From Salinivirgaceae bacterium (GTDB taxonomy: Bacteria > Bacteroidota > Bacteroidia > Bacteroidales > SZUA-534), in assembly GCA_017617355.1 (NCBI GenBank), contig JAFZWI010000149.1, positions 1 to 58,790 of the forward strand: DNA of 58,790 nucleotides, written 5' to 3'. Positions within the stretch are counted from its first letter, which is position 1; each line of letters starts with the position of its first letter. The position numbers were made by a program, and so were the translations under genes. This document shows, one piece after another, positions 1 to 58,790 of this stretch. The notes beneath the pieces are model-generated. The model did no database searches, was not told the origin of the DNA, and was given only the letters and a program-made list of their open reading frames with translations.

Positions 1-67
1 ACATATAAGCTATGTGAGCTGCGGCTTGGTTTCCATCACAGGTGATGAATTTTTTCTCTTTTGCCAT
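1..67 (-). CDS. nifJ: Pyruvate:ferredoxin (flavodoxin) oxidoreductase, N-terminal fragment
   Basis: Only the first 22 codons lie in the window; the gene runs off the left edge. The ATG is at 67-65 and the peptide reads MAKEKKFITCDGNQAAAHIA followed by YM. This is the characteristic start of the single-chain PFOR of Bacteroidales, where TCDGNQAAAH opens the pyrimidine-binding domain I. The enzyme oxidises pyruvate to acetyl-CoA and CO2 and passes electrons to ferredoxin, and it is cytosolic and oxygen sensitive. Its presence suggests a fermentative anaerobe. It is divergent from the PAP2 gene, and a TAnnTTTG-like element lies about 100 bp upstream. The identification rests on recall of the conserved N-terminus only. 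Confidence 0.8.
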   Translation of the reverse strand, partial: MAKEKKFITCDGNQAAAHIAYM

Positions 68-162
68 CTTTTTTGTTATTAAAAATTATACGTATAAGTT
101 CTATATATCAAGTTTTTACAAACTCAGAACACCGCCGTTACAGTTCACAGCGGCACAATGCG

Positions 163-170
163 CAAAGCTA
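163..170 (-). promoter_or_regulatory. Candidate -7 element for nifJ
   Basis: The minus strand reads TAGCTTTG here, a match to the Bacteroidota -7 consensus TAnnTTTG. No good -33 TTTG is seen 19-21 nt further upstream. It would give a leader of roughly 85-90 nt before nifJ. Confidence 0.3.
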
Positions 171-272
171 ATAATTGCAAAATTGGGAATGAAAAGAATT
201 GAGCATTTTTTTTGATGATTTTGGCGAGGCGGCAAGAGAAATTATCCCACGCTGAAAATCGCAATACATTTA

Positions 273-280
273 TATTTTTG
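273..280 (+). promoter_or_regulatory. Candidate -7 element for the PAP2 gene
   Basis: TATTTTTG matches TAnnTTTG and ends 21 nt before the ATG at 302, which gives a short leader of about 15 nt. No convincing -33 element is present. Confidence 0.45.
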
Positions 281-301
281 CGAGCATTAAAGGACTGAGT
301 A

Positions 302-991
302 ATGAAGAAAACGTTTTCCGCCTATTGTGGAGTTTTTTTAGTTGTGACAATCGCCCTGGCAATCGCCTTGGCAGTATATCCGAAAGCTGAGTTGCATTTA
401 GCGGCAAACTCTTTTCACACTCCCTTTTTGGATTGGCTATTCCGCCATTACACGTTGTTTGCCGAGTTTCCGGTATATGTTGTCGCAATACTTCCTCTGC
501 TTTTCTTCAGAGCTGGTTGGACTTATATGTACGCCATTGCAGAGCTTTTGAACGGCTTTGCAACACTTGCTTTGAAACACATTTTTTCCGCCCCGCGCCC
601 GTCAGCCTTCTTTGCCAATTTGGGCATTGAACTTCCTACTGTTGAAGGTGTGGTTTTACGCCATAGCAACTCATTTCCTTCAGGACACACAGCCACTTTT
701 TTCGTATTTTTCACAATGTGCGCTTTGCTGTTATGCTATTACAAGAAGGATGATGCAAAGCGATTCTGGCTATTTTCTTGTATGATAATGCTGATAATTC
801 TAGCCTATATGGGCGGGTTCTCTCGCATCTATCTTTCGCAACATTTCCTGTCAGATGTGTTTACCGGCAGCATCATCGGTTTCATTATGCCATGCATAGT
901 ATTCGAGTTGTTCTATCGGAAACAATGGTTGGACGAAGATTGGTTCAACCGCTCGCTATTTGGATATAACGCCTATTTCAAACGCAAATAG
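302..991 (+). CDS. PAP2-family membrane phosphatase
   Basis: This 229-aa integral membrane protein carries the complete three-part PAP2 active-site signature. K92 with R99-P100 (KHIFSAPRP) forms motif 1, PSGH at 126-129 forms motif 2, and S174-R175 with H181 and D185 forms motif 3. About six hydrophobic segments surround these. PAP2 enzymes dephosphorylate lipid phosphates such as phosphatidic acid, phosphatidylglycerol phosphate, undecaprenyl pyrophosphate or lipid A (LpxE/LpxF). Which substrate applies cannot be read from the sequence. The gene converges tail to tail (18 bp apart) on a phosphoethanolamine transferase, which makes a lipid A phosphatase role (LpxF/LpxE type) attractive but unproven. 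The ATG at 302 fits the promoter element just upstream. Confidence 0.88.
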   Translation: MKKTFSAYCGVFLVVTIALAIALAVYPKAELHLAANSFHTPFLDWLFRHYTLFAEFPVYVVAILPLLFFRAGWTYMYAIAELLNGFATLALKHIFSAPRPSAFFANLGIELPTVEGVVLRHSNSFPSGHTATFFVFFTMCALLLCYYKKDDAKRFWLFSCMIMLIILAYMGGFSRIYLSQHFLSDVFTGSIIGFIMPCIVFELFYRKQWLDEDWFNRSLFGYNAYFKRK

Positions 992-1009
992 GCAAGCCGA
1001 CGACACAAA

Positions 1010-2572
1010 TCATTCAAACAAATTGTGCACCTCGTCGTAGACTGGACTATCAACCGACAGCAGATTGAGTACCGAATGGAAGACGTAATGCTGGTCGATG
1101 ACTCCGTTTTGCGGCTTGACACTCCGGAAACCGGGTGTTGTCCAAATCAGGAAGGGAATCTCATACTGCTCTTTTGGCGCTATCTTTTTAGGCACACCAT
1201 GCATAAACAGTTTGTTCTCGCCCAACGACTCGCCATGGTCCGACACATAAATGACAGCGCAATTACGGTCGGTTATTGTACTTAGCGTATCGATAAGATT
1301 GTTTAATAGATAATCGGTATAGATAATTGTGTTGTCATAGGCATTGATAAGCTCGGGCAGAGAGTCTTTGGCATTTTCGACATTCGAACATACCGGCTTA
1401 AATATCTCAAAATCTTTAGGATAGTGCGAGCTGTACTCCGGGCCGTGGCTGGTGCTTGTATGCAGAATAATCAGCACCTTGCTTTTATCGCTAGACTCAA
1501 TGCGCTGACGGACATCTGTAAACAAAAGCTCATCGAACGACTTTGGAACATTAGGATACCTTTTTGCAAGGTCTTTATCTGTCAGATACTCATCGATATG
1601 CACCGGCGGCTCGCCCCAGTTCGATGTTCGCCACGAAACATCGACGCCCGCACGGAACAAATAGTTGGGAAGAATCTCATAAAGGGCTGATGTGGCCTTA
1701 TACTCAAGTATGGCCTTCACACCCTGAGTAGTATAGGTATCATCAGAATTTGCCTGAAGTACAGTCAAATCGGACCGTTTCGAAAGCAACGGATTGGTTG
1801 GCCGATTGTAGCCGTAGAGCTGGTAGTTAGCCTTACGCGCCGATTCTCCAATTACAAGCACAACAGCAGCCTTTTCGTCATTGGTGATTGTGGCGTCGGG
1901 CAGCTTAATCTCCTCCTTGTTTTCAGCCTTTTTTATGTTGTAATGCCTGATTGTGTTCACCACATACGAATAAGGCATAACCAGACCTCCAAGCTCCGTG
2001 TCGTACTTTCCAATCCACAAAACCTGATTGAAATTGAGCAAAACCAACACCACCGCAGCCGCCAACGAGCCTCCTGAAATTATTCCAAGTCGTTTCCATG
2101 TGCCGTATTCGAACTTTTGAAGCAGGACATAGACGGCCGGCAAAACGCCAAAAATCAGAATATAGATGTAAAGCGACCATGTCATAAAGCCCGAAGCCTC
2201 GGAATAACGTGTATTAAAGACATTGCCAATCATCGGCTCGGTTATCATAGTGTGATACTTGAATACAAAAAAGACCGATGTCGCACTCAAAATATGGCAA
2301 AGGGCAATCAACACTCGACCGAAATATCTTAAGAGGAATATAAGTAGATAGCAAATCATGAAGTTGAGAACTAGCATCACAATAGCTATGCTGCTTATAA
2401 ACAACACCTTAATCCAAGCCGACATATTATAGTTGGCGGAAATGAACGAAAAGAACGGAATGTTGTATAAAACAAGGTTGACAAGACTCATAACCGCCGA
2501 AAAGAGAGTCAGACTCATCGGCTGCCGAATCTTTTGAAAGATACTTTTCAGATTAACCATACTGGACATCAT
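1010..2572 (-). CDS. Phosphoethanolamine transferase (EptA/MCR-like, alkaline phosphatase superfamily)
   Basis: This 520-aa inner-membrane enzyme has five transmembrane segments in residues 20-190 and a periplasmic sulfatase-like domain from about 235. Motifs match the EptA/MCR family: GES at 242-244 (E243 a zinc ligand), T281/T282 at the nucleophile position, HTSTSHGPEY at 371-380, SDHGESLGE with D445 and H446, and H458. The family moves phosphoethanolamine from phosphatidylethanolamine onto lipid A phosphates or core sugars and lowers affinity for cationic peptides. The usual Cys next to the nucleophile (SCGTS in MCR) is absent (DDTYTTQG). A TACATTTG -7 box at 2582-2589 would place transcription start within a few bases of the first ATG. 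The in-frame ATG at 2560 (MVNLKS) is therefore a good alternative start. Confidence 0.88.
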   Translation of the reverse strand: MMSSMVNLKSIFQKIRQPMSLTLFSAVMSLVNLVLYNIPFFSFISANYNMSAWIKVLFISSIAIVMLVLNFMICYLLIFLLRYFGRVLIALCHILSATSVFFVFKYHTMITEPMIGNVFNTRYSEASGFMTWSLYIYILIFGVLPAVYVLLQKFEYGTWKRLGIISGGSLAAAVVLVLLNFNQVLWIGKYDTELGGLVMPYSYVVNTIRHYNIKKAENKEEIKLPDATITNDEKAAVVLVIGESARKANYQLYGYNRPTNPLLSKRSDLTVLQANSDDTYTTQGVKAILEYKATSALYEILPNYLFRAGVDVSWRTSNWGEPPVHIDEYLTDKDLAKRYPNVPKSFDELLFTDVRQRIESSDKSKVLIILHTSTSHGPEYSSHYPKDFEIFKPVCSNVENAKDSLPELINAYDNTIIYTDYLLNNLIDTLSTITDRNCAVIYVSDHGESLGENKLFMHGVPKKIAPKEQYEIPFLIWTTPGFRSVKPQNGVIDQHYVFHSVLNLLSVDSPVYDEVHNLFE

Positions 2573-2581
2573 TTAACACTG

Positions 2582-2589
2582 CAAATGTA
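2582..2589 (-). promoter_or_regulatory. Candidate -7 element for the phosphoethanolamine transferase gene
   Basis: The minus strand reads TACATTTG, an exact TAnnTTTG match in the 69-bp gap after the preceding operon. It suggests the transferase has its own promoter and a very short leader. Confidence 0.45.
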
Positions 2590-2641
2590 AGCCTCAAACC
2601 GCCCAAGTTGATGCAGTTTCCGCACACACCATGCTTTGCTT

Positions 2642-4849
2642 CTACTTTATCGTGCCATACAGCTCGTCGCCTGAGAACGAGAACTGCATATAGGCTGACT
2701 GAGTGTTTGGCGTTGCCGATTTCGGTTCATTGCCAATCAGCATAACTGCCTCAGTCTTAGTGTTATCAATCTTCGACACCCACAACGGATATACCGACGA
2801 TTTGAACTCATAATGCTCACCGTCGAGCCAATTGCCATTGGCGTCAAACGAATATTGGAACATTCCAAACGAGCCGTTCAGGTTAACATCCTCGTTGTCA
2901 AGGCTTTTGATTTTACTGAATGCGCCAAACACATAGTATATGTCGTTGTTTTTAAGAATATTGACAAAATATCCGTTGAAATTCAAACTCTTGTTCCAAA
3001 GAGTCTTGAACTTTGAATCGAGGCCGACAATGCGTAAGTCACCATTCTCAACGGCAAATGGCTGATTGCTTTTCCCGCAGAACGCCACTATGTAAGAATC
3101 GCTGATATCGTTGACTATAAGTTTCTTGGGCAATGCCGCCACGCGTACCTCAACGTTTTGTTTGACATTGCCCGAACCGTCGAACAGCACCATGAAATTG
3201 CGGATAGTTCCATTCTTGGCAGTTGCAGTTACCACAGCGGCAACCTCGCCGTTTATTGGCGATGCCAAAAGACAGGTTCTGTCACCATCACCATTCTTCA
3301 ACACTTTGAGCCACTGTATATTATGAGCTGTATCGATGCTGGCCACAAACCCAAAACGCTCGCGCTTCTTAGTAACATACGTGCCCGACACTACCAGTTC
3401 CTTCTTTTCGGTAAACTCTTTATTATGAACAAAATATCCCGTTGTCCATATAGCATTTGGCGATACAAACTGGGCAAACAGCGTGTCACCATTATAGACA
3501 ATGGAATTACGATTGGCGGTTTTGCGGCGGCCCATATTCAAGACTGTGGCGGAATAATCGGAAACCGTCTTCTCGAACAATCGGTCGTTTTGCTGACGCT
3601 GCTGTTTTACATAATCGCGCAGGCCATTCTCTCCATTATAATGTTTCTCAAAAACGCAGCTGTATTTTTTTATTCCCTCCGGATTGATGTTCTTTTCGAA
3701 CACTTTCAACAACGAATCGGTATCATTACGTTTGGCGATAGCATTGTCGAAATAATCGTTAAGCGGATAATTGGCCCCCATCGACATAAAAGCAGTGTCG
3801 ATTTTATAAGAGACAAGCTGCTGCGCGTAGTTTATCTGCGACTGCTGATAGGTCAGCAACTGATTGGCCATAGAGGTGTTATCGTACTTCTGAATCTTGT
3901 TAAGCAGATAGAGCGACACCTTATAATTCGCAGGCACACCGCTGTCAATCTTGTTTTCGAGCTGCTGCATATAAATCTTATGCTGATTATCCAGCTCTTC
4001 GACATTCTTATACAAGTAACCGACCTCGCTCTCGCGCACTTCGTTGAACGTTTTTATCCACGAAGCAAAATCCCACAGCTGTATCTCTTCAGCAAGGAAA
4101 TTGGCTTGTGTAAGGCCATGCATACGATACACCACAATAGGGTTAAGCCGGTAATTGAACTTGTAGTTGAGCATCGGAAACTCAGTCAGCGACTTTTGCA
4201 GTTTTCCCAAATAGAACAACGTTGAGTCGAAATTGTGCTGCAGAGTTTCAAGTTGTTTCTCAAGCTTGTCATCAACCATAAAATAAAGGTCTTTGAGCTT
4301 ACTGTTGCGTTGGCATATATCATTAAAGATGCTTATACACTCGTTATAATTGCCTACCGCTTTGTACAAATTCTGCTTATTGTTGTCAAAATAGTTTTTA
4401 TAGATAGTCGCGTTCTTTAAATGAGTGTCAATATCTTCGCTTATCTCCAAAAAATCAGGTGTCTTGCCCTCTTTCGACTTATCAGTGTGTATCACATCAT
4501 CAAAAAACTGTCCATCCTGACGAGCAACCTTCTCATTAAAGTTGAATTTTGCCATTCCAAAATATAATTCCATATCATAAACAGCACGTTCGACCGCAGA
4601 CTCCTGCAAAAACGGATCGTAGCCAGCCACACGGCGCTCAAGGATGATGCCCAACTTATAAAGCGAAGCACAATGTGAGTTATTCTTCAAACGCGAAAAC
4701 TCCTGAAGCGTCTGATAAGCCTCATTATCAGACTGATGTCTAATACTTTCGTACACATCTTTATACTTGCCTTGCGACAATGCCGACAAAGCAAAGAACA
4801 AACCGAAAGCCAAGAATATATATCGTTTCATCGCACTTACATTTTTCAT
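2642..4849 (-). CDS. Large exported protein of unknown function, last gene of the CHAT operon
   Basis: This 735-aa protein is not recognised as a named family. A signal peptide (hydrophobic run FLAFGLFFALSAL, likely cleavage near SALSQ) predicts export. Residues about 30-440 are helical and coiled-coil rich (many K/E/Q/N, TPR-like spacing). Residues about 450-735 look like beta-propeller strands, with repeated patterns such as FGFVASIDTAHNIQW, NFMVLFDGSGN and RIVGLDSKFKTLW. The ATG at 4849 overlaps the stop of the upstream OmpA-like gene in an ATGA, implying translational coupling. A second in-frame ATG at 4831 (MKRYIF) would give a more typical signal peptide. Context suggests it acts in the periplasm or at the outer membrane with the OmpA-like and CHAT proteins. 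Confidence 0.75.
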   Translation of the reverse strand: MKNVSAMKRYIFLAFGLFFALSALSQGKYKDVYESIRHQSDNEAYQTLQEFSRLKNNSHCASLYKLGIILERRVAGYDPFLQESAVERAVYDMELYFGMAKFNFNEKVARQDGQFFDDVIHTDKSKEGKTPDFLEISEDIDTHLKNATIYKNYFDNNKQNLYKAVGNYNECISIFNDICQRNSKLKDLYFMVDDKLEKQLETLQHNFDSTLFYLGKLQKSLTEFPMLNYKFNYRLNPIVVYRMHGLTQANFLAEEIQLWDFASWIKTFNEVRESEVGYLYKNVEELDNQHKIYMQQLENKIDSGVPANYKVSLYLLNKIQKYDNTSMANQLLTYQQSQINYAQQLVSYKIDTAFMSMGANYPLNDYFDNAIAKRNDTDSLLKVFEKNINPEGIKKYSCVFEKHYNGENGLRDYVKQQRQQNDRLFEKTVSDYSATVLNMGRRKTANRNSIVYNGDTLFAQFVSPNAIWTTGYFVHNKEFTEKKELVVSGTYVTKKRERFGFVASIDTAHNIQWLKVLKNGDGDRTCLLASPINGEVAAVVTATAKNGTIRNFMVLFDGSGNVKQNVEVRVAALPKKLIVNDISDSYIVAFCGKSNQPFAVENGDLRIVGLDSKFKTLWNKSLNFNGYFVNILKNNDIYYVFGAFSKIKSLDNEDVNLNGSFGMFQYSFDANGNWLDGEHYEFKSSVYPLWVSKIDNTKTEAVMLIGNEPKSATPNTQSAYMQFSFSGDELYGTIK

Positions 4850-6906
4850 TTTCTATCAATTATTTTCACCTCGATACGGCGGTTTTGTGCCCTGTTGGCA
4901 TCTGAATTGTTTGGCACAATTGGATGCAATTCACCATAGCCTTTTGCCACAATAGCCGATTCCTTCACACCCTTTTCTTTCAGATACTTAACCGCCACTT
5001 GCGCCCTTTTTTGCGACAGAATCATATTATACCAGTCAGGGCCGACGTCGTCGGTATGAGCCGAAAGCTCAATACGCACATTATCGTTCAGTTTCATAAA
5101 CTCAATCAAGCGATTAAGCTCCTTGAACGATTCGGCATTCAGCTCGGCCGAGTTGGTCTCAAACGTAATGTTATTGAAAGTCATCTTTGTGTTCTTTGTC
5201 AGCAAATCGAGCTTAATGTTAAGTTTCTGCGTCTTGTTCGTTTTTCCGACATCGACTTTAGTGCTGCTGAAAGTGTAACCCTTTTTAGCGACATCTATTT
5301 CATAGCTGTCGCCTTCGCGCAACTCAACTATCAAGTTGCCGTCCTTGTCACGACGGGCCATAACTGTACGCGACTCGTTGCGACTGAGGTTTTTTACATT
5401 AACCAGCACAGAATCACCCTCTGCTCCCGCATCAATATCCAATATCATGACTTTTTTGGCTGGCGATAACTCAATATCCTCCTCAAACTCGTTGTAAAAT
5501 ACATCTGCAACGGCATCGAAATATATATCGCGAGGCTCAAAATGCTCACATTCAATATGAATCTTATAAATCTGGCCAATTTTTATCTGGCCTTTGTACC
5601 TGCCAGAGCCAACAGCCGACAAACTGTCTATAAGCAAATTGTTGGTTATTGAATCATAAACCGAGATTTTAGGCGACAACGGGCTGTATATCTCCTTGTC
5701 ATAAACATTCAAATAATAATTGATTGACGAAAAAATAGTCGTATCAAACTGTTTAACAACATCTTTTTCATAATACCCTGTTGTCACGTAATAATTAGAA
5801 TGTGAATATCCTGACTTTCCGTAGTCAATCTTATAGTTGCCGTTCTCGTTCAAATAAATCGAATACATCCCTTTAGCATTGGTTGTGTATTCGCCCAAAA
5901 CAGCCGATGTAATAGCATCGGTCACAACAATTTGCGCATCAACAGGCTGTTTTGTATCCAAATCGGTTATCTGACCCTTGAGCTGCATTTTGGCTTTCGG
6001 CTTATACCCAGCCGGAGCTGCAATCTGATATGTCTTGTCCGGTTGTTTTTTGGTTACTTTTCGCGGACTAGTGTTTTTTATAAATACCGACGCGTCGTTG
6101 TTCATTTTGGGCGACAAGTCGTTAAATTCGGTACTAAACTCATCAACATACTTCGGCATCTTCCAAACATTCTCGTAGATGTTCTCTGACAATACGCTCG
6201 TATAATAGATATTGAAGACATCGTCTGGCACTTTTTTACCCTCGCTTGTTGTATCGGGTCGCATTGATGAGAAGAAAAGGGTTTTCCCATCGGCGCAGAT
6301 GAAGGGCGTTTCCTGGCAACCTTCGTTAAAAGTCTGTGGAATAAACTGTGGACCAGTCCATACACCGTCTTTGTTTCTTCTATACATCACTATCTCCTTG
6401 CAGACAATGTCCTGTTTTTTTTGACTGGCTGCATCACGCTTCGGTCTAAGTAAGAAAATATAATTGTTGTCGGCAGATATTGACGGTGAAAATTCATCGT
6501 CGACCGAATTGACCGGTGCGGGAAATTTATCAAGACTTCCCCACTCGCCGTTTTCATATTTCAAGCTCATTATGTCGAACGACACACCAAAGTTTATATG
6601 AAACAGAAGCTGCGTGCCATCGTAGTTGAACGAAAAACCGCCTATTCCTTTTGGCGACTGCGGAATCAAATTGTCAAAGGCAGGTATGACCTGCGGATTG
6701 CTCCATTTTCCATTTTCAAATACCGATTCATACACGTTCTTTGTCTCGTTCTGCTCTCCAAGAAAAACGATTTTCTTTCCGTCATGAGTTATCGCCGCGT
6801 TTGTTACCGAACCCGCAAATTCGGGAAACAAATCAGTCTGCGGGAAAACGGCTAATGGCAAGACTGCCAATGCCAACAAGTATATAATGTGCTTTCTAAA
6901 CTTCAT
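4846..6906 (-). CDS. PD40 beta-propeller / OmpA-family peptidoglycan-associated protein
   Basis: This 686-aa protein has a signal peptide (cleavage near VFPQ). PD40/WD40-like propeller blades follow at about 25-310 (ITHDGKKIVFLG, FNYDGTQLLFHI, SPSISADNNYIFLL, FICADGKTLFFSS). Carboxypeptidase-regulatory-like beta domains lie at about 310-400 (KGMYSIYLNENGNYKIDY) and probably again near 470-560. An OmpA C-terminal domain occupies about 575-686, with the peptidoglycan-binding core AHTDDVG, then LSQKRAQVAVKYL, then NRRIEVKI. This order resembles PorE of P. gingivalis (TPR-PD40-CRD-OmpA) but without the N-terminal TPR part, which is supplied here by the separate upstream CHAT gene. It lies 10 bp after that gene and overlaps the next by 4 bp, so the three form an operon. 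Expected location: periplasm, anchored to peptidoglycan. Confidence 0.85.
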   Translation of the reverse strand: MKFRKHIIYLLALAVLPLAVFPQTDLFPEFAGSVTNAAITHDGKKIVFLGEQNETKNVYESVFENGKWSNPQVIPAFDNLIPQSPKGIGGFSFNYDGTQLLFHINFGVSFDIMSLKYENGEWGSLDKFPAPVNSVDDEFSPSISADNNYIFLLRPKRDAASQKKQDIVCKEIVMYRRNKDGVWTGPQFIPQTFNEGCQETPFICADGKTLFFSSMRPDTTSEGKKVPDDVFNIYYTSVLSENIYENVWKMPKYVDEFSTEFNDLSPKMNNDASVFIKNTSPRKVTKKQPDKTYQIAAPAGYKPKAKMQLKGQITDLDTKQPVDAQIVVTDAITSAVLGEYTTNAKGMYSIYLNENGNYKIDYGKSGYSHSNYYVTTGYYEKDVVKQFDTTIFSSINYYLNVYDKEIYSPLSPKISVYDSITNNLLIDSLSAVGSGRYKGQIKIGQIYKIHIECEHFEPRDIYFDAVADVFYNEFEEDIELSPAKKVMILDIDAGAEGDSVLVNVKNLSRNESRTVMARRDKDGNLIVELREGDSYEIDVAKKGYTFSSTKVDVGKTNKTQKLNIKLDLLTKNTKMTFNNITFETNSAELNAESFKELNRLIEFMKLNDNVRIELSAHTDDVGPDWYNMILSQKRAQVAVKYLKEKGVKESAIVAKGYGELHPIVPNNSDANRAQNRRIEVKIIDRK

Positions 6907-6916
6907 ACTTTATTTA

Positions 6917-9900
6917 TTAATCACCTATCACAATGAATGGAGCCCAATAATACGGCCTCGCATAGTTTTTCTCTGAAATTAACAACAATTTGGCTTTCTG
7001 CAGCAGCTCTGCATAGTTCAAATTGGCATTATCTTTGTCAAGCATCAGTTTGTAGAAAGCCACCATCATTTGCGAAGTTGAATTATCGGCGACCTTCCAC
7101 AACGAGACTAGCAGATTCTTGCTGCCCGCATATATGAAAGCCCTTGACAATCCGACTATTCCCTCTCCTTTCATTATTTTACCCAAACCTGTTTCACAAG
7201 CTGACAAAATAAGTAAATCGCACTTGAGTTTCAAACCATAAACATCTCCAGAATAAAGGATTCCTCCCTGACTGTCGTTCTTCAAACTGCTCAACTGCAC
7301 ACCCGAAAGCTCTGGCTTTTCGGAATTGACAAAGCCGTGTGTTGCCAAATGAATGTAGCGATAACGCGACACTGAATCGGCATTGAAATTCTGACGGCTG
7401 GCACATCCCCACAAGCAAGCTTTGGCTGGCTGCCCCGATTTCTGAAACATTGTGAATATGCTGCGCACCTCAGTTTCAGACGATGCTAAAGGTTCTAGTT
7501 TCCCATTGTTATTCACTTCAATATCAGTATAGTTGCGCTCATTTTTCTTGATTCGGCTATCGAGCAGAACACCTGAATACTTGCCAGTAGTGAATACAGG
7601 AGCCATGCCCAGCCATCCTTCAGTTCCATTATTTTTTTCACGGGTAATATCGCGATAATAAAGCGTGGCAGAGTAGGCGTAACTTACGGCATATTTTTTA
7701 ATCAAGAAATCGTATGATGAATAATCGTATATGGAACCAGACACCGTGCTTAACAAGAGACTTTCATAAGGAATTTGATTCAATGCGCCATCAGGAATAA
7801 TCACTAAATTCCGGATTCCTTCGCTTATGCTTTGGGGAAGCAACATGGTACATAACCGACGTGATATGTTACAATATTCCATCATCGCCTTTTGCGAAGT
7901 CTGAAGCATCGTATTTCTATATAGCTTGATTGAATCGGCAAGGTTGTTATTAGTGTTATTGGCATCAATATTAAAACTGTTGTTAGTTATGCTCATAACA
8001 TAAACACGCTCATCGCCAAGCACATACATCAACATCATCACATCTTGTTTCATTTTTTTCTGCAACTCGCCAAGTCCGATAGTATTATCAGCATATTTAA
8101 GTTGGTGGTATTCCGGGAAATCCTTTTCAAGCTGCTTAACAAAATCTTCATGCTTTTTATTGGCGGCAAGAAGACTGTCTCGCACCTGCGCTGAATTTTT
8201 CGGCTTTTCGGCAAGCATCTGCTCGAAATAGAGCACGTCCGCCGACAATCGGTTTTCCTTCTGCTGCAAATCGTATGGTATATTTGCCAATTGCATTGCA
8301 TCCTGCCCTACCATCGACTCAAGCAATGAGTTTGCCTTTCCTTTTTCAGCAAACAGGAAGGACTGCTCTTGATAGTAACGTTTTTTAGCCGCAGACAAAT
8401 CTTTGTATAACAACTGCATACAAACTTCCATTGCACCCTCGTAGCATTTCGACGCTATCTTACCAAGCTCAAGTTTGTCATTTTTAGTAAGAGCCGAGTG
8501 CCGCATCACGGCAACTATGTTGTCGCAAAGCTGGTAATGATTGAATGCGTATGTCAAATCTGCAATATTTGCCGACTGAGTATACTTTATAGTATAAGCC
8601 GAAGCCCTCAACAACAACGAGTTGACAAAAACGCTCTGGTCGTAATAGCCGGCTGCCTCAGGCAACGAGTCTTTCTTCGAATTGAAACGGTCGTGGTTCG
8701 ACTCAATTGCCAAACTATAGTTGAGAATAGCTTCATCGTATTTCCCCTGCTTCAGGTCGATATTGCCTATATTATTGTATATCAACGCCAAATATGGATG
8801 TTTGTCACCAAAAACGTTTTTATATAAATCGATCGAGCGATAATAGTAGAATTGAGCCGAATCGAGCTGGTTTGTCTGCAAGTAGGCCGTTGCAATGTTG
8901 TTGTTGGTATTGCCCACAAGCACCGGACTAACTGACTTGATGCCACCATAAATGTTGCTGGCTTTCAGATAACTGCCAATGGCCTCGTGTGTCTTCCCAG
9001 TCTTAAGGTAAACGTTACCAAGGTTGTTATATGCCTCCGCCACCTCAAGCGACTTTTCGCCATCATACTTCCGGGTTATATCGAGCGACTTTTGGAAATA
9101 GAATTGCGCAGGCCGGTAATCCTCAAGATTCTGATAGACAGTGCCTACGTTGTTATATATAGGCGCAAGCTTGCGGTCGGCTGCACTGTTCTGCTCCGTT
9201 TTAATAGCCAAAGCCTTGTTGTAATATACAAGAGCCAGCTCATACTGTCCCAATCGGTTATAGAGATTTCCCTTGTTTATGTACACATCGCTTACAGCCT
9301 GCGACGACTCGCCGCTAACTTTAACCAATATATCCTCGGAGGTGTCGAAGCACTCAGCCGACTTGTTGAAGTTGCCCAAACGGTCGTAAATGGTTCCTAG
9401 ATTGTTAAGCGTGTTGGCGTATTTGGCATTATCGGTTCCGTAGTTTTTTTGCTTGACATCAAGCGACTTGGTTGTATATGCCAAAGCCTTTTTATAATCA
9501 CCAGTTGCCTTGCAGTACAAACCGTAATTGTTGTAAAAAACATCGAGTCGGCTTTCCGGGATATTTCCATTTTCTATTATCCTCAAACATTTCTCATAAT
9601 TGGCGCCAGCATTGTCGTAATCGTGCAAGTTATACAAAGCGTTGGCATAATTGGCGTATAAATCAATCAGTTGCGGGTTTTGTTCACCCATAGCGGCCGA
9701 CTTAACCGACAGGCTGTAGGCGTAAATATCAACCGCACGTTTGAAGTCCTCGGCCGCAATATAAGCCGATGCAATATTCTCCCGTGCAGACAAAGTTCTT
9801 ACACTCGCGTCTCCAAACTGAGCTGACAATATATCGTACGCCGCCTGATAGCTGCGCGTTGCCGAATCGATTTTGTTGTTTTTAAAATACTCATTGCCCA

Positions 9901-11170
9901 TCAGTTCATGAATATTGGCCTCTAACTCAGCGTCAATTTTCGAAACGGCTTTCATTGCGCGCCTGTACTCTGCCAATGCCTTGTCCGACTGATTTTTAGC
10001 TGAATTGATATTGCCCAAGCCGCATACCGCCTGCGCATATATTACCGGATACTTCTGATTATCGACACTGGAAATCACTTGATTATAAATGCGTTCAGCT
10101 TGTTCGAGATTATCATTTTCGTAAACTTTAGCCATCTCGATACGGGCCTGATTCTCCAATTCAGGATTTTTCGACTCCGCTTCAACCTCGTTCCATTTCT
10201 TCAGTGCATCCTGCTTATTGTCAGCACTTTCCAATCGTCCATAAGCTAAAAGGATATTATAATATGTGTCATTTTTATCTTTTTGATATTCAAGAGCTTT
10301 TGACAGAAACGCCTTTGCTTTGACTGTATTCTCATCGGCTTCGTATAGCAGTCCCAGATAAAAACACGAACCGACATAAATGTCGTTTTTCAAGCCTGCC
10401 ACTTCACATAGGTTCTTTACCTCCTCAAAACTTGCCCTTGCCTCCTGGCGCGAACCTGCGCCATAGGATTTCTGTGCCTCTTTGAACTTCAGGTATGCCA
10501 CTGACTCTAAGTTGCTTACATCGGCATAATTAGCAGCCTTCTTGTAGTAATAATCCGACGAATCGGCTTTACCAACAGCCTGATAAATATCGCCAAGTGC
10601 CGAATAGGCCTGATAATAATCATCGTCACCGGCAACCGACAGACGCTCTTTCATGCCTATCGACCGCAAATGGCACCGTAGGGCGACATCGTGCTGCATA
10701 AGCGTTGCATACGAATTGCCGAGATTGAACAGACATACGGCCAACGCCTCCGAGTCGGCATCCCCCATAATGCTGGCGGCTTTCTTGTAATAGTAAACCG
10801 AACGGTCGGGCTCATTGAGTCCGTAATGCAACTCACCCAAAGTATGGAAAATGAGCATGCTAACCTCGGATGTGGAGTCAACCAGACCACGCGTGTCTTG
10901 AATGCTCTTTTCAAGAATCTCCCTGCCTTTTGCCAGATTGCCGATATTGTAATAAGCCGCGCCCGCCTGATAAGCGGCAATAAGATAGTTGTCGTAGAGT
11001 TTGCAGCAACGGAAACCGTCAGCAGCCTTTTCGAACAACTTCGCGGCATCGGCATCTTCGCGCTCCTGCGCCTGTGTGAACAATCTTACCGCCTCGTTCT
11101 CATTACAGCCCTGCCCGAATGAAAAAAATCCGACAGAAACAAACAATAAAACCAGAAGAACCCTACTCAT
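6917..11170 (-). CDS. Exported TPR-CHAT domain protein (caspase-like peptidase)
   Basis: This 1417-aa protein has an N-terminal signal peptide (LLVLLFVSVGFFSFGQG) and then more than fifteen tetratricopeptide repeats over about residues 20-860. Units such as YNNLGNVYLKTGKTHEA and YNNVGTVYQNLEDYRPA are very clear. A helical linker leads to a C-terminal CHAT domain from about 1090 (LVIIPDGALNQIPYESLLL). The caspase-type dyad is intact: His near 1278 in HLATHGF and Cys near 1325 in LSACETGLG. CHAT proteins are clan CD cysteine proteases, often switched on by partners that bind the TPR array. The signal peptide implies periplasmic or envelope action. There is no obvious own promoter; an intrinsic terminator stands just upstream, so expression may depend on read-through from the paralog pair. 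Its substrate is unknown. Confidence 0.9.
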   Translation of the reverse strand: MSRVLLVLLFVSVGFFSFGQGCNENEAVRLFTQAQEREDADAAKLFEKAADGFRCCKLYDNYLIAAYQAGAAYYNIGNLAKGREILEKSIQDTRGLVDSTSEVSMLIFHTLGELHYGLNEPDRSVYYYKKAASIMGDADSEALAVCLFNLGNSYATLMQHDVALRCHLRSIGMKERLSVAGDDDYYQAYSALGDIYQAVGKADSSDYYYKKAANYADVSNLESVAYLKFKEAQKSYGAGSRQEARASFEEVKNLCEVAGLKNDIYVGSCFYLGLLYEADENTVKAKAFLSKALEYQKDKNDTYYNILLAYGRLESADNKQDALKKWNEVEAESKNPELENQARIEMAKVYENDNLEQAERIYNQVISSVDNQKYPVIYAQAVCGLGNINSAKNQSDKALAEYRRAMKAVSKIDAELEANIHELMGNEYFKNNKIDSATRSYQAAYDILSAQFGDASVRTLSARENIASAYIAAEDFKRAVDIYAYSLSVKSAAMGEQNPQLIDLYANYANALYNLHDYDNAGANYEKCLRIIENGNIPESRLDVFYNNYGLYCKATGDYKKALAYTTKSLDVKQKNYGTDNAKYANTLNNLGTIYDRLGNFNKSAECFDTSEDILVKVSGESSQAVSDVYINKGNLYNRLGQYELALVYYNKALAIKTEQNSAADRKLAPIYNNVGTVYQNLEDYRPAQFYFQKSLDITRKYDGEKSLEVAEAYNNLGNVYLKTGKTHEAIGSYLKASNIYGGIKSVSPVLVGNTNNNIATAYLQTNQLDSAQFYYYRSIDLYKNVFGDKHPYLALIYNNIGNIDLKQGKYDEAILNYSLAIESNHDRFNSKKDSLPEAAGYYDQSVFVNSLLLRASAYTIKYTQSANIADLTYAFNHYQLCDNIVAVMRHSALTKNDKLELGKIASKCYEGAMEVCMQLLYKDLSAAKKRYYQEQSFLFAEKGKANSLLESMVGQDAMQLANIPYDLQQKENRLSADVLYFEQMLAEKPKNSAQVRDSLLAANKKHEDFVKQLEKDFPEYHQLKYADNTIGLGELQKKMKQDVMMLMYVLGDERVYVMSITNNSFNIDANNTNNNLADSIKLYRNTMLQTSQKAMMEYCNISRRLCTMLLPQSISEGIRNLVIIPDGALNQIPYESLLLSTVSGSIYDYSSYDFLIKKYAVSYAYSATLYYRDITREKNNGTEGWLGMAPVFTTGKYSGVLLDSRIKKNERNYTDIEVNNNGKLEPLASSETEVRSIFTMFQKSGQPAKACLWGCASRQNFNADSVSRYRYIHLATHGFVNSEKPELSGVQLSSLKNDSQGGILYSGDVYGLKLKCDLLILSACETGLGKIMKGEGIVGLSRAFIYAGSKNLLVSLWKVADNSTSQMMVAFYKLMLDKDNANLNYAELLQKAKLLLISEKNYARPYYWAPFIVIGD

Positions 11171-11180
11171 AGCTTATCCT

Positions 11181-11216
11181 AAAAAAAATGCCCGGCTGCA
11201 ATCACAATCGGGCATT
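11181..11216 (-). terminator. Intrinsic terminator between the FecR-like pair and the CHAT gene
   Basis: On the minus strand AATGCCCG (11216-11209) pairs with CGGGCATT (11194-11187) across a 14-nt loop and runs directly into eight T residues. It lies after the 250-aa gene and only 11 nt before the CHAT start codon, so it probably limits transcription of the CHAT operon. Confidence 0.8.
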
Positions 11217-11236
11217 CCCATTATCAAAATAACACG

Positions 11237-11989
11237 TTATAATCTTAAAATATTTTTAATCCAAGCCTCGACAGCATCTTCGGTTGTCTTTCCATAAAAC
11301 TCATTCACAAAAGAAGTTACTGCGGCCACTTTGTCTTCACGCGAGCCTTTTACATTATCGAACACCGCGCTTATTTCATCTTTGAACGAGATGTCGGCAT
11401 AAACCGGAGTGAACTCGGTTTTGTTGCTCTCGCCAAACTCATCGTTGTAGGTAAGCGTAACTTTAGCCGGCTTGTCAAGAATCATGCAGTTAGGCAAAAC
11501 CAGTTTTCCGTTCCTATACTCCATGCGCTCAGAATAATCTTTGCTGCCTGTATTGTAGCTGACAACAAAATAGCCGTCATCGTTAATGCGGAGTTTCTCA
11601 TTGTCGATTTTGAGGCTGTCGTAACCCGAAACAAAAATATCGCCGAAGTAATACTCAATTATTTCTGACGGTTGGGCGGGCAAGGCGACCCTTACACTCA
11701 TGCTGTTCGACATTGGGAGGAACTGCGGACCGGAATTATCGTTGCGGGCGCTCAACACCTTGCAACCTGTTTCTTTGTTGACAACAAAGGCACGCGAGTA
11801 TGATGTCTTAAACTCGAAATTCTCGTTATCAAGAATGTTTTCGCCAACGGCAAGCAAGCCGCCGGTCTTGACACGCTGTATCTCACCCTGCACCTTCACC
11901 ACTTTGTAGTTCTTCTGTGCGACAGATGCCAATGGAATCAACATCAATGAAACAACTATCGCCTTAATGCTTATTCCCGTGATTTTCAT
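11237..11989 (-). CDS. Exported FecR-like beta protein, paralog 2
   Basis: This 250-aa protein has a signal peptide (VSLMLIPLASVAQ). The N-terminal half reads YKVVKVQGEIQRVKTGG, then LAVGEN, FEFKTSYSRAFVVN and CKVLSARN, which resembles the FecR-type periplasmic beta fold; this is a pattern judgement, not a database hit. The C-terminal part (about 195-250) is helical and ends in FVNEFYGKTTEDAVEAWIK. It is a close paralog of the next upstream gene along its whole length, including a 58-nt stretch with a single mismatch. No sigma factor or anti-sigma transmembrane region is present, so it is not a canonical FecR regulator. It is followed by a strong terminator and then by the CHAT gene, so a partner or substrate role is possible. 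Confidence 0.75.
   Translation of the reverse strand: MKITGISIKAIVVSLMLIPLASVAQKNYKVVKVQGEIQRVKTGGLLAVGENILDNENFEFKTSYSRAFVVNKETGCKVLSARNDNSGPQFLPMSNSMSVRVALPAQPSEIIEYYFGDIFVSGYDSLKIDNEKLRINDDGYFVVSYNTGSKDYSERMEYRNGKLVLPNCMILDKPAKVTLTYNDEFGESNKTEFTPVYADISFKDEISAVFDNVKGSREDKVAAVTSFVNEFYGKTTEDAVEAWIKNILRL
11395..11452. repeat. Direct repeat copy B in the paralog pair
   Basis: This 58-nt stretch matches 12256-12313 with one mismatch (a synonymous C/T in the codon before the shared EFTPVY segment). It encodes part of the conserved TYNDEFGESNKTEFTPVYA region and points to recent duplication or gene conversion. Confidence 0.85.
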
Positions 11990-12033
11990 TTCAATAGTTT
12001 TTTGTTTTTAATTGGGCTAACCTTTCAAAGCAC

Positions 12034-12074
12034 TTTGGTTTCCGCGCTTTGCGACGCAAAATGCGGAAACCAAG
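12034..12074 (-). other. Long intergenic hairpin between the two paralogs
   Basis: TTGGTTTCCGC (12035-12045) is perfectly complementary to GCGGAAACCAA (12063-12073). A second helix inside (TTTGC/GCAAA around GAC) continues the structure after a 2-nt mismatch. No T-run follows on the minus strand, so it is not a standard terminator. It may stabilise or delimit the upstream mRNA. Confidence 0.7.
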
Positions 12075-12097
12075 ACTGCTGTTGAAGTTGATAGAAA

Positions 12098-12856
12098 TTA
12101 GTAGTTCAGGTTCTCTTTAATCCAAGTGTCTACTGCGTCTTCAGTGGTCTTGCCATAGAAATCGTTGACAAACGATGATGATGCAGTAACCTTAGCATCG
12201 CGTTTGCCTTTGATTGTCGAGAATATCAACTTAATTTCATCTTTCAAAGCGTCGCCGGCATAAACCGGAGTGAATTCGGTTTTGTTGCTCTCGCCAAACT
12301 CATCGTTGTAGGTGAGTATCACTTTAGTCGGTTTGTCGTTAACCAGACTCTGAGGCAGAACAAGTTTTCCGTTTGCATACTCCATACGCTCCGATACTTT
12401 TTTGCCGTTAGCATTGTAGCTAATAACAAAGTAGCTGTCATCGCCAATAGCAAGTTTTTCACTGTCGATTTTCAGACTGTCGTGACCCGAAACAAAAATA
12501 TCGCCGTAGTAATACTCAATAACTTCAGACGGCATTGTCGGAACCGACGCTCTGACACTCATGCTGTTTGATGTTGGAAGGAACTGCGGGCCGGAGTTGT
12601 CGTTGCGGGCGCTCAATACCACGCATCCGCTTTCCTTATTTACAACCACAGCACGCGAATAATCTGTTCTGAAAGCAAAGTTCTCGTTGCTTACCACATC
12701 TTCTCCTACTGAAAGAAGATTGCCTGTTTTCACTCTCTGTATTTCGCCCTGCACTTTAACCACTTTGTAGTTAATATTCTTCTGTGCGCTTGATGCTAAT
12801 GGCAATAACATCAACGAAATAGCTGCCACCTTAATGCCTGTTACAATGTTTTTCAT
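12098..12856 (-). CDS. Exported FecR-like beta protein, paralog 1
   Basis: This 252-aa protein has a signal peptide (ISLMLLPLASSAQ). It has the same layout as its downstream paralog: a FecR-like region (YKVVKVQGEIQRVKTGN, LSVGED, FAFRTDYSRAVVVN, VVLSARNDNSGPQFL), a middle beta region, and a helical C-terminus ending FVNDFYGKTTEDAVDTWIK. Both copies keep SARNDNSGPQFLP, YGDIFVSG or FGDIFVSG, and DEFGESNKTEFTPVY. It is first in the block, 30-odd bp downstream of a TACATTTG promoter element, and separated from the SusCD locus by a terminator. The function is unknown. Location is predicted as periplasm or outer-membrane associated. Confidence 0.75.
   Translation of the reverse strand: MKNIVTGIKVAAISLMLLPLASSAQKNINYKVVKVQGEIQRVKTGNLLSVGEDVVSNENFAFRTDYSRAVVVNKESGCVVLSARNDNSGPQFLPTSNSMSVRASVPTMPSEVIEYYYGDIFVSGHDSLKIDSEKLAIGDDSYFVISYNANGKKVSERMEYANGKLVLPQSLVNDKPTKVILTYNDEFGESNKTEFTPVYAGDALKDEIKLIFSTIKGKRDAKVTASSSFVNDFYGKTTEDAVDTWIKENLNY
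12256..12313. repeat. Direct repeat copy A in the paralog pair
   Basis: This is the partner of 11395-11452: 58 nt with one mismatch, inside the coding region of paralog 1. Confidence 0.85.
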
Positions 12857-12892
12857 AATTAAGATGTTTTAGTTAATAATTTTAAAATATGA

Positions 12893-12900
12893 CAAATGTA
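12893..12900 (-). promoter_or_regulatory. Candidate -7 element for the FecR-like/CHAT block
   Basis: The minus strand reads TACATTTG, an exact TAnnTTTG match 37 bp before the ATG at 12856. The -33 region is not a clear TTTG. It is the only promoter-like site found for the whole five-gene block. Confidence 0.5.
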
Positions 12901-12984
12901 AGAATTATTTAAGTCGGTATGATAATGCGATAAGAAATAGACCATTTTTTTGACGAACAGAAAAACGTACTTCTTGTAAGGAAC

Positions 12985-13014
12985 AAAAAAAAGCGGCCCG
13001 TAAGCCGCTTTTTT
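12985..13014 (-). terminator. Terminator of the SusCD locus
   Basis: AAGCGGC and GCCGCTT form a stem around CCGTAA, flanked by A- and T-runs on both sides. On the minus strand it follows the stop codon of the last lipoprotein gene at 13037 and ends in TTTTTTTT. It separates the SusCD locus from the FecR-like/CHAT block. Confidence 0.85.
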
Positions 13015-13036
13015 AATATAAACCTATGATTGATAA

Positions 13037-13846
13037 TCAATCATCATTTGTAAATCCTGTGTAACGGTAACCTGAAACTCGATAGTTTTTAAACTGATAA
13101 TACTCGGGTGTGTACACCACATTGCCAAGGGAATCTACTGTATAGTCGTCGTCAAACTCAACGTAAAATACAATTGAATCAGCCGGCATTCCGCTTGGAG
13201 TTGTTGCAGCACCTTTCAATATTTTACCATCCGTAATGGTTATATTACAAAAGTTTTCTATGTCATCCTCACCTTTTTTTACTCCAACTTCATAGTCAAG
13301 GCCCTGACACTTCACAAAATATCCTGCGGATATAGTATCGTCTGCGACTTCGTAATATTCAGCTAATAACTTATCCAAACTATCTTTCTTTATCAAGCCG
13401 TCATAGTACTGTTTAACACCGACTTGATAGCTTTGCCACATTTCCGCATCAAACTTTCCCGCATGAAAATAATAATTGTTGGTTGATGTTGATTCGGATG
13501 GATCATATGTGGTTGCGTATATATACTTTTCCACATCCGGCATTGAGAATGTTAATGACGACGTACTGCAATCAACTTTAGACTTAAAGGTCCAGAAGTT
13601 TTTCAAATCGTCAATAAACATAACGTCTTGATCATTATCAGACGTATTGTAAGTAAGAATCAGAAAATTATTGTAAAATTCAAAAAACTCCGCTCCTGTG
13701 TAAACAACATTGCCGTTTTCGTCAACTGCGTCAACATTAACATACCATTGACCTGACAATGACTCGGTAGCAGTGCTGCCTATTTCATTTTTCTCGCACG
13801 ATGCGAACAGAAGCACCGCCACGAATAAATAAACTATCCTTTTCAT
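13037..13846 (-). CDS. SusCD-associated lipoprotein, possible lipid-binding (lipocalin-like) domain
   Basis: This 269-aa lipoprotein has a lipobox ending FASC (Cys17), followed by EKNE. It starts with the pattern LSGQWYVNVDAVDENGNVVY typical of the lipocalin-like Lipid_bd proteins that sit last in many SusCD loci. The remainder is acidic and beta rich with many Tyr and Asp residues. It is the fourth gene of the operon, 10 bp after the DUF5012-like lipoprotein. By comparison with the B. thetaiotaomicron BT2261-2264 set it would be an outer-membrane accessory lipoprotein of the SusCD complex. Composition is noticeably AT rich, as is common in these loci. The fold assignment is tentative. Confidence 0.7.
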   Translation of the reverse strand: MKRIVYLFVAVLLFASCEKNEIGSTATESLSGQWYVNVDAVDENGNVVYTGAEFFEFYNNFLILTYNTSDNDQDVMFIDDLKNFWTFKSKVDCSTSSLTFSMPDVEKYIYATTYDPSESTSTNNYYFHAGKFDAEMWQSYQVGVKQYYDGLIKKDSLDKLLAEYYEVADDTISAGYFVKCQGLDYEVGVKKGEDDIENFCNITITDGKILKGAATTPSGMPADSIVFYVEFDDDYTVDSLGNVVYTPEYYQFKNYRVSGYRYTGFTNDD

Positions 13847-13856
13847 AATTAATCAA

Positions 13857-14708
13857 TTAATTACCTGATTCATTTTTTCCGGCTTCATAGCCATCCTCAT
13901 ATCCTTTTTTGTAGTCTTCGGATTTTTCTTCAACTTCACGGACTTGCTGCGCTACAACAGTCATTTGCACTACCTCCTCTGCATAACTAACAAAATAAGA
14001 AAGTGCACCTGTCTTTGCGTCATAATGTGCATTCTCCATATAATCAAGAGCATCGCCCCATGCCGGGACTGTACTTGTTAACAATATCAAATCTCCACTT
14101 GCATCCAAATAAACGATTCCTCCTGCTTTAAAATCATATTGACCGTCATTGGCGTCATTATAACCGCGAATTTGATCATACCATTTAGCTAACAAGTCGT
14201 TGCACCTATAGAACCCTGGCAGTATTTCAGTAAATTTTATACTTATCTTGCCATCAAAACCATAATTGAGGGCAGCCTCTGCAAATGTCCACCCCCTAGA
14301 TTCGTACTTTGATTGTTCCATATCAATGGTATATTCACCTTCAAGCGATATTTCCAAATCGGGATTATACACATAAATAGTACGTTTAGTTATGTCCGTG
14401 ACATCATCTGAATTAACATAACGATATACTATAGAGTAAATACCAGGGTTATCTGTGTCAACACTCTCCACAGGCTCTCCATCTATATCCAGTATTTGAT
14501 ACGCGATTTCACTTGTCACATCTTTTCCATTGCATATTGCAGAAAACGATGGAGCAAACTCATCACCTAACGAAACATAATCAGAATAAGCAAAATCATA
14601 CTTAGGATAGTATGTAACGTTTGTCTTGTTTTCGGTTTCTTTTTCGCAACTCGACAGCGAAACTACCGATGCGGCAAGAGCTATCAACAATAAAAATCTA
14701 TTTTTCAT
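13857..14708 (-). CDS. SusCD-associated surface lipoprotein, DUF5012/BT2262-like
   Basis: This 283-aa lipoprotein has a signal sequence ending LSSC (Cys21). Residues about 30-118 form an immunoglobulin-like domain of the DUF5011 type (SLGDEFAPSFSA, GIYSIVYRYVNSDD, TKRTIYVYNP). The C-terminal part (about 120-255) resembles the BT_2262-like domain (LEGEYTIDMEQ, FTEILPGFYRCNDLLAKWY). The tail YKKGYEDGYEAGK is a short charged repeat. It is the third gene of the SusCD locus, 34 bp after SusD. It probably extends substrate capture at the cell surface. It was identified from layout and motif memory, so the family name is likely but not certain. Confidence 0.72.
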   Translation of the reverse strand: MKNRFLLLIALAASVVSLSSCEKETENKTNVTYYPKYDFAYSDYVSLGDEFAPSFSAICNGKDVTSEIAYQILDIDGEPVESVDTDNPGIYSIVYRYVNSDDVTDITKRTIYVYNPDLEISLEGEYTIDMEQSKYESRGWTFAEAALNYGFDGKISIKFTEILPGFYRCNDLLAKWYDQIRGYNDANDGQYDFKAGGIVYLDASGDLILLTSTVPAWGDALDYMENAHYDAKTGALSYFVSYAEEVVQMTVVAQQVREVEEKSEDYKKGYEDGYEAGKNESGN

Positions 14709-14742
14709 TTTCTTCAGTTTTTATTAAACCATTAACTGCTGC

Positions 14743-16236
14743 TTATTTACCCCAAAATACAGGTTCGGCATAACCTGGGAATTCAGGAGCGTTGCTATTA
14801 CGAGCTGATGAACTCTCAGCGTATGGGAAACGTTCCAACACTTTGTTAGCTCCCAATTCTCCAAAATATTGTATCGGTGTGTACAAAGTACCTGGCTTAT
14901 AAAGACCCGGACTATATACGTCGTTAACTACATTGTAAATATCCTCTCCCTTTACATCTCCAAAAGTTGGATAATCCAAACGACGAAGTTCGCACCATGC
15001 CTCATAATCGTTTGTTCCGGCAAGCGCAATCCATTTAGCAATACCAATTGATTTTTTGTAGTTATCCTTATCGTAAGGATTCTTGGCAATGTTGGCTTCA
15101 GCTCCGGCAACACCAAACTCATCGAACGATGCGGTAATTGCAGCTGCATAATGCTCAGCGGCTGCATCATGTGAGCCTTTCTTTGCATAATACTCGGCAA
15201 GGAAGAATTCAATCTCGGGCACTGTAATCAAATAAACCGGCATGTCGTACGATGCTTTCGGGCGACACCAATAACCTGTTTTGTAGATTTTTGTAGTTGC
15301 GAAATTAGTTCCTGAAACTCCACCAGTGAAATTGCCTGATTCATTTTTCTCACAGAAAGCCGCCAAACGCGGATCTGTGTAAGAATCAGTCTGCATTGTT
15401 CCTACTAGAGCAATATTAGCAATAACATTGATTTGTGTTGAACCCCATTTTGTTGAGAACTCCTCTGCATAATACGGGCTCATTTTTCCTGCCTCATCTG
15501 ACCAACAACCTTTTAACGCTACATCATCTATTGGGAAATTGCCCTCAGCAACCAAAGCGTCGAGTTTCGACTGTACATCAACAACACCGCTCATACGCAT
15601 AAGCATTTTCAGTTTCAATGCGTTAGCAAACTGAATCCAAGCAGAAGCGCGTTCGTCGGGGAACAAGAAATTAGTACAAACCAAATCGTTTTCAGAAACT
15701 TTGCTCAAAGCGTTATCGATTTCTGCCAAGACTCCTTCATAGATGGTTTTTCCATCATCATATTTCGGGGTTGGATTAGTTGCATCAAGAGCCTCGGTAT
15801 AAGGCAGTTCACCATAGCAATCAACCATTGCTTGATAAGTGAAGGCACGAATTACGGTTGCAGCCAAATAAGTTCCCCAAGCCTCTTCCTCTTCAGCCTT
15901 GCTCATTATTGTTTTCAGATTATTAAGAACCTGCAAGTTAAGTTGTCTGTATGCCAAACTACTACTACGAGTTGCAGACATTGTAAATTTGGAATAATCC
16001 AAATAGTTGCTTGTGCCAAATGCCTGAGCGAAGTGCTGCGAATAATAACCACCTACAATACGAAGATAGTTTCCATAACTTGAAGCCAAGTTCATTTCCG
16101 TACCTGGGAAAATCAAGTCTGCAGTCAGATCCTTTTCGCTTGGCGCTGTTGGATCATAGTTTATATCAAGATAATCGTCGCAAGAGTTAAATACGAATCC
16201 CAATGCAACTGCTGATATTAATAAGTATTTCTTCAT
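14743..16236 (-). CDS. SusD/RagB-family outer-membrane lipoprotein (SusD-like_2)
   Basis: This 497-aa lipoprotein has a lipobox ending FNSC (Cys19), followed by DDYLDINYDPTAPS, the standard SusD mature start. The sequence matches the SusD-like_2 group (FPGTEMNLASSYGNYLRI, AATVIRAFTYQAMVDCYGELPY, PEIEFFLAEYYAKKG) with the helical TPR-like scaffold expected. SusD proteins form the lid over the SusC barrel and bind the incoming oligosaccharide or peptide. The gene starts 19 bp after susC. No glycoside hydrolase or sigma/anti-sigma gene is nearby, so this is not a classic glycan PUL. Confidence 0.92.
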   Translation of the reverse strand: MKKYLLISAVALGFVFNSCDDYLDINYDPTAPSEKDLTADLIFPGTEMNLASSYGNYLRIVGGYYSQHFAQAFGTSNYLDYSKFTMSATRSSSLAYRQLNLQVLNNLKTIMSKAEEEEAWGTYLAATVIRAFTYQAMVDCYGELPYTEALDATNPTPKYDDGKTIYEGVLAEIDNALSKVSENDLVCTNFLFPDERASAWIQFANALKLKMLMRMSGVVDVQSKLDALVAEGNFPIDDVALKGCWSDEAGKMSPYYAEEFSTKWGSTQINVIANIALVGTMQTDSYTDPRLAAFCEKNESGNFTGGVSGTNFATTKIYKTGYWCRPKASYDMPVYLITVPEIEFFLAEYYAKKGSHDAAAEHYAAAITASFDEFGVAGAEANIAKNPYDKDNYKKSIGIAKWIALAGTNDYEAWCELRRLDYPTFGDVKGEDIYNVVNDVYSPGLYKPGTLYTPIQYFGELGANKVLERFPYAESSSARNSNAPEFPGYAEPVFWGK

Positions 16237-16255
16237 TTCAGTAATCTCCTATCCT

Positions 16256-19200
16256 TTAGAATTTAGCACTAAGGTTCAAACCAAAAATACGGCAAGCCGG
16301 GTTAGTGTACAATTCACCAAACTGTGTGGCCAAATCGCCAAAAGACTCCTGATCAACTGTTGTCGTTTCCGGATCAATGTAATGGTTTGATTTAGGTGTC
16401 CATGTAAATACATTGTTACAGAAGAGTGAAAATGTAACATCAGTAAGCTTTATTGGATCCACCCATGCTTGTGGCAGAGAATACGCCAAACTGATATTAC
16501 GCAATTTAGCATATGAGCGGTCAATCAGATAGGCCTCGCCTCCATGTCCCCAGCCATAATCGTTGAAGTAACTTTGGAAACTACTGTTTGCCAAATACAT
16601 GGGGACAGTATTTTCCGCATATACACCATCTTCAACTTCAACTACCGAATTAGGTATCACAAACGGATTGCGGCCGTTGTATGTTGTTTCTGTGTCATTT
16701 CCAGTAAACTGCATCAAGTTTTTAGTACGTGAGAACATATATCCTCCATAACGGATATCAAGCGCAGCGCTAAGTGTGATTCCGTAAGCGGTCAGTGATG
16801 TAGTTACACCTCCAGTCCATTTATTGTTAATTGATTTGCCGGTTGACTCCACCTTGCTTCCCAAAACGATATTGCCGTTCTCATCAACAATCGTCTTACC
16901 ATCTTCTGTTTGTGTTGGCAGATAAGTGTAGAATGTACCGAGTTCAAGTCCCTTTTCAGCATACATATAAACAGCATCATTTCCTGCAGAGAAACGATAA
17001 ATAGAAATGCGGCCATCCTCAAGACTCTCCGGCATTTCCAAAACTTTGTTCTTGTTCATTGCGAAATTGAAATCAACATCCCAACGCAATTTGTCATTTC
17101 GTACCGGAGTAGTGTTAATCAATAACTCAAATCCGCGGTTGCGCACTTTTCCGACATTTGTAACCTCTGCAGAATATCCACAAGCCGGGTCAACCGGAAG
17201 TTCGAATATCTGGTCATCAGTTGTACGGTTGTAGAACGAAGCGTCGACACCAAGACGGTTTTTAAAGAATTGCAGGTTCAAACCAAACTCAATCTCTTTT
17301 GTCATCTCAGGTTTCAATTTAGTGCTACCTGCAGTTGACGATGTAACAAAAGCATTTTTTCCGGCTATTGGGAAATCTGCGATTCTGCTTTCGTAGTAAC
17401 CGTCAGCTGAAGCCTGCTCGTAACTAATATTGGTACGATATGGATCAGTGTCATTACCTGTTTTACCAAAAGCAAAACGAGCTTTACCGAACGAGAGCAC
17501 ATCGTTTTGTGGAAGCACTTTCGTGAAAATCCAACTCAAAGTGGCACCCGAATAGAAGTAACTATTGGCATCAATAGGCAAAGTTGACGACCAATCGTTA
17601 CGAGCCGAGACCTCCAAATAAACCATATCACCCCATCCAAAAGTGACATCACCGAACAAACCAATTGCACGGCGTTTCTCTTGTCTCTCGTTCAAAAGGT
17701 TTTTGGTTGCTCCATTGCTCAACTGCCAGAAGCCAGTTGCAATGCCTAACTCGTCGGTACGACCTGTTGTGCGAGTGAAGTACCTCTCATTGACGTTTGT
17801 GCCTATGTTTAAATTAACATCGAATTTGTCATCAAGATACCTGTCGGCAAAATTCACAATAACATCATGGTTAAGTTCATACGTACGAGAATAACGAGTA
17901 TAAACATATCCGCTTTGATTCATGCTAGATGGTGCGTAACCATAGTCTTCATTAATAAGAGCGTCATCCAGCTTAATTTCGGGCTTTCCAACTTTCTTAT
18001 CATAATCAGAATAATCAAATCCATAGCGGTAAGTCAGTGTCAATTGCTCGATTGGTGTTACATCCAATTGCAATTTTCCAAACACCTGTTTAGCATCGAT
18101 ATGCATATAATTGTGTTTCAATGCCCAATAAGGGTTTGTGATACCATATGGTGTGTAATATGCTTCAGGAGTGTTGAATGCACTCGACAAATCCTCCATA
18201 TCAACAATGGAAATATCACGCGGCATTTCAAGCAAACCATCGATCACTGTCGTACCCTGATCGTTCTCTACGGCATCGGTTTTAGAGCGAGCAAAACTGA
18301 TGTTAGACGAAAGTTTGAACCAACGGCCTTCATCGTATGTACTTACTAACGATATCACATTACGTTTGAATTTATCGTTATCTGAAGGCATTATACCATC
18401 GTCGCTCGTATAACCATAAGCCAAACGGTATGTGAAATTGTTGTCTTCAGAGGCTGCACTCAAAGCTACGTTATGATTGTTCGACCAGCCAACTTCAAAG
18501 AAATCCTTAACATTGTTTTTCTTAGCCGAATATTCGTGAATATACTGCTGATAGTTCCAAATTGGACCATAAACTTGCATTGAGCCATCCAATTTCGGAC
18601 CCCACGAACCATTTTCTATATATGTCTGCTTGCCATTCCAACCTTGTCCGAATTCGTTTTGAAATTCTGGCAGTACTGAAACAGCATATGCCGACACATT
18701 ACCTGAGTATTCGATTGTGAAGTTCTTATCTGCGCCTTTTTTACCTTTCTTGGTGTTAATAATGATGACACCATTGGCAGCACGCGAGCCGTAAAGAGCA
18801 GTTGCTGCAGCGCCTTTAAGAACGGTCATTGATTCAATATTTTCAGAAGGAATATTTGAGATACCTGATGTGGTCATGTTTTTACCACCAGTACTTGAAG
18901 TGAAATTGTTACCCATCGGAACTCCATCGACAACATACAGCGGTTGGTTACTACCATTGATTGAGCTGAAGCCGCGGATAACGATGTTGCTGACAGAACC
19001 TGGGTCAGACGATGTGCTGTTGACCTGCACACCAGCCACACGGCCCGAAAGAGCGTTGGCCACGTTGGTTGAACGGGCTGTCACAATGTCGTCGCTCTTA
19101 ACTGTGGTGGCAGCGTAACCCAGCGTCTTCTCGGCACGAGTGATACCCATTGCTGTTACCACAATCTCCTCCATGCCAATCGACTCAGGGTCGAGAGTAA

Positions 19201-19477
19201 CGTTGAAGGTTGTTGTAGAACCGATAGGAACCTCCTTGGTCTGCATACCCATAAATGAGAAGACCAAAGCTTCAGCATCATCTGGAACTTTCAAACTAAA
19301 ATTACCATCAAAATCGGTAATTGTTCCCTGTGTAGTCCCTTTCAGAATCACATTAACGCCTGGCAATGGTTGGTTATCCTCCGAAGAGATAACTGTACCG
19401 CTCAAGCTCTTTTGTGCAAAAAGTTGCTGTACGCCAAGAGACAACAAGCATACCAGCAACATCGTAAATTTCTTCAT
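16256..19477 (-). CDS. SusC/RagA-family TonB-dependent outer-membrane transporter
   Basis: This 1073-aa protein has a signal peptide (CLLSLGVQQLFAQ) and then a carboxypeptidase-regulatory-like domain (SGTVISSEDNQPLPGVNVIL). A plug domain follows, with the SusC hallmarks SNIVIRGFSS, QPLYVVDGVP, MTVLKGAAATALYGSRA and NGVIIINTKKG. The rest is a roughly 22-stranded barrel ending IFGLNLSAKF with the terminal aromatic. It imports substrate across the outer membrane using TonB energy, as a dimer of SusCD pairs. The ExbB-ExbD-TonB operon at 33.8 kb could energise it. The accessory gene set downstream suggests oligopeptides rather than glycans, by analogy with BT2264-2261. Confidence 0.95.
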   Translation of the reverse strand: MKKFTMLLVCLLSLGVQQLFAQKSLSGTVISSEDNQPLPGVNVILKGTTQGTITDFDGNFSLKVPDDAEALVFSFMGMQTKEVPIGSTTTFNVTLDPESIGMEEIVVTAMGITRAEKTLGYAATTVKSDDIVTARSTNVANALSGRVAGVQVNSTSSDPGSVSNIVIRGFSSINGSNQPLYVVDGVPMGNNFTSSTGGKNMTTSGISNIPSENIESMTVLKGAAATALYGSRAANGVIIINTKKGKKGADKNFTIEYSGNVSAYAVSVLPEFQNEFGQGWNGKQTYIENGSWGPKLDGSMQVYGPIWNYQQYIHEYSAKKNNVKDFFEVGWSNNHNVALSAASEDNNFTYRLAYGYTSDDGIMPSDNDKFKRNVISLVSTYDEGRWFKLSSNISFARSKTDAVENDQGTTVIDGLLEMPRDISIVDMEDLSSAFNTPEAYYTPYGITNPYWALKHNYMHIDAKQVFGKLQLDVTPIEQLTLTYRYGFDYSDYDKKVGKPEIKLDDALINEDYGYAPSSMNQSGYVYTRYSRTYELNHDVIVNFADRYLDDKFDVNLNIGTNVNERYFTRTTGRTDELGIATGFWQLSNGATKNLLNERQEKRRAIGLFGDVTFGWGDMVYLEVSARNDWSSTLPIDANSYFYSGATLSWIFTKVLPQNDVLSFGKARFAFGKTGNDTDPYRTNISYEQASADGYYESRIADFPIAGKNAFVTSSTAGSTKLKPEMTKEIEFGLNLQFFKNRLGVDASFYNRTTDDQIFELPVDPACGYSAEVTNVGKVRNRGFELLINTTPVRNDKLRWDVDFNFAMNKNKVLEMPESLEDGRISIYRFSAGNDAVYMYAEKGLELGTFYTYLPTQTEDGKTIVDENGNIVLGSKVESTGKSINNKWTGGVTTSLTAYGITLSAALDIRYGGYMFSRTKNLMQFTGNDTETTYNGRNPFVIPNSVVEVEDGVYAENTVPMYLANSSFQSYFNDYGWGHGGEAYLIDRSYAKLRNISLAYSLPQAWVDPIKLTDVTFSLFCNNVFTWTPKSNHYIDPETTTVDQESFGDLATQFGELYTNPACRIFGLNLSAKF

Positions 19478-19557
19478 ACTTGATGAAATTAAATTAAAGA
19501 TTAGTTGCTATACCAATCGGCAAAGTAATACAAAAGCTTAGTTTTTTGCAAGTGTTT

Positions 19558-19581
19558 TTAAAAAATGCGTGTTTTTCGCAA
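19558..19581 (-). terminator. Weak terminator after pcrA
   Basis: On the minus strand TTGCG and CGCA form a short stem around AAAAACA, followed by TTTTTT. The stem is short, so termination may be partial; it lies between pcrA and susC. Confidence 0.4.
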
Positions 19582-19584
19582 CTA

Positions 19585-21897
19585 TTACTCCACAACTTGC
19601 AACTTGGCGAATTTCAGAAGTAGTTTCTTCTCGCCGGCTTTGGGAAAGAAGATTATAGCCGAGCGGCTGTCGGCATCGCCGTCCATACGGAGCACCTTTC
19701 CCTGACCGAACACCGAGTGTAAAACCGTTACTCCCGGACGAATGCTGCTCACCGGCGACGGTGTGATATCGGCTGACTGGTTCGAAGGTTGGCGAAGCTG
19801 ATGCAGACGCTGCTTGGCCGCAAACGAAGCACCCGTCGGGATTTTAGTCTGTCCGAATGAACCAACCGAATGTTCGCCACCGCCAAAGCCAAAACTGCCG
19901 GAACTGAATGTAGGGCGCGATGAGAAATGCGAGACACCATGCGACAGATACTGCGGGTCGATGTCCTTGATGAAACGGCTCGGAGTTACCGACTCATGCG
20001 CACCACCATATTTTGAGCGGCTGCGGCAGAACGACAATGTGGCCTGCTGCTTGGCGCGTGTGAGTGCCACATAAAACAAACGGCGCTCCTCCTCAATCTC
20101 CTGCTGGCTGTAAACCGACCTTCCCGACGGGAAAAGCCCCTCCTCCATTCCCACAACATAGACAAACGGAAACTCAAGTCCCTTGGCAGAATGAATTGTC
20201 ATAAGTGTAACGCTGTCGAGACTTTCTGTCTTTTTGTTGTCTTGGTCAGTTATGAGTGCCACATTCTCGATAAAGCCAGATATTGTTGGCGTATTGCTCT
20301 CGGAAAAATTGGCTGACACATAATCGTTTATACCATTCAGCAACTCCTCGATGTTCTGCAAACGGCTCTGGTCCTCAACATCGCCCGAATTGGCATATTC
20401 GTTTTTAATCCCGACCTTATCTATTATGTTACGAGCCATATCGTAAGCGTCAAGCGTGGAGGCTTGCGCTGCAAACTCCTCGATAATCTGCAGAAAAGCG
20501 TTTATCTTGTTTATGGCTGCCGATTTCAAACCTGACGGATTCGCGTTCAGATTCTTGACAATCCGCCACATACTGCAATTGTTCGCCCGTGCGGCATCCG
20601 AAATGTGTGTTATTGTTGTCTCGCCAATTCCGCGAGCAGGATAGTTGATTGCGCGTTTCAGAGCCTCGTCGTCATCAGGATTGACAATCAGTCGGAAATA
20701 GGCGATAACATCTTTAATCTCCTTGCGCTGATAGAACGACTGACCGCCGTAGATGCGGTAAGGAAAATTCCGTTTGCGTAGCGCCTCCTCGAACACGCGG
20801 CTTTGTGCATTGGTTCGGTAGAGGATTGCAAAATCGTTATAATGCATACGGTTCTCGTGCATATTCCTGAATATGTCGCCAACAACATTATAACTCTCCT
20901 CAATGTCGGTCATGGCCTCAATCACTTTGATTGGTGCTCCCTCATCACCTTCCGAAAAAACATCCTTCGGAATCTGATGCTGATTCTTCTTAATCAAACT
21001 GTTAGCTGCCGAGACAATGGTCTGTGTAGAACGGTAGTTCTGCTCCAGCTTGAACAGCTTGCAGTTGGGATAATCGCTCTGGAAATTAAGTATATTCTCG
21101 ATTTTAGCGCCACGGAACGAGTAGATGCTCTGCGCATCGTCGCCCACAACGCAAATGTTCTGATGCTGTTGCGCCAGCTTTTTGATTATCAGATATTGCG
21201 AGAAGTTAGTATCCTGGTACTCATCGACCAAGATGTATTTGAATTTAGTCTGATACTTGTCCAAGACATCGGGATTGTCGCGGAAAAGAACATTTGTAAA
21301 AAGCAGCAAATCATCGAAATCCATTGCGGCAGCCTGCTTGCAACGTATGGTGTAACGCTTGTATATTGTGCCTATAAGCGGCATTTTGTTGGCGGTATCG
21401 GCGGCCTGCAACTCACTGTTGGCCAGATAAGCGTCACAAGTCACAAGGTTGTTTTTCGCCATTGATATGCGGCTCATTATGTGGTTCACCTTGTAAACAT
21501 CATCGGGCAGCTTCATCTCTTTGACTATCTCTTTCAGCACGCTTTTCGAGTCGGTTGTATCGTATATGGTGTAGGTGGAAGGGAAGCCGAGCCGCTCACT
21601 CTCGATACGCAGAATCTTGCTGAAAATGGAGTGAAATGTGCCCATTACAAGGTCTTTGGCATTCTCGTTGCCGACAAGCGTGGCAATACGGTTCTGCATC
21701 TCGCGCGCAGCTTTATTGGTAAATGTCAGGGCTAGGATATTCCATGGTTTCACGCCATTGGCAAGCAGATGCGCAATGCGGTAGGTGAGCACACGCGTCT
21801 TGCCCGAACCGGCACCAGCCACAATCAGGCTTGGCCCAGTGGTAGCCTGCACTGCGGCACGCTGCACATCGTTGAGTTGGTCGAGATAGTTTTGCAT
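19585..21897 (-). CDS. pcrA: ATP-dependent DNA helicase, UvrD/PcrA family (SF1A)
   Basis: This 770-aa protein has all SF1A motifs: Q motif and motif I (LIVAGAGSGKTRVLTYR), Ia (LALTFTNKAAREM), II (ILVDEYQDTN), III (VVGDDAQSIYSFRGA), IV (LEQNYRST), V (LMTIHSAKGLEFPFVYVVGMEEGLFP) and VI (RRLFYVALTRAK). The C-terminal tail after a linker (TVLHSVFGQGKVLRMDG) is the Tudor-like PcrA domain that binds RNA polymerase. This favours PcrA over Rep. It unwinds DNA 3'-5' in nucleotide-excision and mismatch repair and in transcription-coupled repair. It is a single gene divergent from the T9SS cargo gene. Confidence 0.93.
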   Translation of the reverse strand: MQNYLDQLNDVQRAAVQATTGPSLIVAGAGSGKTRVLTYRIAHLLANGVKPWNILALTFTNKAAREMQNRIATLVGNENAKDLVMGTFHSIFSKILRIESERLGFPSTYTIYDTTDSKSVLKEIVKEMKLPDDVYKVNHIMSRISMAKNNLVTCDAYLANSELQAADTANKMPLIGTIYKRYTIRCKQAAAMDFDDLLLFTNVLFRDNPDVLDKYQTKFKYILVDEYQDTNFSQYLIIKKLAQQHQNICVVGDDAQSIYSFRGAKIENILNFQSDYPNCKLFKLEQNYRSTQTIVSAANSLIKKNQHQIPKDVFSEGDEGAPIKVIEAMTDIEESYNVVGDIFRNMHENRMHYNDFAILYRTNAQSRVFEEALRKRNFPYRIYGGQSFYQRKEIKDVIAYFRLIVNPDDDEALKRAINYPARGIGETTITHISDAARANNCSMWRIVKNLNANPSGLKSAAINKINAFLQIIEEFAAQASTLDAYDMARNIIDKVGIKNEYANSGDVEDQSRLQNIEELLNGINDYVSANFSESNTPTISGFIENVALITDQDNKKTESLDSVTLMTIHSAKGLEFPFVYVVGMEEGLFPSGRSVYSQQEIEEERRLFYVALTRAKQQATLSFCRSRSKYGGAHESVTPSRFIKDIDPQYLSHGVSHFSSRPTFSSGSFGFGGGEHSVGSFGQTKIPTGASFAAKQRLHQLRQPSNQSADITPSPVSSIRPGVTVLHSVFGQGKVLRMDGDADSRSAIIFFPKAGEKKLLLKFAKLQVVE

Positions 21898-22058
21898 TAT
21901 TAATAGGTATCAGACGGCAACAAATTACGGCAAAAAAGTTGAGCAATCGGAAATGTCGGCTGACATAGTTTTTAACAAAAAGGCAAATCGAATCATTTGC
22001 CCTAATTTTTATAATATTGCAGACGATTTTGAGTTATAACTACCTACACATAATCAGA

Positions 22059-23441
22059 ATGAGCCGACATTTATTGCTAACTCTACTTTGCATCTGCATG
22101 CTGACAGGCAACAGCTTGGCTCAGATTTCGGCCGACGCAAACCGTGTCGACTCCACAAAATACAGCACCGACAGCATTGCCAACGACCCGATATTCATCT
22201 ACTACTCCGACCCGCGCGGCTTCAACACATCGGGAACGCTGACAGCAACCGTGCCCGACAGCACCAATCTGACTTTTAATTGGTATAAATACAACGAGCG
22301 CACATCGGCTTTCGACATAAAACTAAAAACCGAAACTGCCGACCGGCAATCGGTTCAGGAAGACTGCACGCAAGGCGGCTACAAAGTTGCCGTCAGCAAT
22401 GCCAACAACACCTGGGACACAGCGTTTTACGCATGGATTTTCCAAAACGAATTCAATGTCAGCGGAATAAACGTGTACAACTCCACTTGCGAGATAATGG
22501 AGCTGCGCACAACAATGGCCTACGACGAGGAGTTTGAGTATTTTGACCGCGTCAGCGGCGAGAAACTGACTTTCTTCAACGAGAAAATCAACAATCTGAA
22601 ATACCAATGGGAATCGACACCAAAGGGCGGCGACATACCGTCGGTGCGCAACCCGAGTTTCAAAGCCCCGACCAAACCGACTATCTACCGACTGAGCGTG
22701 AGCAACGCCTACGGCGAGACGCGCACCAAGAAACTTGAAATTGAGGAGGGCGACCATAACGGCGACGGCAACCTCTACCTGAAAGCCGTGAAAGCCGCTT
22801 TCTCAGTATATCGCGATTATGTTCCTGAAAACGAAACCGACAGCTCGGGACAAGCTCCGTTAGCCGTACAATTTTCCGACAGTTCGGAAAACGCCACCGA
22901 ATGGTGTTGGTATTTCTACAAACAACTCGACCGGCGCCGTTTTGAAGTTGACTCGTTGTTGTGCGACTCCGTCAATCTGCAAATACCTGAGCCTTTGATA
23001 TATACAATGCCAAACCAGAAATACGGCTACGATGTGGCTTTGTGCGTGAAAGGCCCAGTATATATGCAGAACGGTGTGGAAAACCAATGCCACGACCGCC
23101 TGTTGAAAGAAGAATACATAAATGTCGATTCGTCGTTCATTGCCAAAAAATCGGACATTCCGAACGCCTTCACACCTGGCGGCGCGAACCCAAAATTTGT
23201 TTTCCAAGATGAGTCGATGCCGCGCTCGATACGCTCGTTCAGCATAAAAATCTACAACCGCTGGGGGCTTAAAATCTACAGCTACGAGGACAACAACGGC
23301 AGCTGGGACGGCTGGGATGGTGAGACAATCGGTTTCGGCGCGGCGCCCGCTGGCGTCTATTACTACACCATTGTTGCCGAGGGTTGGAACAACGAGACAT
23401 TCCGCCGCAACGGCTATGTGCATCTGTTCCGACAAAAGTGA
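22059..23441 (+). CDS. T9SS cargo protein with PKD-like domain and type-B (gliding-motility) C-terminal sorting domain
   Basis: The predicted protein is 460 aa. I chose the ATG at 22059 (MSRHLLLTLLCICML) because a normal signal peptide ending NSLAQ follows; the earlier in-frame ATG at 22017 adds 14 unlikely residues. The middle contains PKD/immunoglobulin-like beta domains (APLAVQFSDSSENATEWCWYF near residues 265-285). The C-terminal about 90 residues fit the CHU_C type-B sorting signal: NAFTPGGANPKFVF, then IKIYNRWGLKIY, GSWDGW, GVYYYTIVAEGW and GYVHLFRQK. Such domains direct secretion by the type IX system and surface attachment. This is evidence that the organism has a T9SS, whose core genes are not in this window. 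Many Cys residues suggest disulfides. The binding function is unknown. Confidence 0.85.
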   Translation: MSRHLLLTLLCICMLTGNSLAQISADANRVDSTKYSTDSIANDPIFIYYSDPRGFNTSGTLTATVPDSTNLTFNWYKYNERTSAFDIKLKTETADRQSVQEDCTQGGYKVAVSNANNTWDTAFYAWIFQNEFNVSGINVYNSTCEIMELRTTMAYDEEFEYFDRVSGEKLTFFNEKINNLKYQWESTPKGGDIPSVRNPSFKAPTKPTIYRLSVSNAYGETRTKKLEIEEGDHNGDGNLYLKAVKAAFSVYRDYVPENETDSSGQAPLAVQFSDSSENATEWCWYFYKQLDRRRFEVDSLLCDSVNLQIPEPLIYTMPNQKYGYDVALCVKGPVYMQNGVENQCHDRLLKEEYINVDSSFIAKKSDIPNAFTPGGANPKFVFQDESMPRSIRSFSIKIYNRWGLKIYSYEDNNGSWDGWDGETIGFGAAPAGVYYYTIVAEGWNNETFRRNGYVHLFRQK

Positions 23442-23530
23442 TTCTTTGTGTAGTTTAATAGGTTTAAACGCTTCGCTGTTTAACAGGCTTAACGCTCCAA
23501 ACTCAATCCTTCAATCAGTCAGTTATTCAA

Positions 23531-24184
23531 TCATTGCTGCACCATTCCGTCCTGCATGGTTATAGTGCGGTCCGACATTTGCGCCAATCCCATATCGTGA
23601 GTTACAATCACAAAAGTCTGGTTGAATTTGTCGCGTAAATCGAAAAAGAGTTTGTGCAGTTCCTCTTTGTTGTGAGTGTCGAGGTTGCCCGAAGGCTCGT
23701 CGGCTAAAATAACCTCGGGGCTGTTGATGAGCGCCCGCGCCACAGCCACACGCTGTTGCTCACCGCCCGACATCTCCTTCGGCTTATGATTCAAGCGATG
23801 GCCAAGATTCAGAAACTCGAGAAGCTCACGCGCACGCTCCTCGCAACGGCGGCGTGTGCTATTGTTAATCAAGGCTGGAATCATCACATTCTCAATGGCT
23901 GTAAACTCCGGCAGAAGCTGATGACTTTGGAAAACAAAACCAAGATTCTGGTTGCGGAACTTCGAAATGTTGCGCTCCGACAACGCCGTAACATCGGTGT
24001 TGCCAATAACCACGCGCCCACGGTCGGGACGCAGCAATGTGCCAATTATTTGCAACAGTGTTGTCTTTCCGGCACCGCTCTTGCCAACTATCGACACTAT
24101 CTCGCCTTGTTTCACCTGCAGATTGATGCCTTTCAGCACCTCAACATCGCCATACGATTTGTGAATATCTGTAATCTCTATCAT
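23531..24184 (-). CDS. lolD: Lipoprotein-release ABC transporter ATP-binding protein
   Basis: This is a 217-aa protein when started at the ATG at 24184 ([17 protein letters not shown]). The frame is open a further 33 codons upstream, but that part overlaps the secDF terminator hairpin and has no ABC character, so I reject it. Walker A is GKSGAGKT (34-41), followed by the Q-loop [14 protein letters not shown], the signature [15 protein letters not shown], Walker [13 protein letters not shown] and the H-loop VTHD. This is the LolD/MacB/FtsE class; short length and the [16 protein letters not shown] stretch favour LolD, which powers release of lipoproteins from the inner membrane with LolC/E. 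No permease gene is adjacent, which is common in Bacteroidota. Confidence 0.85.
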
Positions 24185-24247
24185 CGCCTTAAAATGAATG
24201 TGTAAAGATAAACAACGCCGACACAACAGCAAACCAAGAGTGATAAA

Positions 24248-24280
24248 AACAAAAAGGGCCGCTCTTGCGAACAGCCCTTT
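24248..24280 (-). terminator. Terminator of secDF
   Basis: On the minus strand AAAGGGCTGTTC pairs with GAGCGGCCCTTT (two G-U pairs) around a GCAA tetraloop, followed by TTTTTGTTTTT. It lies 20 bp after the secDF stop codon. Confidence 0.88.
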
Positions 24281-24300
24281 CAAACTATTATATGTCTAAC

Positions 24301-27300
24301 CTATTTTGCAGCTTCTGCAGCCTTACGCTCTTTGCGCGAAAGAAGGTCGTAAGTGATTGGTGTTGCGACAAATATTGATGAGTAAGTACCAACTGCGATA
24401 CCAATCAACATAGCAAAGATGAATCCGCGGATAACCTCGCCGCCGAAGATGAAGATGATAATCAACACAAGCAATGTTGTGATAGATGTGTTGATTGTAC
24501 GAGCCAACGTGCTGTTGATAGCTGCGTTAATCAAATCCTTAAGCGAGTGCTTTGTCATAATGGTCTGATACTCACGGATACGGTCGAACACAACCACGGT
24601 GTCGTTGATTGAGTAACCAACCACTGTCAAGATTGCGGCGATGAACGACTGGTCAATCGACATTGAGAACGGCATGATGCTGTAAGTCAGCGAGTAGATA
24701 CCGAACACGAACAAAGTATCGTGTGCCAATGCAACCAGACCGCCAAGACCGAATTGCCATTTCTTGAATCGGAAGGCAATGTAGAGGAAGATGACGATGA
24801 GTGAGAACAACACTGCCCATGCTGCCGATGTCTTGATATCCTCGGCGATTGTGGCGCCAACCTTCTCCGAACTCATACGGTAATCGTTCTTGAAATCCTC
24901 GAACGTTGTTCCTGCCGGAAGCATATTCTGCAATGCGATGTAGAATTTAACCTCAACAATATCGTCGACTGAAGGCTCGCCCTTGGTGTATTGTTTTGCC
25001 TCTGCAATATCGGCATCGGTAGCCACCGAGCCAGCCTCGTACAGATATTTAGTAGTGATTTTCACTTGCTCGTTGCCACCGTAGGTCTTAACCTCAGGAG
25101 TCTCGCCAATAACTTCGGCAATGGCGTTCTGCACGGCGATGGTGCTAACAGGTTTGTCGAAGCGAACCACGTAGGTGCGGCCACCAGTGAAGTCAACACC
25201 GAAGTCGAGACTGCGAGTGCAAAGCGATATAACACCTGCAAGCAATACCACACCCGAAATAATATAGCTGTATTTGCGGGCGCCGATGAAATTGATTTTT
25301 GTATTCTTGAAAGCGCGCGCTGTAAGAGGTGTCGCAAAAGAAGGAGTCTTCTCTTTGGCAAGCATGCGCTCGAAAATCAGACGTGTGATGAAGATTGAAG
25401 TGAACAACGATGCCAAAATACCGATGCCGAGAGTTACAGCGAAACCGTGGATTGGACCGTCGCCGAACTTACCAAGAACAAGAGCGGTAAGCAAGGTTGT
25501 GATGTTAGAGTCGAGGATTGCCGAGTAAGCGTTAGAGTAACCGTCTTTCACAGCTTGTTTGATACCCTTGCCCGAAGCAATCTCCTCTTTAATACGCTCG
25601 TAGATAAGTACGTTGGAGTCGACCGCCATACCAAGAGTAAGCACGATACCTGCAATACCTGACAATGTAAGAACTGCTCCCAACGAAGCAAGCACTCCGA
25701 AGATGAAGAACACGTTCAAGAACAATGCAACGTTGGCCGCAAAACCACCTGTACGATAGTATAACAGCATATAAACAAGCACAAGAACAAATGCAATTAT
25801 GAACGACCACATTCCCTTGTCGATTGACTCCTGACCAAGTGAAGGACCTACAATTGTCTCCTGCTCGATGCGGGCCGGTGCCGGCATCTTACCCGATTTC
25901 AAGATGTTGGCCAAGTCTTTTGCCTCAGTAACTGTAAAGTTACCGGTGATTGAAGAGCGGCCGCCCTTGATTTCGCTTTGAACAACAGGATAACTATATA
26001 CATAATTGTCGAGAACGATAGCGACACATTTGCCGATGTTCTCTTTGGTGATGCGAGCCCATTTGCGAGCGCCCTCAGCGTTCATGCTCATCGAAACCTC
26101 CGATGAACCACGGCCTTGAGTGTACTCGTCAGAAGCGTCGGTAACAACGCTGCCCGAAAGAGCAGGCTGACCATCGCGGCTGGTAACCTTGATAGCGATA
26201 AGCTCGAAGATGTTGCCGGCCTCGTCGATTGACTTAACACCCCACAACAGACGAAGGTTGTGCGGGAACTCAGCTTTAACGCGCGGGTCGTTCAACATTG
26301 CGTTAACGGCTGCGGTATCTTTAAAGTGGCAGTAACCGATAGCTGCGCCCTGCAACGGACGGCCGTCTTGTGAGTAACGCGGCTGCAGCAAGGCAAACAA
26401 TGGGTAGTCTTTAGCTACATTTGTGTTTGTAACAGCTGCAGTGTCAGCATCCTCTTGAAGTTTGTCAATCAACGAGTTCGACTCTTTCTCCTCGGTTGGT
26501 TGAGCAGCTTCGGCTTGAACTGGAGCTGCATTACTTGATTCAGCCTCTTTCAAATCGTTGATTTCCTTGATTTTTGTATTTGCAGCATACAGATATTGCT
26601 GAACCTCGGTGTTGTCGAATGTTTCCCAGAACTCGAGGTTGGCTGTTCCCTGTAACAGCTTGCGGACACGCTCCGAGTCTTTGATACCCGGCAACTCAAC
26701 CAAGATGCGGCCTGTGTTACCCAAACGCTGAATGTTTGGCTGAGCCACACCGAAACGGTCGATACGGGTGCGGAGGATTTGGAACGAGTTGGCGATTGCG
26801 GCTTCCGTCTCATCACGCAAAACGTTCAGTACCTCAGCGTTGGTTGAGTTAACATTTACCTTGCCGCGCAAAACCGTTGTATTGAATATTGCGGCCAGCT
26901 CGGCGTTAGGGTCAATCTTCTCAAAACATTGTCCGAACAGAGTGACAAAGTTTGTCTGACCACCCTCGGCCTTCTGCATATCCTTAGCCATTCTAATGGC
27001 CTGACGGAAAGTTGAGTCGGTACTATAGTTCGACAACGAATTGATGACATCGACCACGCTCACCTCAAGAATGACGTTCATACCGCCCTTCAAATCAAGA
27101 CCGAGGTTGATTTCACGTTCTTTACATTCACGATAAGTGAAATTCTTCAAGAAGAAGAAATTGTAAACCGGTTCACTTGCCAATGAGTCCAAATAGTTGT
27201 TGTATTTGGTCAGATTCAAATTACCGTCAGCCTCTGTTGCTATGGCAGTGGCTTTCTTTTCTTCACGCGTTGTTACTACTGTAAAAAACAATTGATACAG

Positions 27301-27354
27301 GCACACTAAGACAAGTGCGATAGCAACAAACCTAATAGCTCCTTTATTCTGCAT
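24301..27354 (-). CDS. secDF: Protein translocase subunits SecD-SecF fusion
   Basis: This 1017-aa protein fuses SecD (about 1-640) and SecF (about 690-1010), as is usual in Bacteroidota. SecD shows INLGLDLKGGMNVILEV at the first periplasmic domain, the P1 elements ILRTRIDRFGVAQPNIQ and ILVELPGI, and the membrane motif GMAVDSNVLIYERIKEE. SecF shows LDFGVDFTGGRTYVVRF and VGYSINDTVVVFDRIRE. About twelve transmembrane segments are expected. SecDF uses the proton gradient to pull preproteins out of SecYEG. An extra low-complexity periplasmic insert around residues 275-315 (rich in A, Q, E, S) interrupts SecD. The gene is monocistronic, with a clear -7 box and terminator. Confidence 0.96.
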   Translation of the reverse strand: MQNKGAIRFVAIALVLVCLYQLFFTVVTTREEKKATAIATEADGNLNLTKYNNYLDSLASEPVYNFFFLKNFTYRECKEREINLGLDLKGGMNVILEVSVVDVINSLSNYSTDSTFRQAIRMAKDMQKAEGGQTNFVTLFGQCFEKIDPNAELAAIFNTTVLRGKVNVNSTNAEVLNVLRDETEAAIANSFQILRTRIDRFGVAQPNIQRLGNTGRILVELPGIKDSERVRKLLQGTANLEFWETFDNTEVQQYLYAANTKIKEINDLKEAESSNAAPVQAEAAQPTEEKESNSLIDKLQEDADTAAVTNTNVAKDYPLFALLQPRYSQDGRPLQGAAIGYCHFKDTAAVNAMLNDPRVKAEFPHNLRLLWGVKSIDEAGNIFELIAIKVTSRDGQPALSGSVVTDASDEYTQGRGSSEVSMSMNAEGARKWARITKENIGKCVAIVLDNYVYSYPVVQSEIKGGRSSITGNFTVTEAKDLANILKSGKMPAPARIEQETIVGPSLGQESIDKGMWSFIIAFVLVLVYMLLYYRTGGFAANVALFLNVFFIFGVLASLGAVLTLSGIAGIVLTLGMAVDSNVLIYERIKEEIASGKGIKQAVKDGYSNAYSAILDSNITTLLTALVLGKFGDGPIHGFAVTLGIGILASLFTSIFITRLIFERMLAKEKTPSFATPLTARAFKNTKINFIGARKYSYIISGVVLLAGVISLCTRSLDFGVDFTGGRTYVVRFDKPVSTIAVQNAIAEVIGETPEVKTYGGNEQVKITTKYLYEAGSVATDADIAEAKQYTKGEPSVDDIVEVKFYIALQNMLPAGTTFEDFKNDYRMSSEKVGATIAEDIKTSAAWAVLFSLIVIFLYIAFRFKKWQFGLGGLVALAHDTLFVFGIYSLTYSIMPFSMSIDQSFIAAILTVVGYSINDTVVVFDRIREYQTIMTKHSLKDLINAAINSTLARTINTSITTLLVLIIIFIFGGEVIRGFIFAMLIGIAVGTYSSIFVATPITYDLLSRKERKAAEAAK

Positions 27355-27421
27355 TTTAAATTTAAAATTGAATTATTTGTTTTTCGTAATTAGCCCCTTT
27401 GCAGGGGGTGCAAAAAGCACG

Positions 27422-27429
27422 CAAATATA
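27422..27429 (-). promoter_or_regulatory. Candidate -7 element for secDF
   Basis: The minus strand reads TATATTTG, an exact TAnnTTTG match; TTTC or TTTG lies 19-23 nt upstream. The predicted leader is about 60 nt and contains the inverted repeat TTTGCA/TGCAAA at 27398-27414. Confidence 0.55.
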
Positions 27430-27576
27430 TCGGTTTTTTAAAAAAAACGAAACAAAATAACATTGGTTGAAATCATTGTTCGATTTAGTGCCGTAATTAG
27501 CTTATATATTGGTATTTATAATTATCAATCTAATTATGTCAGCCTGACATCGATACTGTTTTGGCGGCTGGCGGAT

Positions 27577-27605
27577 AAAAAAGAAGGCAGGAATTGCTCC
27601 CTGCC
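27577..27605 (-). terminator. Terminator of rho
   Basis: On the minus strand GGCAGG and CCTGCC form a six-bp stem around an 8-nt loop, followed by TTCTTTTTT, 24 bp after the rho stop codon. Confidence 0.8.
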
Positions 27606-27628
27606 CTCTCCCATTTAAAAATTAATGA

Positions 27629-29365
27629 TTATGAATTCATCGAAATAAAAAACTCCTCGTTGTTCTTTGTCTTGAGCAGACGGTCGCGGAGGAACTGCAT
27701 AGCCTCAACCGAGTTCATATCCGACAGGTGGTTGCGCAGAATCCACATGCGGCTCAGCGTGTCTTTGTCCACAAGAAGGTCGTCGCGGCGGGTGCTGCTG
27801 AGGTTGATGTCGACAGCTGGATAGATGCGCTTGTTGGCAAGCTTGCGGTCGAGTTGGAGCTCCATGTTGCCGGTGCCCTTGAATTCCTCGAAGATAACCT
27901 CGTCCATTTTCGAACCGGTCTCAGTCAAAGCTGTTGCCAGAATTGTGAGCGAGCCGCCGTCCTCGATGTTACGCGCGGCGCCGAAGAAACGTTTCGGCTT
28001 GTGGAGTGCATTGGCATCGACACCACCCGAAAGCACCTTGCCCGATGCGGGCGAAACCGTGTTGTAGGCGCGAGCCAGACGGGTTATTGAGTCAAGAAGA
28101 ATGACAACATCGTGGCCGCACTCGACAAGACGTTTGGCCTTCTCAAGTACGATTGATGACACTTTCACGTGTTTTTCGGCTGGCTCGTCGAATGTTGAGG
28201 CAATAACCTCGCCGTTAACGCTGCGGGCCATATCGGTAACCTCCTCAGGACGCTCGTCAATGAGCAGAACGATAAGATAAACTTCGGGATGATTATATGC
28301 TATTGCATTAGCTATCTCTTTAAGCAACACCGTTTTACCAGTCTTCGGCTGAGCCACAATCAAACCGCGCTGGCCCTTGCCAATAGGCGAGAACATATCG
28401 ACCACGCGTGTCGATATTGAGCATTGCGGATGACTTGTAAGGTCGAACTTTTCCTCAGGGAAAAGCGGTGTAAGAAAGTCGAACGGCACACGGTCGCGGA
28501 TACTCTCGGGTGTGCAACCGTTTATAGTCTCGACCTTAATCAATGGAAAATATTTCTCGCCCTCTTTTGGCGGACGGATTGTTCCGGTAACGGTATCACC
28601 AGTTTTCAGTCCGAACAGCTTCACCTGCGACTGGCTGACATAGATGTCGTCGGGCGAGTTAAGATAGTTGTAGTCCGACGAGCGAAGGAATCCGTATCCG
28701 TCGGGCATAAGTTCAAGCACGCCAGTTGCCGAAATGAACTGGTCAAATTCGTATTTGACCTTGCTTTCATTGGCAGGCTGCTGATTCTGATATTGCTGAT
28801 TAGACTGCTGATTCTGATATTGGTTGCGGTGGTTATTCTGGTCGAAGCGTTGCTGCTGGAAACGCTGATGACTGTCGGGACGCAACTCATGGCGCTCGGC
28901 TTCAGACTGGTGGGTCTGCTCAGCATTGCTGCGGTCGGCTGTCTGCTCGTTTTTCTGGTAGCTGGGACGCTCGGGGCGTGCAAAACGCGGCGCAAAACGC
29001 TCCTGACGTGCTGATTGCTCATCGGCGTCGATACGCTTGCGGTCAGCATATGAAGGCACTGTAATCACCTTGTGCACAGACGGTGTGTCGGGTTTGGCTA
29101 TCGGCTCAGTTTCAGCGCCATCGGCGTTCAACGACACACCCATAACGCGCTCAGGTCTGCCGCTCAGGCGAGTGCGCTTACGCGGCTGACGCTCCAACGA
29201 CTGTTCCTCAACACCTTTCGACGACTGCGCAGACTGCACTTCGATAATTTTGTTAATAAGGTCTTGTTTTTTTAGAAGCTCGATGCGTTTCATTCCCAAG
29301 CCTTTGGCAATTGTACGCAACTCAGGAAGCAACATCTTGCTTAACGATGTAATGTCATAATCCAT
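27629..29365 (-). CDS. rho: Transcription termination factor Rho with long N-terminal disordered insert
   Basis: This 578-aa hexameric RNA helicase is longer than the 419-aa E. coli Rho. Residues 1-45 are the Rho_N helical domain ([17 protein letters not shown]). Residues about 50-205 are a disordered insert: first Arg rich, then Gln/Asn rich ([16 protein letters not shown]). The RNA-binding cold-shock fold follows ([20 protein letters not shown]). The ATPase core has Walker [15 protein letters not shown], Walker [17 protein letters not shown] and the Q-loop region [21 protein letters not shown]. Rho terminates untranslated transcripts. An equivalent insert in B. thetaiotaomicron Rho is known to drive condensation. 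The gene is preceded by a leader of well over 100 nt. Confidence 0.96.
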
Positions 29366-29608
29366 AATGATAATGTTATAGCATTAAGAGAACTGTTCTT
29401 GTTTAAAAGGAATTCACAATCAAGAATTTGATTTTGCTTGGGCAGAACCACCCACGCCTTTTGAAAACGTTGCAATGTTAGTGATAAATTATTGATGTGC
29501 AAATTTTTTTTGAGAATGAGATATACAATATAATATATGTATTTCACGATAATTTAACCACATTCCCTTATCGCCGCACTTTTCCCTTTCATCTTTTACC
29601 ATAGAAAT

Positions 29609-29616
29609 TATATTTG
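29609..29616 (+). promoter_or_regulatory. Candidate -7 element for the flavin reductase-CLC operon
   Basis: TATATTTG is an exact match to TAnnTTTG, followed by CACCGC as at the tRNA-Leu promoter. Transcription would start near 29622, which supports the ATG at 29643 rather than the one at 29634. Confidence 0.55.
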
Positions 29617-29642
29617 CACCGCTTAACAAAATTTTGAAAAAA

Positions 29643-30215
29643 ATGGCAAAACGAACTTGGCAACCTGGAACAATGATTTATCCGCTGCCGGCAGTGCTGG
29701 TGAGCTGCGGGCGTATGGACGACGAGCACAATGTTTTCACCGCATCGTGGACGGGCACTATTTGTTCCGACCCGGCAATGTGCTATGTATCAATTCGCAA
29801 AAGCCGCCACTCATACAATATTATTAAAGAGACAGGAGAGTTTGTTATCAACCTGACGAACAAACAACTGGCGAAAGCCACCGACTGGTGCGGCGTGAAA
29901 TCGGGACGCGAGGTTGACAAGTTTGAGGAAATGGGACTGACACCCGTGAAAGGCACTGTGGTTGACGCGCCAATGATTGACGAATCGCCTGTCAGCATTG
30001 AGTGCAAAGTGGTTGAGATTAAAGAACTTGGCTCGCACGACATGTTTATTGCCAACGTTGTGGCCGTGAACGCCGACGAAAAATATATGAACCCCGAAAC
30101 GGGCGCTTTCGACCTTGGCGCGGCCGATATGATTGCCTATATGCACGGACAATATTATAATATAGGTACGCCGATAGGCAAATTTGGATGGACAGTGCAA
30201 AAGAAAGGTAAATGA
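29643..30215 (+). CDS. Flavin reductase-like FMN-binding protein
   Basis: The start at 29643 (MAKRTWQPGTMIYPLPAVL) gives 190 aa; an ATG three codons earlier is possible. The sequence fits the flavin-reductase-like split-barrel family: PLPAVLVSCGRMDDEHNVFTASWTGTICSDPAMCYVSIRKSRHS near the N-terminus and a later GEFVINLTNKQLAKATDWCG block. These small cytosolic proteins bind FMN and reduce flavins or other acceptors with NAD(P)H; the natural acceptor here is unknown. The gene overlaps the following CLC gene by 4 bp (ATGA), so they are co-translated, although no shared biochemical role is obvious. Confidence 0.85.
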   Translation: MAKRTWQPGTMIYPLPAVLVSCGRMDDEHNVFTASWTGTICSDPAMCYVSIRKSRHSYNIIKETGEFVINLTNKQLAKATDWCGVKSGREVDKFEEMGLTPVKGTVVDAPMIDESPVSIECKVVEIKELGSHDMFIANVVAVNADEKYMNPETGAFDLGAADMIAYMHGQYYNIGTPIGKFGWTVQKKGK

Positions 30216-31993
30216 AACTGAAATTCACGCCAATAGAACACATTCAACTATGGCGCGGCAAGCACCTGACAGAGAATCAGTTTCTGCTGATACTCAGTTT
30301 TGTTGTGGGCTTGCTCAGTGGTTTGTCGGCTGTGGTGTTGAAAAACACCATTCACTACACCTATCTACTTGTAATGAAGGCCATTAACTCCGGCTTCGGC
30401 ATCTATATCTATCTTGCCTTGCCGGCCGTCGGCATATTGCTGACAACTCTGTGGCTGAAATATTTTGTCAAAGATAACATCTCGCACGGAATTACTCGCG
30501 TATTATTCTGTATATCAAGAAAAAACGGTATTATCAAACCGCACAACACATACACTGGCATTGTCGGCAGTTCGCTCACCATTGGTTTTGGTGGTTCGGT
30601 TGGAGCCGAGGCACCGATAGTGCTCACAGGCGCGGCAATCGGCAGCAATCTGGGGCGGCTTTTCAAGCTGAACTACAAGCAGATAATACTGATGATTGGA
30701 TGTGGTGCGGCTGGCGCTGTGGCAGGCATTTTCAAAGCGCCTATTGCCGGATTGGTCTTCACACTTGAAGTTCTGATGCTCGATATGACAATGGCGTCGC
30801 TCTCACCACTGCTTATCTCGGCCGTCACCGCAACACTTATATCGTACCTTTTCCTGGGCAGCGAAGCCACGCTCTGCACCCTTCCGCAGCCACCAACCTT
30901 CGAACTTCACAACATACCTCTCTACTTGGTTTTGGGCATTTTTGCCGGACTGCTAGGCTGGTATTTTACAGCAACATCGATGTCACTTGAGAAGTGGTTT
31001 TCGAAGATGCTGAAACCCGGCAAGAAGATTATTATTGGCGGATTGATACTAGGCGTGCTGATTTGGCTCTTCCCCCCACTCTTTGGCGAGGGCTACGACG
31101 CTCTGCGCGAGATACTTACTGGCAACGGCCAGCATATTCTTGACCACTCGGTATTCAGCCAGTTTGGCGGCGGAGTGTGGGTTATTGTCGGCTATTGCGC
31201 TCTGATGCTCGTTTTCAAAGTGATAGCTACATCGGCAACCACGGGCGCAGGCGGCATAGGCGGTGTGTTCGCACCGTCGCTGTTTATGGGCGGAATATTG
31301 GGGTATATGATGGCAAGGCTGCTTAACTGCCTGGGATTCATCAGCGTAAGCGAAGTGAATTTCGCCCTTGTGGGAATGGCAGCCTTTATGTCGGCACTGA
31401 TGCACGCACCACTGACCGGAATCTTCCTGATTGCCGAAATTACCGGCGGTTACAACTTGTTTGTTCCGCTAATGGTGGCATCAGTAAGCGCCTATGTAAC
31501 AATTTATTACTTTGAACCGCACAGCATCTACACAAAACGTTTGGCGCAAAGCGGCGACCTGATTACACACAACAAAGACCGCGCCGCCCTGACGCTGATG
31601 CGCCTTGAGAAAGAGGTGGAGCACGACCTGACCGAAGTGGGCCCCGACCAAAAACTTCGCGACCTTGTGAACGCCATATCGCACTCTCGCCGCAACATTT
31701 TCCCTGTGGTGGACGAAGAAGGCAAACTGATGGGTATCGTGATGCTTGACGATATTCGCAAAATAATGTTTAACACCGAAATGTATGACACCACATACGT
31801 TTATGAGCTTATGACAATGCCTCCCGACATAATCAAAATCACCGACACGATGGACATTGTGATGGACAAATTCGAAAAATCGGGGGCATGGAACCTGCCT
31901 GTGGTGCGAAACGGACTGTATGTGGGCTATCTGTCGAAATCGAAAATTTACACCGCCTACCGCAAAGTGCTGCTCAATTTTGCCGAAGAATAG
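30212..31993 (+). CDS. CLC-family chloride channel/transporter with C-terminal CBS pair
   Basis: This 593-aa protein has about ten to twelve membrane helices of the CLC fold (residues 20-430) and two CBS domains (about 450-590) likely to bind adenine nucleotides. The gating glutamate is kept: E133 in GSVGAEAP, equivalent to E. coli E148 in GREGP. The GxFxP element is GGVFAPSLF. At the position of the internal proton glutamate (E. coli E203) there is valine (V187 in FTLEVLML), the residue found in animal CLC channels. The GSGIP selectivity motif is altered to ISHGI. Loss of the proton glutamate suggests channel-like or weakly coupled transport. It is translationally coupled to the flavin reductase gene. 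Confidence 0.92.
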   Translation: MKLKFTPIEHIQLWRGKHLTENQFLLILSFVVGLLSGLSAVVLKNTIHYTYLLVMKAINSGFGIYIYLALPAVGILLTTLWLKYFVKDNISHGITRVLFCISRKNGIIKPHNTYTGIVGSSLTIGFGGSVGAEAPIVLTGAAIGSNLGRLFKLNYKQIILMIGCGAAGAVAGIFKAPIAGLVFTLEVLMLDMTMASLSPLLISAVTATLISYLFLGSEATLCTLPQPPTFELHNIPLYLVLGIFAGLLGWYFTATSMSLEKWFSKMLKPGKKIIIGGLILGVLIWLFPPLFGEGYDALREILTGNGQHILDHSVFSQFGGGVWVIVGYCALMLVFKVIATSATTGAGGIGGVFAPSLFMGGILGYMMARLLNCLGFISVSEVNFALVGMAAFMSALMHAPLTGIFLIAEITGGYNLFVPLMVASVSAYVTIYYFEPHSIYTKRLAQSGDLITHNKDRAALTLMRLEKEVEHDLTEVGPDQKLRDLVNAISHSRRNIFPVVDEEGKLMGIVMLDDIRKIMFNTEMYDTTYVYELMTMPPDIIKITDTMDIVMDKFEKSGAWNLPVVRNGLYVGYLSKSKIYTAYRKVLLNFAEE

Positions 31994-32129
31994 CGATTCT
32001 GTACACTGATAAAAAAATAAAACGCGGATTTCAGTATCTCCAAAAAGAAACAAATCATTAATCTCGCATTTATCTTATTAATATAAAAATATTTACATAT
32101 ACAAGCAATCATCATTATCAATCGAAATA

Positions 32130-32148
32130 TTCTATTAAAACAATAGAA
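32130..32148. repeat. Inverted repeat upstream of nhaD
   Basis: TTCTATT (32130-32136) and AATAGAA (32142-32148) flank AAAAC in an AT-rich 241-bp intergenic region. It could be an operator or just AT-rich noise. Confidence 0.3.
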
Positions 32149-32189
32149 ATATATAATCAAAATCGGTAGATGATTACTGTAGCAAACAC

Positions 32190-32197
32190 TACTTTTG
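32190..32197 (+). promoter_or_regulatory. Candidate -7 element for nhaD
   Basis: TACTTTTG matches TAnnTTTG and is followed by CGCCC. The leader to the ATG at 32235 would be about 30 nt. No clear -33 element. Confidence 0.5.
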
Positions 32198-32234
32198 CGC
32201 CCGAATTGAGCAACGTAAACTAAGGGGTAATAAT

Positions 32235-33629
32235 ATGTTCAGTGTCATGATTTTAGTGTTCGTTTTGGGCTATGTGGCCATAGCTCTCGAGCACCCGTTC
32301 AGAATTAACAAGACAGCACCTGCATTGTTCATCGGCACAGCGTTGTGGGCCATATACATGCTGGGCGCGCCCGGAATCCTGGCCAAAGGCTACAGCGTAT
32401 CGTGGGCCGAGTTTGCAAAAGACATTGCCGAGGGAATAACCACCGAGCACATTCATGAGTTTTTTGCTTCGGAACTGATACATCATTTAGGCGAGACATC
32501 TGAAATTCTTTTCTTCCTGCTTGGCGCCATGACAATTGTCGAGATTGTTGACCGCCACCATGGTTTCCGCGTTATAACAGAAAAGATACAGACAAAAAAC
32601 AAGGTCAAACTGATGTGGATTTTGTGTCTGCTCACCTTCTTTATGAGTGCCATACTCGACAACCTCACCACCACCATTGTTATGGTCACACTGCTCAGCA
32701 AGATTGTCGGTGACCAAAAGACACGCTGGTTCTACGCCAGTATGATTGTGATTGCGGCCAACGCTGGCGGCACCTGGTCACCCATTGGCGACGTGACAAC
32801 CATAATGTTGTGGATTGGCGGACAGGTGACAACTGGAAAGATTGTAACCGAAGTGTTCCTACCAAGTATCGTCTGTCTGTGCGTTCCGCTTACAATTGTC
32901 AGCTTTATGCTGAAAGGCGAGATTGAGCGCCCCGAGGCCGATGCCAACAGCAACAGCGAGAGCTGGACAACACCCCGCACGCAGCGTGCTATGCTTTTCA
33001 TCGGTGTCAGCGGCCTTATTTTTGTGCCAATCTTCAAAACGATAACCCACCTGCCGCCTTACATCGGTATGTTGCTTAGCTTGTCGATAGTATGGGCCAT
33101 AACCGAATTCATTCACAAGAACCACGCGCCTTCGGTCAAGAACCGCCTCTGTCCTACGGCCATAATCAACCGTATCGACACGCCGACAATATTGTTCTTC
33201 TTAGGCATACTTATGGCAGTGGCTGCACTCCAGTCGGCCGGACACCTTGCTGTGCTGTCGCACACCTTGGACCACTCGTTCAAAGACATGGCCGGCGGCG
33301 TTTACATCATCGATTTGATTATCGGTATCCTGTCGTCGGTTGTCGACAATGTGCCATTGGTTGCAGGAGCAATGGGCATGTATCCTATTGAGGCTGCCGG
33401 AGCCGTCGACTATGCGGCCAACTTTGTACAAGACGGCATCTTCTGGGAGTTCCTGGCATACACAGCCGGTACAGGCGGCAGCATGCTCATCATCGGGTCG
33501 GCAGCAGGAGTGGCCGCCATGGGCTTGGAGAAAATCGATTTTGTATGGTATCTGAAACACATAAGCTTGCTTGCACTTCTAGGCTACCTTGCCGGTGCGG
33601 TGGTTTACATCATCCAAATATCGATATAG
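32235..33629 (+). CDS. nhaD: Na+/H+ antiporter, NhaD type
   Basis: This 464-aa protein has about twelve hydrophobic segments and belongs to the ion-transporter superfamily. Diagnostic stretches of NhaD are ILDNLTTTIVMVTLLSKIV, ANAGGTWSPIGDVTTIMLWI and the second inverted-repeat half SSVVDNVPLVAGAMGMYP with TAGTGGSMLIIGSAAGVAAMG. It exchanges cytosolic Na+ for protons and supports pH and sodium homeostasis. It is monocistronic, with its own -7 box and a strong terminator. It lies next to the CLC gene, so the segment holds two ion-homeostasis transporters in the same orientation. Confidence 0.92.
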   Translation: MFSVMILVFVLGYVAIALEHPFRINKTAPALFIGTALWAIYMLGAPGILAKGYSVSWAEFAKDIAEGITTEHIHEFFASELIHHLGETSEILFFLLGAMTIVEIVDRHHGFRVITEKIQTKNKVKLMWILCLLTFFMSAILDNLTTTIVMVTLLSKIVGDQKTRWFYASMIVIAANAGGTWSPIGDVTTIMLWIGGQVTTGKIVTEVFLPSIVCLCVPLTIVSFMLKGEIERPEADANSNSESWTTPRTQRAMLFIGVSGLIFVPIFKTITHLPPYIGMLLSLSIVWAITEFIHKNHAPSVKNRLCPTAIINRIDTPTILFFLGILMAVAALQSAGHLAVLSHTLDHSFKDMAGGVYIIDLIIGILSSVVDNVPLVAGAMGMYPIEAAGAVDYAANFVQDGIFWEFLAYTAGTGGSMLIIGSAAGVAAMGLEKIDFVWYLKHISLLALLGYLAGAVVYIIQISI

Positions 33630-33654
33630 AACACACTAGAATTCAATATTTTGC

Positions 33655-33690
33655 AAAGACATCGCACTATGCGGTGTCTTTTTTGTTTTA
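33655..33690 (+). terminator. Terminator of nhaD
   Basis: AAAGACATCGCA pairs with TGCGGTGTCTTT (one G-U pair) around a three-base loop, followed by TTTTTTGTTTTA, 25 bp after the nhaD stop. Confidence 0.9.
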
Positions 33691-33827
33691 ATAAACCAGC
33701 CCGTAAAACAACTACGACAGAAACTTATGCCTTATCACCACCCGTCTGTTCAAAACTCCCACAAACAAACCGCAACAGCGCTCAATAGTTTTTTATATTC
33801 GCCTCAACAAATTCAAACACTAAAAGA

Positions 33828-34523
33828 ATGATTTTTTCAACATTATTACAGATTCAAATGAACGGCGCCGCCGTTGACGCAGCTGCCGAAGCCGCACCAG
33901 AAACAATGTCACTTTTGAGCCTGACAATGAAAGGCGGCGTGATTATGATTCCGTTGGCAATATTGCTTGTCATCGCTGTTTACATCTTCATCGAGCGCCT
34001 TTTGGTGCTGAACAAGGCATCAAAGCTCGACGAAAACTTCATGAACAAGATTAAGGACTTTATCCACGACGGCAAGATTGAGTCGGCCACTGCACTGTGC
34101 CAGTCAATCGACAACCCGATTGTGCGTATGATTGAGAAGGGCATCAGCCGTCTTGGCCGCCCGCTGAACGACATCAACACAGCAATTGAGAACGTGGGCA
34201 ACATCGAGATTGCGAAACTCGAGAAAGGCATTCCTTGGCTTGCAACCACGGCCGGCGGCGGCCCGATGATTGGCTTCCTCGGCACCGTAATCGGTATGAT
34301 TCAGGCATTCTACAACATGTCGCAGGCCGGCAACAACATCGACATTTCGATGCTGGCAGGCGGCATCTACGTTGCAATGGTGACAACCGTTGCCGGACTT
34401 ATTGTCGGCGTTGTGGCCTACTTTGCTCACAACTTCATATCGACACGCGTCGAGAAGGTTGTGAACGAAATGGAAGCCCGCACCACCGAGTTTATGGACC
34501 TGTTGAACGAACCTGTAAGCTAA
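33828..34523 (+). CDS. exbB: MotA/TolQ/ExbB proton channel family protein
   Basis: This 231-aa inner-membrane protein has three transmembrane segments: residues about 37-57 (MIPLAILLVIAVYIFIERLL), a second from about 135 and a third from about 180. The conserved block AKLEKGIPWLATTAGGGPMIGFLGTVIGMI is the family signature, followed by GIYVAMVTTVAGLIVGVVAYF. It forms the stator pore that uses proton flow to drive TonB or TolA. It is first of three coupled genes. Because the third gene encodes a TonB-like protein, ExbB is the better label than TolQ, but the two cannot be told apart with certainty. Confidence 0.9.
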   Translation: MIFSTLLQIQMNGAAVDAAAEAAPETMSLLSLTMKGGVIMIPLAILLVIAVYIFIERLLVLNKASKLDENFMNKIKDFIHDGKIESATALCQSIDNPIVRMIEKGISRLGRPLNDINTAIENVGNIEIAKLEKGIPWLATTAGGGPMIGFLGTVIGMIQAFYNMSQAGNNIDISMLAGGIYVAMVTTVAGLIVGVVAYFAHNFISTRVEKVVNEMEARTTEFMDLLNEPVS

Positions 34524-34530
34524 ACCGAAA

Positions 34531-34944
34531 ATGGCACTCAAACGACATTCGAAAGTCAGCGGCGAATTCTCGTCGTCGTCAATGAGCGACCTTGTGTTCT
34601 TGTTGCTGATTTTCTTTATGATGACATCGACGCTGATTGCGCCCAACGCCTTGAAGCTGCTGCTGCCGCAAAGCAACAACCAGACTATCGCCTCAAAACC
34701 GATAACGACAGTGTCGATAACCAAAGACTTGCGCTATGCCATTGAGGGGCAATATGTTAGCTTCGACCAGCTTGAGCAATCGCTTGTAAACCGCGTTGGT
34801 CCGGCCGAGAACTATCCCGAGCCGCCAACCATTTCGCTCCACGCCGACCAAAGTGTTGCTGTTGAGCACGTTGTAAAGGTAATGAACATTGCCAAAGACC
34901 ACAAATACAAACTCATTCTGGCCACACGCCCGATTAAGAAATGA
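34531..34944 (+). CDS. exbD: ExbD/TolR family biopolymer transport protein
   Basis: This 137-aa protein has a short cytosolic N-terminus and a single transmembrane helix (SMSDLVFLLLIFFMMTSTL). The conserved Asp in MSDLVF is the proton-carrying residue of the ExbD/TolR family. A small periplasmic domain follows. It starts 7 bp after exbB and its stop overlaps the tonB start by 4 bp (ATGA). Confidence 0.9.
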   Translation: MALKRHSKVSGEFSSSSMSDLVFLLLIFFMMTSTLIAPNALKLLLPQSNNQTIASKPITTVSITKDLRYAIEGQYVSFDQLEQSLVNRVGPAENYPEPPTISLHADQSVAVEHVVKVMNIAKDHKYKLILATRPIKK

Positions 34945-35819
34945 TAGCTACCAAAGAACAACGGATTGCGACATTGGGCACTGCGGCTTTCAGCGTACTG
35001 CTGATGCTTTTGCTGCTTTTTGTGACCTTCATCAACGAGCCGAATGCGGAGGAAGAAGGCATACTAATCAACTTTGGCGACTCGGAACAAGGCATGGGCG
35101 AGGTTGAGCCGCGTCCGGCTGTGGCACAAAACATTCCCACACCGCCGCCCACTCCCACTCCGCCAGCACCAACTCCTACGCAGACTGGCGAGGAAGAAGT
35201 TATCAATCAAGACTTTGAGGAGTCGGCAGTGATTGAACAGAAAAAGAAAGCCGAACAGAAAAAGCGTCAGGAAGATGAATTGAAACGCCAGCAAGAGCTT
35301 GAGCAACAGCGTATTGCCGAAGAACAACGCCGCCAGGAGGAAGAACGCAAACGGCAAGAGGAGCTGCAACGCCAGCAACAACAGCAAATGGAAGCCACCC
35401 AGAATAAAGCCAAAAATGCTTTTGCCGGTCGCAACACCAATGGCAGCAACACTGGCGAGGGCAACACCGGGCAACCCGGCAACCAAGGCTCGCTCAATGG
35501 CGACCCGAACTCGTCCAACCGCGCTGGCGGAGGTGCTGGCAACGGAATCAATTTCAATTTGGCAGGACGCTCATTTGGTTCAACACCCCCAAAACCCGAA
35601 TACAACAGCAAAGCTGAAGGCAAGGTGGTGGTTGAAATCCGCGTTGACCGCAGTGGCACTGTGGTGAGCGCATCTCCCGGAAAGGCCGGCACCACAACAA
35701 ACGACCCTGTTTTGCGCGAAGCCGCCAAAGCCGCCGCACTCAAGGCCAAATTCAATTCTGACCCCAACGCCGCAGAAATTCAGGTCGGAACAATTACCTA
35801 TACATTTATTCAGCAGTAA
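34941..35819 (+). CDS. tonB: TonB/TolA-like energy transducer
   Basis: This 292-aa protein begins with a cytosolic tip and a transmembrane helix at about 16-32 (FSVLLMLLLLFVTFI). A Pro/Thr-rich stretch follows at about 68-85, then a long charged coiled coil (about 100-155) rich in Glu, Gln, Arg and Lys as in TolA. Next is a Gly/Asn-rich linker (about 160-205) and a C-terminal domain of about 80 residues (KVVVEIRVDRSGTVV, then EIQVGTITYTFIQQ) of the TonB C-terminal type. It spans the periplasm and pulls on TonB boxes of outer-membrane transporters. The coiled coil gives it a mixed TonB/TolA character, so a Tol-Pal-like role is an alternative. Confidence 0.85.
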   Translation: MIATKEQRIATLGTAAFSVLLMLLLLFVTFINEPNAEEEGILINFGDSEQGMGEVEPRPAVAQNIPTPPPTPTPPAPTPTQTGEEEVINQDFEESAVIEQKKKAEQKKRQEDELKRQQELEQQRIAEEQRRQEEERKRQEELQRQQQQQMEATQNKAKNAFAGRNTNGSNTGEGNTGQPGNQGSLNGDPNSSNRAGGGAGNGINFNLAGRSFGSTPPKPEYNSKAEGKVVVEIRVDRSGTVVSASPGKAGTTTNDPVLREAAKAAALKAKFNSDPNAAEIQVGTITYTFIQQ

Positions 35820-35821
35820 AT

Positions 35822-35858
35822 AAAAAATAGAGCAGAAAATAATACTGCTCTATTTTTT
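35822..35858. terminator. Bidirectional terminator between tonB and the small lipoprotein gene
   Basis: AAAAAATAGAGCAG pairs perfectly with CTGCTCTATTTTTT around a 9-nt loop, with T-runs in both directions. It serves the converging tonB (+) and 147-aa (-) genes. Confidence 0.9.
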
Positions 35859-35874
35859 CCCCTTTTTCTGCATT

Positions 35875-36318
35875 TCAATCTAAAATGACACTAATTTCAC
35901 CCTGCTCTTCTGTAATTTCCTCACTATCATATACAAACTTTTCAAGTCTTTTACCACAACTTGCCCCTGAATATTCAGTATGAATGGTGTGTATGTTGTT
36001 TTCAATTTTTAAATAATAGTCAGAGCAATACATTTTTTTGCCATTTCTTTTAATAGTGTAATCATTATCCAAATTAAATACAATGGTGGTAATGTACACA
36101 TTTATATTTTTTTCAATTGTTAATGCAGAATCTTTATATAATGCTATTTCTGAACCTTTATAAATGTTTTTCTCGTTCAATTCAACAACACAACTATCGT
36201 TTTCAATGAAACATATATGACAATGTAAAGGTTCTGGACATTCATAATTTCTCTCGCCACAAGATTGAAAGAGAATCGTAAAAACTATCCAAAGAGGAAT
36301 TAATAATTCTTTTTTCAT
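35875..36318 (-). CDS. Small lipoprotein of unknown function
   Basis: This 147-aa protein has a lipoprotein signal (LWIVFTILFQSC, Cys20) and a Cys-containing mature start (YECPEPLHCHICFIEND). No family is recognised. The remainder looks like a small beta-rich domain with two further Cys residues, so disulfides are possible. It is markedly more AT rich than its neighbours (many ATA, AAT and TTT codons). It sits alone between the ExbBD-TonB operon and a radical SAM gene, flanked by a bidirectional terminator and a 12-bp inverted repeat. It may be a recent acquisition. No function can be proposed. Confidence 0.65.
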   Translation of the reverse strand: MKKELLIPLWIVFTILFQSCGERNYECPEPLHCHICFIENDSCVVELNEKNIYKGSEIALYKDSALTIEKNINVYITTIVFNLDNDYTIKRNGKKMYCSDYYLKIENNIHTIHTEYSGASCGKRLEKFVYDSEEITEEQGEISVILD

Positions 36319-36379
36319 CGTTTAGTTTTTTGTTTTCAAATAAATAAAAAAAATAAGACTACGCGTAAACATAAATAAT

Positions 36380-36426
36380 CATCATTTATAGGGATTTCAA
36401 TACCAAACCTATGGCTATAAATGATG
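36380..36426. repeat. Perfect 12-bp inverted repeat
   Basis: CATCATTTATAG (36380-36391) and CTATAAATGATG (36415-36426) are exact inverted copies separated by 23 nt. They lie between the small lipoprotein gene and the radical SAM gene, which diverge from here. It could be an operator, a hairpin in the leader, or a remnant of a small element. Confidence 0.75.
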
Positions 36427-36496
36427 TCTCCTCAACCAAATTCACATTATTATCGACAAAATCATAACTTTGAATGCATTTAATACTGAATGATAA

Positions 36497-37441
36497 ATGG
36501 CTGAACAGCAAATGTTTTCATGGGGCACAACGCGCCGCTTCAACGATTATTCAACTTACATCCGCCAAAAGTTTGGTGGCCGAGTGCAGAAAATATCTGT
36601 GAATGTGGGACTTTCGTGCCCCAACCGCGACGGCACCAAAGGCCGCGGCGGATGCATCTACTGCGACAACACCACCTTCACCCCGGCCTACTGCAACGCC
36701 GCCGACAGCATTGCCGTGCAACTGCAAAAAGGCCGCGAGTTTTTCGCACACAAGTACCCCGATATGCGGTACATTGCTTATTTCCAGAGTTATACAAACA
36801 CCTACGCACCCGTTGAAACGCTTGAGCCGCTCTACCGCGAGGCCGTAGCCAACGGCATTGCAGGGCTCATTATCGGCACCCGCCCCGACTGCATCACTCC
36901 CGACCTGCAGGCAATGCTTGAGCGCATAAACCAAATTGTGCCAGTGAGCATTGAGCTTGGCATCGAAACCACTAACAACCAGACACTTGAGCTGATAAAC
37001 CGCCACCACACTTGGCAAGACACCGTTGCTGCCGCACAACTCTGCGCCGAACACGGAATCGAGACTGGCGGCCACTTGATTTTGGGGCTGCCCGGCGAGT
37101 CGGAAAATGACTTTTTAGAACACGCGCGACAAGTGTCTGCACTGCCACTAAAAACGCTGAAACTGCATCAGTTACAGATAATTGCTGGTACGCCATTGGC
37201 CGAAATGTGGCGCCAAAATCCCGACTTTGTGCGGCTGTTCACACTCGACGAATATTTGAAAACCGTTGTGCGATTTCTCGAGCACCTCTCGCCCGACATT
37301 GTGGTTGAGCGCTTTGTGAGCGTCTCGCCCGCCGACAAACTGATTGCTCCACGCTGGAATCGAATGAAGAATTTTGAGGTTGTGGCGCTGATTGACAAGG
37401 AATTGGAACTTCGCGACACCTGGCAGGGAAGGTTGTTTTGA
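36497..37441 (+). CDS. Radical SAM protein, YhcC/TIGR01212 family
   Basis: This 314-aa protein opens with the YhcC pattern KISVNVGLSCPNRDGTKGRG and then GCIYC. The [4Fe-4S] ligands are C41, C53 and C56 (Cx11CxxC), the unusual spacing of this family. Later blocks LIIGTRPDCI, ELGIETTNNQTLELINR, HLILGLPGE and LKLHQLQIIAGTPLA also fit. The family is widespread, related to the Elp3-like/oxygen-independent radical SAM group, and of uncertain substrate. It is single and converges on the glycosyltransferase operon, with only 16 bp between stop codons. Confidence 0.9.
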   Translation: MAEQQMFSWGTTRRFNDYSTYIRQKFGGRVQKISVNVGLSCPNRDGTKGRGGCIYCDNTTFTPAYCNAADSIAVQLQKGREFFAHKYPDMRYIAYFQSYTNTYAPVETLEPLYREAVANGIAGLIIGTRPDCITPDLQAMLERINQIVPVSIELGIETTNNQTLELINRHHTWQDTVAAAQLCAEHGIETGGHLILGLPGESENDFLEHARQVSALPLKTLKLHQLQIIAGTPLAEMWRQNPDFVRLFTLDEYLKTVVRFLEHLSPDIVVERFVSVSPADKLIAPRWNRMKNFEVVALIDKELELRDTWQGRLF

Positions 37442-37457
37442 ACCGAAAAATAACTAA

Positions 37458-38636
37458 TCAGGCTCTTTTAGCACGTTCCCAATTCACACTTTGCTTGTCG
37501 CGACAGAAGCGCCAAAGCCCCATCCACATAGCTCTGTTGGCCAAATAGAAATAATACGGGAAGTAAATCCAACTTGCGTTTATCTTCTTGTTTTGCAGTA
37601 CGAAACCTAAAAATGCAAATGCGTAGAAAACGGCTTGCAGCATCAATGCCAATGCATATATATTACTGAATGCAAAGCCATTAGCAAGACACAAATAGAT
37701 ATTAAGCGGAATAATCAGCACCATTGCCAACGGCACAACAACCCAGCGAAGCACCTTGTGCGACACATATTGGAACGTAAGCATAGGGTGACTGAAGAAG
37801 TTGAACAATCCGCCCAAACGCAGCATTGTCTGGATACCGCCTGCAGCGATGCGCACTTTGCGTTTCATCTCTTCACCAATACTAGCCGAAGGCCGCTCAA
37901 TAGCACAAGCCAATGGCGAATAGCCTATTTTATATCCAGTTAAGGCGATGCGCAATGAAATCTCAAAATCGTCGAGCAAAGTATCGTCGCTGATAGGCTG
38001 ATAGAGGCTGCGGCGCATGGCAAACAACTCGCCGGCTGCTCCAATGGCTGAACCGGCAATGGCGTCGTTGCGTTTTATCCACGACTCGTATCGCCAATAT
38101 GCCCCCTCTCCCGACGAAGCAGCATTCTCGCGGCTGTCACGGCTGATGCGTTTTTCGCCGGCAACGCATCCAATTTTAGGATTCTCGAACAACCGCACCA
38201 TTTCCTTCACGCTCTCTGGCGAAAGCATGGTATTGGCATCAGTAAAGATAACTATCTCGGTGTCAACATATTGAAGACCGCGTTTCATTGCATGCACTTT
38301 GCCCTTTCGTTCCGGCTCAAACAAAAATTTAACATCAGAATATTTGGCAAGCAATTGGTTGGTTTGGTCATCAGAGCCGTCGGTAACCCATATAAGATGC
38401 AAACGGTCAGACGGATAGTCCAGGGTATGCGTGTTTGCAATCTTCTCGTCGACAAACCGCTCCTCATTGAAGGCGGTTACAAAAAGTGTTACGTGCGGCA
38501 GATTTTCGGGCAATTGCGGCTGTTCTTTTCCACGCTTCAGCCTCGCAATGGCGGCTATCAGCAACGGATAGGCTATGTAGGTATAAACCACAGCGCCAAC
38601 CAAAATCCAAAACAATATTGTCAACGCTGCAACCAT
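37458..38636 (-). CDS. Membrane glycosyltransferase family 2
   Basis: This 392-aa protein has an N-terminal membrane segment (ILFWILVGAVVYTYIAYPLL), a GT-A domain, and three to four C-terminal helices (about 290-370). GT2 features are VTLFVTAFNEERFV for the nucleotide fold, a DxD-like TDAN at about 133-136, and the general-base region DDTLLDDFEISLRI. The processive QxxRW motif is replaced by KVRIAAGG, so a single-addition or short-chain activity is more likely than cellulose-like synthesis. The sugar is unknown. The start lies 16 bp inside the preceding glycosyltransferase gene, so the two are coupled and probably work on the same envelope or exported glycan. Confidence 0.87.
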   Translation of the reverse strand: MVAALTILFWILVGAVVYTYIAYPLLIAAIARLKRGKEQPQLPENLPHVTLFVTAFNEERFVDEKIANTHTLDYPSDRLHLIWVTDGSDDQTNQLLAKYSDVKFLFEPERKGKVHAMKRGLQYVDTEIVIFTDANTMLSPESVKEMVRLFENPKIGCVAGEKRISRDSRENAASSGEGAYWRYESWIKRNDAIAGSAIGAAGELFAMRRSLYQPISDDTLLDDFEISLRIALTGYKIGYSPLACAIERPSASIGEEMKRKVRIAAGGIQTMLRLGGLFNFFSHPMLTFQYVSHKVLRWVVVPLAMVLIIPLNIYLCLANGFAFSNIYALALMLQAVFYAFAFLGFVLQNKKINASWIYFPYYFYLANRAMWMGLWRFCRDKQSVNWERAKRA

Positions 38637-39853
38637 TGTTTGTAGAATTGGTTTAACCCACTTATAATCACACGGTTGCTAAAATTAGCATTTGTATAAG
38701 CAAAAGCCTCATCAGCTACGCTGCGCGTATATTCCGCATCGCCGATAGCCTTCAAAATCAACGTCTTCAGTTCATCGGGCGATGAGCCAATCAGAATCTG
38801 ACGGCCATTTTCAGCATCGATACCTTCGGCGCCAATCGGTGTGGTTACAACACAACGGGAGTGCGCCATAGCTTCAATTATTTTTATCCGCATTCCGCTC
38901 CCCGAGAGCAACGGGACAACCATAATATTGTGTCGTTCAATGAATTCCTGCGCGCTGGCAACCTGCCCGTCGAACACCACGGGATATTTTGCCAACTCAC
39001 GGGCAAAACTGCTGGGAGCGTTGCGCCCGGCAATATGAAACTCCCAGTCGGGATGCTGACACTGCACGTCTGCCCAAACGTTGCGGACAAACCACAAAAC
39101 AGCCTCCTGATTGGGTTCCCAATCGAGCGCGCCAATGTAGAAAAGCGATTTCCCGACAGCCGGCTCCTTGTATGGAGCAAACTTCTGCGGCTCAATTCCA
39201 GTTGGCGTCACGTATGTGCATTGTGGATTGAACGGCAGTTTCTCAGCATCGTTCAGTGTTATCGGCACAAGAATATCTATCTGCTTGAGTGTCTGCGTTT
39301 CAAGTTTACCGATACGGCGGCTTAGAATCCGTTTGTAGATTCTTTTTACCGGATTGGTCTCAGTTTCAGCCAAGCGCTCCCAAATCTGCGCCTCAACATT
39401 ATGTGAACGTAGCGATATCACTGATTTTGAATGCTTTCTGATTGTCGAGATATAACTTGACAAGTACAACCCCTCAAGTTGGACAATATCGTAAGTGTTT
39501 TGCTTCAGCAAATTTTCAAGTTTAGTCTTAAACTCCTCTGACACAAAGCGTTCGGCATTATACGGCAACTTTGAAAACAGCAGGTTTTTCAGCAGCCGTC
39601 CCAACTTTATGTCGGTATCAATCCAAACGGAATGCCAGTCGATGTTCTGCTTGAGTTCGTCTGACAGCTTCGCAAGCGGGAAATTGTGCTTCGGGGTCTG
39701 CATGGCAAGCACATCAACCTTATTACCCTGCGCTGCCAACCCCATAATCATATTTAGCGTGGCAATTGTGCCGCCATCGTTCGAAGGGTATGGCATCTTG
39801 TTGCACAACACAAGTATGCGCAGTGGTCGCTGCTGGCTATCAAGCGTTTGCAT
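38621..39853 (-). CDS. Glycosyltransferase family 4 (GT-B)
   Basis: This 410-aa soluble or membrane-associated GT-B enzyme has an N-terminal domain opening LRILVLCNKMPYPSNDGGTIATLNMI, typical of GT4. The C-terminal donor-binding domain begins near SLFYIGALDWEPNQEAVLWF and contains the loop LLSGSGMRIKIIEAMAHSRCVVTTPIGAEGI, with the EX7E-type glutamate in IIEAM. Similar proteins transfer hexoses from UDP- or GDP-sugars onto lipid-linked saccharides. It overlaps both neighbours (14 bp with the LptF/G-like gene upstream, 16 bp with the GT2 gene downstream). Confidence 0.87.
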   Translation of the reverse strand: MQTLDSQQRPLRILVLCNKMPYPSNDGGTIATLNMIMGLAAQGNKVDVLAMQTPKHNFPLAKLSDELKQNIDWHSVWIDTDIKLGRLLKNLLFSKLPYNAERFVSEEFKTKLENLLKQNTYDIVQLEGLYLSSYISTIRKHSKSVISLRSHNVEAQIWERLAETETNPVKRIYKRILSRRIGKLETQTLKQIDILVPITLNDAEKLPFNPQCTYVTPTGIEPQKFAPYKEPAVGKSLFYIGALDWEPNQEAVLWFVRNVWADVQCQHPDWEFHIAGRNAPSSFARELAKYPVVFDGQVASAQEFIERHNIMVVPLLSGSGMRIKIIEAMAHSRCVVTTPIGAEGIDAENGRQILIGSSPDELKTLILKAIGDAEYTRSVADEAFAYTNANFSNRVIISGLNQFYKQWLQR

Positions 39854-41432
39854 CTTTCCCGTTTTGATTAAAAGAATTGAAAAGTGCTTGTTTCTTCCGC
39901 TCCAACTCGGCGGCCAACTTGGCTTTCGCCCTTTTCTCCTCTGATATGAAATGATTTACAACGGCGGCAAATGTACGGTTGGTCATCATCTTGTCGAAAA
40001 TTTTGCGGAAGAAATCGGTGTAAGTGCTAAGTTCAAGAAGCGTGGCGTCTTTCACAGCCTTGTAAGTGAGGAAAGCGCCTATAGGTGCAAACACCATAGA
40101 TGAAATCCACATTCCAAGCCATGTCGGCCACGAACCCATTTTGGCGGCCTTCTCGCCACTGATGTTAACCACATAATAGAGCACGAAACAAAGCACCGAC
40201 ACGACTATCGGAGTTCCGAGACCACCCTTGCGGATAATTGCTCCAAGCGGCGCACCTATGAAGAACAATAGCAGACAAGCTATTGACAAAGTGAACTTGC
40301 GGTGCCACTCAATCTCGTGCCGCTTGATGATTTTCTTGTCCCGCTCAAAATCACCAACGCTCTGCGATACGTATGTCTTTGTCGCACGGGCACTTTCAAT
40401 TGCGCGATATACCACATAGTGCAAGTCTGATTTTGTCAATTGATTAAATGCCGAATCTATATCCAAATTCAACGGAATAGTGACAGATGTTTGGTCTAAC
40501 CACAAACTGTCTTCTCTTTTTAGATTAAATTTCTTAAAATAATTGGTGGAGGTCAGTTTATCGACATATTGAGTTGTACGCTCATCATATTTTCGTATCA
40601 ATGAGTCAGTTGTATATTGTAGCTGCGACAAGTTGAGCATTGCATATCCATTTTTAAACAACGCCTCATCGGAACGTTCGAAGCTAAGTCCAGACATATC
40701 AATAGCAAACTGCTGAACACGGAAGTGTGTGGTGCGCTGCGGAAATTCGCGCTGAGTCCAACGCACGCGCTTTTCGTTCTCCTCGACATAGTTGACACCA
40801 CTGTACAATGTCAGCACCATATATTGCTTGTCGGCGGTCATTATCATTGTGCCTGAGTCAGCCAGAGTGACATCACGGTTGCCATTGTTGGATGTATGGT
40901 TATATATCATTATGTCGTAGAGCATCGGAGTTTTGCGGCTCTTATGCCCCACTTTTATTGTGTATCCTTCAAGGGCGTCGCTGAAGATGCCCTCGCTTAT
41001 CGACACCTCGGGCTTCTGGTGCTTCACATCCCAAAGCAGCGACTGCATCTTCAAATTGGCGTAAGGCATAACATTGTTTGAGAACAAGAAGGCGCCAGCG
41101 CTCAAGAATAGCACAAGTATTATCAGCGGTTTCATTATCTTCATTAGTGACACTCCCGCCGACTTGATTGCCATCAGTTCGTAATGCTCAGCCAAGTCGC
41201 CAAAAGTCATAATCGAACTGAGCAGAATGGCCAACGGTAATGCCATGGGAACAAGGCTGACACTTGCGTATAACAGCAATTCTGAGATAACGGCCGCCCC
41301 CAAACCTTTTCCCACAAGCTCATCGATGTAGCGCCACAGGAACTGCATCAGCAATATAAACATTGAGATGAAGAAGGTCAGTATGAACGGACCTATGTAC
41401 GACTTAAGAATGAATATGTTTAATTTTTTCAC
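39840..41432 (-). CDS. LptF/LptG-family lipopolysaccharide export permease
   Basis: This 530-aa protein has three N-terminal helices (starting SYIGPFILTFFISMFILLMQF), a periplasmic jelly-roll domain (about 130-340) and three C-terminal helices (about 365-470). The YjgP/YjgQ signature is seen in KSAGVSLMKIMKPLI (coupling helix) and HRKFTLSIACLLLFFIGAPLGAIIRKGG. It is longer than the roughly 360-aa E. coli LptF/G because of an enlarged periplasmic part and a charged C-terminal tail (about 490-530). It extracts LPS or lipooligosaccharide from the inner membrane with LptB. Coupling to two glycosyltransferases points to LPS biogenesis. F or G cannot be assigned from sequence alone. Confidence 0.9.
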   Translation of the reverse strand: MKKLNIFILKSYIGPFILTFFISMFILLMQFLWRYIDELVGKGLGAAVISELLLYASVSLVPMALPLAILLSSIMTFGDLAEHYELMAIKSAGVSLMKIMKPLIILVLFLSAGAFLFSNNVMPYANLKMQSLLWDVKHQKPEVSISEGIFSDALEGYTIKVGHKSRKTPMLYDIMIYNHTSNNGNRDVTLADSGTMIMTADKQYMVLTLYSGVNYVEENEKRVRWTQREFPQRTTHFRVQQFAIDMSGLSFERSDEALFKNGYAMLNLSQLQYTTDSLIRKYDERTTQYVDKLTSTNYFKKFNLKREDSLWLDQTSVTIPLNLDIDSAFNQLTKSDLHYVVYRAIESARATKTYVSQSVGDFERDKKIIKRHEIEWHRKFTLSIACLLLFFIGAPLGAIIRKGGLGTPIVVSVLCFVLYYVVNISGEKAAKMGSWPTWLGMWISSMVFAPIGAFLTYKAVKDATLLELSTYTDFFRKIFDKMMTNRTFAAVVNHFISEEKRAKAKLAAELERKKQALFNSFNQNGKDANA

Positions 41433-41502
41433 AATCTGCTATTTAACCGAAGACAACTCGCTATTGCCAACGAATTGCAATATTACAGATTAAAAGCGAA
41501 TT

Positions 41503-41880
41503 CTACGCACCTAGAACACGTTTGAGGTCGGTCACTTGAGCGTTCCACAAGTCTTTCGATTCCTCAAGCTCGTCATCTTCCGCAAAATCGGTTATTTTAA
41601 GAGCAAGGTCGTCGGTGAGTTCTGTTGTCTCCAAACGGAATTCGAAGAACGACTCATCGTCTTCATCTAACCAATGATATCTTACTGATTTCAAATCTTT
41701 TGCACTCAACAGCTTCGCAAACCGTTCCTCTGAATGCCAACGGAAAGTGTAAATACCGTCTTCAACTTTCACATAATCGGCAAACCACTCATTAAGACCA
41801 TCGGCAGTACTCAAACGTGGATAAAGTACTTTAGGAGAGGTGTTCAGGTGAAATTCCAATTCGTATTGTTGCTTATCCAT
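41503..41880 (-). CDS. START-like domain protein
   Basis: I start this at the ATG at 41880 (MDKQQYELEFHLNTSPKVLYPRL), giving 125 aa; the frame is open 25 codons further but that extension is AT rich and not protein-like. The sequence fits the short START/SRPBCC-like proteins of Bacteroidota (LYPRLSTADGLNEWFADYV, then YTFRWHSEERFAKLL, ending in an acidic stretch and a helix). These cup-shaped folds bind hydrophobic ligands; the ligand is unknown. It lies 70 bp upstream of the LptF/G-like gene in the same direction, so it may be in the same operon. Confidence 0.8.
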   Translation of the reverse strand: MDKQQYELEFHLNTSPKVLYPRLSTADGLNEWFADYVKVEDGIYTFRWHSEERFAKLLSAKDLKSVRYHWLDEDDESFFEFRLETTELTDDLALKITDFAEDDELEESKDLWNAQVTDLKRVLGA

Positions 41881-42089
41881 GAAGTGATATTTATTTCTGT
41901 TATATTTTTGGCAATATACTAAAAAAGATATATCACCAATCCGTTTCGAGCGCATATTGTTCCCTCAAAACTCCGCAGCATTCGTAAAATCCTGAGAATA
42001 AATATCAAAGGCTTCAAATATTGGTGCCTATTTTTTATAAACTTATTGTTCACAATCCGAATTGCCGTTAGGCGCTTTAAGCGCCGGCG

Positions 42090-44621
42090 TCAGAACACAA
42101 ACTTATAGCTTATCGACGGCACAAACTGATAGAAATAGTAGAATCCTGGGTTAAGACGCTCCGTTCCCTGTTCGTCAGTTATGAAATAGGCTATGCCAAG
42201 CGGGTTCTTGTGCGCGTAGACATTGTAAATGGCGAAGTTCCAATAGCTTTTCCAACGCTTGGTATCATTGTTTTTCCCCTCAATATCGAGACTGATGTCG
42301 AGACGGTGGTAGCTTGGCAGTCTTTTTGTGTTTATGTTGTCAATATCAAATTGCAGAACTGTCTTATTGTCAATTACATACTTACCAATGGCGGCAGTGT
42401 ATGGAATGCCGCTGGCCAGCTGCCACGACGCTGCCAACCACATACGGCGGTTCAAATTGTATCGGCCGTTGATGTTGAACGAGTGTTTGCGGATGAACGA
42501 GGCCGAATAAGGCTTGCCGTCGTTAAGTCCGTTGGTCTGCCATTCCGAGTTAGTATAGTCGTACGACACCGCCAGCCTAAAATTGTCGAACATGGCGTTG
42601 CAAGTCAGCTCGCAACCGGCAGCTATGGCCGATGCATGGTGCGAGAACCGCTCTGGGTCAATCTCGTAAATCAAACGCATATCTTGCAGTGTCTCAATCA
42701 TATTCTTAAGTTTCCGACGGTAGATACTAGCCGATACGTTGAGCCATTGCGGCAACTCGTAAAAAACACTCGCCGACATATTCAAACTTTGCTCGGTGCC
42801 AAAATGCCTGTTGACAGGCATCCATCGGTTTATAGTTATTCCATAGGAGCTCACCTGAAGCTGATGAATCGGTTTCTGCTTTCGCGACACATTGAATTTG
42901 AACAAAATACGCTCCGACGCGCGATAGTTGGCCGTAAGGTTCCATTCGGTATAGAAAAAAGTTGTGTCGGCACCTTTGAACGATATTGTGGCCGGTCCTT
43001 CATACTGATTAAGCCGCAAACCGACTAGCACCATCAACCGTGAACCTATGTTGTAAGTCTGGTCAGTATAAATGCCGCTCTGCGTAATGGTTTGCGCATT
43101 GATTCGCTGGTCGGAAAACATAGGTTCCGCCAATGCGTCCAAATCAAATGGTTCAAGACTGTATATCGTTGTATTGTAGCCATATTTCAGTTTGATATTG
43201 CGGTTTATATTGTACGTAAAATCCAACTTCGACTTTCCGTTCCAGCAAAGCGATGTCCACTTGAAATCACCTTTGTAATGAAAATTCGACAGGCTTGTGC
43301 GGTCGAGTCCGCCACTGAAAGTGAGGTTGCAGAACAGCCGGTCGCCAAAGATGTGATAATAGCGCGCAGTACCCAGATAATTGCTCCGTTTCAGATAGAT
43401 GTAATGGTCGATTTTGTCAGCACCCGAATACCATGACAAATAAAGACGGTTGCGGTCGTTGAAGATATAATTGAATTTGAAATTTACATCGTAGAAGTAG
43501 AATGACATATTGACATTGTAATGGCGGAGAACCGGCTTTGCAATACCATCGGCATAGGTGCGACGCACAGCCAGTAGCACCGACGATTTGTTTTTCTTGA
43601 CCGGTCCCTCGGCAAGCAACCGGGCGGTGAGCAAACCCATCGAACCCGATGCGTGCCACTGCTGCATGTCGCCGTCGCGCAGCCGCACATCGACAACCGA
43701 CGACAACGCACCCGACTCCGAAGCCGGCAGCTCATTTTTGTATATGTCGATATGGTTTATCACATCAGGGTTGTAAATCGACGCGCCGCCAAAATGCGAC
43801 GGCGAGAAAATCTCGGCTTCGTCCATCATGAATGTCGTCTGGTCGCTTGTGCCGCCACGAGTGTAGATGCTGCTTGTCGAGAACTCGCTAATCTGCATTC
43901 CCGGCAACATGTCGATGTTGCGCAGGGCATCGTGCTCTCCAAGGATGTTGGGCATCTCCTTCAGTTTGCTGATGTTCATTTTGGCGATATTGCTAAGTGC
44001 TGACTCCATAAAGTCACTGCTGAGGCTATTACGCACCACAATCTCAGCCATTTGATAACTTTTGGGTGCAAGACGGACATGCATTAGCATATCGTCGCGC
44101 ACCGACACAATGGTGTCAACCCCTTCATAGCCCAAACTGTAAAATTTAATCCGATGCACACCAGCGGGCAATTTTATCGAAAAATAGCCGTAAGTATTTG
44201 TTATTGTGCCCGTTCCAATATCATCGATATAAACTGCGCCGTTTATTATGTTCTCCGAGCTTTTTTGGTCATTCAGGAAACCCGACAGATAATAAAAACC
44301 CGTCTCCCTTATCGTTTCAAACAGTACTATCTGATTATCAATCAGACGATAATCAATATTATTCGGTTTAAGGATTTTGTCGAGCAACAAACGGAGATTA
44401 GGCTGCTGCTCCACCTTGCTGTATTTCTGTTTGGGAAGCAGATTGTCGGAATAAGAGAACTGAACGCCGCTTTTCGATTCAATTTCCGTGAGTATCTGCT
44501 TGAGTGTCTTGTTATTGGTATTGATGCTGACCGTCTTGCCCAAGATGTCGGTCTGCGCCATACATGAACCGGCTGCAATCAGCAGCACAACAACGATTTG
44601 CGCTATTCTTCTCAATACCAT
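42090..44621 (-). CDS. TonB-dependent outer-membrane receptor with N-terminal STN domain
   Basis: This 843-aa protein has a signal peptide (LLIAAGSCMAQ). A secretin/TonB short N-terminal (STN) domain follows at about 30-105 (LKQILTEIESKSGVQFSYSDNLL). A carboxypeptidase-regulatory-like domain is at about 110-195 (GTGTITNTYGYFSIKLPAG) and a plug at about 200-330 (RNIDMLPGMQISEFSTSSIYTRGG). A barrel with many Tyr and Arg strands ends SISYKFVF. It lacks the SusC-specific features and has no SusD partner, so it resembles siderophore, metal or small-ligand receptors. STN domains normally signal to a FecR-type anti-sigma factor, but none is adjacent. A TATATTTG -7 box lies 20 bp upstream. Confidence 0.9.
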   Translation of the reverse strand: MVLRRIAQIVVVLLIAAGSCMAQTDILGKTVSINTNNKTLKQILTEIESKSGVQFSYSDNLLPKQKYSKVEQQPNLRLLLDKILKPNNIDYRLIDNQIVLFETIRETGFYYLSGFLNDQKSSENIINGAVYIDDIGTGTITNTYGYFSIKLPAGVHRIKFYSLGYEGVDTIVSVRDDMLMHVRLAPKSYQMAEIVVRNSLSSDFMESALSNIAKMNISKLKEMPNILGEHDALRNIDMLPGMQISEFSTSSIYTRGGTSDQTTFMMDEAEIFSPSHFGGASIYNPDVINHIDIYKNELPASESGALSSVVDVRLRDGDMQQWHASGSMGLLTARLLAEGPVKKNKSSVLLAVRRTYADGIAKPVLRHYNVNMSFYFYDVNFKFNYIFNDRNRLYLSWYSGADKIDHYIYLKRSNYLGTARYYHIFGDRLFCNLTFSGGLDRTSLSNFHYKGDFKWTSLCWNGKSKLDFTYNINRNIKLKYGYNTTIYSLEPFDLDALAEPMFSDQRINAQTITQSGIYTDQTYNIGSRLMVLVGLRLNQYEGPATISFKGADTTFFYTEWNLTANYRASERILFKFNVSRKQKPIHQLQVSSYGITINRWMPVNRHFGTEQSLNMSASVFYELPQWLNVSASIYRRKLKNMIETLQDMRLIYEIDPERFSHHASAIAAGCELTCNAMFDNFRLAVSYDYTNSEWQTNGLNDGKPYSASFIRKHSFNINGRYNLNRRMWLAASWQLASGIPYTAAIGKYVIDNKTVLQFDIDNINTKRLPSYHRLDISLDIEGKNNDTKRWKSYWNFAIYNVYAHKNPLGIAYFITDEQGTERLNPGFYYFYQFVPSISYKFVF

Positions 44622-44640
44622 TCTTGCTCAAAATGAGATG

Positions 44641-44648
44641 CAAATATA
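44641..44648 (-). promoter_or_regulatory. Candidate -7 element for the STN receptor gene
   Basis: The minus strand reads TATATTTG, an exact TAnnTTTG match, followed by CATC; the leader would be about 13-15 nt. Confidence 0.5.
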
Positions 44649-44672
44649 CTGCAACGCTTGGTATCGTAAGAC

Positions 44673-44704
44673 AAAAAAAGCGGAAAACCTCAAGTCTTCC
44701 GCTT
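44673..44704 (-). terminator. Terminator of the DUF1573 gene
   Basis: On the minus strand AAGCGGAAGAC pairs with GTTTTCCGCTT (one G-U pair) around a TTGAG loop, followed by TTTTT, 24 bp after the stop. Confidence 0.88.
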
Positions 44705-44727
44705 CTGTATCTCAGGAACTCACGCCC

Positions 44728-45807
44728 CTACTCTTTCTTTTTCACATCGCCCGTAATACGCAGAATCTGTTGCGAGTTTTTCGGGTCGTTGCAGATTACT
44801 GTTATCGTTTTGTTCTGCCGGTTCGATTTGCCTGACGAATTGAAAGTTATATCAATAGCCGATGACTCGCCCGGCTTAATAACATCGGCTTTTTTGTTAG
44901 CCGCCGTACAGCCACACGATGTGGTTATTTTTCTGATAATCAAATCCTCATTACCTTTATTGGTGAATGTAAAGGTGTGCGACACTTTTTCACCCTCGGT
45001 TATTGTGCCGAAGTTGAAAATCGGCTCATCGAAAACCATGTGCGGCGCATTTGCCAACTGCTCCTCGGTGTATTTCGAGAAGTCCTCCTCTATTGTTGCG
45101 CTAACCGACAACAAGTTCTTGTTGCTGTTGGTTTCGCCGTTGAGAGCCAGAACAACCTTGTCCATTACAAAACCCCACTCCTTGCGCTTGGTGGCGTCGT
45201 ATTCAATCACAATCAAGCCTTTAGAGTTGGGTTGAAGTGTCTCGGGAACCGCCTTGGCTTTAATGTGCGCCGGAACGTTCGCAAAAGTAATCGTCATCGG
45301 GTTGCCGGTCAGGTTGGCAACGCTGGTGCTGTCAACGCGCACCTCAGTGTTCTTAACCTTCAGCAGCGATATGTGGTTGCTTTCAAGATTCAAATCACCA
45401 ATCTTGCGCGGATGCAAGTCTGCAAGCGTCTTTTCGCGCTCAATGACCTTTCCTGTGAAATGAATGGTTGTCAGTTCTGGTTTGCAGTTGGTTGTGATGT
45501 TCACCGACTTGTTGAACGGTCCTGGACGGCCCTGCGGATTGTATGTTGCCGACACATAACCGGTTTTGCCCGGCATTACGGGCTCTTTGGTGTAGTCGGA
45601 TGTTGTGCAACCGCACGACGGCTTTACGCTGGTTATAACCAACGGCTCGTTTCCTGCGTTTGTGAACTCAAATTTATGAGTTGCAGGCCCATCGGCTTCC
45701 TTTATATCACCAAAATCGTACTTCGACTCGGTCCATTTTATAACAGGCTGCGCACTGGCGGCCATTACTGCAAATGCCGACACAAGTGTGAATAATAACT
45801 TTTTCAT
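44728..45807 (-). CDS. Exported protein with two DUF1573 domains
   Basis: This 359-aa protein has a signal peptide (LVSAFAVMAASAQ). Two Ig-like DUF1573 domains are present, at about 22-125 and 250-355. Each has the pattern FGDI or FGTI, then FEFTN or FTFTN, then a CGCT motif (KPSCGCTT and TTSCGCTA), then PGKTG or PGESS. A spacer of about 120 residues separates them. DUF1573 proteins are periplasmic or surface beta-sandwich proteins common in Bacteroidota with no settled function; the paired Cys in CGC could bind metal or be redox active. It is a single gene with good promoter and terminator signals. Confidence 0.9.
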   Translation of the reverse strand: MKKLLFTLVSAFAVMAASAQPVIKWTESKYDFGDIKEADGPATHKFEFTNAGNEPLVITSVKPSCGCTTSDYTKEPVMPGKTGYVSATYNPQGRPGPFNKSVNITTNCKPELTTIHFTGKVIEREKTLADLHPRKIGDLNLESNHISLLKVKNTEVRVDSTSVANLTGNPMTITFANVPAHIKAKAVPETLQPNSKGLIVIEYDATKRKEWGFVMDKVVLALNGETNSNKNLLSVSATIEEDFSKYTEEQLANAPHMVFDEPIFNFGTITEGEKVSHTFTFTNKGNEDLIIRKITTSCGCTAANKKADVIKPGESSAIDITFNSSGKSNRQNKTITVICNDPKNSQQILRITGDVKKKE

Positions 45808-45830
45808 ACTCTTATATTTTTTACAAAACG

Positions 45831-45859
45831 CAAATGTAAGAATCTTATTACGTCCTCAA
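45831..45859 (-). promoter_or_regulatory. Promoter of the DUF1573 gene
   Basis: On the minus strand a TTG at -33 (45859-45857) and TACATTTG at -7 (45838-45831) are 18 nt apart, just upstream of the ATG at 45807. Confidence 0.55.
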
Positions 45860-45902
45860 CTTTTTTTAGACGTGTGGCACATTTTGTTTTGTGAAAGTAT
45901 GC

Positions 45903-45935
45903 AAATAAAAAAGAACCGCCATTTCTGACGGTTCT
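45903..45935 (-). terminator. Terminator of the DUF805 gene
   Basis: On the minus strand AGAACCG and CGGTTCT form a stem, followed by TTTTTATTTG, 25 bp after the stop codon at 45960. Confidence 0.8.
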
Positions 45936-45959
45936 CATTCATAATTTCTATTCAATCTG

Positions 45960-46298
45960 CTATTTACTTGGCATGAACGACAAGATGAACAGAATCAAAC
46001 CACCAATGCCTGGAATGAACGCTATCAGAAGCAACCATGGTGAAAATCCTCCGTCACGCAAACGGCGGCACCACATTGCAAGGCACGGGATAAAAATAGC
46101 CAATCCGAACACAGCCATCAATGCACCGAATATTACTGCCAAAGCTGTAATACCGCTTGTGATGCCGACAAATAACAGAATCCACAAAATAAATTCAAGA
46201 AGCATCAAGCTTAAGAATGTAAGCCAAAACTCCTTTACAGTTGTCTTTCCAGAAAAATTAAAATAGTTCGAAAAGAATTTTTTGATAAGTTTAACCAT
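45960..46298 (-). CDS. DUF805 family small membrane protein
   Basis: This 112-aa protein starts with the FSGKTTVKEFWLTFL pattern (family consensus: GRaxRxEFW) and has three to four hydrophobic helices. The conserved stretch RRLRDGGFSPW is the family hallmark. Members are inner-membrane proteins of unknown function, often near stress or envelope genes. It has its own promoter with an inverted repeat between and across the -33 and -7 elements, and its own terminator. Confidence 0.88.
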   Translation of the reverse strand: MVKLIKKFFSNYFNFSGKTTVKEFWLTFLSLMLLEFILWILLFVGITSGITALAVIFGALMAVFGLAIFIPCLAMWCRRLRDGGFSPWLLLIAFIPGIGGLILFILSFMPSK

Positions 46299-46322
46299 AG
46301 TACATAGTTTTTAAAGTTCAGT

Positions 46323-46353
46323 CAAACATAACCATTTGCTTTCACAAAAGCAA
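46323..46353 (-). promoter_or_regulatory. Promoter of the DUF805 gene with overlapping inverted repeat
   Basis: On the minus strand TTG (46353-46351) and TATGTTTG (46330-46323) are spaced by 20 nt. The inverted repeat TTGCTTT/AAAGCAA (46336-46342 and 46347-46353) fills most of the spacer and includes the -33 TTG, as an operator would. Confidence 0.5.
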
Positions 46354-46463
46354 CTGTTTTAATCATTTTATCTAAAAACGAAACACAACAAAGAATACAA
46401 GAAACTAAAATTCAGCGCAATACAACCAGGAAAACCAAGTTTGCCAACAAATGCACACAACCT

Positions 46464-46496
46464 TTGACAAAATGTTACGGATTATATTACATTTGC
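46464..46496 (+). promoter_or_regulatory. Promoter of the 288-aa exported protein gene
   Basis: TTTG at -33 (46464-46467) and TACATTTG at -7 (46489-46496) are 21 nt apart, 26 bp before the ATG at 46523. This is one of the two best Bacteroidota-type promoters in the window. Confidence 0.65.
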
Positions 46497-46522
46497 CACT
46501 CTAAATTTTAAAAGATAGAACT

Positions 46523-47389
46523 ATGAAGAAATTATTCGCATTAATGCTGGTTGGAGCGTTCGCTTACAATGCACAGGCTCAACAAGCCGTCGGCCGTCCC
46601 GAAAGTTTGAAACGTTTTCAAAACACAACAACAATGGTTGTGCTCGACAACAATCCTCTTCTGGAGTACAACTCCCAGATTGAGGAAGCAGTGAAAAAAC
46701 ACTGGGACATTAGCAAATATGAAATGGTGCGTTTCTCGAGCGCCGAATGGGAGACAGCGCGTAAAGATTCATCAAAATCGTTCATAATCCGCAACACTGT
46801 ATATAACGACAAAGACCAGACAAAATCGAAGTTCGACTACCTCTGCGTTGAGCTTGGCGGCAACTACGACTTTGTACGTCAGATGCCCGACATTGCCTCG
46901 GTTCCAATCTGCTACCATGGTGTTGAGGAAAGCTCTTACGGCTACAAACTCGGTCTGCTCTGCCGTTTCCTGCAGAACCACATCAAACTGACAACCGAGA
47001 ATCCGCAACTCACAAGCAAAAACATCTTGAAATACTACAACTCACAAATGGCCGACATTCACGACAAAACCCTCTACCTGGTTAAAGAGGAACTGAATCC
47101 CGACCTTAGCACTGAGGCGCAGATAAAAGCCGTTTATCCGTACAAGTTCAAGATTGTGTCACGCGAGGAGGTTGAGGCCGCTATCGACCGCAAAGACCCC
47201 GATGTAGTGCTGCTGCACAAAGTAGGTCCCGAGGGCACACGCAAAAAAGAGGTTCGCTGCTACAAGGTGATTGTAGGCGCCGCCGATGCCCGTCTGTACT
47301 ACTTCTCATGGCACATGATAAGCGATAAAGCCAAAGAAGGAATGCTTGCAAAAGATTTCAAGAAACTGGCAAAAGCGAAGAAAAAATAA
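46523..47389 (+). CDS. Exported conserved protein of unknown function
   Basis: This 288-aa protein has a signal peptide (LFALMLVGAFAYNAQAQ). No family is recognised. The mature part begins with FQNTTTMVVLDNNPLLEYNS, continues as mixed alpha/beta (KHWDISKYEMVRFSSAEWE) and ends in a Lys-rich helix (AKDFKKLAKAKKK). It has no lipobox and no transmembrane helix after the signal, so a soluble periplasmic protein is likely. It is strongly promoted, and the SiaB-like gene follows 84 bp downstream in the same direction with no terminator in between, so both may share a transcript. Confidence 0.75.
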   Translation: MKKLFALMLVGAFAYNAQAQQAVGRPESLKRFQNTTTMVVLDNNPLLEYNSQIEEAVKKHWDISKYEMVRFSSAEWETARKDSSKSFIIRNTVYNDKDQTKSKFDYLCVELGGNYDFVRQMPDIASVPICYHGVEESSYGYKLGLLCRFLQNHIKLTTENPQLTSKNILKYYNSQMADIHDKTLYLVKEELNPDLSTEAQIKAVYPYKFKIVSREEVEAAIDRKDPDVVLLHKVGPEGTRKKEVRCYKVIVGAADARLYYFSWHMISDKAKEGMLAKDFKKLAKAKKK

Positions 47390-47473
47390 TGCCAAATAAA
47401 AATTTCACCGATTTAAAAAAATTCTATTTTTATCAATCGTAACAAAAAAAACAAACGCATATTTTAAACAATT

Positions 47474-48049
47474 ATGAGTGCCGATATAAATCTTATAAAA
47501 TCAGTTCTTTCGTTGCACGATGAAATGGCGAGCAACGGTTTCTCGTTAGTTTACGAAGGCGAATTCAGCCACGAGGTTATGAAGATGTTCACCTCAATGG
47601 CCGAGCGTGATATGGACAAATCGAACGAGGACAAGTCTGTGAAACGCAAAGTGTTCCACGTTATGGTTGAGTGCCTGCAAAATATGACCAAACACTCCGA
47701 TGATGTTGACCGCAACGACGGTGTGGGCAATGGTCTGTTCATTGTCGGCAAGAAAGACGGATATTGGAGCGTTATCACCGCTAACAAGATTCTGACTGAA
47801 AAAATTGAAGGTTTGAAGGCATCCATTGACAACATCAACGGCTTAAACAAAGAAGACCTTAACGCGCTGTATAAGAAGCAGATTCGCGAAGGTTCTCTTT
47901 CTGAGAAGGGCGGCGCAGGACTCGGCCTTATCGATATTGCCCGCAAGACTGGCCGTCAGCTTGAGTATCAGTTCCTGCCTTTGGAGGACAAGACAAACCA
48001 TTTCTTCCTGCTGAAGGTTAGAATCGACTCAAAACCTGATGAAGAATAA
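47474..48049 (+). CDS. SiaB-like GHKL-fold protein kinase
   Basis: This 191-aa cytosolic protein fits the SiaB/DUF6272 family. The ATP-binding N-box is MVECLQNMTKHS (E66, N70, H74) and the G-box is GGAGLGLIDIARKTG (146-160). In Pseudomonas SiaB phosphorylates SiaC, which in turn controls the diguanylate cyclase SiaD, while SiaA is the opposing phosphatase. Here the next gene is a nucleotide cyclase, a striking parallel, but no SiaC- or SiaA-like gene is in the window. A strong terminator separates it from the cyclase. The function is inferred from family and context only. Confidence 0.8.
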   Translation: MSADINLIKSVLSLHDEMASNGFSLVYEGEFSHEVMKMFTSMAERDMDKSNEDKSVKRKVFHVMVECLQNMTKHSDDVDRNDGVGNGLFIVGKKDGYWSVITANKILTEKIEGLKASIDNINGLNKEDLNALYKKQIREGSLSEKGGAGLGLIDIARKTGRQLEYQFLPLEDKTNHFFLLKVRIDSKPDEE

Positions 48050-48070
48050 TACAGAAACAGAATATTCTAG

Positions 48071-48096
48071 AAAGGCGGTTTGCGACCGCCTTTTTT
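48071..48096 (+). terminator. Terminator after the SiaB-like gene
   Basis: AAAGGCGGT pairs with ACCGCCTTT around a five-base loop, followed by a run of T residues, 21 bp after the stop codon at 48049. Confidence 0.88.
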
Positions 48097-48150
48097 GTAT
48101 AGTTGTATTTGTCGGAAAGATTGCATAAATAGCAGACGTATACTTTTACC

Positions 48151-49374
48151 ATGCCGATATTGGAGATAAATATCACAATGCTTGCCGGACTGATAGCTCT
48201 GCTGTTGCTTTCGTTGACTTTGCTTGTGTTGTATGTAAGGACCGGCAAAGAGAACGCAAAATTCGGCGTCAGACTAAAGAAACTTGCCGACGAGAATGAG
48301 CGTCTGCGACAGTTATCGCTCGCAGGCACTGAGACTTGTGTTATGCTGATTTTCGACCAAAACAAAGAACTGAAATATGTGAACGAGCAGTTCAAACACC
48401 TGTATCACACCGACGAGCAATCGTACATCAACACCGTTGGCCGGACAATGTCTGACTATCTGAAATGGAGCGGTTACACCGAGTCGTTCATCATCGACAG
48501 CCGTAAGACATTCATCGGAAAGGCCGAAAACACAAAAGGAAAAGCTATTTGGAAACAGATAACCATAACGCCAAACACCGACGAGCGCGGCAATACCAAT
48601 TATATTGTAGTTGAGGTTGACATAACAAGCGTGAAAGAGACCGAACTGCAACTTCAGGCGCAGAAGAAACGTTCCGACGAGCTGCTGCTTAACATGCTTC
48701 CGTCGGAGATTGTAGAGGAATTGAAAGTAAAAGGAGCGGCCACACCACGCGTCTACCGCAGCGCATCGGTACTTTTCGCCGACATTAAGAACTTCACCCG
48801 CTGGGCTGAGAGCTTGTCGCCACACGAACTGCTCGACACGCTACAGAATCTGTTTTCGGAATTTGACGATGTGCTGGCTGCCAACTATATCGAAAAAATC
48901 AAGACGATAGGCGACGCCTACATGTGCGCCGGCGGCTTACCTATGAAAAACAACAGACACCCGTTCAACATAGTGCTGGCTGCGTTTGGCTTGCAACAAG
49001 CCATTACCCGCCTCGACGAGCGCCGCGCCCGTGAAGGTGGCGAGCCCTGGCTGATGCGTATAGGCATACACACCGGAGCTGTAATAACCGGAGTGGTTGG
49101 AAAAACCCGCACCGTTTATGACATGTGGGGCGACACCGTAAACATTGCAAACCGGCTTGAATCGGCCTGCGACCCGGGACGCATCAATGTGTCGGAAGCA
49201 ACATACCTTATAATAAAAGACTATTTTGAGTGTGAATACCGCGGTAAAATTCCAGCCAAGCATAAAGGCGAAATAGACATGTATTTTGTCAACAGATTGA
49301 AACCGGAATACTCAGCCGATGAATCAGGTTTTGTACCCAACGCCGCATTCAACAACATGCTGTCAAACTTATAG
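48151..49374 (+). CDS. Membrane-anchored PAS-class III adenylate cyclase
   Basis: This 407-aa protein has one N-terminal transmembrane helix (about 9-29) and a short coiled coil. A PAS domain follows at about 58-165 (LIFDQNKELKYVNEQF), then a signalling-helix linker (LLLNMLPSEIVEELK), then a class III cyclase domain at about 200-385. The metal aspartates are D211 (FADIKNF) and D255 (GDAYM). The purine-selecting residues are K251 and D324 (YDMWG), the adenylate-cyclase pair, and the transition-state residues are N331 and R335. All are present, so it should make cAMP. The PAS domain probably senses a ligand or redox state. Its place after the SiaB-like gene suggests linked regulation. Confidence 0.9.
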   Translation: MPILEINITMLAGLIALLLLSLTLLVLYVRTGKENAKFGVRLKKLADENERLRQLSLAGTETCVMLIFDQNKELKYVNEQFKHLYHTDEQSYINTVGRTMSDYLKWSGYTESFIIDSRKTFIGKAENTKGKAIWKQITITPNTDERGNTNYIVVEVDITSVKETELQLQAQKKRSDELLLNMLPSEIVEELKVKGAATPRVYRSASVLFADIKNFTRWAESLSPHELLDTLQNLFSEFDDVLAANYIEKIKTIGDAYMCAGGLPMKNNRHPFNIVLAAFGLQQAITRLDERRAREGGEPWLMRIGIHTGAVITGVVGKTRTVYDMWGDTVNIANRLESACDPGRINVSEATYLIIKDYFECEYRGKIPAKHKGEIDMYFVNRLKPEYSADESGFVPNAAFNNMLSNL

Positions 49375-49464
49375 ACAAGACATTGTTTTACAGCTATTTC
49401 AGCTGCATAAAACAACACCATAAACTTTTTTCACTGCCTATCGGCAGGGTTGCAAAAAATAATA

Positions 49465-49472
49465 TATATTTG
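49465..49472 (+). promoter_or_regulatory. Candidate -7 element for tRNA-Leu
   Basis: TATATTTG matches TAnnTTTG and ends 14 bp before the mature tRNA 5' end, followed by CACCGC as at 29617. Confidence 0.5.
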
Positions 49473-49486
49473 CACCGCTTTCAGCC

Positions 49487-49568
49487 GCGGGTGTGGCGTA
49501 ATTGGTAGCCGCGCTAGACTTAGGATCTAGTGCCGTGAGGCGTGGGGGTTCGAGTCCCTTCATCCGCA
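49487..49568 (+). tRNA. tRNA-Leu (anticodon UAG)
   Basis: The acceptor stem GCGGGTG pairs with CATCCGC, the anticodon stem CTAGA/TCTAG holds loop CTTAGGA, giving anticodon TAG (Leu, CUA). A long variable arm (TGCCGTGAGGCG) marks it as class II, and the T-loop TTCGAGT is normal. The discriminator is A and CCA is not encoded. A promoter box lies upstream and a terminator follows. Confidence 0.95.
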
Positions 49569-49580
49569 CATATAATCTAC

Positions 49581-49613
49581 AACCGCCTTCCGTATTTCGG
49601 TTGGCGGCTTTTT
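49581..49613 (+). terminator. Terminator after tRNA-Leu
   Basis: ACCGCC pairs with GGCGGT-like GGCGG across an inner CCG/CGG helix, followed by CTTTTTAG, 13 bp after the tRNA. Confidence 0.75.
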
Positions 49614-49647
49614 AGTTTTATCTGGATATCACTCAAAAACAAATAAA

Positions 49648-50997
49648 ATGAACATCTCAAGAGAAAACATCGATGAACTGAACGTAGTTGTAACAGTGAA
49701 AGTTGACAAAACAGACTACGCCGAGACAGTGGAAAAAAGCATTAAGGACTATCGCAAGAAAGTAAATCTCAACGGATTCCGTCCGGGGAACGCACCACTG
49801 GGACTTGTAAAGAAAATGTACGGAAAGGCCATTCTTTGGGACGAGCTGAACCGTATTGTGTCGAAAAATCTGATGGAATATATCAAAAACGAGAAAATCG
49901 ATTTTCTGGGAGAACCGCTACCTAGCACATCGCAAAAGGCTGATATCGACTTGGATAACAAAGAGGAGTTTACCTTCACTTTCGACCTTGGCGTGAAACC
50001 GGCTATCGACCTGAAACTTAGCAAGAAAGACAAACTACCATTCTATAACATCACCGTAAGCGACGAAATGATTAATTCGGCTATTGAAAGCAACTCGTAC
50101 CGCTTCGGAAAAACTGTAGAAGCCGACAACGTTGAGGAGAAAGATTTGGTGAAAGGCACTTTTGAGCAACTGGCCGAAGACGGCAACGTGCTCGAAGGCG
50201 GCATCAAAACTGAGGACGCCCTGTTCGCCGTTGACCGCATTAACGAAGAATCGATTCGCGCACTGGTGATTGGCGCAAAAAAAGGCGACATCATCGACTT
50301 TGACATCACCAAAGCCTTCACAAACAACACTGACCGCGCACAAATGCTGCGCATAACAGCTGCTCAATCGGAGAGCCTAACCGGCAACTTCCGCCTGACA
50401 CTGACAAGCATTAGCCGCCACCAGCCGGCCGAGACGAACCAAGAGCTGTTCGACATGATTTACGGCAAAGGCGTTGTGAACTCGATTGACGAGTACAAGG
50501 CTAAAATCAAAGAGGAGTTCCAAAAGGAGCTTGCAATCCAAAGCAATTTCAAATTCATTATCGACGCCAAGGACAAACTCATCGATAAAACCGATATGAA
50601 ACTGCCTGACGAGTTCTTGAAACGCTGGATTGTTGTTGCCAACGAGAAGACAACAGCCGAGGACGTTGAGAAATCGTATCCAGAGATGCGCAAAGAGTTT
50701 GCATGGCAGCTCATCAAAGGCAAAATAGCAACCGACAACAACATTGTCATCAGCGATAACGACCTGCTTGACGCCGCCAAAGAACAGATTTCGTCGCAGT
50801 TCCGCCAGTATGGCCTTTCAACTCTGCCCGACGAACAACTTACCGAGTTCGCAAAACAATCGCTTTCAAAAGAAGACGAGCGCCAGCATCTGCACGACCG
50901 CAAACTTGACGAGAAGATTGCCGCATGGCTGAAAGAGACCGTCAAAGTTGACGAAAAAGATGTTACAACCCAGGAGTTTAACAATTTGTTCAAATAA
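49648..50997 (+). CDS. tig: Trigger factor (ribosome-associated chaperone)
   Basis: This 449-aa protein has an N-terminal ribosome-binding domain with the signature GFRPGNAP (about 43-50) and a degenerate PPIase region at about 150-245 with few FKBP catalytic residues, as is usual in Bacteroidota. A long helical C-terminal chaperone domain follows. Trigger factor binds nascent chains at the exit tunnel. It is first in the conserved order tig-clpP-clpX, 15 bp before clpP. Confidence 0.95.
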   Translation: MNISRENIDELNVVVTVKVDKTDYAETVEKSIKDYRKKVNLNGFRPGNAPLGLVKKMYGKAILWDELNRIVSKNLMEYIKNEKIDFLGEPLPSTSQKADIDLDNKEEFTFTFDLGVKPAIDLKLSKKDKLPFYNITVSDEMINSAIESNSYRFGKTVEADNVEEKDLVKGTFEQLAEDGNVLEGGIKTEDALFAVDRINEESIRALVIGAKKGDIIDFDITKAFTNNTDRAQMLRITAAQSESLTGNFRLTLTSISRHQPAETNQELFDMIYGKGVVNSIDEYKAKIKEEFQKELAIQSNFKFIIDAKDKLIDKTDMKLPDEFLKRWIVVANEKTTAEDVEKSYPEMRKEFAWQLIKGKIATDNNIVISDNDLLDAAKEQISSQFRQYGLSTLPDEQLTEFAKQSLSKEDERQHLHDRKLDEKIAAWLKETVKVDEKDVTTQEFNNLFK

Positions 50998-51012
50998 TTA
51001 AATATCAGCATT

Positions 51013-51708
51013 ATGTTTCCAAGCGACGAATTTCAGAAATATGCCACTAAACATATAGGTATCAACAGTTTGACCTATCATCGGTATTCTTCGGCAGTGA
51101 ACAGCTACATAACGCCGAACATCATCGAGGAACGCCAACTCAATGTGGCATCGATGGACGTGTTCTCACGCCTAATGATGGACCGCATAATCTTTTTGGG
51201 AGTGCCTATTGACGACGATGTGGCCAACATAATTCAAGCTCAACTTCTGTTCTTGGAAACAACTGATAACGACCGTGATATATCGATTTATTTGAACTCG
51301 CCCGGCGGTTCGGTATATGCTGGACTTGGCATCTACGACACCATGCAGCTTATACGCCCCGATGTATGCACCATTTGCACCGGCATGGCCGCATCGATGG
51401 CCGCTGTGCTGATGACAGCCGGCGCCAAAGGCAAACGCTCGGCTCTCCCCCACTCGCGCATCATGATTCACCAACCGATGGGCGGCGCGCAGGGACAAGC
51501 TTCGGATATTGAGATTACCGCTCAAGAAATTCAAAAATTGAAGAAAGAATTGTACGAAATCATTGCCTATCATTCAGGCCAACCCTATGACAAGGTTTGG
51601 GCCGACAGCGACCGCGACTTCTGGATGACTGCAGCTGAGGCCAAAGAATATGGTATGATTGACGAGATTCTGGAGCGTAAAGCAAGAAAAAGCGATACAA
51701 ACTTGTAA
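51013..51708 (+). CDS. clpP: ATP-dependent Clp protease proteolytic subunit
   Basis: This 231-aa protein has an extended N-terminus (about 35 residues before NIIEERQLNVASMDVFSRL) that is likely processed. The catalytic triad is S128 (GMAASM), H153 (MIHQP) and D202 (DRDFW). The oligomer-forming Gly-rich loop SPGGSVYAG is present. ClpP forms a double heptamer that degrades proteins fed by ClpX. It follows tig closely and is separated from clpX by an intrinsic terminator. Confidence 0.97.
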   Translation: MFPSDEFQKYATKHIGINSLTYHRYSSAVNSYITPNIIEERQLNVASMDVFSRLMMDRIIFLGVPIDDDVANIIQAQLLFLETTDNDRDISIYLNSPGGSVYAGLGIYDTMQLIRPDVCTICTGMAASMAAVLMTAGAKGKRSALPHSRIMIHQPMGGAQGQASDIEITAQEIQKLKKELYEIIAYHSGQPYDKVWADSDRDFWMTAAEAKEYGMIDEILERKARKSDTNL

Positions 51709-51728
51709 TCAGGCTTAACTATCAAAAT

Positions 51729-51765
51729 GGAATAGAGCGTCCCAAGGACATCTATTCCGTTTTTT
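51729..51765 (+). terminator. Intrinsic terminator between clpP and clpX
   Basis: GGAATAGA pairs with TCTATTCC, with an inner GTCC/GGAC helix around CAA, followed by GTTTTTT. It sits 21 bp after clpP and 28 bp before the clpX start, so it probably reduces read-through into clpX. Confidence 0.85.
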
Positions 51766-51792
51766 GTCTATAACAATCTAACATACAACGTT

Positions 51793-53025
51793 TTGAAAGA
51801 CAATTCCACAATAGAAAAATGTTCGTTTTGCGGCCGCTCGCGCAACGATGTACGCCTGCTGATAACCGGTGTGTCGGGTTTTATATGTGACGACTGCGCC
51901 ATTCAAGCAAACGAGATAGTTGCCGAGAGTCTGGGCAAACCTCAGACTTTCAACCTCAACGGCAAAAACCTGCTGAAACCCATTGAGATAAAGGAATTTC
52001 TTGACCAGTATGTGATTGGGCAGGACGAAGCTAAAAAATATCTATCGGTGGCCGTCTACAACCATTACAAGCGGCTAGCACAGAAAAAGACCAAAGACGA
52101 TGTCGAAATTGAGAAATCGAACATCATTCTGGTTGGTGAGACCGGTACTGGCAAAACATTACTGGCCAGAACAATAGCAAAAATGTTGCATGTACCGTTC
52201 ACTATTGTCGATGCCACGGTGCTCACCGAAGCCGGCTATGTGGGCGAGGACATCGAGAGCATTCTGACACGCCTGCTTCAAGCCGCCGACTACGATGTGA
52301 AAGCCGCCGAATGCGGCATCGTCTTTATCGACGAGATTGATAAGATTGCCCGCAAAGGCGACAACCCGTCAATAACCCGCGATGTGAGCGGCGAGGGCGT
52401 TCAACAGGGTTTGCTTAAGTTGCTCGAAGGCTCGGTGGTGAACGTTCCGCCACAAGGCGGCCGCAAGCACCCCGACCAAAAGATGATTCCGGTTGACACA
52501 AAGAACATCCTGTTCATCTGCGGCGGCGCTTTTGACGGCATTGATAAAAAAATAGCACAGCGACTTAACACTCAGATAATTGGCTACAAAAAAGCCGATG
52601 AGACACAACAAGTCGACCGCAAGAATATGCTGCAATATGTGGCACCGCAAGACTTGAAAGCCTTTGGCCTAATTCCTGAAATAATCGGCCGTTTGCCAGT
52701 GCTCACATATCTTAACCCATTGGACCGCACCGCTTTACGCAATATCCTAACCGAACCGAAAAACGCCATTGTGAAGCAATATGTGAAACTGTTCGAGATT
52801 GACGGCATCAAACTTTCGTTCAGCGAAGAAACATTTGAATATATTGTGGATAAGGCCGTTGAATTCAAACTTGGCGCACGCGGACTGCGTTCAATCTGCG
52901 AGGTGATTATGAACGACGCGATGTTTGAAATGCCGTCGGAAAAGGTGACAGAGTTCAATGTCACGCTTGAATACGCTAAGGAAAAACTCGACCGCGCCAA
53001 CCTGCACAAACTGCAACTTCAATAG
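51793..53025 (+). CDS. clpX: Clp protease ATP-binding subunit ClpX
   Basis: This 410-aa AAA+ unfoldase has an N-terminal zinc-binding domain with C10, C13, C32 and C35 (CSFCG and CDDC). It also has Walker A GETGTGKT (115-122), pore loop GYVG (149-152), Walker B IVFIDE (176-181) and a sensor-2 [10 protein letters not shown]. The start is a TTG at 51793; no in-frame ATG precedes the zinc domain (the nearest ATG at 51819 is out of frame). A weak start codon together with the upstream terminator suggests expression kept below clpP. It recognises tagged substrates and threads them into ClpP. pcm follows after 2 bp. Confidence 0.96.
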
Positions 53026-53027
53026 TT

Positions 53028-53675
53028 ATGCAAGCCGACGGTTTTCGCGAGCAGGGGCTTCGCAGCCAGTTGGTTGCCGAGTTGGTCAAAAAAGGCATAA
53101 CCGACCAAGGTGTGCTGGCCGCCATTGGCAAAATTCCACGCCACTTTTTTATTGACAGCGCGTTTCTCGACTTCGCATACGCCGACAAAGCCTTCCCAAT
53201 TGGCGCCGGGCAGACTATCAGCCAGCCATTTACGGTGGCTTTTCAAACACAATTGCTTGCCATAAAAAAATTCGACAAGGTGCTCGAGATTGGCACAGGC
53301 TCAGGCTATCAGACGGCTGTTCTGCTTGAGATGGGCGCAAAGGTTTATACCATTGAGCGTCAGCGCGAACTATACCAAAAAGTGCAGCAAATGCTACCAC
53401 TGATGGGCTACCACCCCAACTTTTTCTACGGTGACGGCTTTGAGGGTAAACCCACCTACGGCCCGTTCGATAAGATTCTTGTGACTGCTGGGGCCCCGTC
53501 GATTCCCGAAAAACTGCTACTGCAACTCAAAATAGGCGGAGTGATGGTGATTCCCGTTGGCGAGGTTCACCAGCGGATGTTCCGCATTGTGCGCACCAGC
53601 GAGAGCGACTTCACCAAAGAGGATTTCGGCGATTTTATGTTCGTGCCGATGCTGGAGGGAGTGAACAGAAGTTGA
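53028..53675 (+). CDS. pcm: Protein-L-isoaspartate O-methyltransferase
   Basis: This 215-aa enzyme has the SAM-binding motif VLEIGTGSGYQTAVL and the family blocks RHFFIDSAFLDFAYADKAFPIGAGQTISQP and FDKILVTAGAPSIPEKLLLQL. It methylates abnormal L-isoaspartyl residues so that aged proteins can be repaired. It starts 2 bp after the clpX stop, placing a repair enzyme in a protease operon. A bidirectional terminator follows. Confidence 0.95.
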   Translation: MQADGFREQGLRSQLVAELVKKGITDQGVLAAIGKIPRHFFIDSAFLDFAYADKAFPIGAGQTISQPFTVAFQTQLLAIKKFDKVLEIGTGSGYQTAVLLEMGAKVYTIERQRELYQKVQQMLPLMGYHPNFFYGDGFEGKPTYGPFDKILVTAGAPSIPEKLLLQLKIGGVMVIPVGEVHQRMFRIVRTSESDFTKEDFGDFMFVPMLEGVNRS

Positions 53676-53697
53676 AACGGTTAGGGTCAGCTTGATT

Positions 53698-53736
53698 ACA
53701 AAAAAAACGCCGCACAATCGTGCGGCGTTTCATTTT
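53698..53736. terminator. Bidirectional terminator after pcm
   Basis: AAACGCCGCAC and GTGCGGCGTTT form a perfect 11-bp stem around AATC (53705-53730). An A-run precedes it and TTTCATTTTAT follows, so it can serve both pcm (+) and the converging lipoprotein gene (-). Confidence 0.9.
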
Positions 53737-53749
53737 ATCTTTCAATACC

Positions 53750-54520
53750 TTAATAGAAAATCTCGTAGGTTATTTTATCGCCGTCATCTTGAGACTCTTC
53801 AATCTTTGTAAGATATTCACCATCGTAAATGTATGTAAATGTGGTTGTTTTGTCAACTTCTGTTTTTCCATCCTCAATTGACTTTCCTACCATTGATGAT
53901 GGCAAATTTTTGACTCTCTTACCAAAATAACCAGTGAATGGCATCATATCCTCATATATAAAAAATAAGTCAACATTCAGATTGTTGAGTGTATTGCCGT
54001 ACGAATATTCAACTATATATAAATCACCATATTCATCGTTTTCAATCTTTACAATGTTGCCATTCTCATAAGTGTATTTCAAATCCGAGGTATAAGTTTT
54101 GCCTTCGTATTTGTGTGAATACGAATAAGATAATAAATATCCATCTGCTGAATAGTTAAACTTTACGAGTTGATTGTCATGGGCAAGTTGAGAAATTCTG
54201 CCTTTTTCGACACTGCAAGTCACATCGTCATATTTTATTGAATTTTCGGTGTATTGATAAGTATCGCTTTCTTTAAGTTCACCATTACGAAAATACTCGT
54301 CTTTTGTCAGTCTGCCGTTCTCATCAAAATAGTAGTTATAAATACTGGTTTCTATAGTTTCATCAAAAATATATTCAATTGTTTCTACAATTTTTGTGAC
54401 TTTTTTGGGAAGAGTGTTCACTGTTTCAGCGTTTTCATCGTCATCGTCTTTTTTGCAACCAGCAAAAACAAATGCTGCCATCAGGCAAGCTATCATACCA
54501 TAGTTTAATAATTTTTTCAT
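53750..54520 (-). CDS. DUF4595-like lipoprotein
   Basis: I start this at the ATG at 54520 (MKKLLNYGMIACLMAAFVFAGC), which gives a clean lipoprotein signal with Cys22 and 256 aa; the ATG at 54544 adds eight residues. After an Asp-rich linker (KKDDDDENAE) come repeated beta-hairpin units of the form YYFDENGRLTKDEYFRNGE and NYSADGYLLSYSYSHKYEG, and YTYENGNIVKIENDEYG. These resemble RHS-like/DUF4595 proteins of Bacteroidota. It is presumably outer-membrane attached. The function is unknown, although the beta repeats resemble those of the neighbouring MORN-like protein in style. Confidence 0.75.
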   Translation of the reverse strand: MKKLLNYGMIACLMAAFVFAGCKKDDDDENAETVNTLPKKVTKIVETIEYIFDETIETSIYNYYFDENGRLTKDEYFRNGELKESDTYQYTENSIKYDDVTCSVEKGRISQLAHDNQLVKFNYSADGYLLSYSYSHKYEGKTYTSDLKYTYENGNIVKIENDEYGDLYIVEYSYGNTLNNLNVDLFFIYEDMMPFTGYFGKRVKNLPSSMVGKSIEDGKTEVDKTTTFTYIYDGEYLTKIEESQDDGDKITYEIFY

Positions 54521-54548
54521 TTTTGTAGTGTTTTCGTTAAACAATATC

Positions 54549-54556
54549 CAAATTTA
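54549..54556 (-). promoter_or_regulatory. Candidate -7 element for the DUF4595-like gene
   Basis: The minus strand reads TAAATTTG, matching TAnnTTTG, about 28 bp before the chosen ATG at 54520; this supports that start. Confidence 0.45.
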
Positions 54557-54598
54557 TAAAAAAAGGGAATCAAGTCAGCCTTGTTTGAAAAACAATTG

Positions 54599-56314
54599 TC
54601 ACTTCACCTTCCCCCGATTATCCACCTTAACTTTCACCAGTTTGTCATCTTTGTAGGCGGCTTCGAACACCACTTCGCCTTTCATTGTCAGCACTTTGTA
54701 GGTACCGTTGTGCAAACCGTTTTTGTAGTTGACCTCAGTGTTTAACGGACCCTCGTCGAACCACGTCAGCCATTGGCCGTCTTCGCGACCGTTTTTGTAC
54801 TGTTCCTGACGCAGTTGTCGACCGTACTCATTGAAATATTTCCACACTCCGTTCTTAACGCCATTCACGTATGCGCCTTCAAATTCCTTCTTGCCGTTGA
54901 TTCGGAACGACTGATATGTGCCATTATAAACACCATTAGTGTAGTTCTCAACAAGTCGCAGCTGGCCGCCTTCATACCAGTAGGTAGCCGTACCGTGCTT
55001 GATATTTGAGCGGTAGTTCACCACATATTGCTCGTCGCCGTTGGCATAGAATCCGTTCCAAACGCTGTCCATAAGGCCGTTTTTGAAATATCCGGTCTGC
55101 TCTGTTTGACCGTCCTCGTACCATTGAATCCAGTAGCCCGTTTCGCGGCCGCTGTCGAAGTCGCCCTCGTGGAATTTCTTGCCGTCCTCGTAATAGACAA
55201 TCCAATGACCGTGCTTTTTGCCGCGCTTGAAGTCGCCTTCCTTCCACACCTGGCCGTTGGCATACCAATAGGTCCAGTGGCCGTCCATTTCGCCGTCGCG
55301 ATAGTGGCCCTCGTTGCCCTTCTGGCCATCAGTGCGCCAGTAGGTCCACAAGCCGTCCTGCACGTCGTTTTTGAAGTTGCCTTCAATGTCCAACTTGCCG
55401 TCCTCGCGCCACCAGGTGGCCTTTCCGTCCTTGTGGTCGTTATTGAAGTTTATCTCGTCCGACTTGCCACCCGACACAAACCAGTCGGTCTGCAAACCGT
55501 TTTTCTTGCCGTTGCTATAGCATACGCGCATCTTCTGTTTGCCGTCGAAATACCAGAAATCCCATATGCCGTCTTTCTGATTATCTTTCAAATGGCCTTC
55601 CATTTCCTTCTGTCCATTGGCATAGTAGCGAATGTTAACGCCGTTCTCGTAGTTCATTTCACTTTTCAGATTGCCTTCGCGATAATATGTCAGCCATTTA
55701 CCAACCTCGACGCCAGCCTTGTAGTGGCCGCTACTCATCATTTTCCCGTTCGGATAGTAGCGTTTCCACAGACTGTCCTCGCGACCGTTCAGATAGAACC
55801 CTGCTTCTTTAATTTGTCCTGATTGATAATAAGTTGTGAATGAACCTTTACCGTCCTTTACGGTTTGTTTTTTGCCGTCTTCCCAGTAGTTAATCAGCAG
55901 AACCGAGTCGCGGAAATGGCGTTCCTCGCGGTATTTCAACCCCGAGCCGTTATAGTATGTCCACGTGCTGTCTTTGTATCCGGCTTTGTAGTAGCCTTCC
56001 ATTTTCGGTTCACCGTTGAGGTAGTTCTCAACGTAACGGCCATTCATAATGCCGTTGCGGAACTCGCCCTGATTCTGAATTTTGCCGTTGCTGTAGAAGT
56101 ACGTCAGCCGCCCGTGCACCGCACCGTTGCAGAACTCGATTTCCTCTGTTTTCACGCCCGTGCTGTCGTAGTAGGTCCAGAGTCCGTCCTCTTTTCCCTG
56201 CCGCAGCACGCCCGTGCTCGCCACCCGACCGTTATTATACTTGTTTTCGATTCTCTCTTGCGCCAGGCTTGTCAGCGATAACGCAATTAGCAGTATGACG
56301 GCAATTTGTTTCAT
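54599..56314 (-). CDS. Exported protein built of about 23 MORN-like repeats
   Basis: This 571-aa protein has a signal peptide (VILLIALSLTSLAQ) followed almost entirely by repeats of about 23 residues. The consensus is roughly DGxWxYYxxNGxxxxEGxYxNGxx, for example DGLWTYWRTDGQKGNEGHYRDG and DGHWTYWYANGQVWKEGDFKRG. Such proteins are often auto-named MORN or YwqK-family antitoxin, but no toxin is nearby and a signal peptide argues against an antitoxin role. One repeat near residue 230 (ENGVNIRYYANGQ) is shortened and lacks the usual DGxW. The protein probably folds as a long beta-sheet ribbon in the periplasm or on the surface. It has the best promoter in the window. Confidence 0.85.
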   Translation of the reverse strand: MKQIAVILLIALSLTSLAQERIENKYNNGRVASTGVLRQGKEDGLWTYYDSTGVKTEEIEFCNGAVHGRLTYFYSNGKIQNQGEFRNGIMNGRYVENYLNGEPKMEGYYKAGYKDSTWTYYNGSGLKYREERHFRDSVLLINYWEDGKKQTVKDGKGSFTTYYQSGQIKEAGFYLNGREDSLWKRYYPNGKMMSSGHYKAGVEVGKWLTYYREGNLKSEMNYENGVNIRYYANGQKEMEGHLKDNQKDGIWDFWYFDGKQKMRVCYSNGKKNGLQTDWFVSGGKSDEINFNNDHKDGKATWWREDGKLDIEGNFKNDVQDGLWTYWRTDGQKGNEGHYRDGEMDGHWTYWYANGQVWKEGDFKRGKKHGHWIVYYEDGKKFHEGDFDSGRETGYWIQWYEDGQTEQTGYFKNGLMDSVWNGFYANGDEQYVVNYRSNIKHGTATYWYEGGQLRLVENYTNGVYNGTYQSFRINGKKEFEGAYVNGVKNGVWKYFNEYGRQLRQEQYKNGREDGQWLTWFDEGPLNTEVNYKNGLHNGTYKVLTMKGEVVFEAAYKDDKLVKVKVDNRGKVK

Positions 56315-56340
56315 CTGTTTTCAATTTTTCAGCAATATGG

Positions 56341-56371
56341 CAAAACTATAAATAATAGGGCAATAGGCAAA
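56341..56371 (-). promoter_or_regulatory. Promoter of the MORN-like repeat gene
   Basis: On the minus strand TTTG (56371-56368) and TAGTTTTG (56348-56341) are exactly 19 nt apart, both matching the Bacteroidota consensus, 27 bp before the ATG at 56314. Confidence 0.68.
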
Positions 56372-56426
56372 AGATATGAGGCGCGTTGAATGCTTAATTA
56401 TATCGAACATCGACATGTCTTAACCA

Positions 56427-57317
56427 TCAACTACCCAGCACCAGCACGCACACACCGATGATGATTCCTGCAAGGGCTATACCTTTCGATTTCAAATTAT
56501 GCTCATGGAAGATAGCCGCACCAAGCAGGAACGCCAACACAACGCTACTCCGACGCAAAACTGATACTACGCCAAGCAGCGCCTCGGGTCGTGAAAGCGC
56601 ATAGAAATACATGAAATCGGCCACGGAAAGCGTGATACCAATCATTGGAATGATGATGCGCCAGATGAATGTGGGAGGCACCGAGCGCTTGGGCAGCCAG
56701 AAAGCTAGCGGAATCAACATGAAAACGCCCATATAGATTGAATACCAAGTTTGTACAGCCATGCGGTCGTAGTGGGCAAGCAGGTATTTATCGAACAGCG
56801 ATGAAACCGAACCAAGCAGCGTAGCCGTAACAATAGCCCAAATGGCGTGATTGCTCTTGAAGTTGATGCCTTCTTTCTTGCCCGCTTTCGCGAAAAGATA
56901 TGATGAGAAGATAACCACCGCAAAGCCCAGCCACTGCCAACCGTTGAATCGTTCGCCATAAATCAAAAACGCTCCGGCTATTGTCCATACCGGACCTGTT
57001 GAGCGTATGGGAGCCACAATAGTTATCGGCAACTGGCTCAAGGCTTTATAGGCAAAAATCCACGAACTGCCAACAATCATTGCCTTTATGAAATACAGAA
57101 GATGCTCATGCGCTGTGATTTCGGGCACGTAAAATAGATTACCTTCCGAAACTGCACCAAACCGCGACAGCATTAGCACAATGCTGAATAGCACCGCCCC
57201 TGTGGCTGTCGCCACAAACAAAACTGGAATAAAAGCATTACCGCGCAGCGACGCCTTTTTCAAAATGTCGTAGCAGCCCAACAGAGCACTCGACAATAAC
57301 GCAAACAATAACCACAT
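56427..57317 (-). CDS. EamA/DMT-superfamily transporter
   Basis: This 296-aa protein has about ten hydrophobic helices forming two EamA halves (about 1-140 and 150-296). Family features are SSALLGCYDILKKASL near the start, PIRSTGPVWTIAGAFLIYGERFNGWQWLGFAVVIFSSYLFA in the first half, and SVLRRSSVVLAFLLGAAIFHEHNLKSKGIALAGIIIGVCVLVL in the second. DMT members export amino acids, nucleosides or other metabolites, and the substrate here cannot be predicted. It is single, 58 bp downstream of aroE in the same direction. Confidence 0.85.
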   Translation of the reverse strand: MWLLFALLSSALLGCYDILKKASLRGNAFIPVLFVATATGAVLFSIVLMLSRFGAVSEGNLFYVPEITAHEHLLYFIKAMIVGSSWIFAYKALSQLPITIVAPIRSTGPVWTIAGAFLIYGERFNGWQWLGFAVVIFSSYLFAKAGKKEGINFKSNHAIWAIVTATLLGSVSSLFDKYLLAHYDRMAVQTWYSIYMGVFMLIPLAFWLPKRSVPPTFIWRIIIPMIGITLSVADFMYFYALSRPEALLGVVSVLRRSSVVLAFLLGAAIFHEHNLKSKGIALAGIIIGVCVLVLGS

Positions 57318-57375
57318 AATCTACTCTTCTGAAATCGGGCGCGAAAGTAGTCAATTACAGTATTTCTTCAACCTT

Positions 57376-58122
57376 TCACTCATTCCATATTTCCCAAGCC
57401 CTGACACCCTGCCCAATCAGCATATCGAGTCCGTTTTTGATTGTCGCGCCCTGCTCTTTGGCTTTTTTCAGAAACAGAGTTTCTTCGGGATTGTAAATCA
57501 AGTCGAAGCAGAGATGTTCCGCACCAATGGCCTGATAGGGAATATCGGGGCAGGCGTCAATTTGGGGCGACATACCAAGCGGTGTGCAGTTGACTATAAG
57601 CTTATGGTTCTCAACTAGTTCGCTTGTGAGTTGCTGATACGAAAGAATGTTGTTAGCAGCATCGGCATTACGCGACACAAACTGATAGTTGATGTTCAAC
57701 TTTTCAAGCACATATCGTACTGCCTTTGATGCGCCACCAGTGCCAAGAATGTAAGCGCTTGTGTGACAAGGTTTCAGCAATGGGCGAAGCGAGTTTTCAA
57801 ATCCCACAACATCGGAATTGCAACCGCGCAGCCGCATTTTTGAGCCATCGCATATAATCTTCACAACATTCACTGCGCCAACCTTTTGTGCCGTCTCGTC
57901 AATCTCGTCGAGATACTGCATCACCTTTTGTTTGTAAGGTATGGTCACGTTCAGTCCGGCCAAGCCTGGCGTAGTCAGCACCTTTTCGGGGAAAAGAGCA
58001 ATGTCTTCAATCTGGAAATTAAGATATTGGGCATCAATCTTTTCTGCCGCAAATTTCTTTGTAAAATAATCCTGCGAGAACGAGTGTCCCAACGGGTAGC
58101 CGACTAATCCGAATGTTTTCAT
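57376..58122 (-). CDS. aroE: Shikimate dehydrogenase
   Basis: This 248-aa protein has the substrate-binding start GLVGYPLGHSFSQDYF with the Ser pair, the catalytic Lys in NVTIPYKQKVMQYLDEID, the NADP-binding ILGTGGASKAVRYVL and the family C-terminus IKNGLDMLIGQG. It reduces 3-dehydroshikimate to shikimate in aromatic amino acid synthesis. It is slightly shorter than E. coli AroE (272 aa). Its ATG overlaps the stop of the DUF368 gene by 4 bp (ATGA), so the two are coupled. Confidence 0.95.
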   Translation of the reverse strand: MKTFGLVGYPLGHSFSQDYFTKKFAAEKIDAQYLNFQIEDIALFPEKVLTTPGLAGLNVTIPYKQKVMQYLDEIDETAQKVGAVNVVKIICDGSKMRLRGCNSDVVGFENSLRPLLKPCHTSAYILGTGGASKAVRYVLEKLNINYQFVSRNADAANNILSYQQLTSELVENHKLIVNCTPLGMSPQIDACPDIPYQAIGAEHLCFDLIYNPEETLFLKKAKEQGATIKNGLDMLIGQGVRAWEIWNE

Positions 58123-58790
58123 AATTTCTCTTCTTTTGCCTTCTCCGATGACTTTTCAAGCGCCCACAATACCGCCATTCCGGCAATCATCAGCAGAATG
58201 GCCACAACCACCTCAACGCTGAACTCTTGCGGGAAATACATTTGGTAACTCTGGATTATCGGTTTGCCGTTTTTCAGCACATCAACGCCGTCCTGCATCA
58301 GATAGACAGGATTTTTCCACGGCCAAATGGTACCCAGACTGCCAAAAATGAAGCCAGTAAGTACGGCCATCGTCTGGCGCGCATATCGGCTCAAAAGCCA
58401 TGACAAAAAATGCGAGAATGCCAGAAGTCCCACAACCACACCAATGCCCACGGGGATGATTATGCCCATATCGAAATGCGACACGGCGTAAATCATTATC
58501 AGCTGGTAGTTGCCCATCAGAATCAGCACGAAAGAGCCGGACAAACCTGGCAGAATCATACTGCAAATGGCAACCGCGCCGCAGATTATCAAGTACCAGA
58601 AGGCTGTGTTCTCCGTTGCCGGATTCATCACCGACAGACCGAAAGCAACCACCGCACCAGCAACAAACGAGACTGCCGCCGGAACATCGATTTTGCCTAT
58701 CGATTTACCTACAAACCAAACCGATACGAGTATCAGACCGAAGAAGAACGACCACACATAAACAGGGTACGACTGGAACAGAAACTCAAG
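58119..58790 (-). CDS. DUF368 family membrane protein, 5' end missing
   Basis: The frame stays open to the right edge of the window (LEFLFQSYPVY, then VWSFFFGLILVS), so the true start lies outside; a GTG at 58757 is only an internal Val. At least 223 aa and about seven hydrophobic helices are present. Family hallmarks are SFFFGLILVS, the ICSMILPGLSGSFVLILMGNYQ block and GFIFGSLGTIWPW. DUF368 proteins are inner-membrane proteins recently linked to export of C55 isoprenoid carriers (PopT). It is translationally coupled to aroE. Confidence 0.88.
   Translation of the reverse strand, partial: LEFLFQSYPVYVWSFFFGLILVSVWFVGKSIGKIDVPAAVSFVAGAVVAFGLSVMNPATENTAFWYLIICGAVAICSMILPGLSGSFVLILMGNYQLIMIYAVSHFDMGIIIPVGIGVVVGLLAFSHFLSWLLSRYARQTMAVLTGFIFGSLGTIWPWKNPVYLMQDGVDVLKNGKPIIQSYQMYFPQEFSVEVVVAILLMIAGMAVLWALEKSSEKAKEEKL

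Follow-up and report, generated by a model that had tools for sequence, protein, structure and literature searches.

A gene cluster of gut and rumen bacteria pairs a probably exported caspase-fold protease with small candidate substrates

Gut and rumen bacteria carry a conserved gene cluster whose products are probably exported, and in which a caspase-fold protease is encoded beside small proteins that may be its substrates. Related clusters add a membrane receptor, and this suggests that outside signals are passed inward by protein cutting. Linkage of the genes is well supported. It is seen as conserved synteny, as a swap of protease type beside the small proteins, and as a recurrent neighbourhood of small protein, protease and SpoIIE phosphatase. 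The same computations identified a near-invariant arginine in the small proteins, intact catalytic and acid-pocket residues in the proteases, and a conserved hairpin. We tentatively favour an envelope proteolytic signalling module, with the small proteins as substrate, at somewhat less than an even chance. The literature searched contained no such system.

The window (the whole stretch of 58,790 nucleotides analysed) was found, from its ORF listing, to encode the five proteins on the minus strand. Reading along that strand, the genes are SML252 (12098..12856, 252 amino acids), its paralog SML250 (11237..11989, 250 amino acids, 71% identical), a TPR-CHAT protease (6917..11170, 1417 amino acids), a PD40-CPD-OmpA protein (4846..6906, 686 amino acids) and HEL735 (2642..4849, 735 amino acids). 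Note that we use SML for the 250/252-residue paralogs and HEL for the 735-residue protein. The initial annotation had described five same-strand genes, the last three tightly coupled and all encoding signal peptides. The layout is as described, with a 10 bp gap between CHAT and OmpA genes and a 4 bp overlap (ATGA) between OmpA and HEL735 genes. Judged by eye only, the N-terminus of each of the five proteins looks like a signal peptide, and export is probable. In Bacteroidetes, the consensus for the promoter -7 element is TAnnTTTG. A similar sequence, TACATTTG, was read by eye upstream of SML252 (12893..12900, minus strand), and TAnnTTTG was found, also by eye, in 9 of 10 upstream regions compared. 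Among the flanking genes, one for a UvrD-type helicase gives matches to GajB-like models, yet it reads as housekeeping UvrD/PcrA.

The CHAT assignment is secure in score, with PF12770 matching residues 1103-1417 of the 1417-residue protein (8.3e-54, 183 bits against a cut-off of 24); many TPR models also match. The catalytic His and Cys, reported intact from the outset, lie in the motifs HLATHG and SACETG. H[LI]ATHG and SACETG occur in all 10 aligned CHAT domains. In the 686-residue protein, Pfam detects OmpA (PF00691, 4.5e-19), CPD (PF13620, 3.2e-08) and PD40 (PF07676, 1.1e-06) domains. A probable peptidoglycan or outer-membrane anchor, this protein could plausibly, by homology, tether the complex to the cell wall through its OmpA domain. 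Scores against models for the type IX secretion (T9SS) protein PorE (NF052230, 110 bits, cut-off 600) and the CHU_0125 OmpA family (NF053607, 147 bits, cut-off 620) fell below threshold. No Pfam match was obtained for HEL735 at E up to 0.1. Its low-confidence structural model (mean pLDDT 55) predicts helices to about residue 439 and strands from 471 to 735, in keeping with the earlier description as helical and propeller-like.

Conservation of the neighbourhood had been named as a test of the proposed system. The order SML-CHAT-OmpA-HEL was kept in 10/10 HEL-bearing loci, from one genus plus one genome (G007) of another genus. The nearest named relatives are rumen and gut Salinivirgaceae MAGs; note that the nine named loci coincide with nine of these 10, and provide names rather than added independence. 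Elsewhere, a different caspase-fold protease takes the place of CHAT. In four further genomes of the family, a Peptidase_C14 caspase lies next to SML and OmpA-HEL, and domain scans identify TPR-C14 in two of the four. Among aligned C14 domains, 10/10 keep the His-Gly and DACxSG motifs, the upstream Asp, and two Asp positions tied to a basic P1 residue. These C14 proteins therefore have the features of orthocaspases, namely PF00656, a His-Cys dyad and the acidic-pocket Asp positions, with PF00656 above cut-off in all eight of the 10 that were scanned with Pfam, and the other two (L026 and L028) detected by our own profile only. Non-caspase C14 enzymes cleave after Arg or Lys via an acidic pocket (PMC5756287 and PMC6426788).

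Outside the family, searches with SML alone gave 42 matches, and in 17 of these a CHAT or C14 protease is encoded close by (by eye, 11/32 in a first set and 6/10 in a set drawn later). By eye, 9/11 of these proteases in the first set, and 5/6 in the later one, have a signal-peptide-like start. A protease was within 8 kb of SML in 9/32 cases, compared with 0.83 expected, when counted on one coordinate set only. A propeller-SpoIIE phosphatase was near 16/42 matches (11/32 in the first set and 5/10 in the later set, one partial, by eye). Neither gene was present in the fetched stretch for 16/32 and 4/10 matches; those 16 include one doubtful match (G204), and some stretches stop at contig ends. 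Note that the counts 11/32, 16/32, 21/42, 39/42, 6/10 and 5/10, and 6/32 within 2 kb, were tallied by eye from tables, unscripted.

An OmpA gene is beside HEL in 39/42 loci, by eye. In the 28 HEL loci outside the family, a protease is beside the OmpA-HEL pair only in L076 and L079, and in L062 a C14 gene and the OmpA gene are some 6.5 kb apart. In genome G056, OmpA-HEL is flanked by C14 genes, immediately ahead of it and a short distance behind it. Some genomes have the propeller-SpoIIE gene next to OmpA-HEL, and others have it next to SML. The source genome itself encodes, on another contig, a protein matching this phosphatase at full length with 58% identity, its best match. One HEL-adjacent receptor (L058) was scanned. 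Its N-terminal part is Reg_prop/Y_Y_Y, and its C-terminal part is similar to SiaA-type SpoIIE phosphatases (NF038263, 200 bits, below the cut-off of 700); the N-terminal part differs from that type.

What, then, are the SMLs? The structural model of SML252 predicts beta strands at residues 29-94, a low-confidence stretch at 95-117, strands to about 200, and C-terminal helices at 202-250. Matches across residues 110-200 or so are weak and Ig/FnIII-like. Pfam, at E up to 0.1, returned nothing for SML250 and only a sub-threshold DUF4998 match (E 0.032) for SML252. The description of the paralogs as FecR-like found no confirmation: a search with 21 SMLs, run at E up to 10 but with filters that drop weak matches, listed no FecR family. 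An Arg is present in the predicted linker of 48/51 aligned SMLs, the exceptions being one Lys and two gaps. It is also found in 9/10 SMLs of the later set, with Gln in the other, although that set was retrieved with a profile containing the Arg column. Codons for the equivalent residues are at 12551..12553 (Arg102 of SML252, MSVR-A) and 11690..11692 (Arg100 of SML250, MSVR-V), both on the minus strand. Neighbouring alignment columns are variable, with flanking indels, and the Arg falls within a stretch of pLDDT below 50 that is predicted to be disordered. The next residue is Ala, Gly or Ser in 42/49 cases. The near-invariance of this candidate cleavage site, and the recurrence of SMLs near CHAT or C14 proteases, lend weight to the suggestion that the small paralogs may serve as substrates or regulators.

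We can outline how such a module might work. The SML, OmpA protein and HEL735 would be exported together with a caspase-fold protease, TPR-CHAT here and TPR-C14 or WD40-C14 in relatives. The OmpA protein, fixed in the cell wall or outer membrane, would position or gate the protease together with HEL735. A stimulus read by the TPR or propeller parts would direct protease activity to SML, with cutting after the Arg, in the flexible linker between the N-terminal beta part and the Ig-like/helical part. The resulting fragment, or loss of intact SML, could be sensed by the periplasmic propeller of a membrane-spanning propeller-SpoIIE phosphatase, altering a cytoplasmic phosphorylation switch. In this complete form, with interchangeable exported proteases, a dedicated SML cut at a fixed Arg, and the product sensed by the receptor for cytoplasmic signalling, the scheme is possible but doubtful.

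An SML could also act uncut, as a regulator or adaptor that inhibits or scaffolds the protease, or the SpoIIE propeller, by binding to it. The Arg would then be structural or a binding contact. We consider this a possible, if doubtful, explanation. Glu207 is conserved to the same degree as the Arg (49/50), and three SML genomes (G081, G111 and G277) gave no C14 or CHAT match. G081 and G277 retain the Arg, and G111 has Lys in its place; a cut TPR gene near the G277 SML may be a truncated protease. The Arg is also present in five SMLs where Phe or Tyr follows (L134, L140, L141, L175 and L176), none with a protease nearby. Since it persists in such cases, the Arg may serve another role, such as a salt bridge to Glu207. 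Conversely, its position in a low-pLDDT stretch of variable length, the small residue that usually follows, and the basic-P1-pocket Asp positions of the C14 domains all argue for cleavage.

The protease might instead act on outer-membrane, T9SS or foreign proteins, in quality control, maturation or defence. SML, OmpA and HEL would then be accessory, and SpoIIE proximity would reflect common regulation. This is unlikely. While the OmpA protein does resemble PorE and CHU_0125-type envelope proteins, below cut-offs, and SpoIIE and a HEL homologue are directly downstream of GldM in one genome (G075, L056), outside the family SML neighbours a protease more often than HEL-OmpA does. Furthermore, when the five proteins and seven flanking proteins were scanned, none was recognised as part of the T9SS or of a defence system. 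None was named as a gasdermin, the partner in bacterial gasdermin-protease systems, by the models applied. Least probable, and already disfavoured, is clade-level synteny of envelope genes with no shared function. The five-gene order was seen only in one genus plus G007, and relatives are not independent. However, the CHAT/C14 swap beside SML argues against this, and so do recurrence in further families of the same order and proximity to proteases in the later-drawn set.

The proposed module, with SML as substrate, can be compared with known systems. Csx29-Csx30 (Craspase, type III-E CRISPR) acts inside the cell. Here, N-termini read as signal peptides, SML lacks a significant Pfam match, and a SpoIIE phosphatase forms the linked output. 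In both, the gene for a TPR-CHAT protein is accompanied by one for a dedicated partner of several domains. PMC10028731 describes an RNA-activated CRISPR system whose caspase-fold protease has a dedicated substrate with a link to a sigma factor; the cut falls within the C-terminal domain of this substrate, at a small flexible loop. The putative SML counterpart of that loop is the low-confidence linker with its Arg. In PADLOC, no Cas or Csx model matched any of the five proteins or of seven neighbours that flank them (positions 302-21897 of the window), and the Cas7-11/crRNA association of Craspase was not seen there. No CRISPR RNA family reached gathering score within the window. Compared with orthocaspases and metacaspases, the C14 proteins beside SML have signal-peptide-like starts, TPR or WD40 fusions and an adjoining putative substrate; the window protease differs in being CHAT. 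The match to PorE and CHU_0125 PD40-CPD-OmpA proteins is partial, mainly in the C-terminal part. For PorE, crystals of the OmpA-like domain were obtained together with a peptidoglycan fragment (PMC7192894).

A similar outside-to-cytoplasm logic is proposed here as for DegS-RseA, with the SpoIIE link made by neighbourhood only. Unlike that system, no anti-sigma factor was identified at the present locus, and the DegS fold differs from the caspase fold. In such stress proteolysis, a signal from outside leads, by way of an envelope protease, to a response in the cytoplasm (PMC10028731). If the proposal is correct, an exported protease, dedicated substrate and receptor phosphatase would constitute caspase-type proteolysis signalling across the envelope. 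Given the linker Arg and the swap of protease type, whether SML is a substrate can be tested directly using two soluble proteins.

Finally, between SML250 and CHAT lies a conserved hairpin that runs into a T tract (11181..11218, minus strand). It is a candidate partial terminator or attenuator that could keep the amount of SML above that of the protease. A simple terminator scan did not list it. The hairpin, with its T-rich tail, occurs in 10/10 loci. It has 13 consensus pairs, 12 of which form in all 10 sequences while the outermost fails in one, and the alignment contains one two-sided change. Searches with the hairpin gave one match in the window and one in its own genome.

Five genes on one strand had been described at positions 2642 to 12856 by the initial annotation, and our ORF listing bore this out, placing them on the minus strand. 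They encode two small paralogs (SML252 and SML250), a TPR-CHAT protein (1417 aa), a PD40-CPD-OmpA protein (686 aa; OmpA below) and a 735-aa protein (HEL). Pfam placed CHAT with TPR in one protein and PD40, CPD and OmpA in another. SML252 had a sub-threshold match only, and HEL and SML250 had none at E values up to 0.1. The window is contig 74 of 157 in a 2.56 Mb genome, 82% complete, where the window CHAT is the single PF12770 match. Its nearest named relatives are an uncultured Bacteroidetes MAG and eight Salinivirgaceae MAGs, the latter from stomach compartments of water buffalo, yak or sheep, from horse faeces or, in one case, labelled as a 'RUG' bin. Note that the loci of these nine are on the same contigs as fetched stretches L016-L024.

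Within the family, 14 of 20 genomes, the window's own counted, carry HEL. One or two SML genes, CHAT, OmpA and HEL follow one another in this order on one strand in 10/10 loci from the genus plus G007, a genome of another genus (the window and L016-L024). At the remaining four, a Peptidase_C14 gene (PF00656; caspase-fold, like CHAT) and SML adjoin OmpA-HEL, either in a single run, C14-SML-OmpA-HEL (L027, L028), or converging with the pair (L025, L026). Both C14 proteins scanned with Pfam have a TPR-Peptidase_C14 architecture (L025, 1.4e-22; L027, 3.2e-20). Hence, a caspase-fold protease, from one of two families, and SML are present at all 14 HEL loci of the family.

Phylum and order genome samples were searched with A1, a profile built from 21 SMLs. 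Matches were found in 1 of 395 phylum genomes, the window's own, and in 32 of 291 order genomes. Outside the family there are 32 SML matches (L076 and L123-L153), whose neighbourhoods were screened for proteases by Pfam and our own domain profiles. CHAT or C14 was near SML in 11 (L076, L124, L127, L128, L130, L132, L133, L142, L145, L147 and L148), at distances from overlap up to 6.4 kb. By Pfam, the C14 architectures are TPR-C14, WD40-C14 and Glucodextran_B-C14. Nine of the 11 loci have a protease with a signal-peptide-like start, judged by eye; the exceptions are a broken CHAT frame (L124) and a CHAT starting outside the stretch (L132). Assuming uniform placement and independent matches, the latter violated by kinship among genomes, a protease lies within 8 kb of SML in 9/32 cases versus 0.83 expected (P 5e-8; profile-search coordinates only, limit set by fetched-stretch size), and within 2 kb in 6/32 (hand count) versus 0.21 expected (P 5e-8). 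The genome containing L124, G065, has 18 CHAT matches; the frame is short or broken in several of them, that near SML among these.

A larger order draw (393 genomes) added nine genomes and ten SML matches. These are new sequence yet were not blindly found, because the search profile was again A1. Six have a nearby protease: CHAT in L170, L171, L172 and L179 (one protein in each verified by Pfam), and C14 in L178 (Pfam; two genes from SML, no signal-like start) and L174. The last is a WD40 protein whose C14 part reaches the contig end; His and Cys were seen with our own profile, and C14 was absent among the 25 Pfam matches listed. We consider that SML and caspase-fold proteases are probably functionally linked. 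The earlier interpretation, a wall-tethered protease with the paralogs as substrates or regulators, has partial support and is extended here. No title among the literature matches listed, from coverage that excludes most subscription papers, describes such a module.

A propeller-SpoIIE phosphatase, the proposed sensor, is near SML in 11 of the 32 matches outside the family (L076, L123-L128, L132, L138, L139, L142), and 16 of the 32 have protease, propeller-SpoIIE or both. Assignment was by match of the sensor part to a profile of 17 HEL-adjacent propeller-SpoIIEs; E values were 7e-88 to 4e-136, against 3e-48 for the best non-orthologue among paralog loci, which are partial. All four receptors scanned (L018, L056, L058, L076) have SpoIIE and Reg_prop domains, and three have Y_Y_Y, one below cut-off. 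The later set has propeller-SpoIIE in five of ten (L170, L171, L172, L179 and, partially, L174), three loci reading CHAT-CHAT-SML-SpoIIE or SML-SpoIIE-CHAT on one strand. In the window genome, the full-length match (58% identical to that of L018, and one among 17 matches) is on another contig. Hence, the physical link is absent there, and likewise in G012, G013 and G018. Signalling through SpoIIE is a tentative proposal that we rate as somewhat less likely than not. TPR-SpoIIE-type proteins, with a sensor unlike the propeller type, adjoin SML in L128, L129 and L131; most visible starts at the latter two loci are signal-peptide-like.

HEL was found in 30 of 295 sampled order genomes, with at most three candidates scored per genome. 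We examined 42 HEL loci; the stretch includes OmpA in 39 of them and a SpoIIE-type phosphatase in 21. Outside the family, a protease is beside OmpA-HEL at 2/28 loci. At L076, two CHAT genes and SML diverge from the pair. At L079 (genome G056; 3653-10124), a 796-aa C14 protein with a signal-peptide-like start is directly upstream of a WD40-OmpA protein, then HEL; a second C14 protein (61-846) follows HEL with one gene between, and the stretch has no SML label. The N-terminal part of the 796-aa protein has a weakly PorE/CHU_0125-like stretch by NCBIfam (~48 bits versus cut-offs of 600 and 620), as though a caspase had acquired a piece of an OmpA-type protein by fusion. At L062, a C14 gene is ~6.5 kb from OmpA (3.1e-11; 6.8e-05 with our own C14 domain profile). 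Judged by homology only, OmpA-HEL may act as anchor or gate. In G075 (L056:6261-13887), gldM (T9SS motor; TIGR03517, 395 bits) directly precedes a propeller-SpoIIE that contains a PAS domain, together with a HEL homologue that lacks the OmpA gene beside it.

One linker position (Arg102 of SML252, Arg100 of SML250) is Arg in 48 of 51 aligned SMLs, Lys in one and a gap in two. Sixteen of the 51 are from the genus plus G007; outside these, Arg is found in 32/35. The later set has Arg in 9/10 and one Gln. Every other column of stretch 95-117 reaches at most 36/50, and this stretch has pLDDT under 50 in an AlphaFold model of SML252 (16 sequences; mean pLDDT 69, pTM 0.67). The next residue is Ala, Gly or Ser in 42/49, the one Lys sequence included. 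Ten aligned C14 domains (L025-L028, L130, L133, L142, L145, L147, L148) all have His-Gly, DACxSG and an upstream Asp. Passages in PMC6426788 and PMC5756287 describe two Asp accommodating basic residues in the T. brucei metacaspase pocket, and Arg/Lys preference in non-caspase C14 enzymes; in our reading, the aligned Asp columns would be these two. Because the Arg is conserved, in a low-pLDDT stretch, before a small residue, and C14 has the putative basic-pocket Asp, we propose that the protease would cut SML after the linker Arg. In the literature consulted, the closest working analogue is Csx29-Csx30 (PMC10028731).

Some observations count against such cleavage. Profile searches found no C14 or CHAT in three SML genomes, of which G081 and G277 keep the Arg and G111 has Lys; the contig of G277 ends within a TPR gene near SML. 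Phe or Tyr follows the Arg in five SMLs (L134, L140, L141, L175, L176) whose fetched stretches hold neither protease nor SpoIIE; hence, this subgroup may have another job. The linker Arg could instead pair with Glu207, which is equally conserved. Overall, SML being a substrate cut at the linker Arg is a realistic possibility, to which we give slightly less than even chances.

Between SML and CHAT, a hairpin with a T-rich tail is present in 10/10 sequences (the window and L154-L162). Twelve of its 13 consensus pairs form in all ten, with one two-sided change, in one sequence; variation is too small for covariation proof of the fold. The hairpin core has a single match in the window and a single one in the genome, and a simple terminator scan did not call it. 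Only 10 nt separate the T tract from the CHAT start in the window, which would leave little space for a promoter of CHAT's own. Hence, CHAT would rely on read-through, with SML made in excess of protease. The scan reported a terminator-like hairpin at 12987-13014, between an upstream lipoprotein-type gene and SML252, consistent with SML having its own promoter.

By Pfam, the flanking genes encode PAP2, an EptA/B-type sulfatase, two surface lipoprotein-type proteins, SusD, a SusC/TonB receptor and a UvrD helicase. Just upstream of the block (13037-19477) are the SusC/SusD pair, then a BT_2262-like surface protein and a Lipid_bd protein. Downstream of HEL (1010-2572) is the EptA/EptB-type phosphoethanolamine transferase (PF08019, PF00884); L016 and L017 have ORFs of like length at this position.
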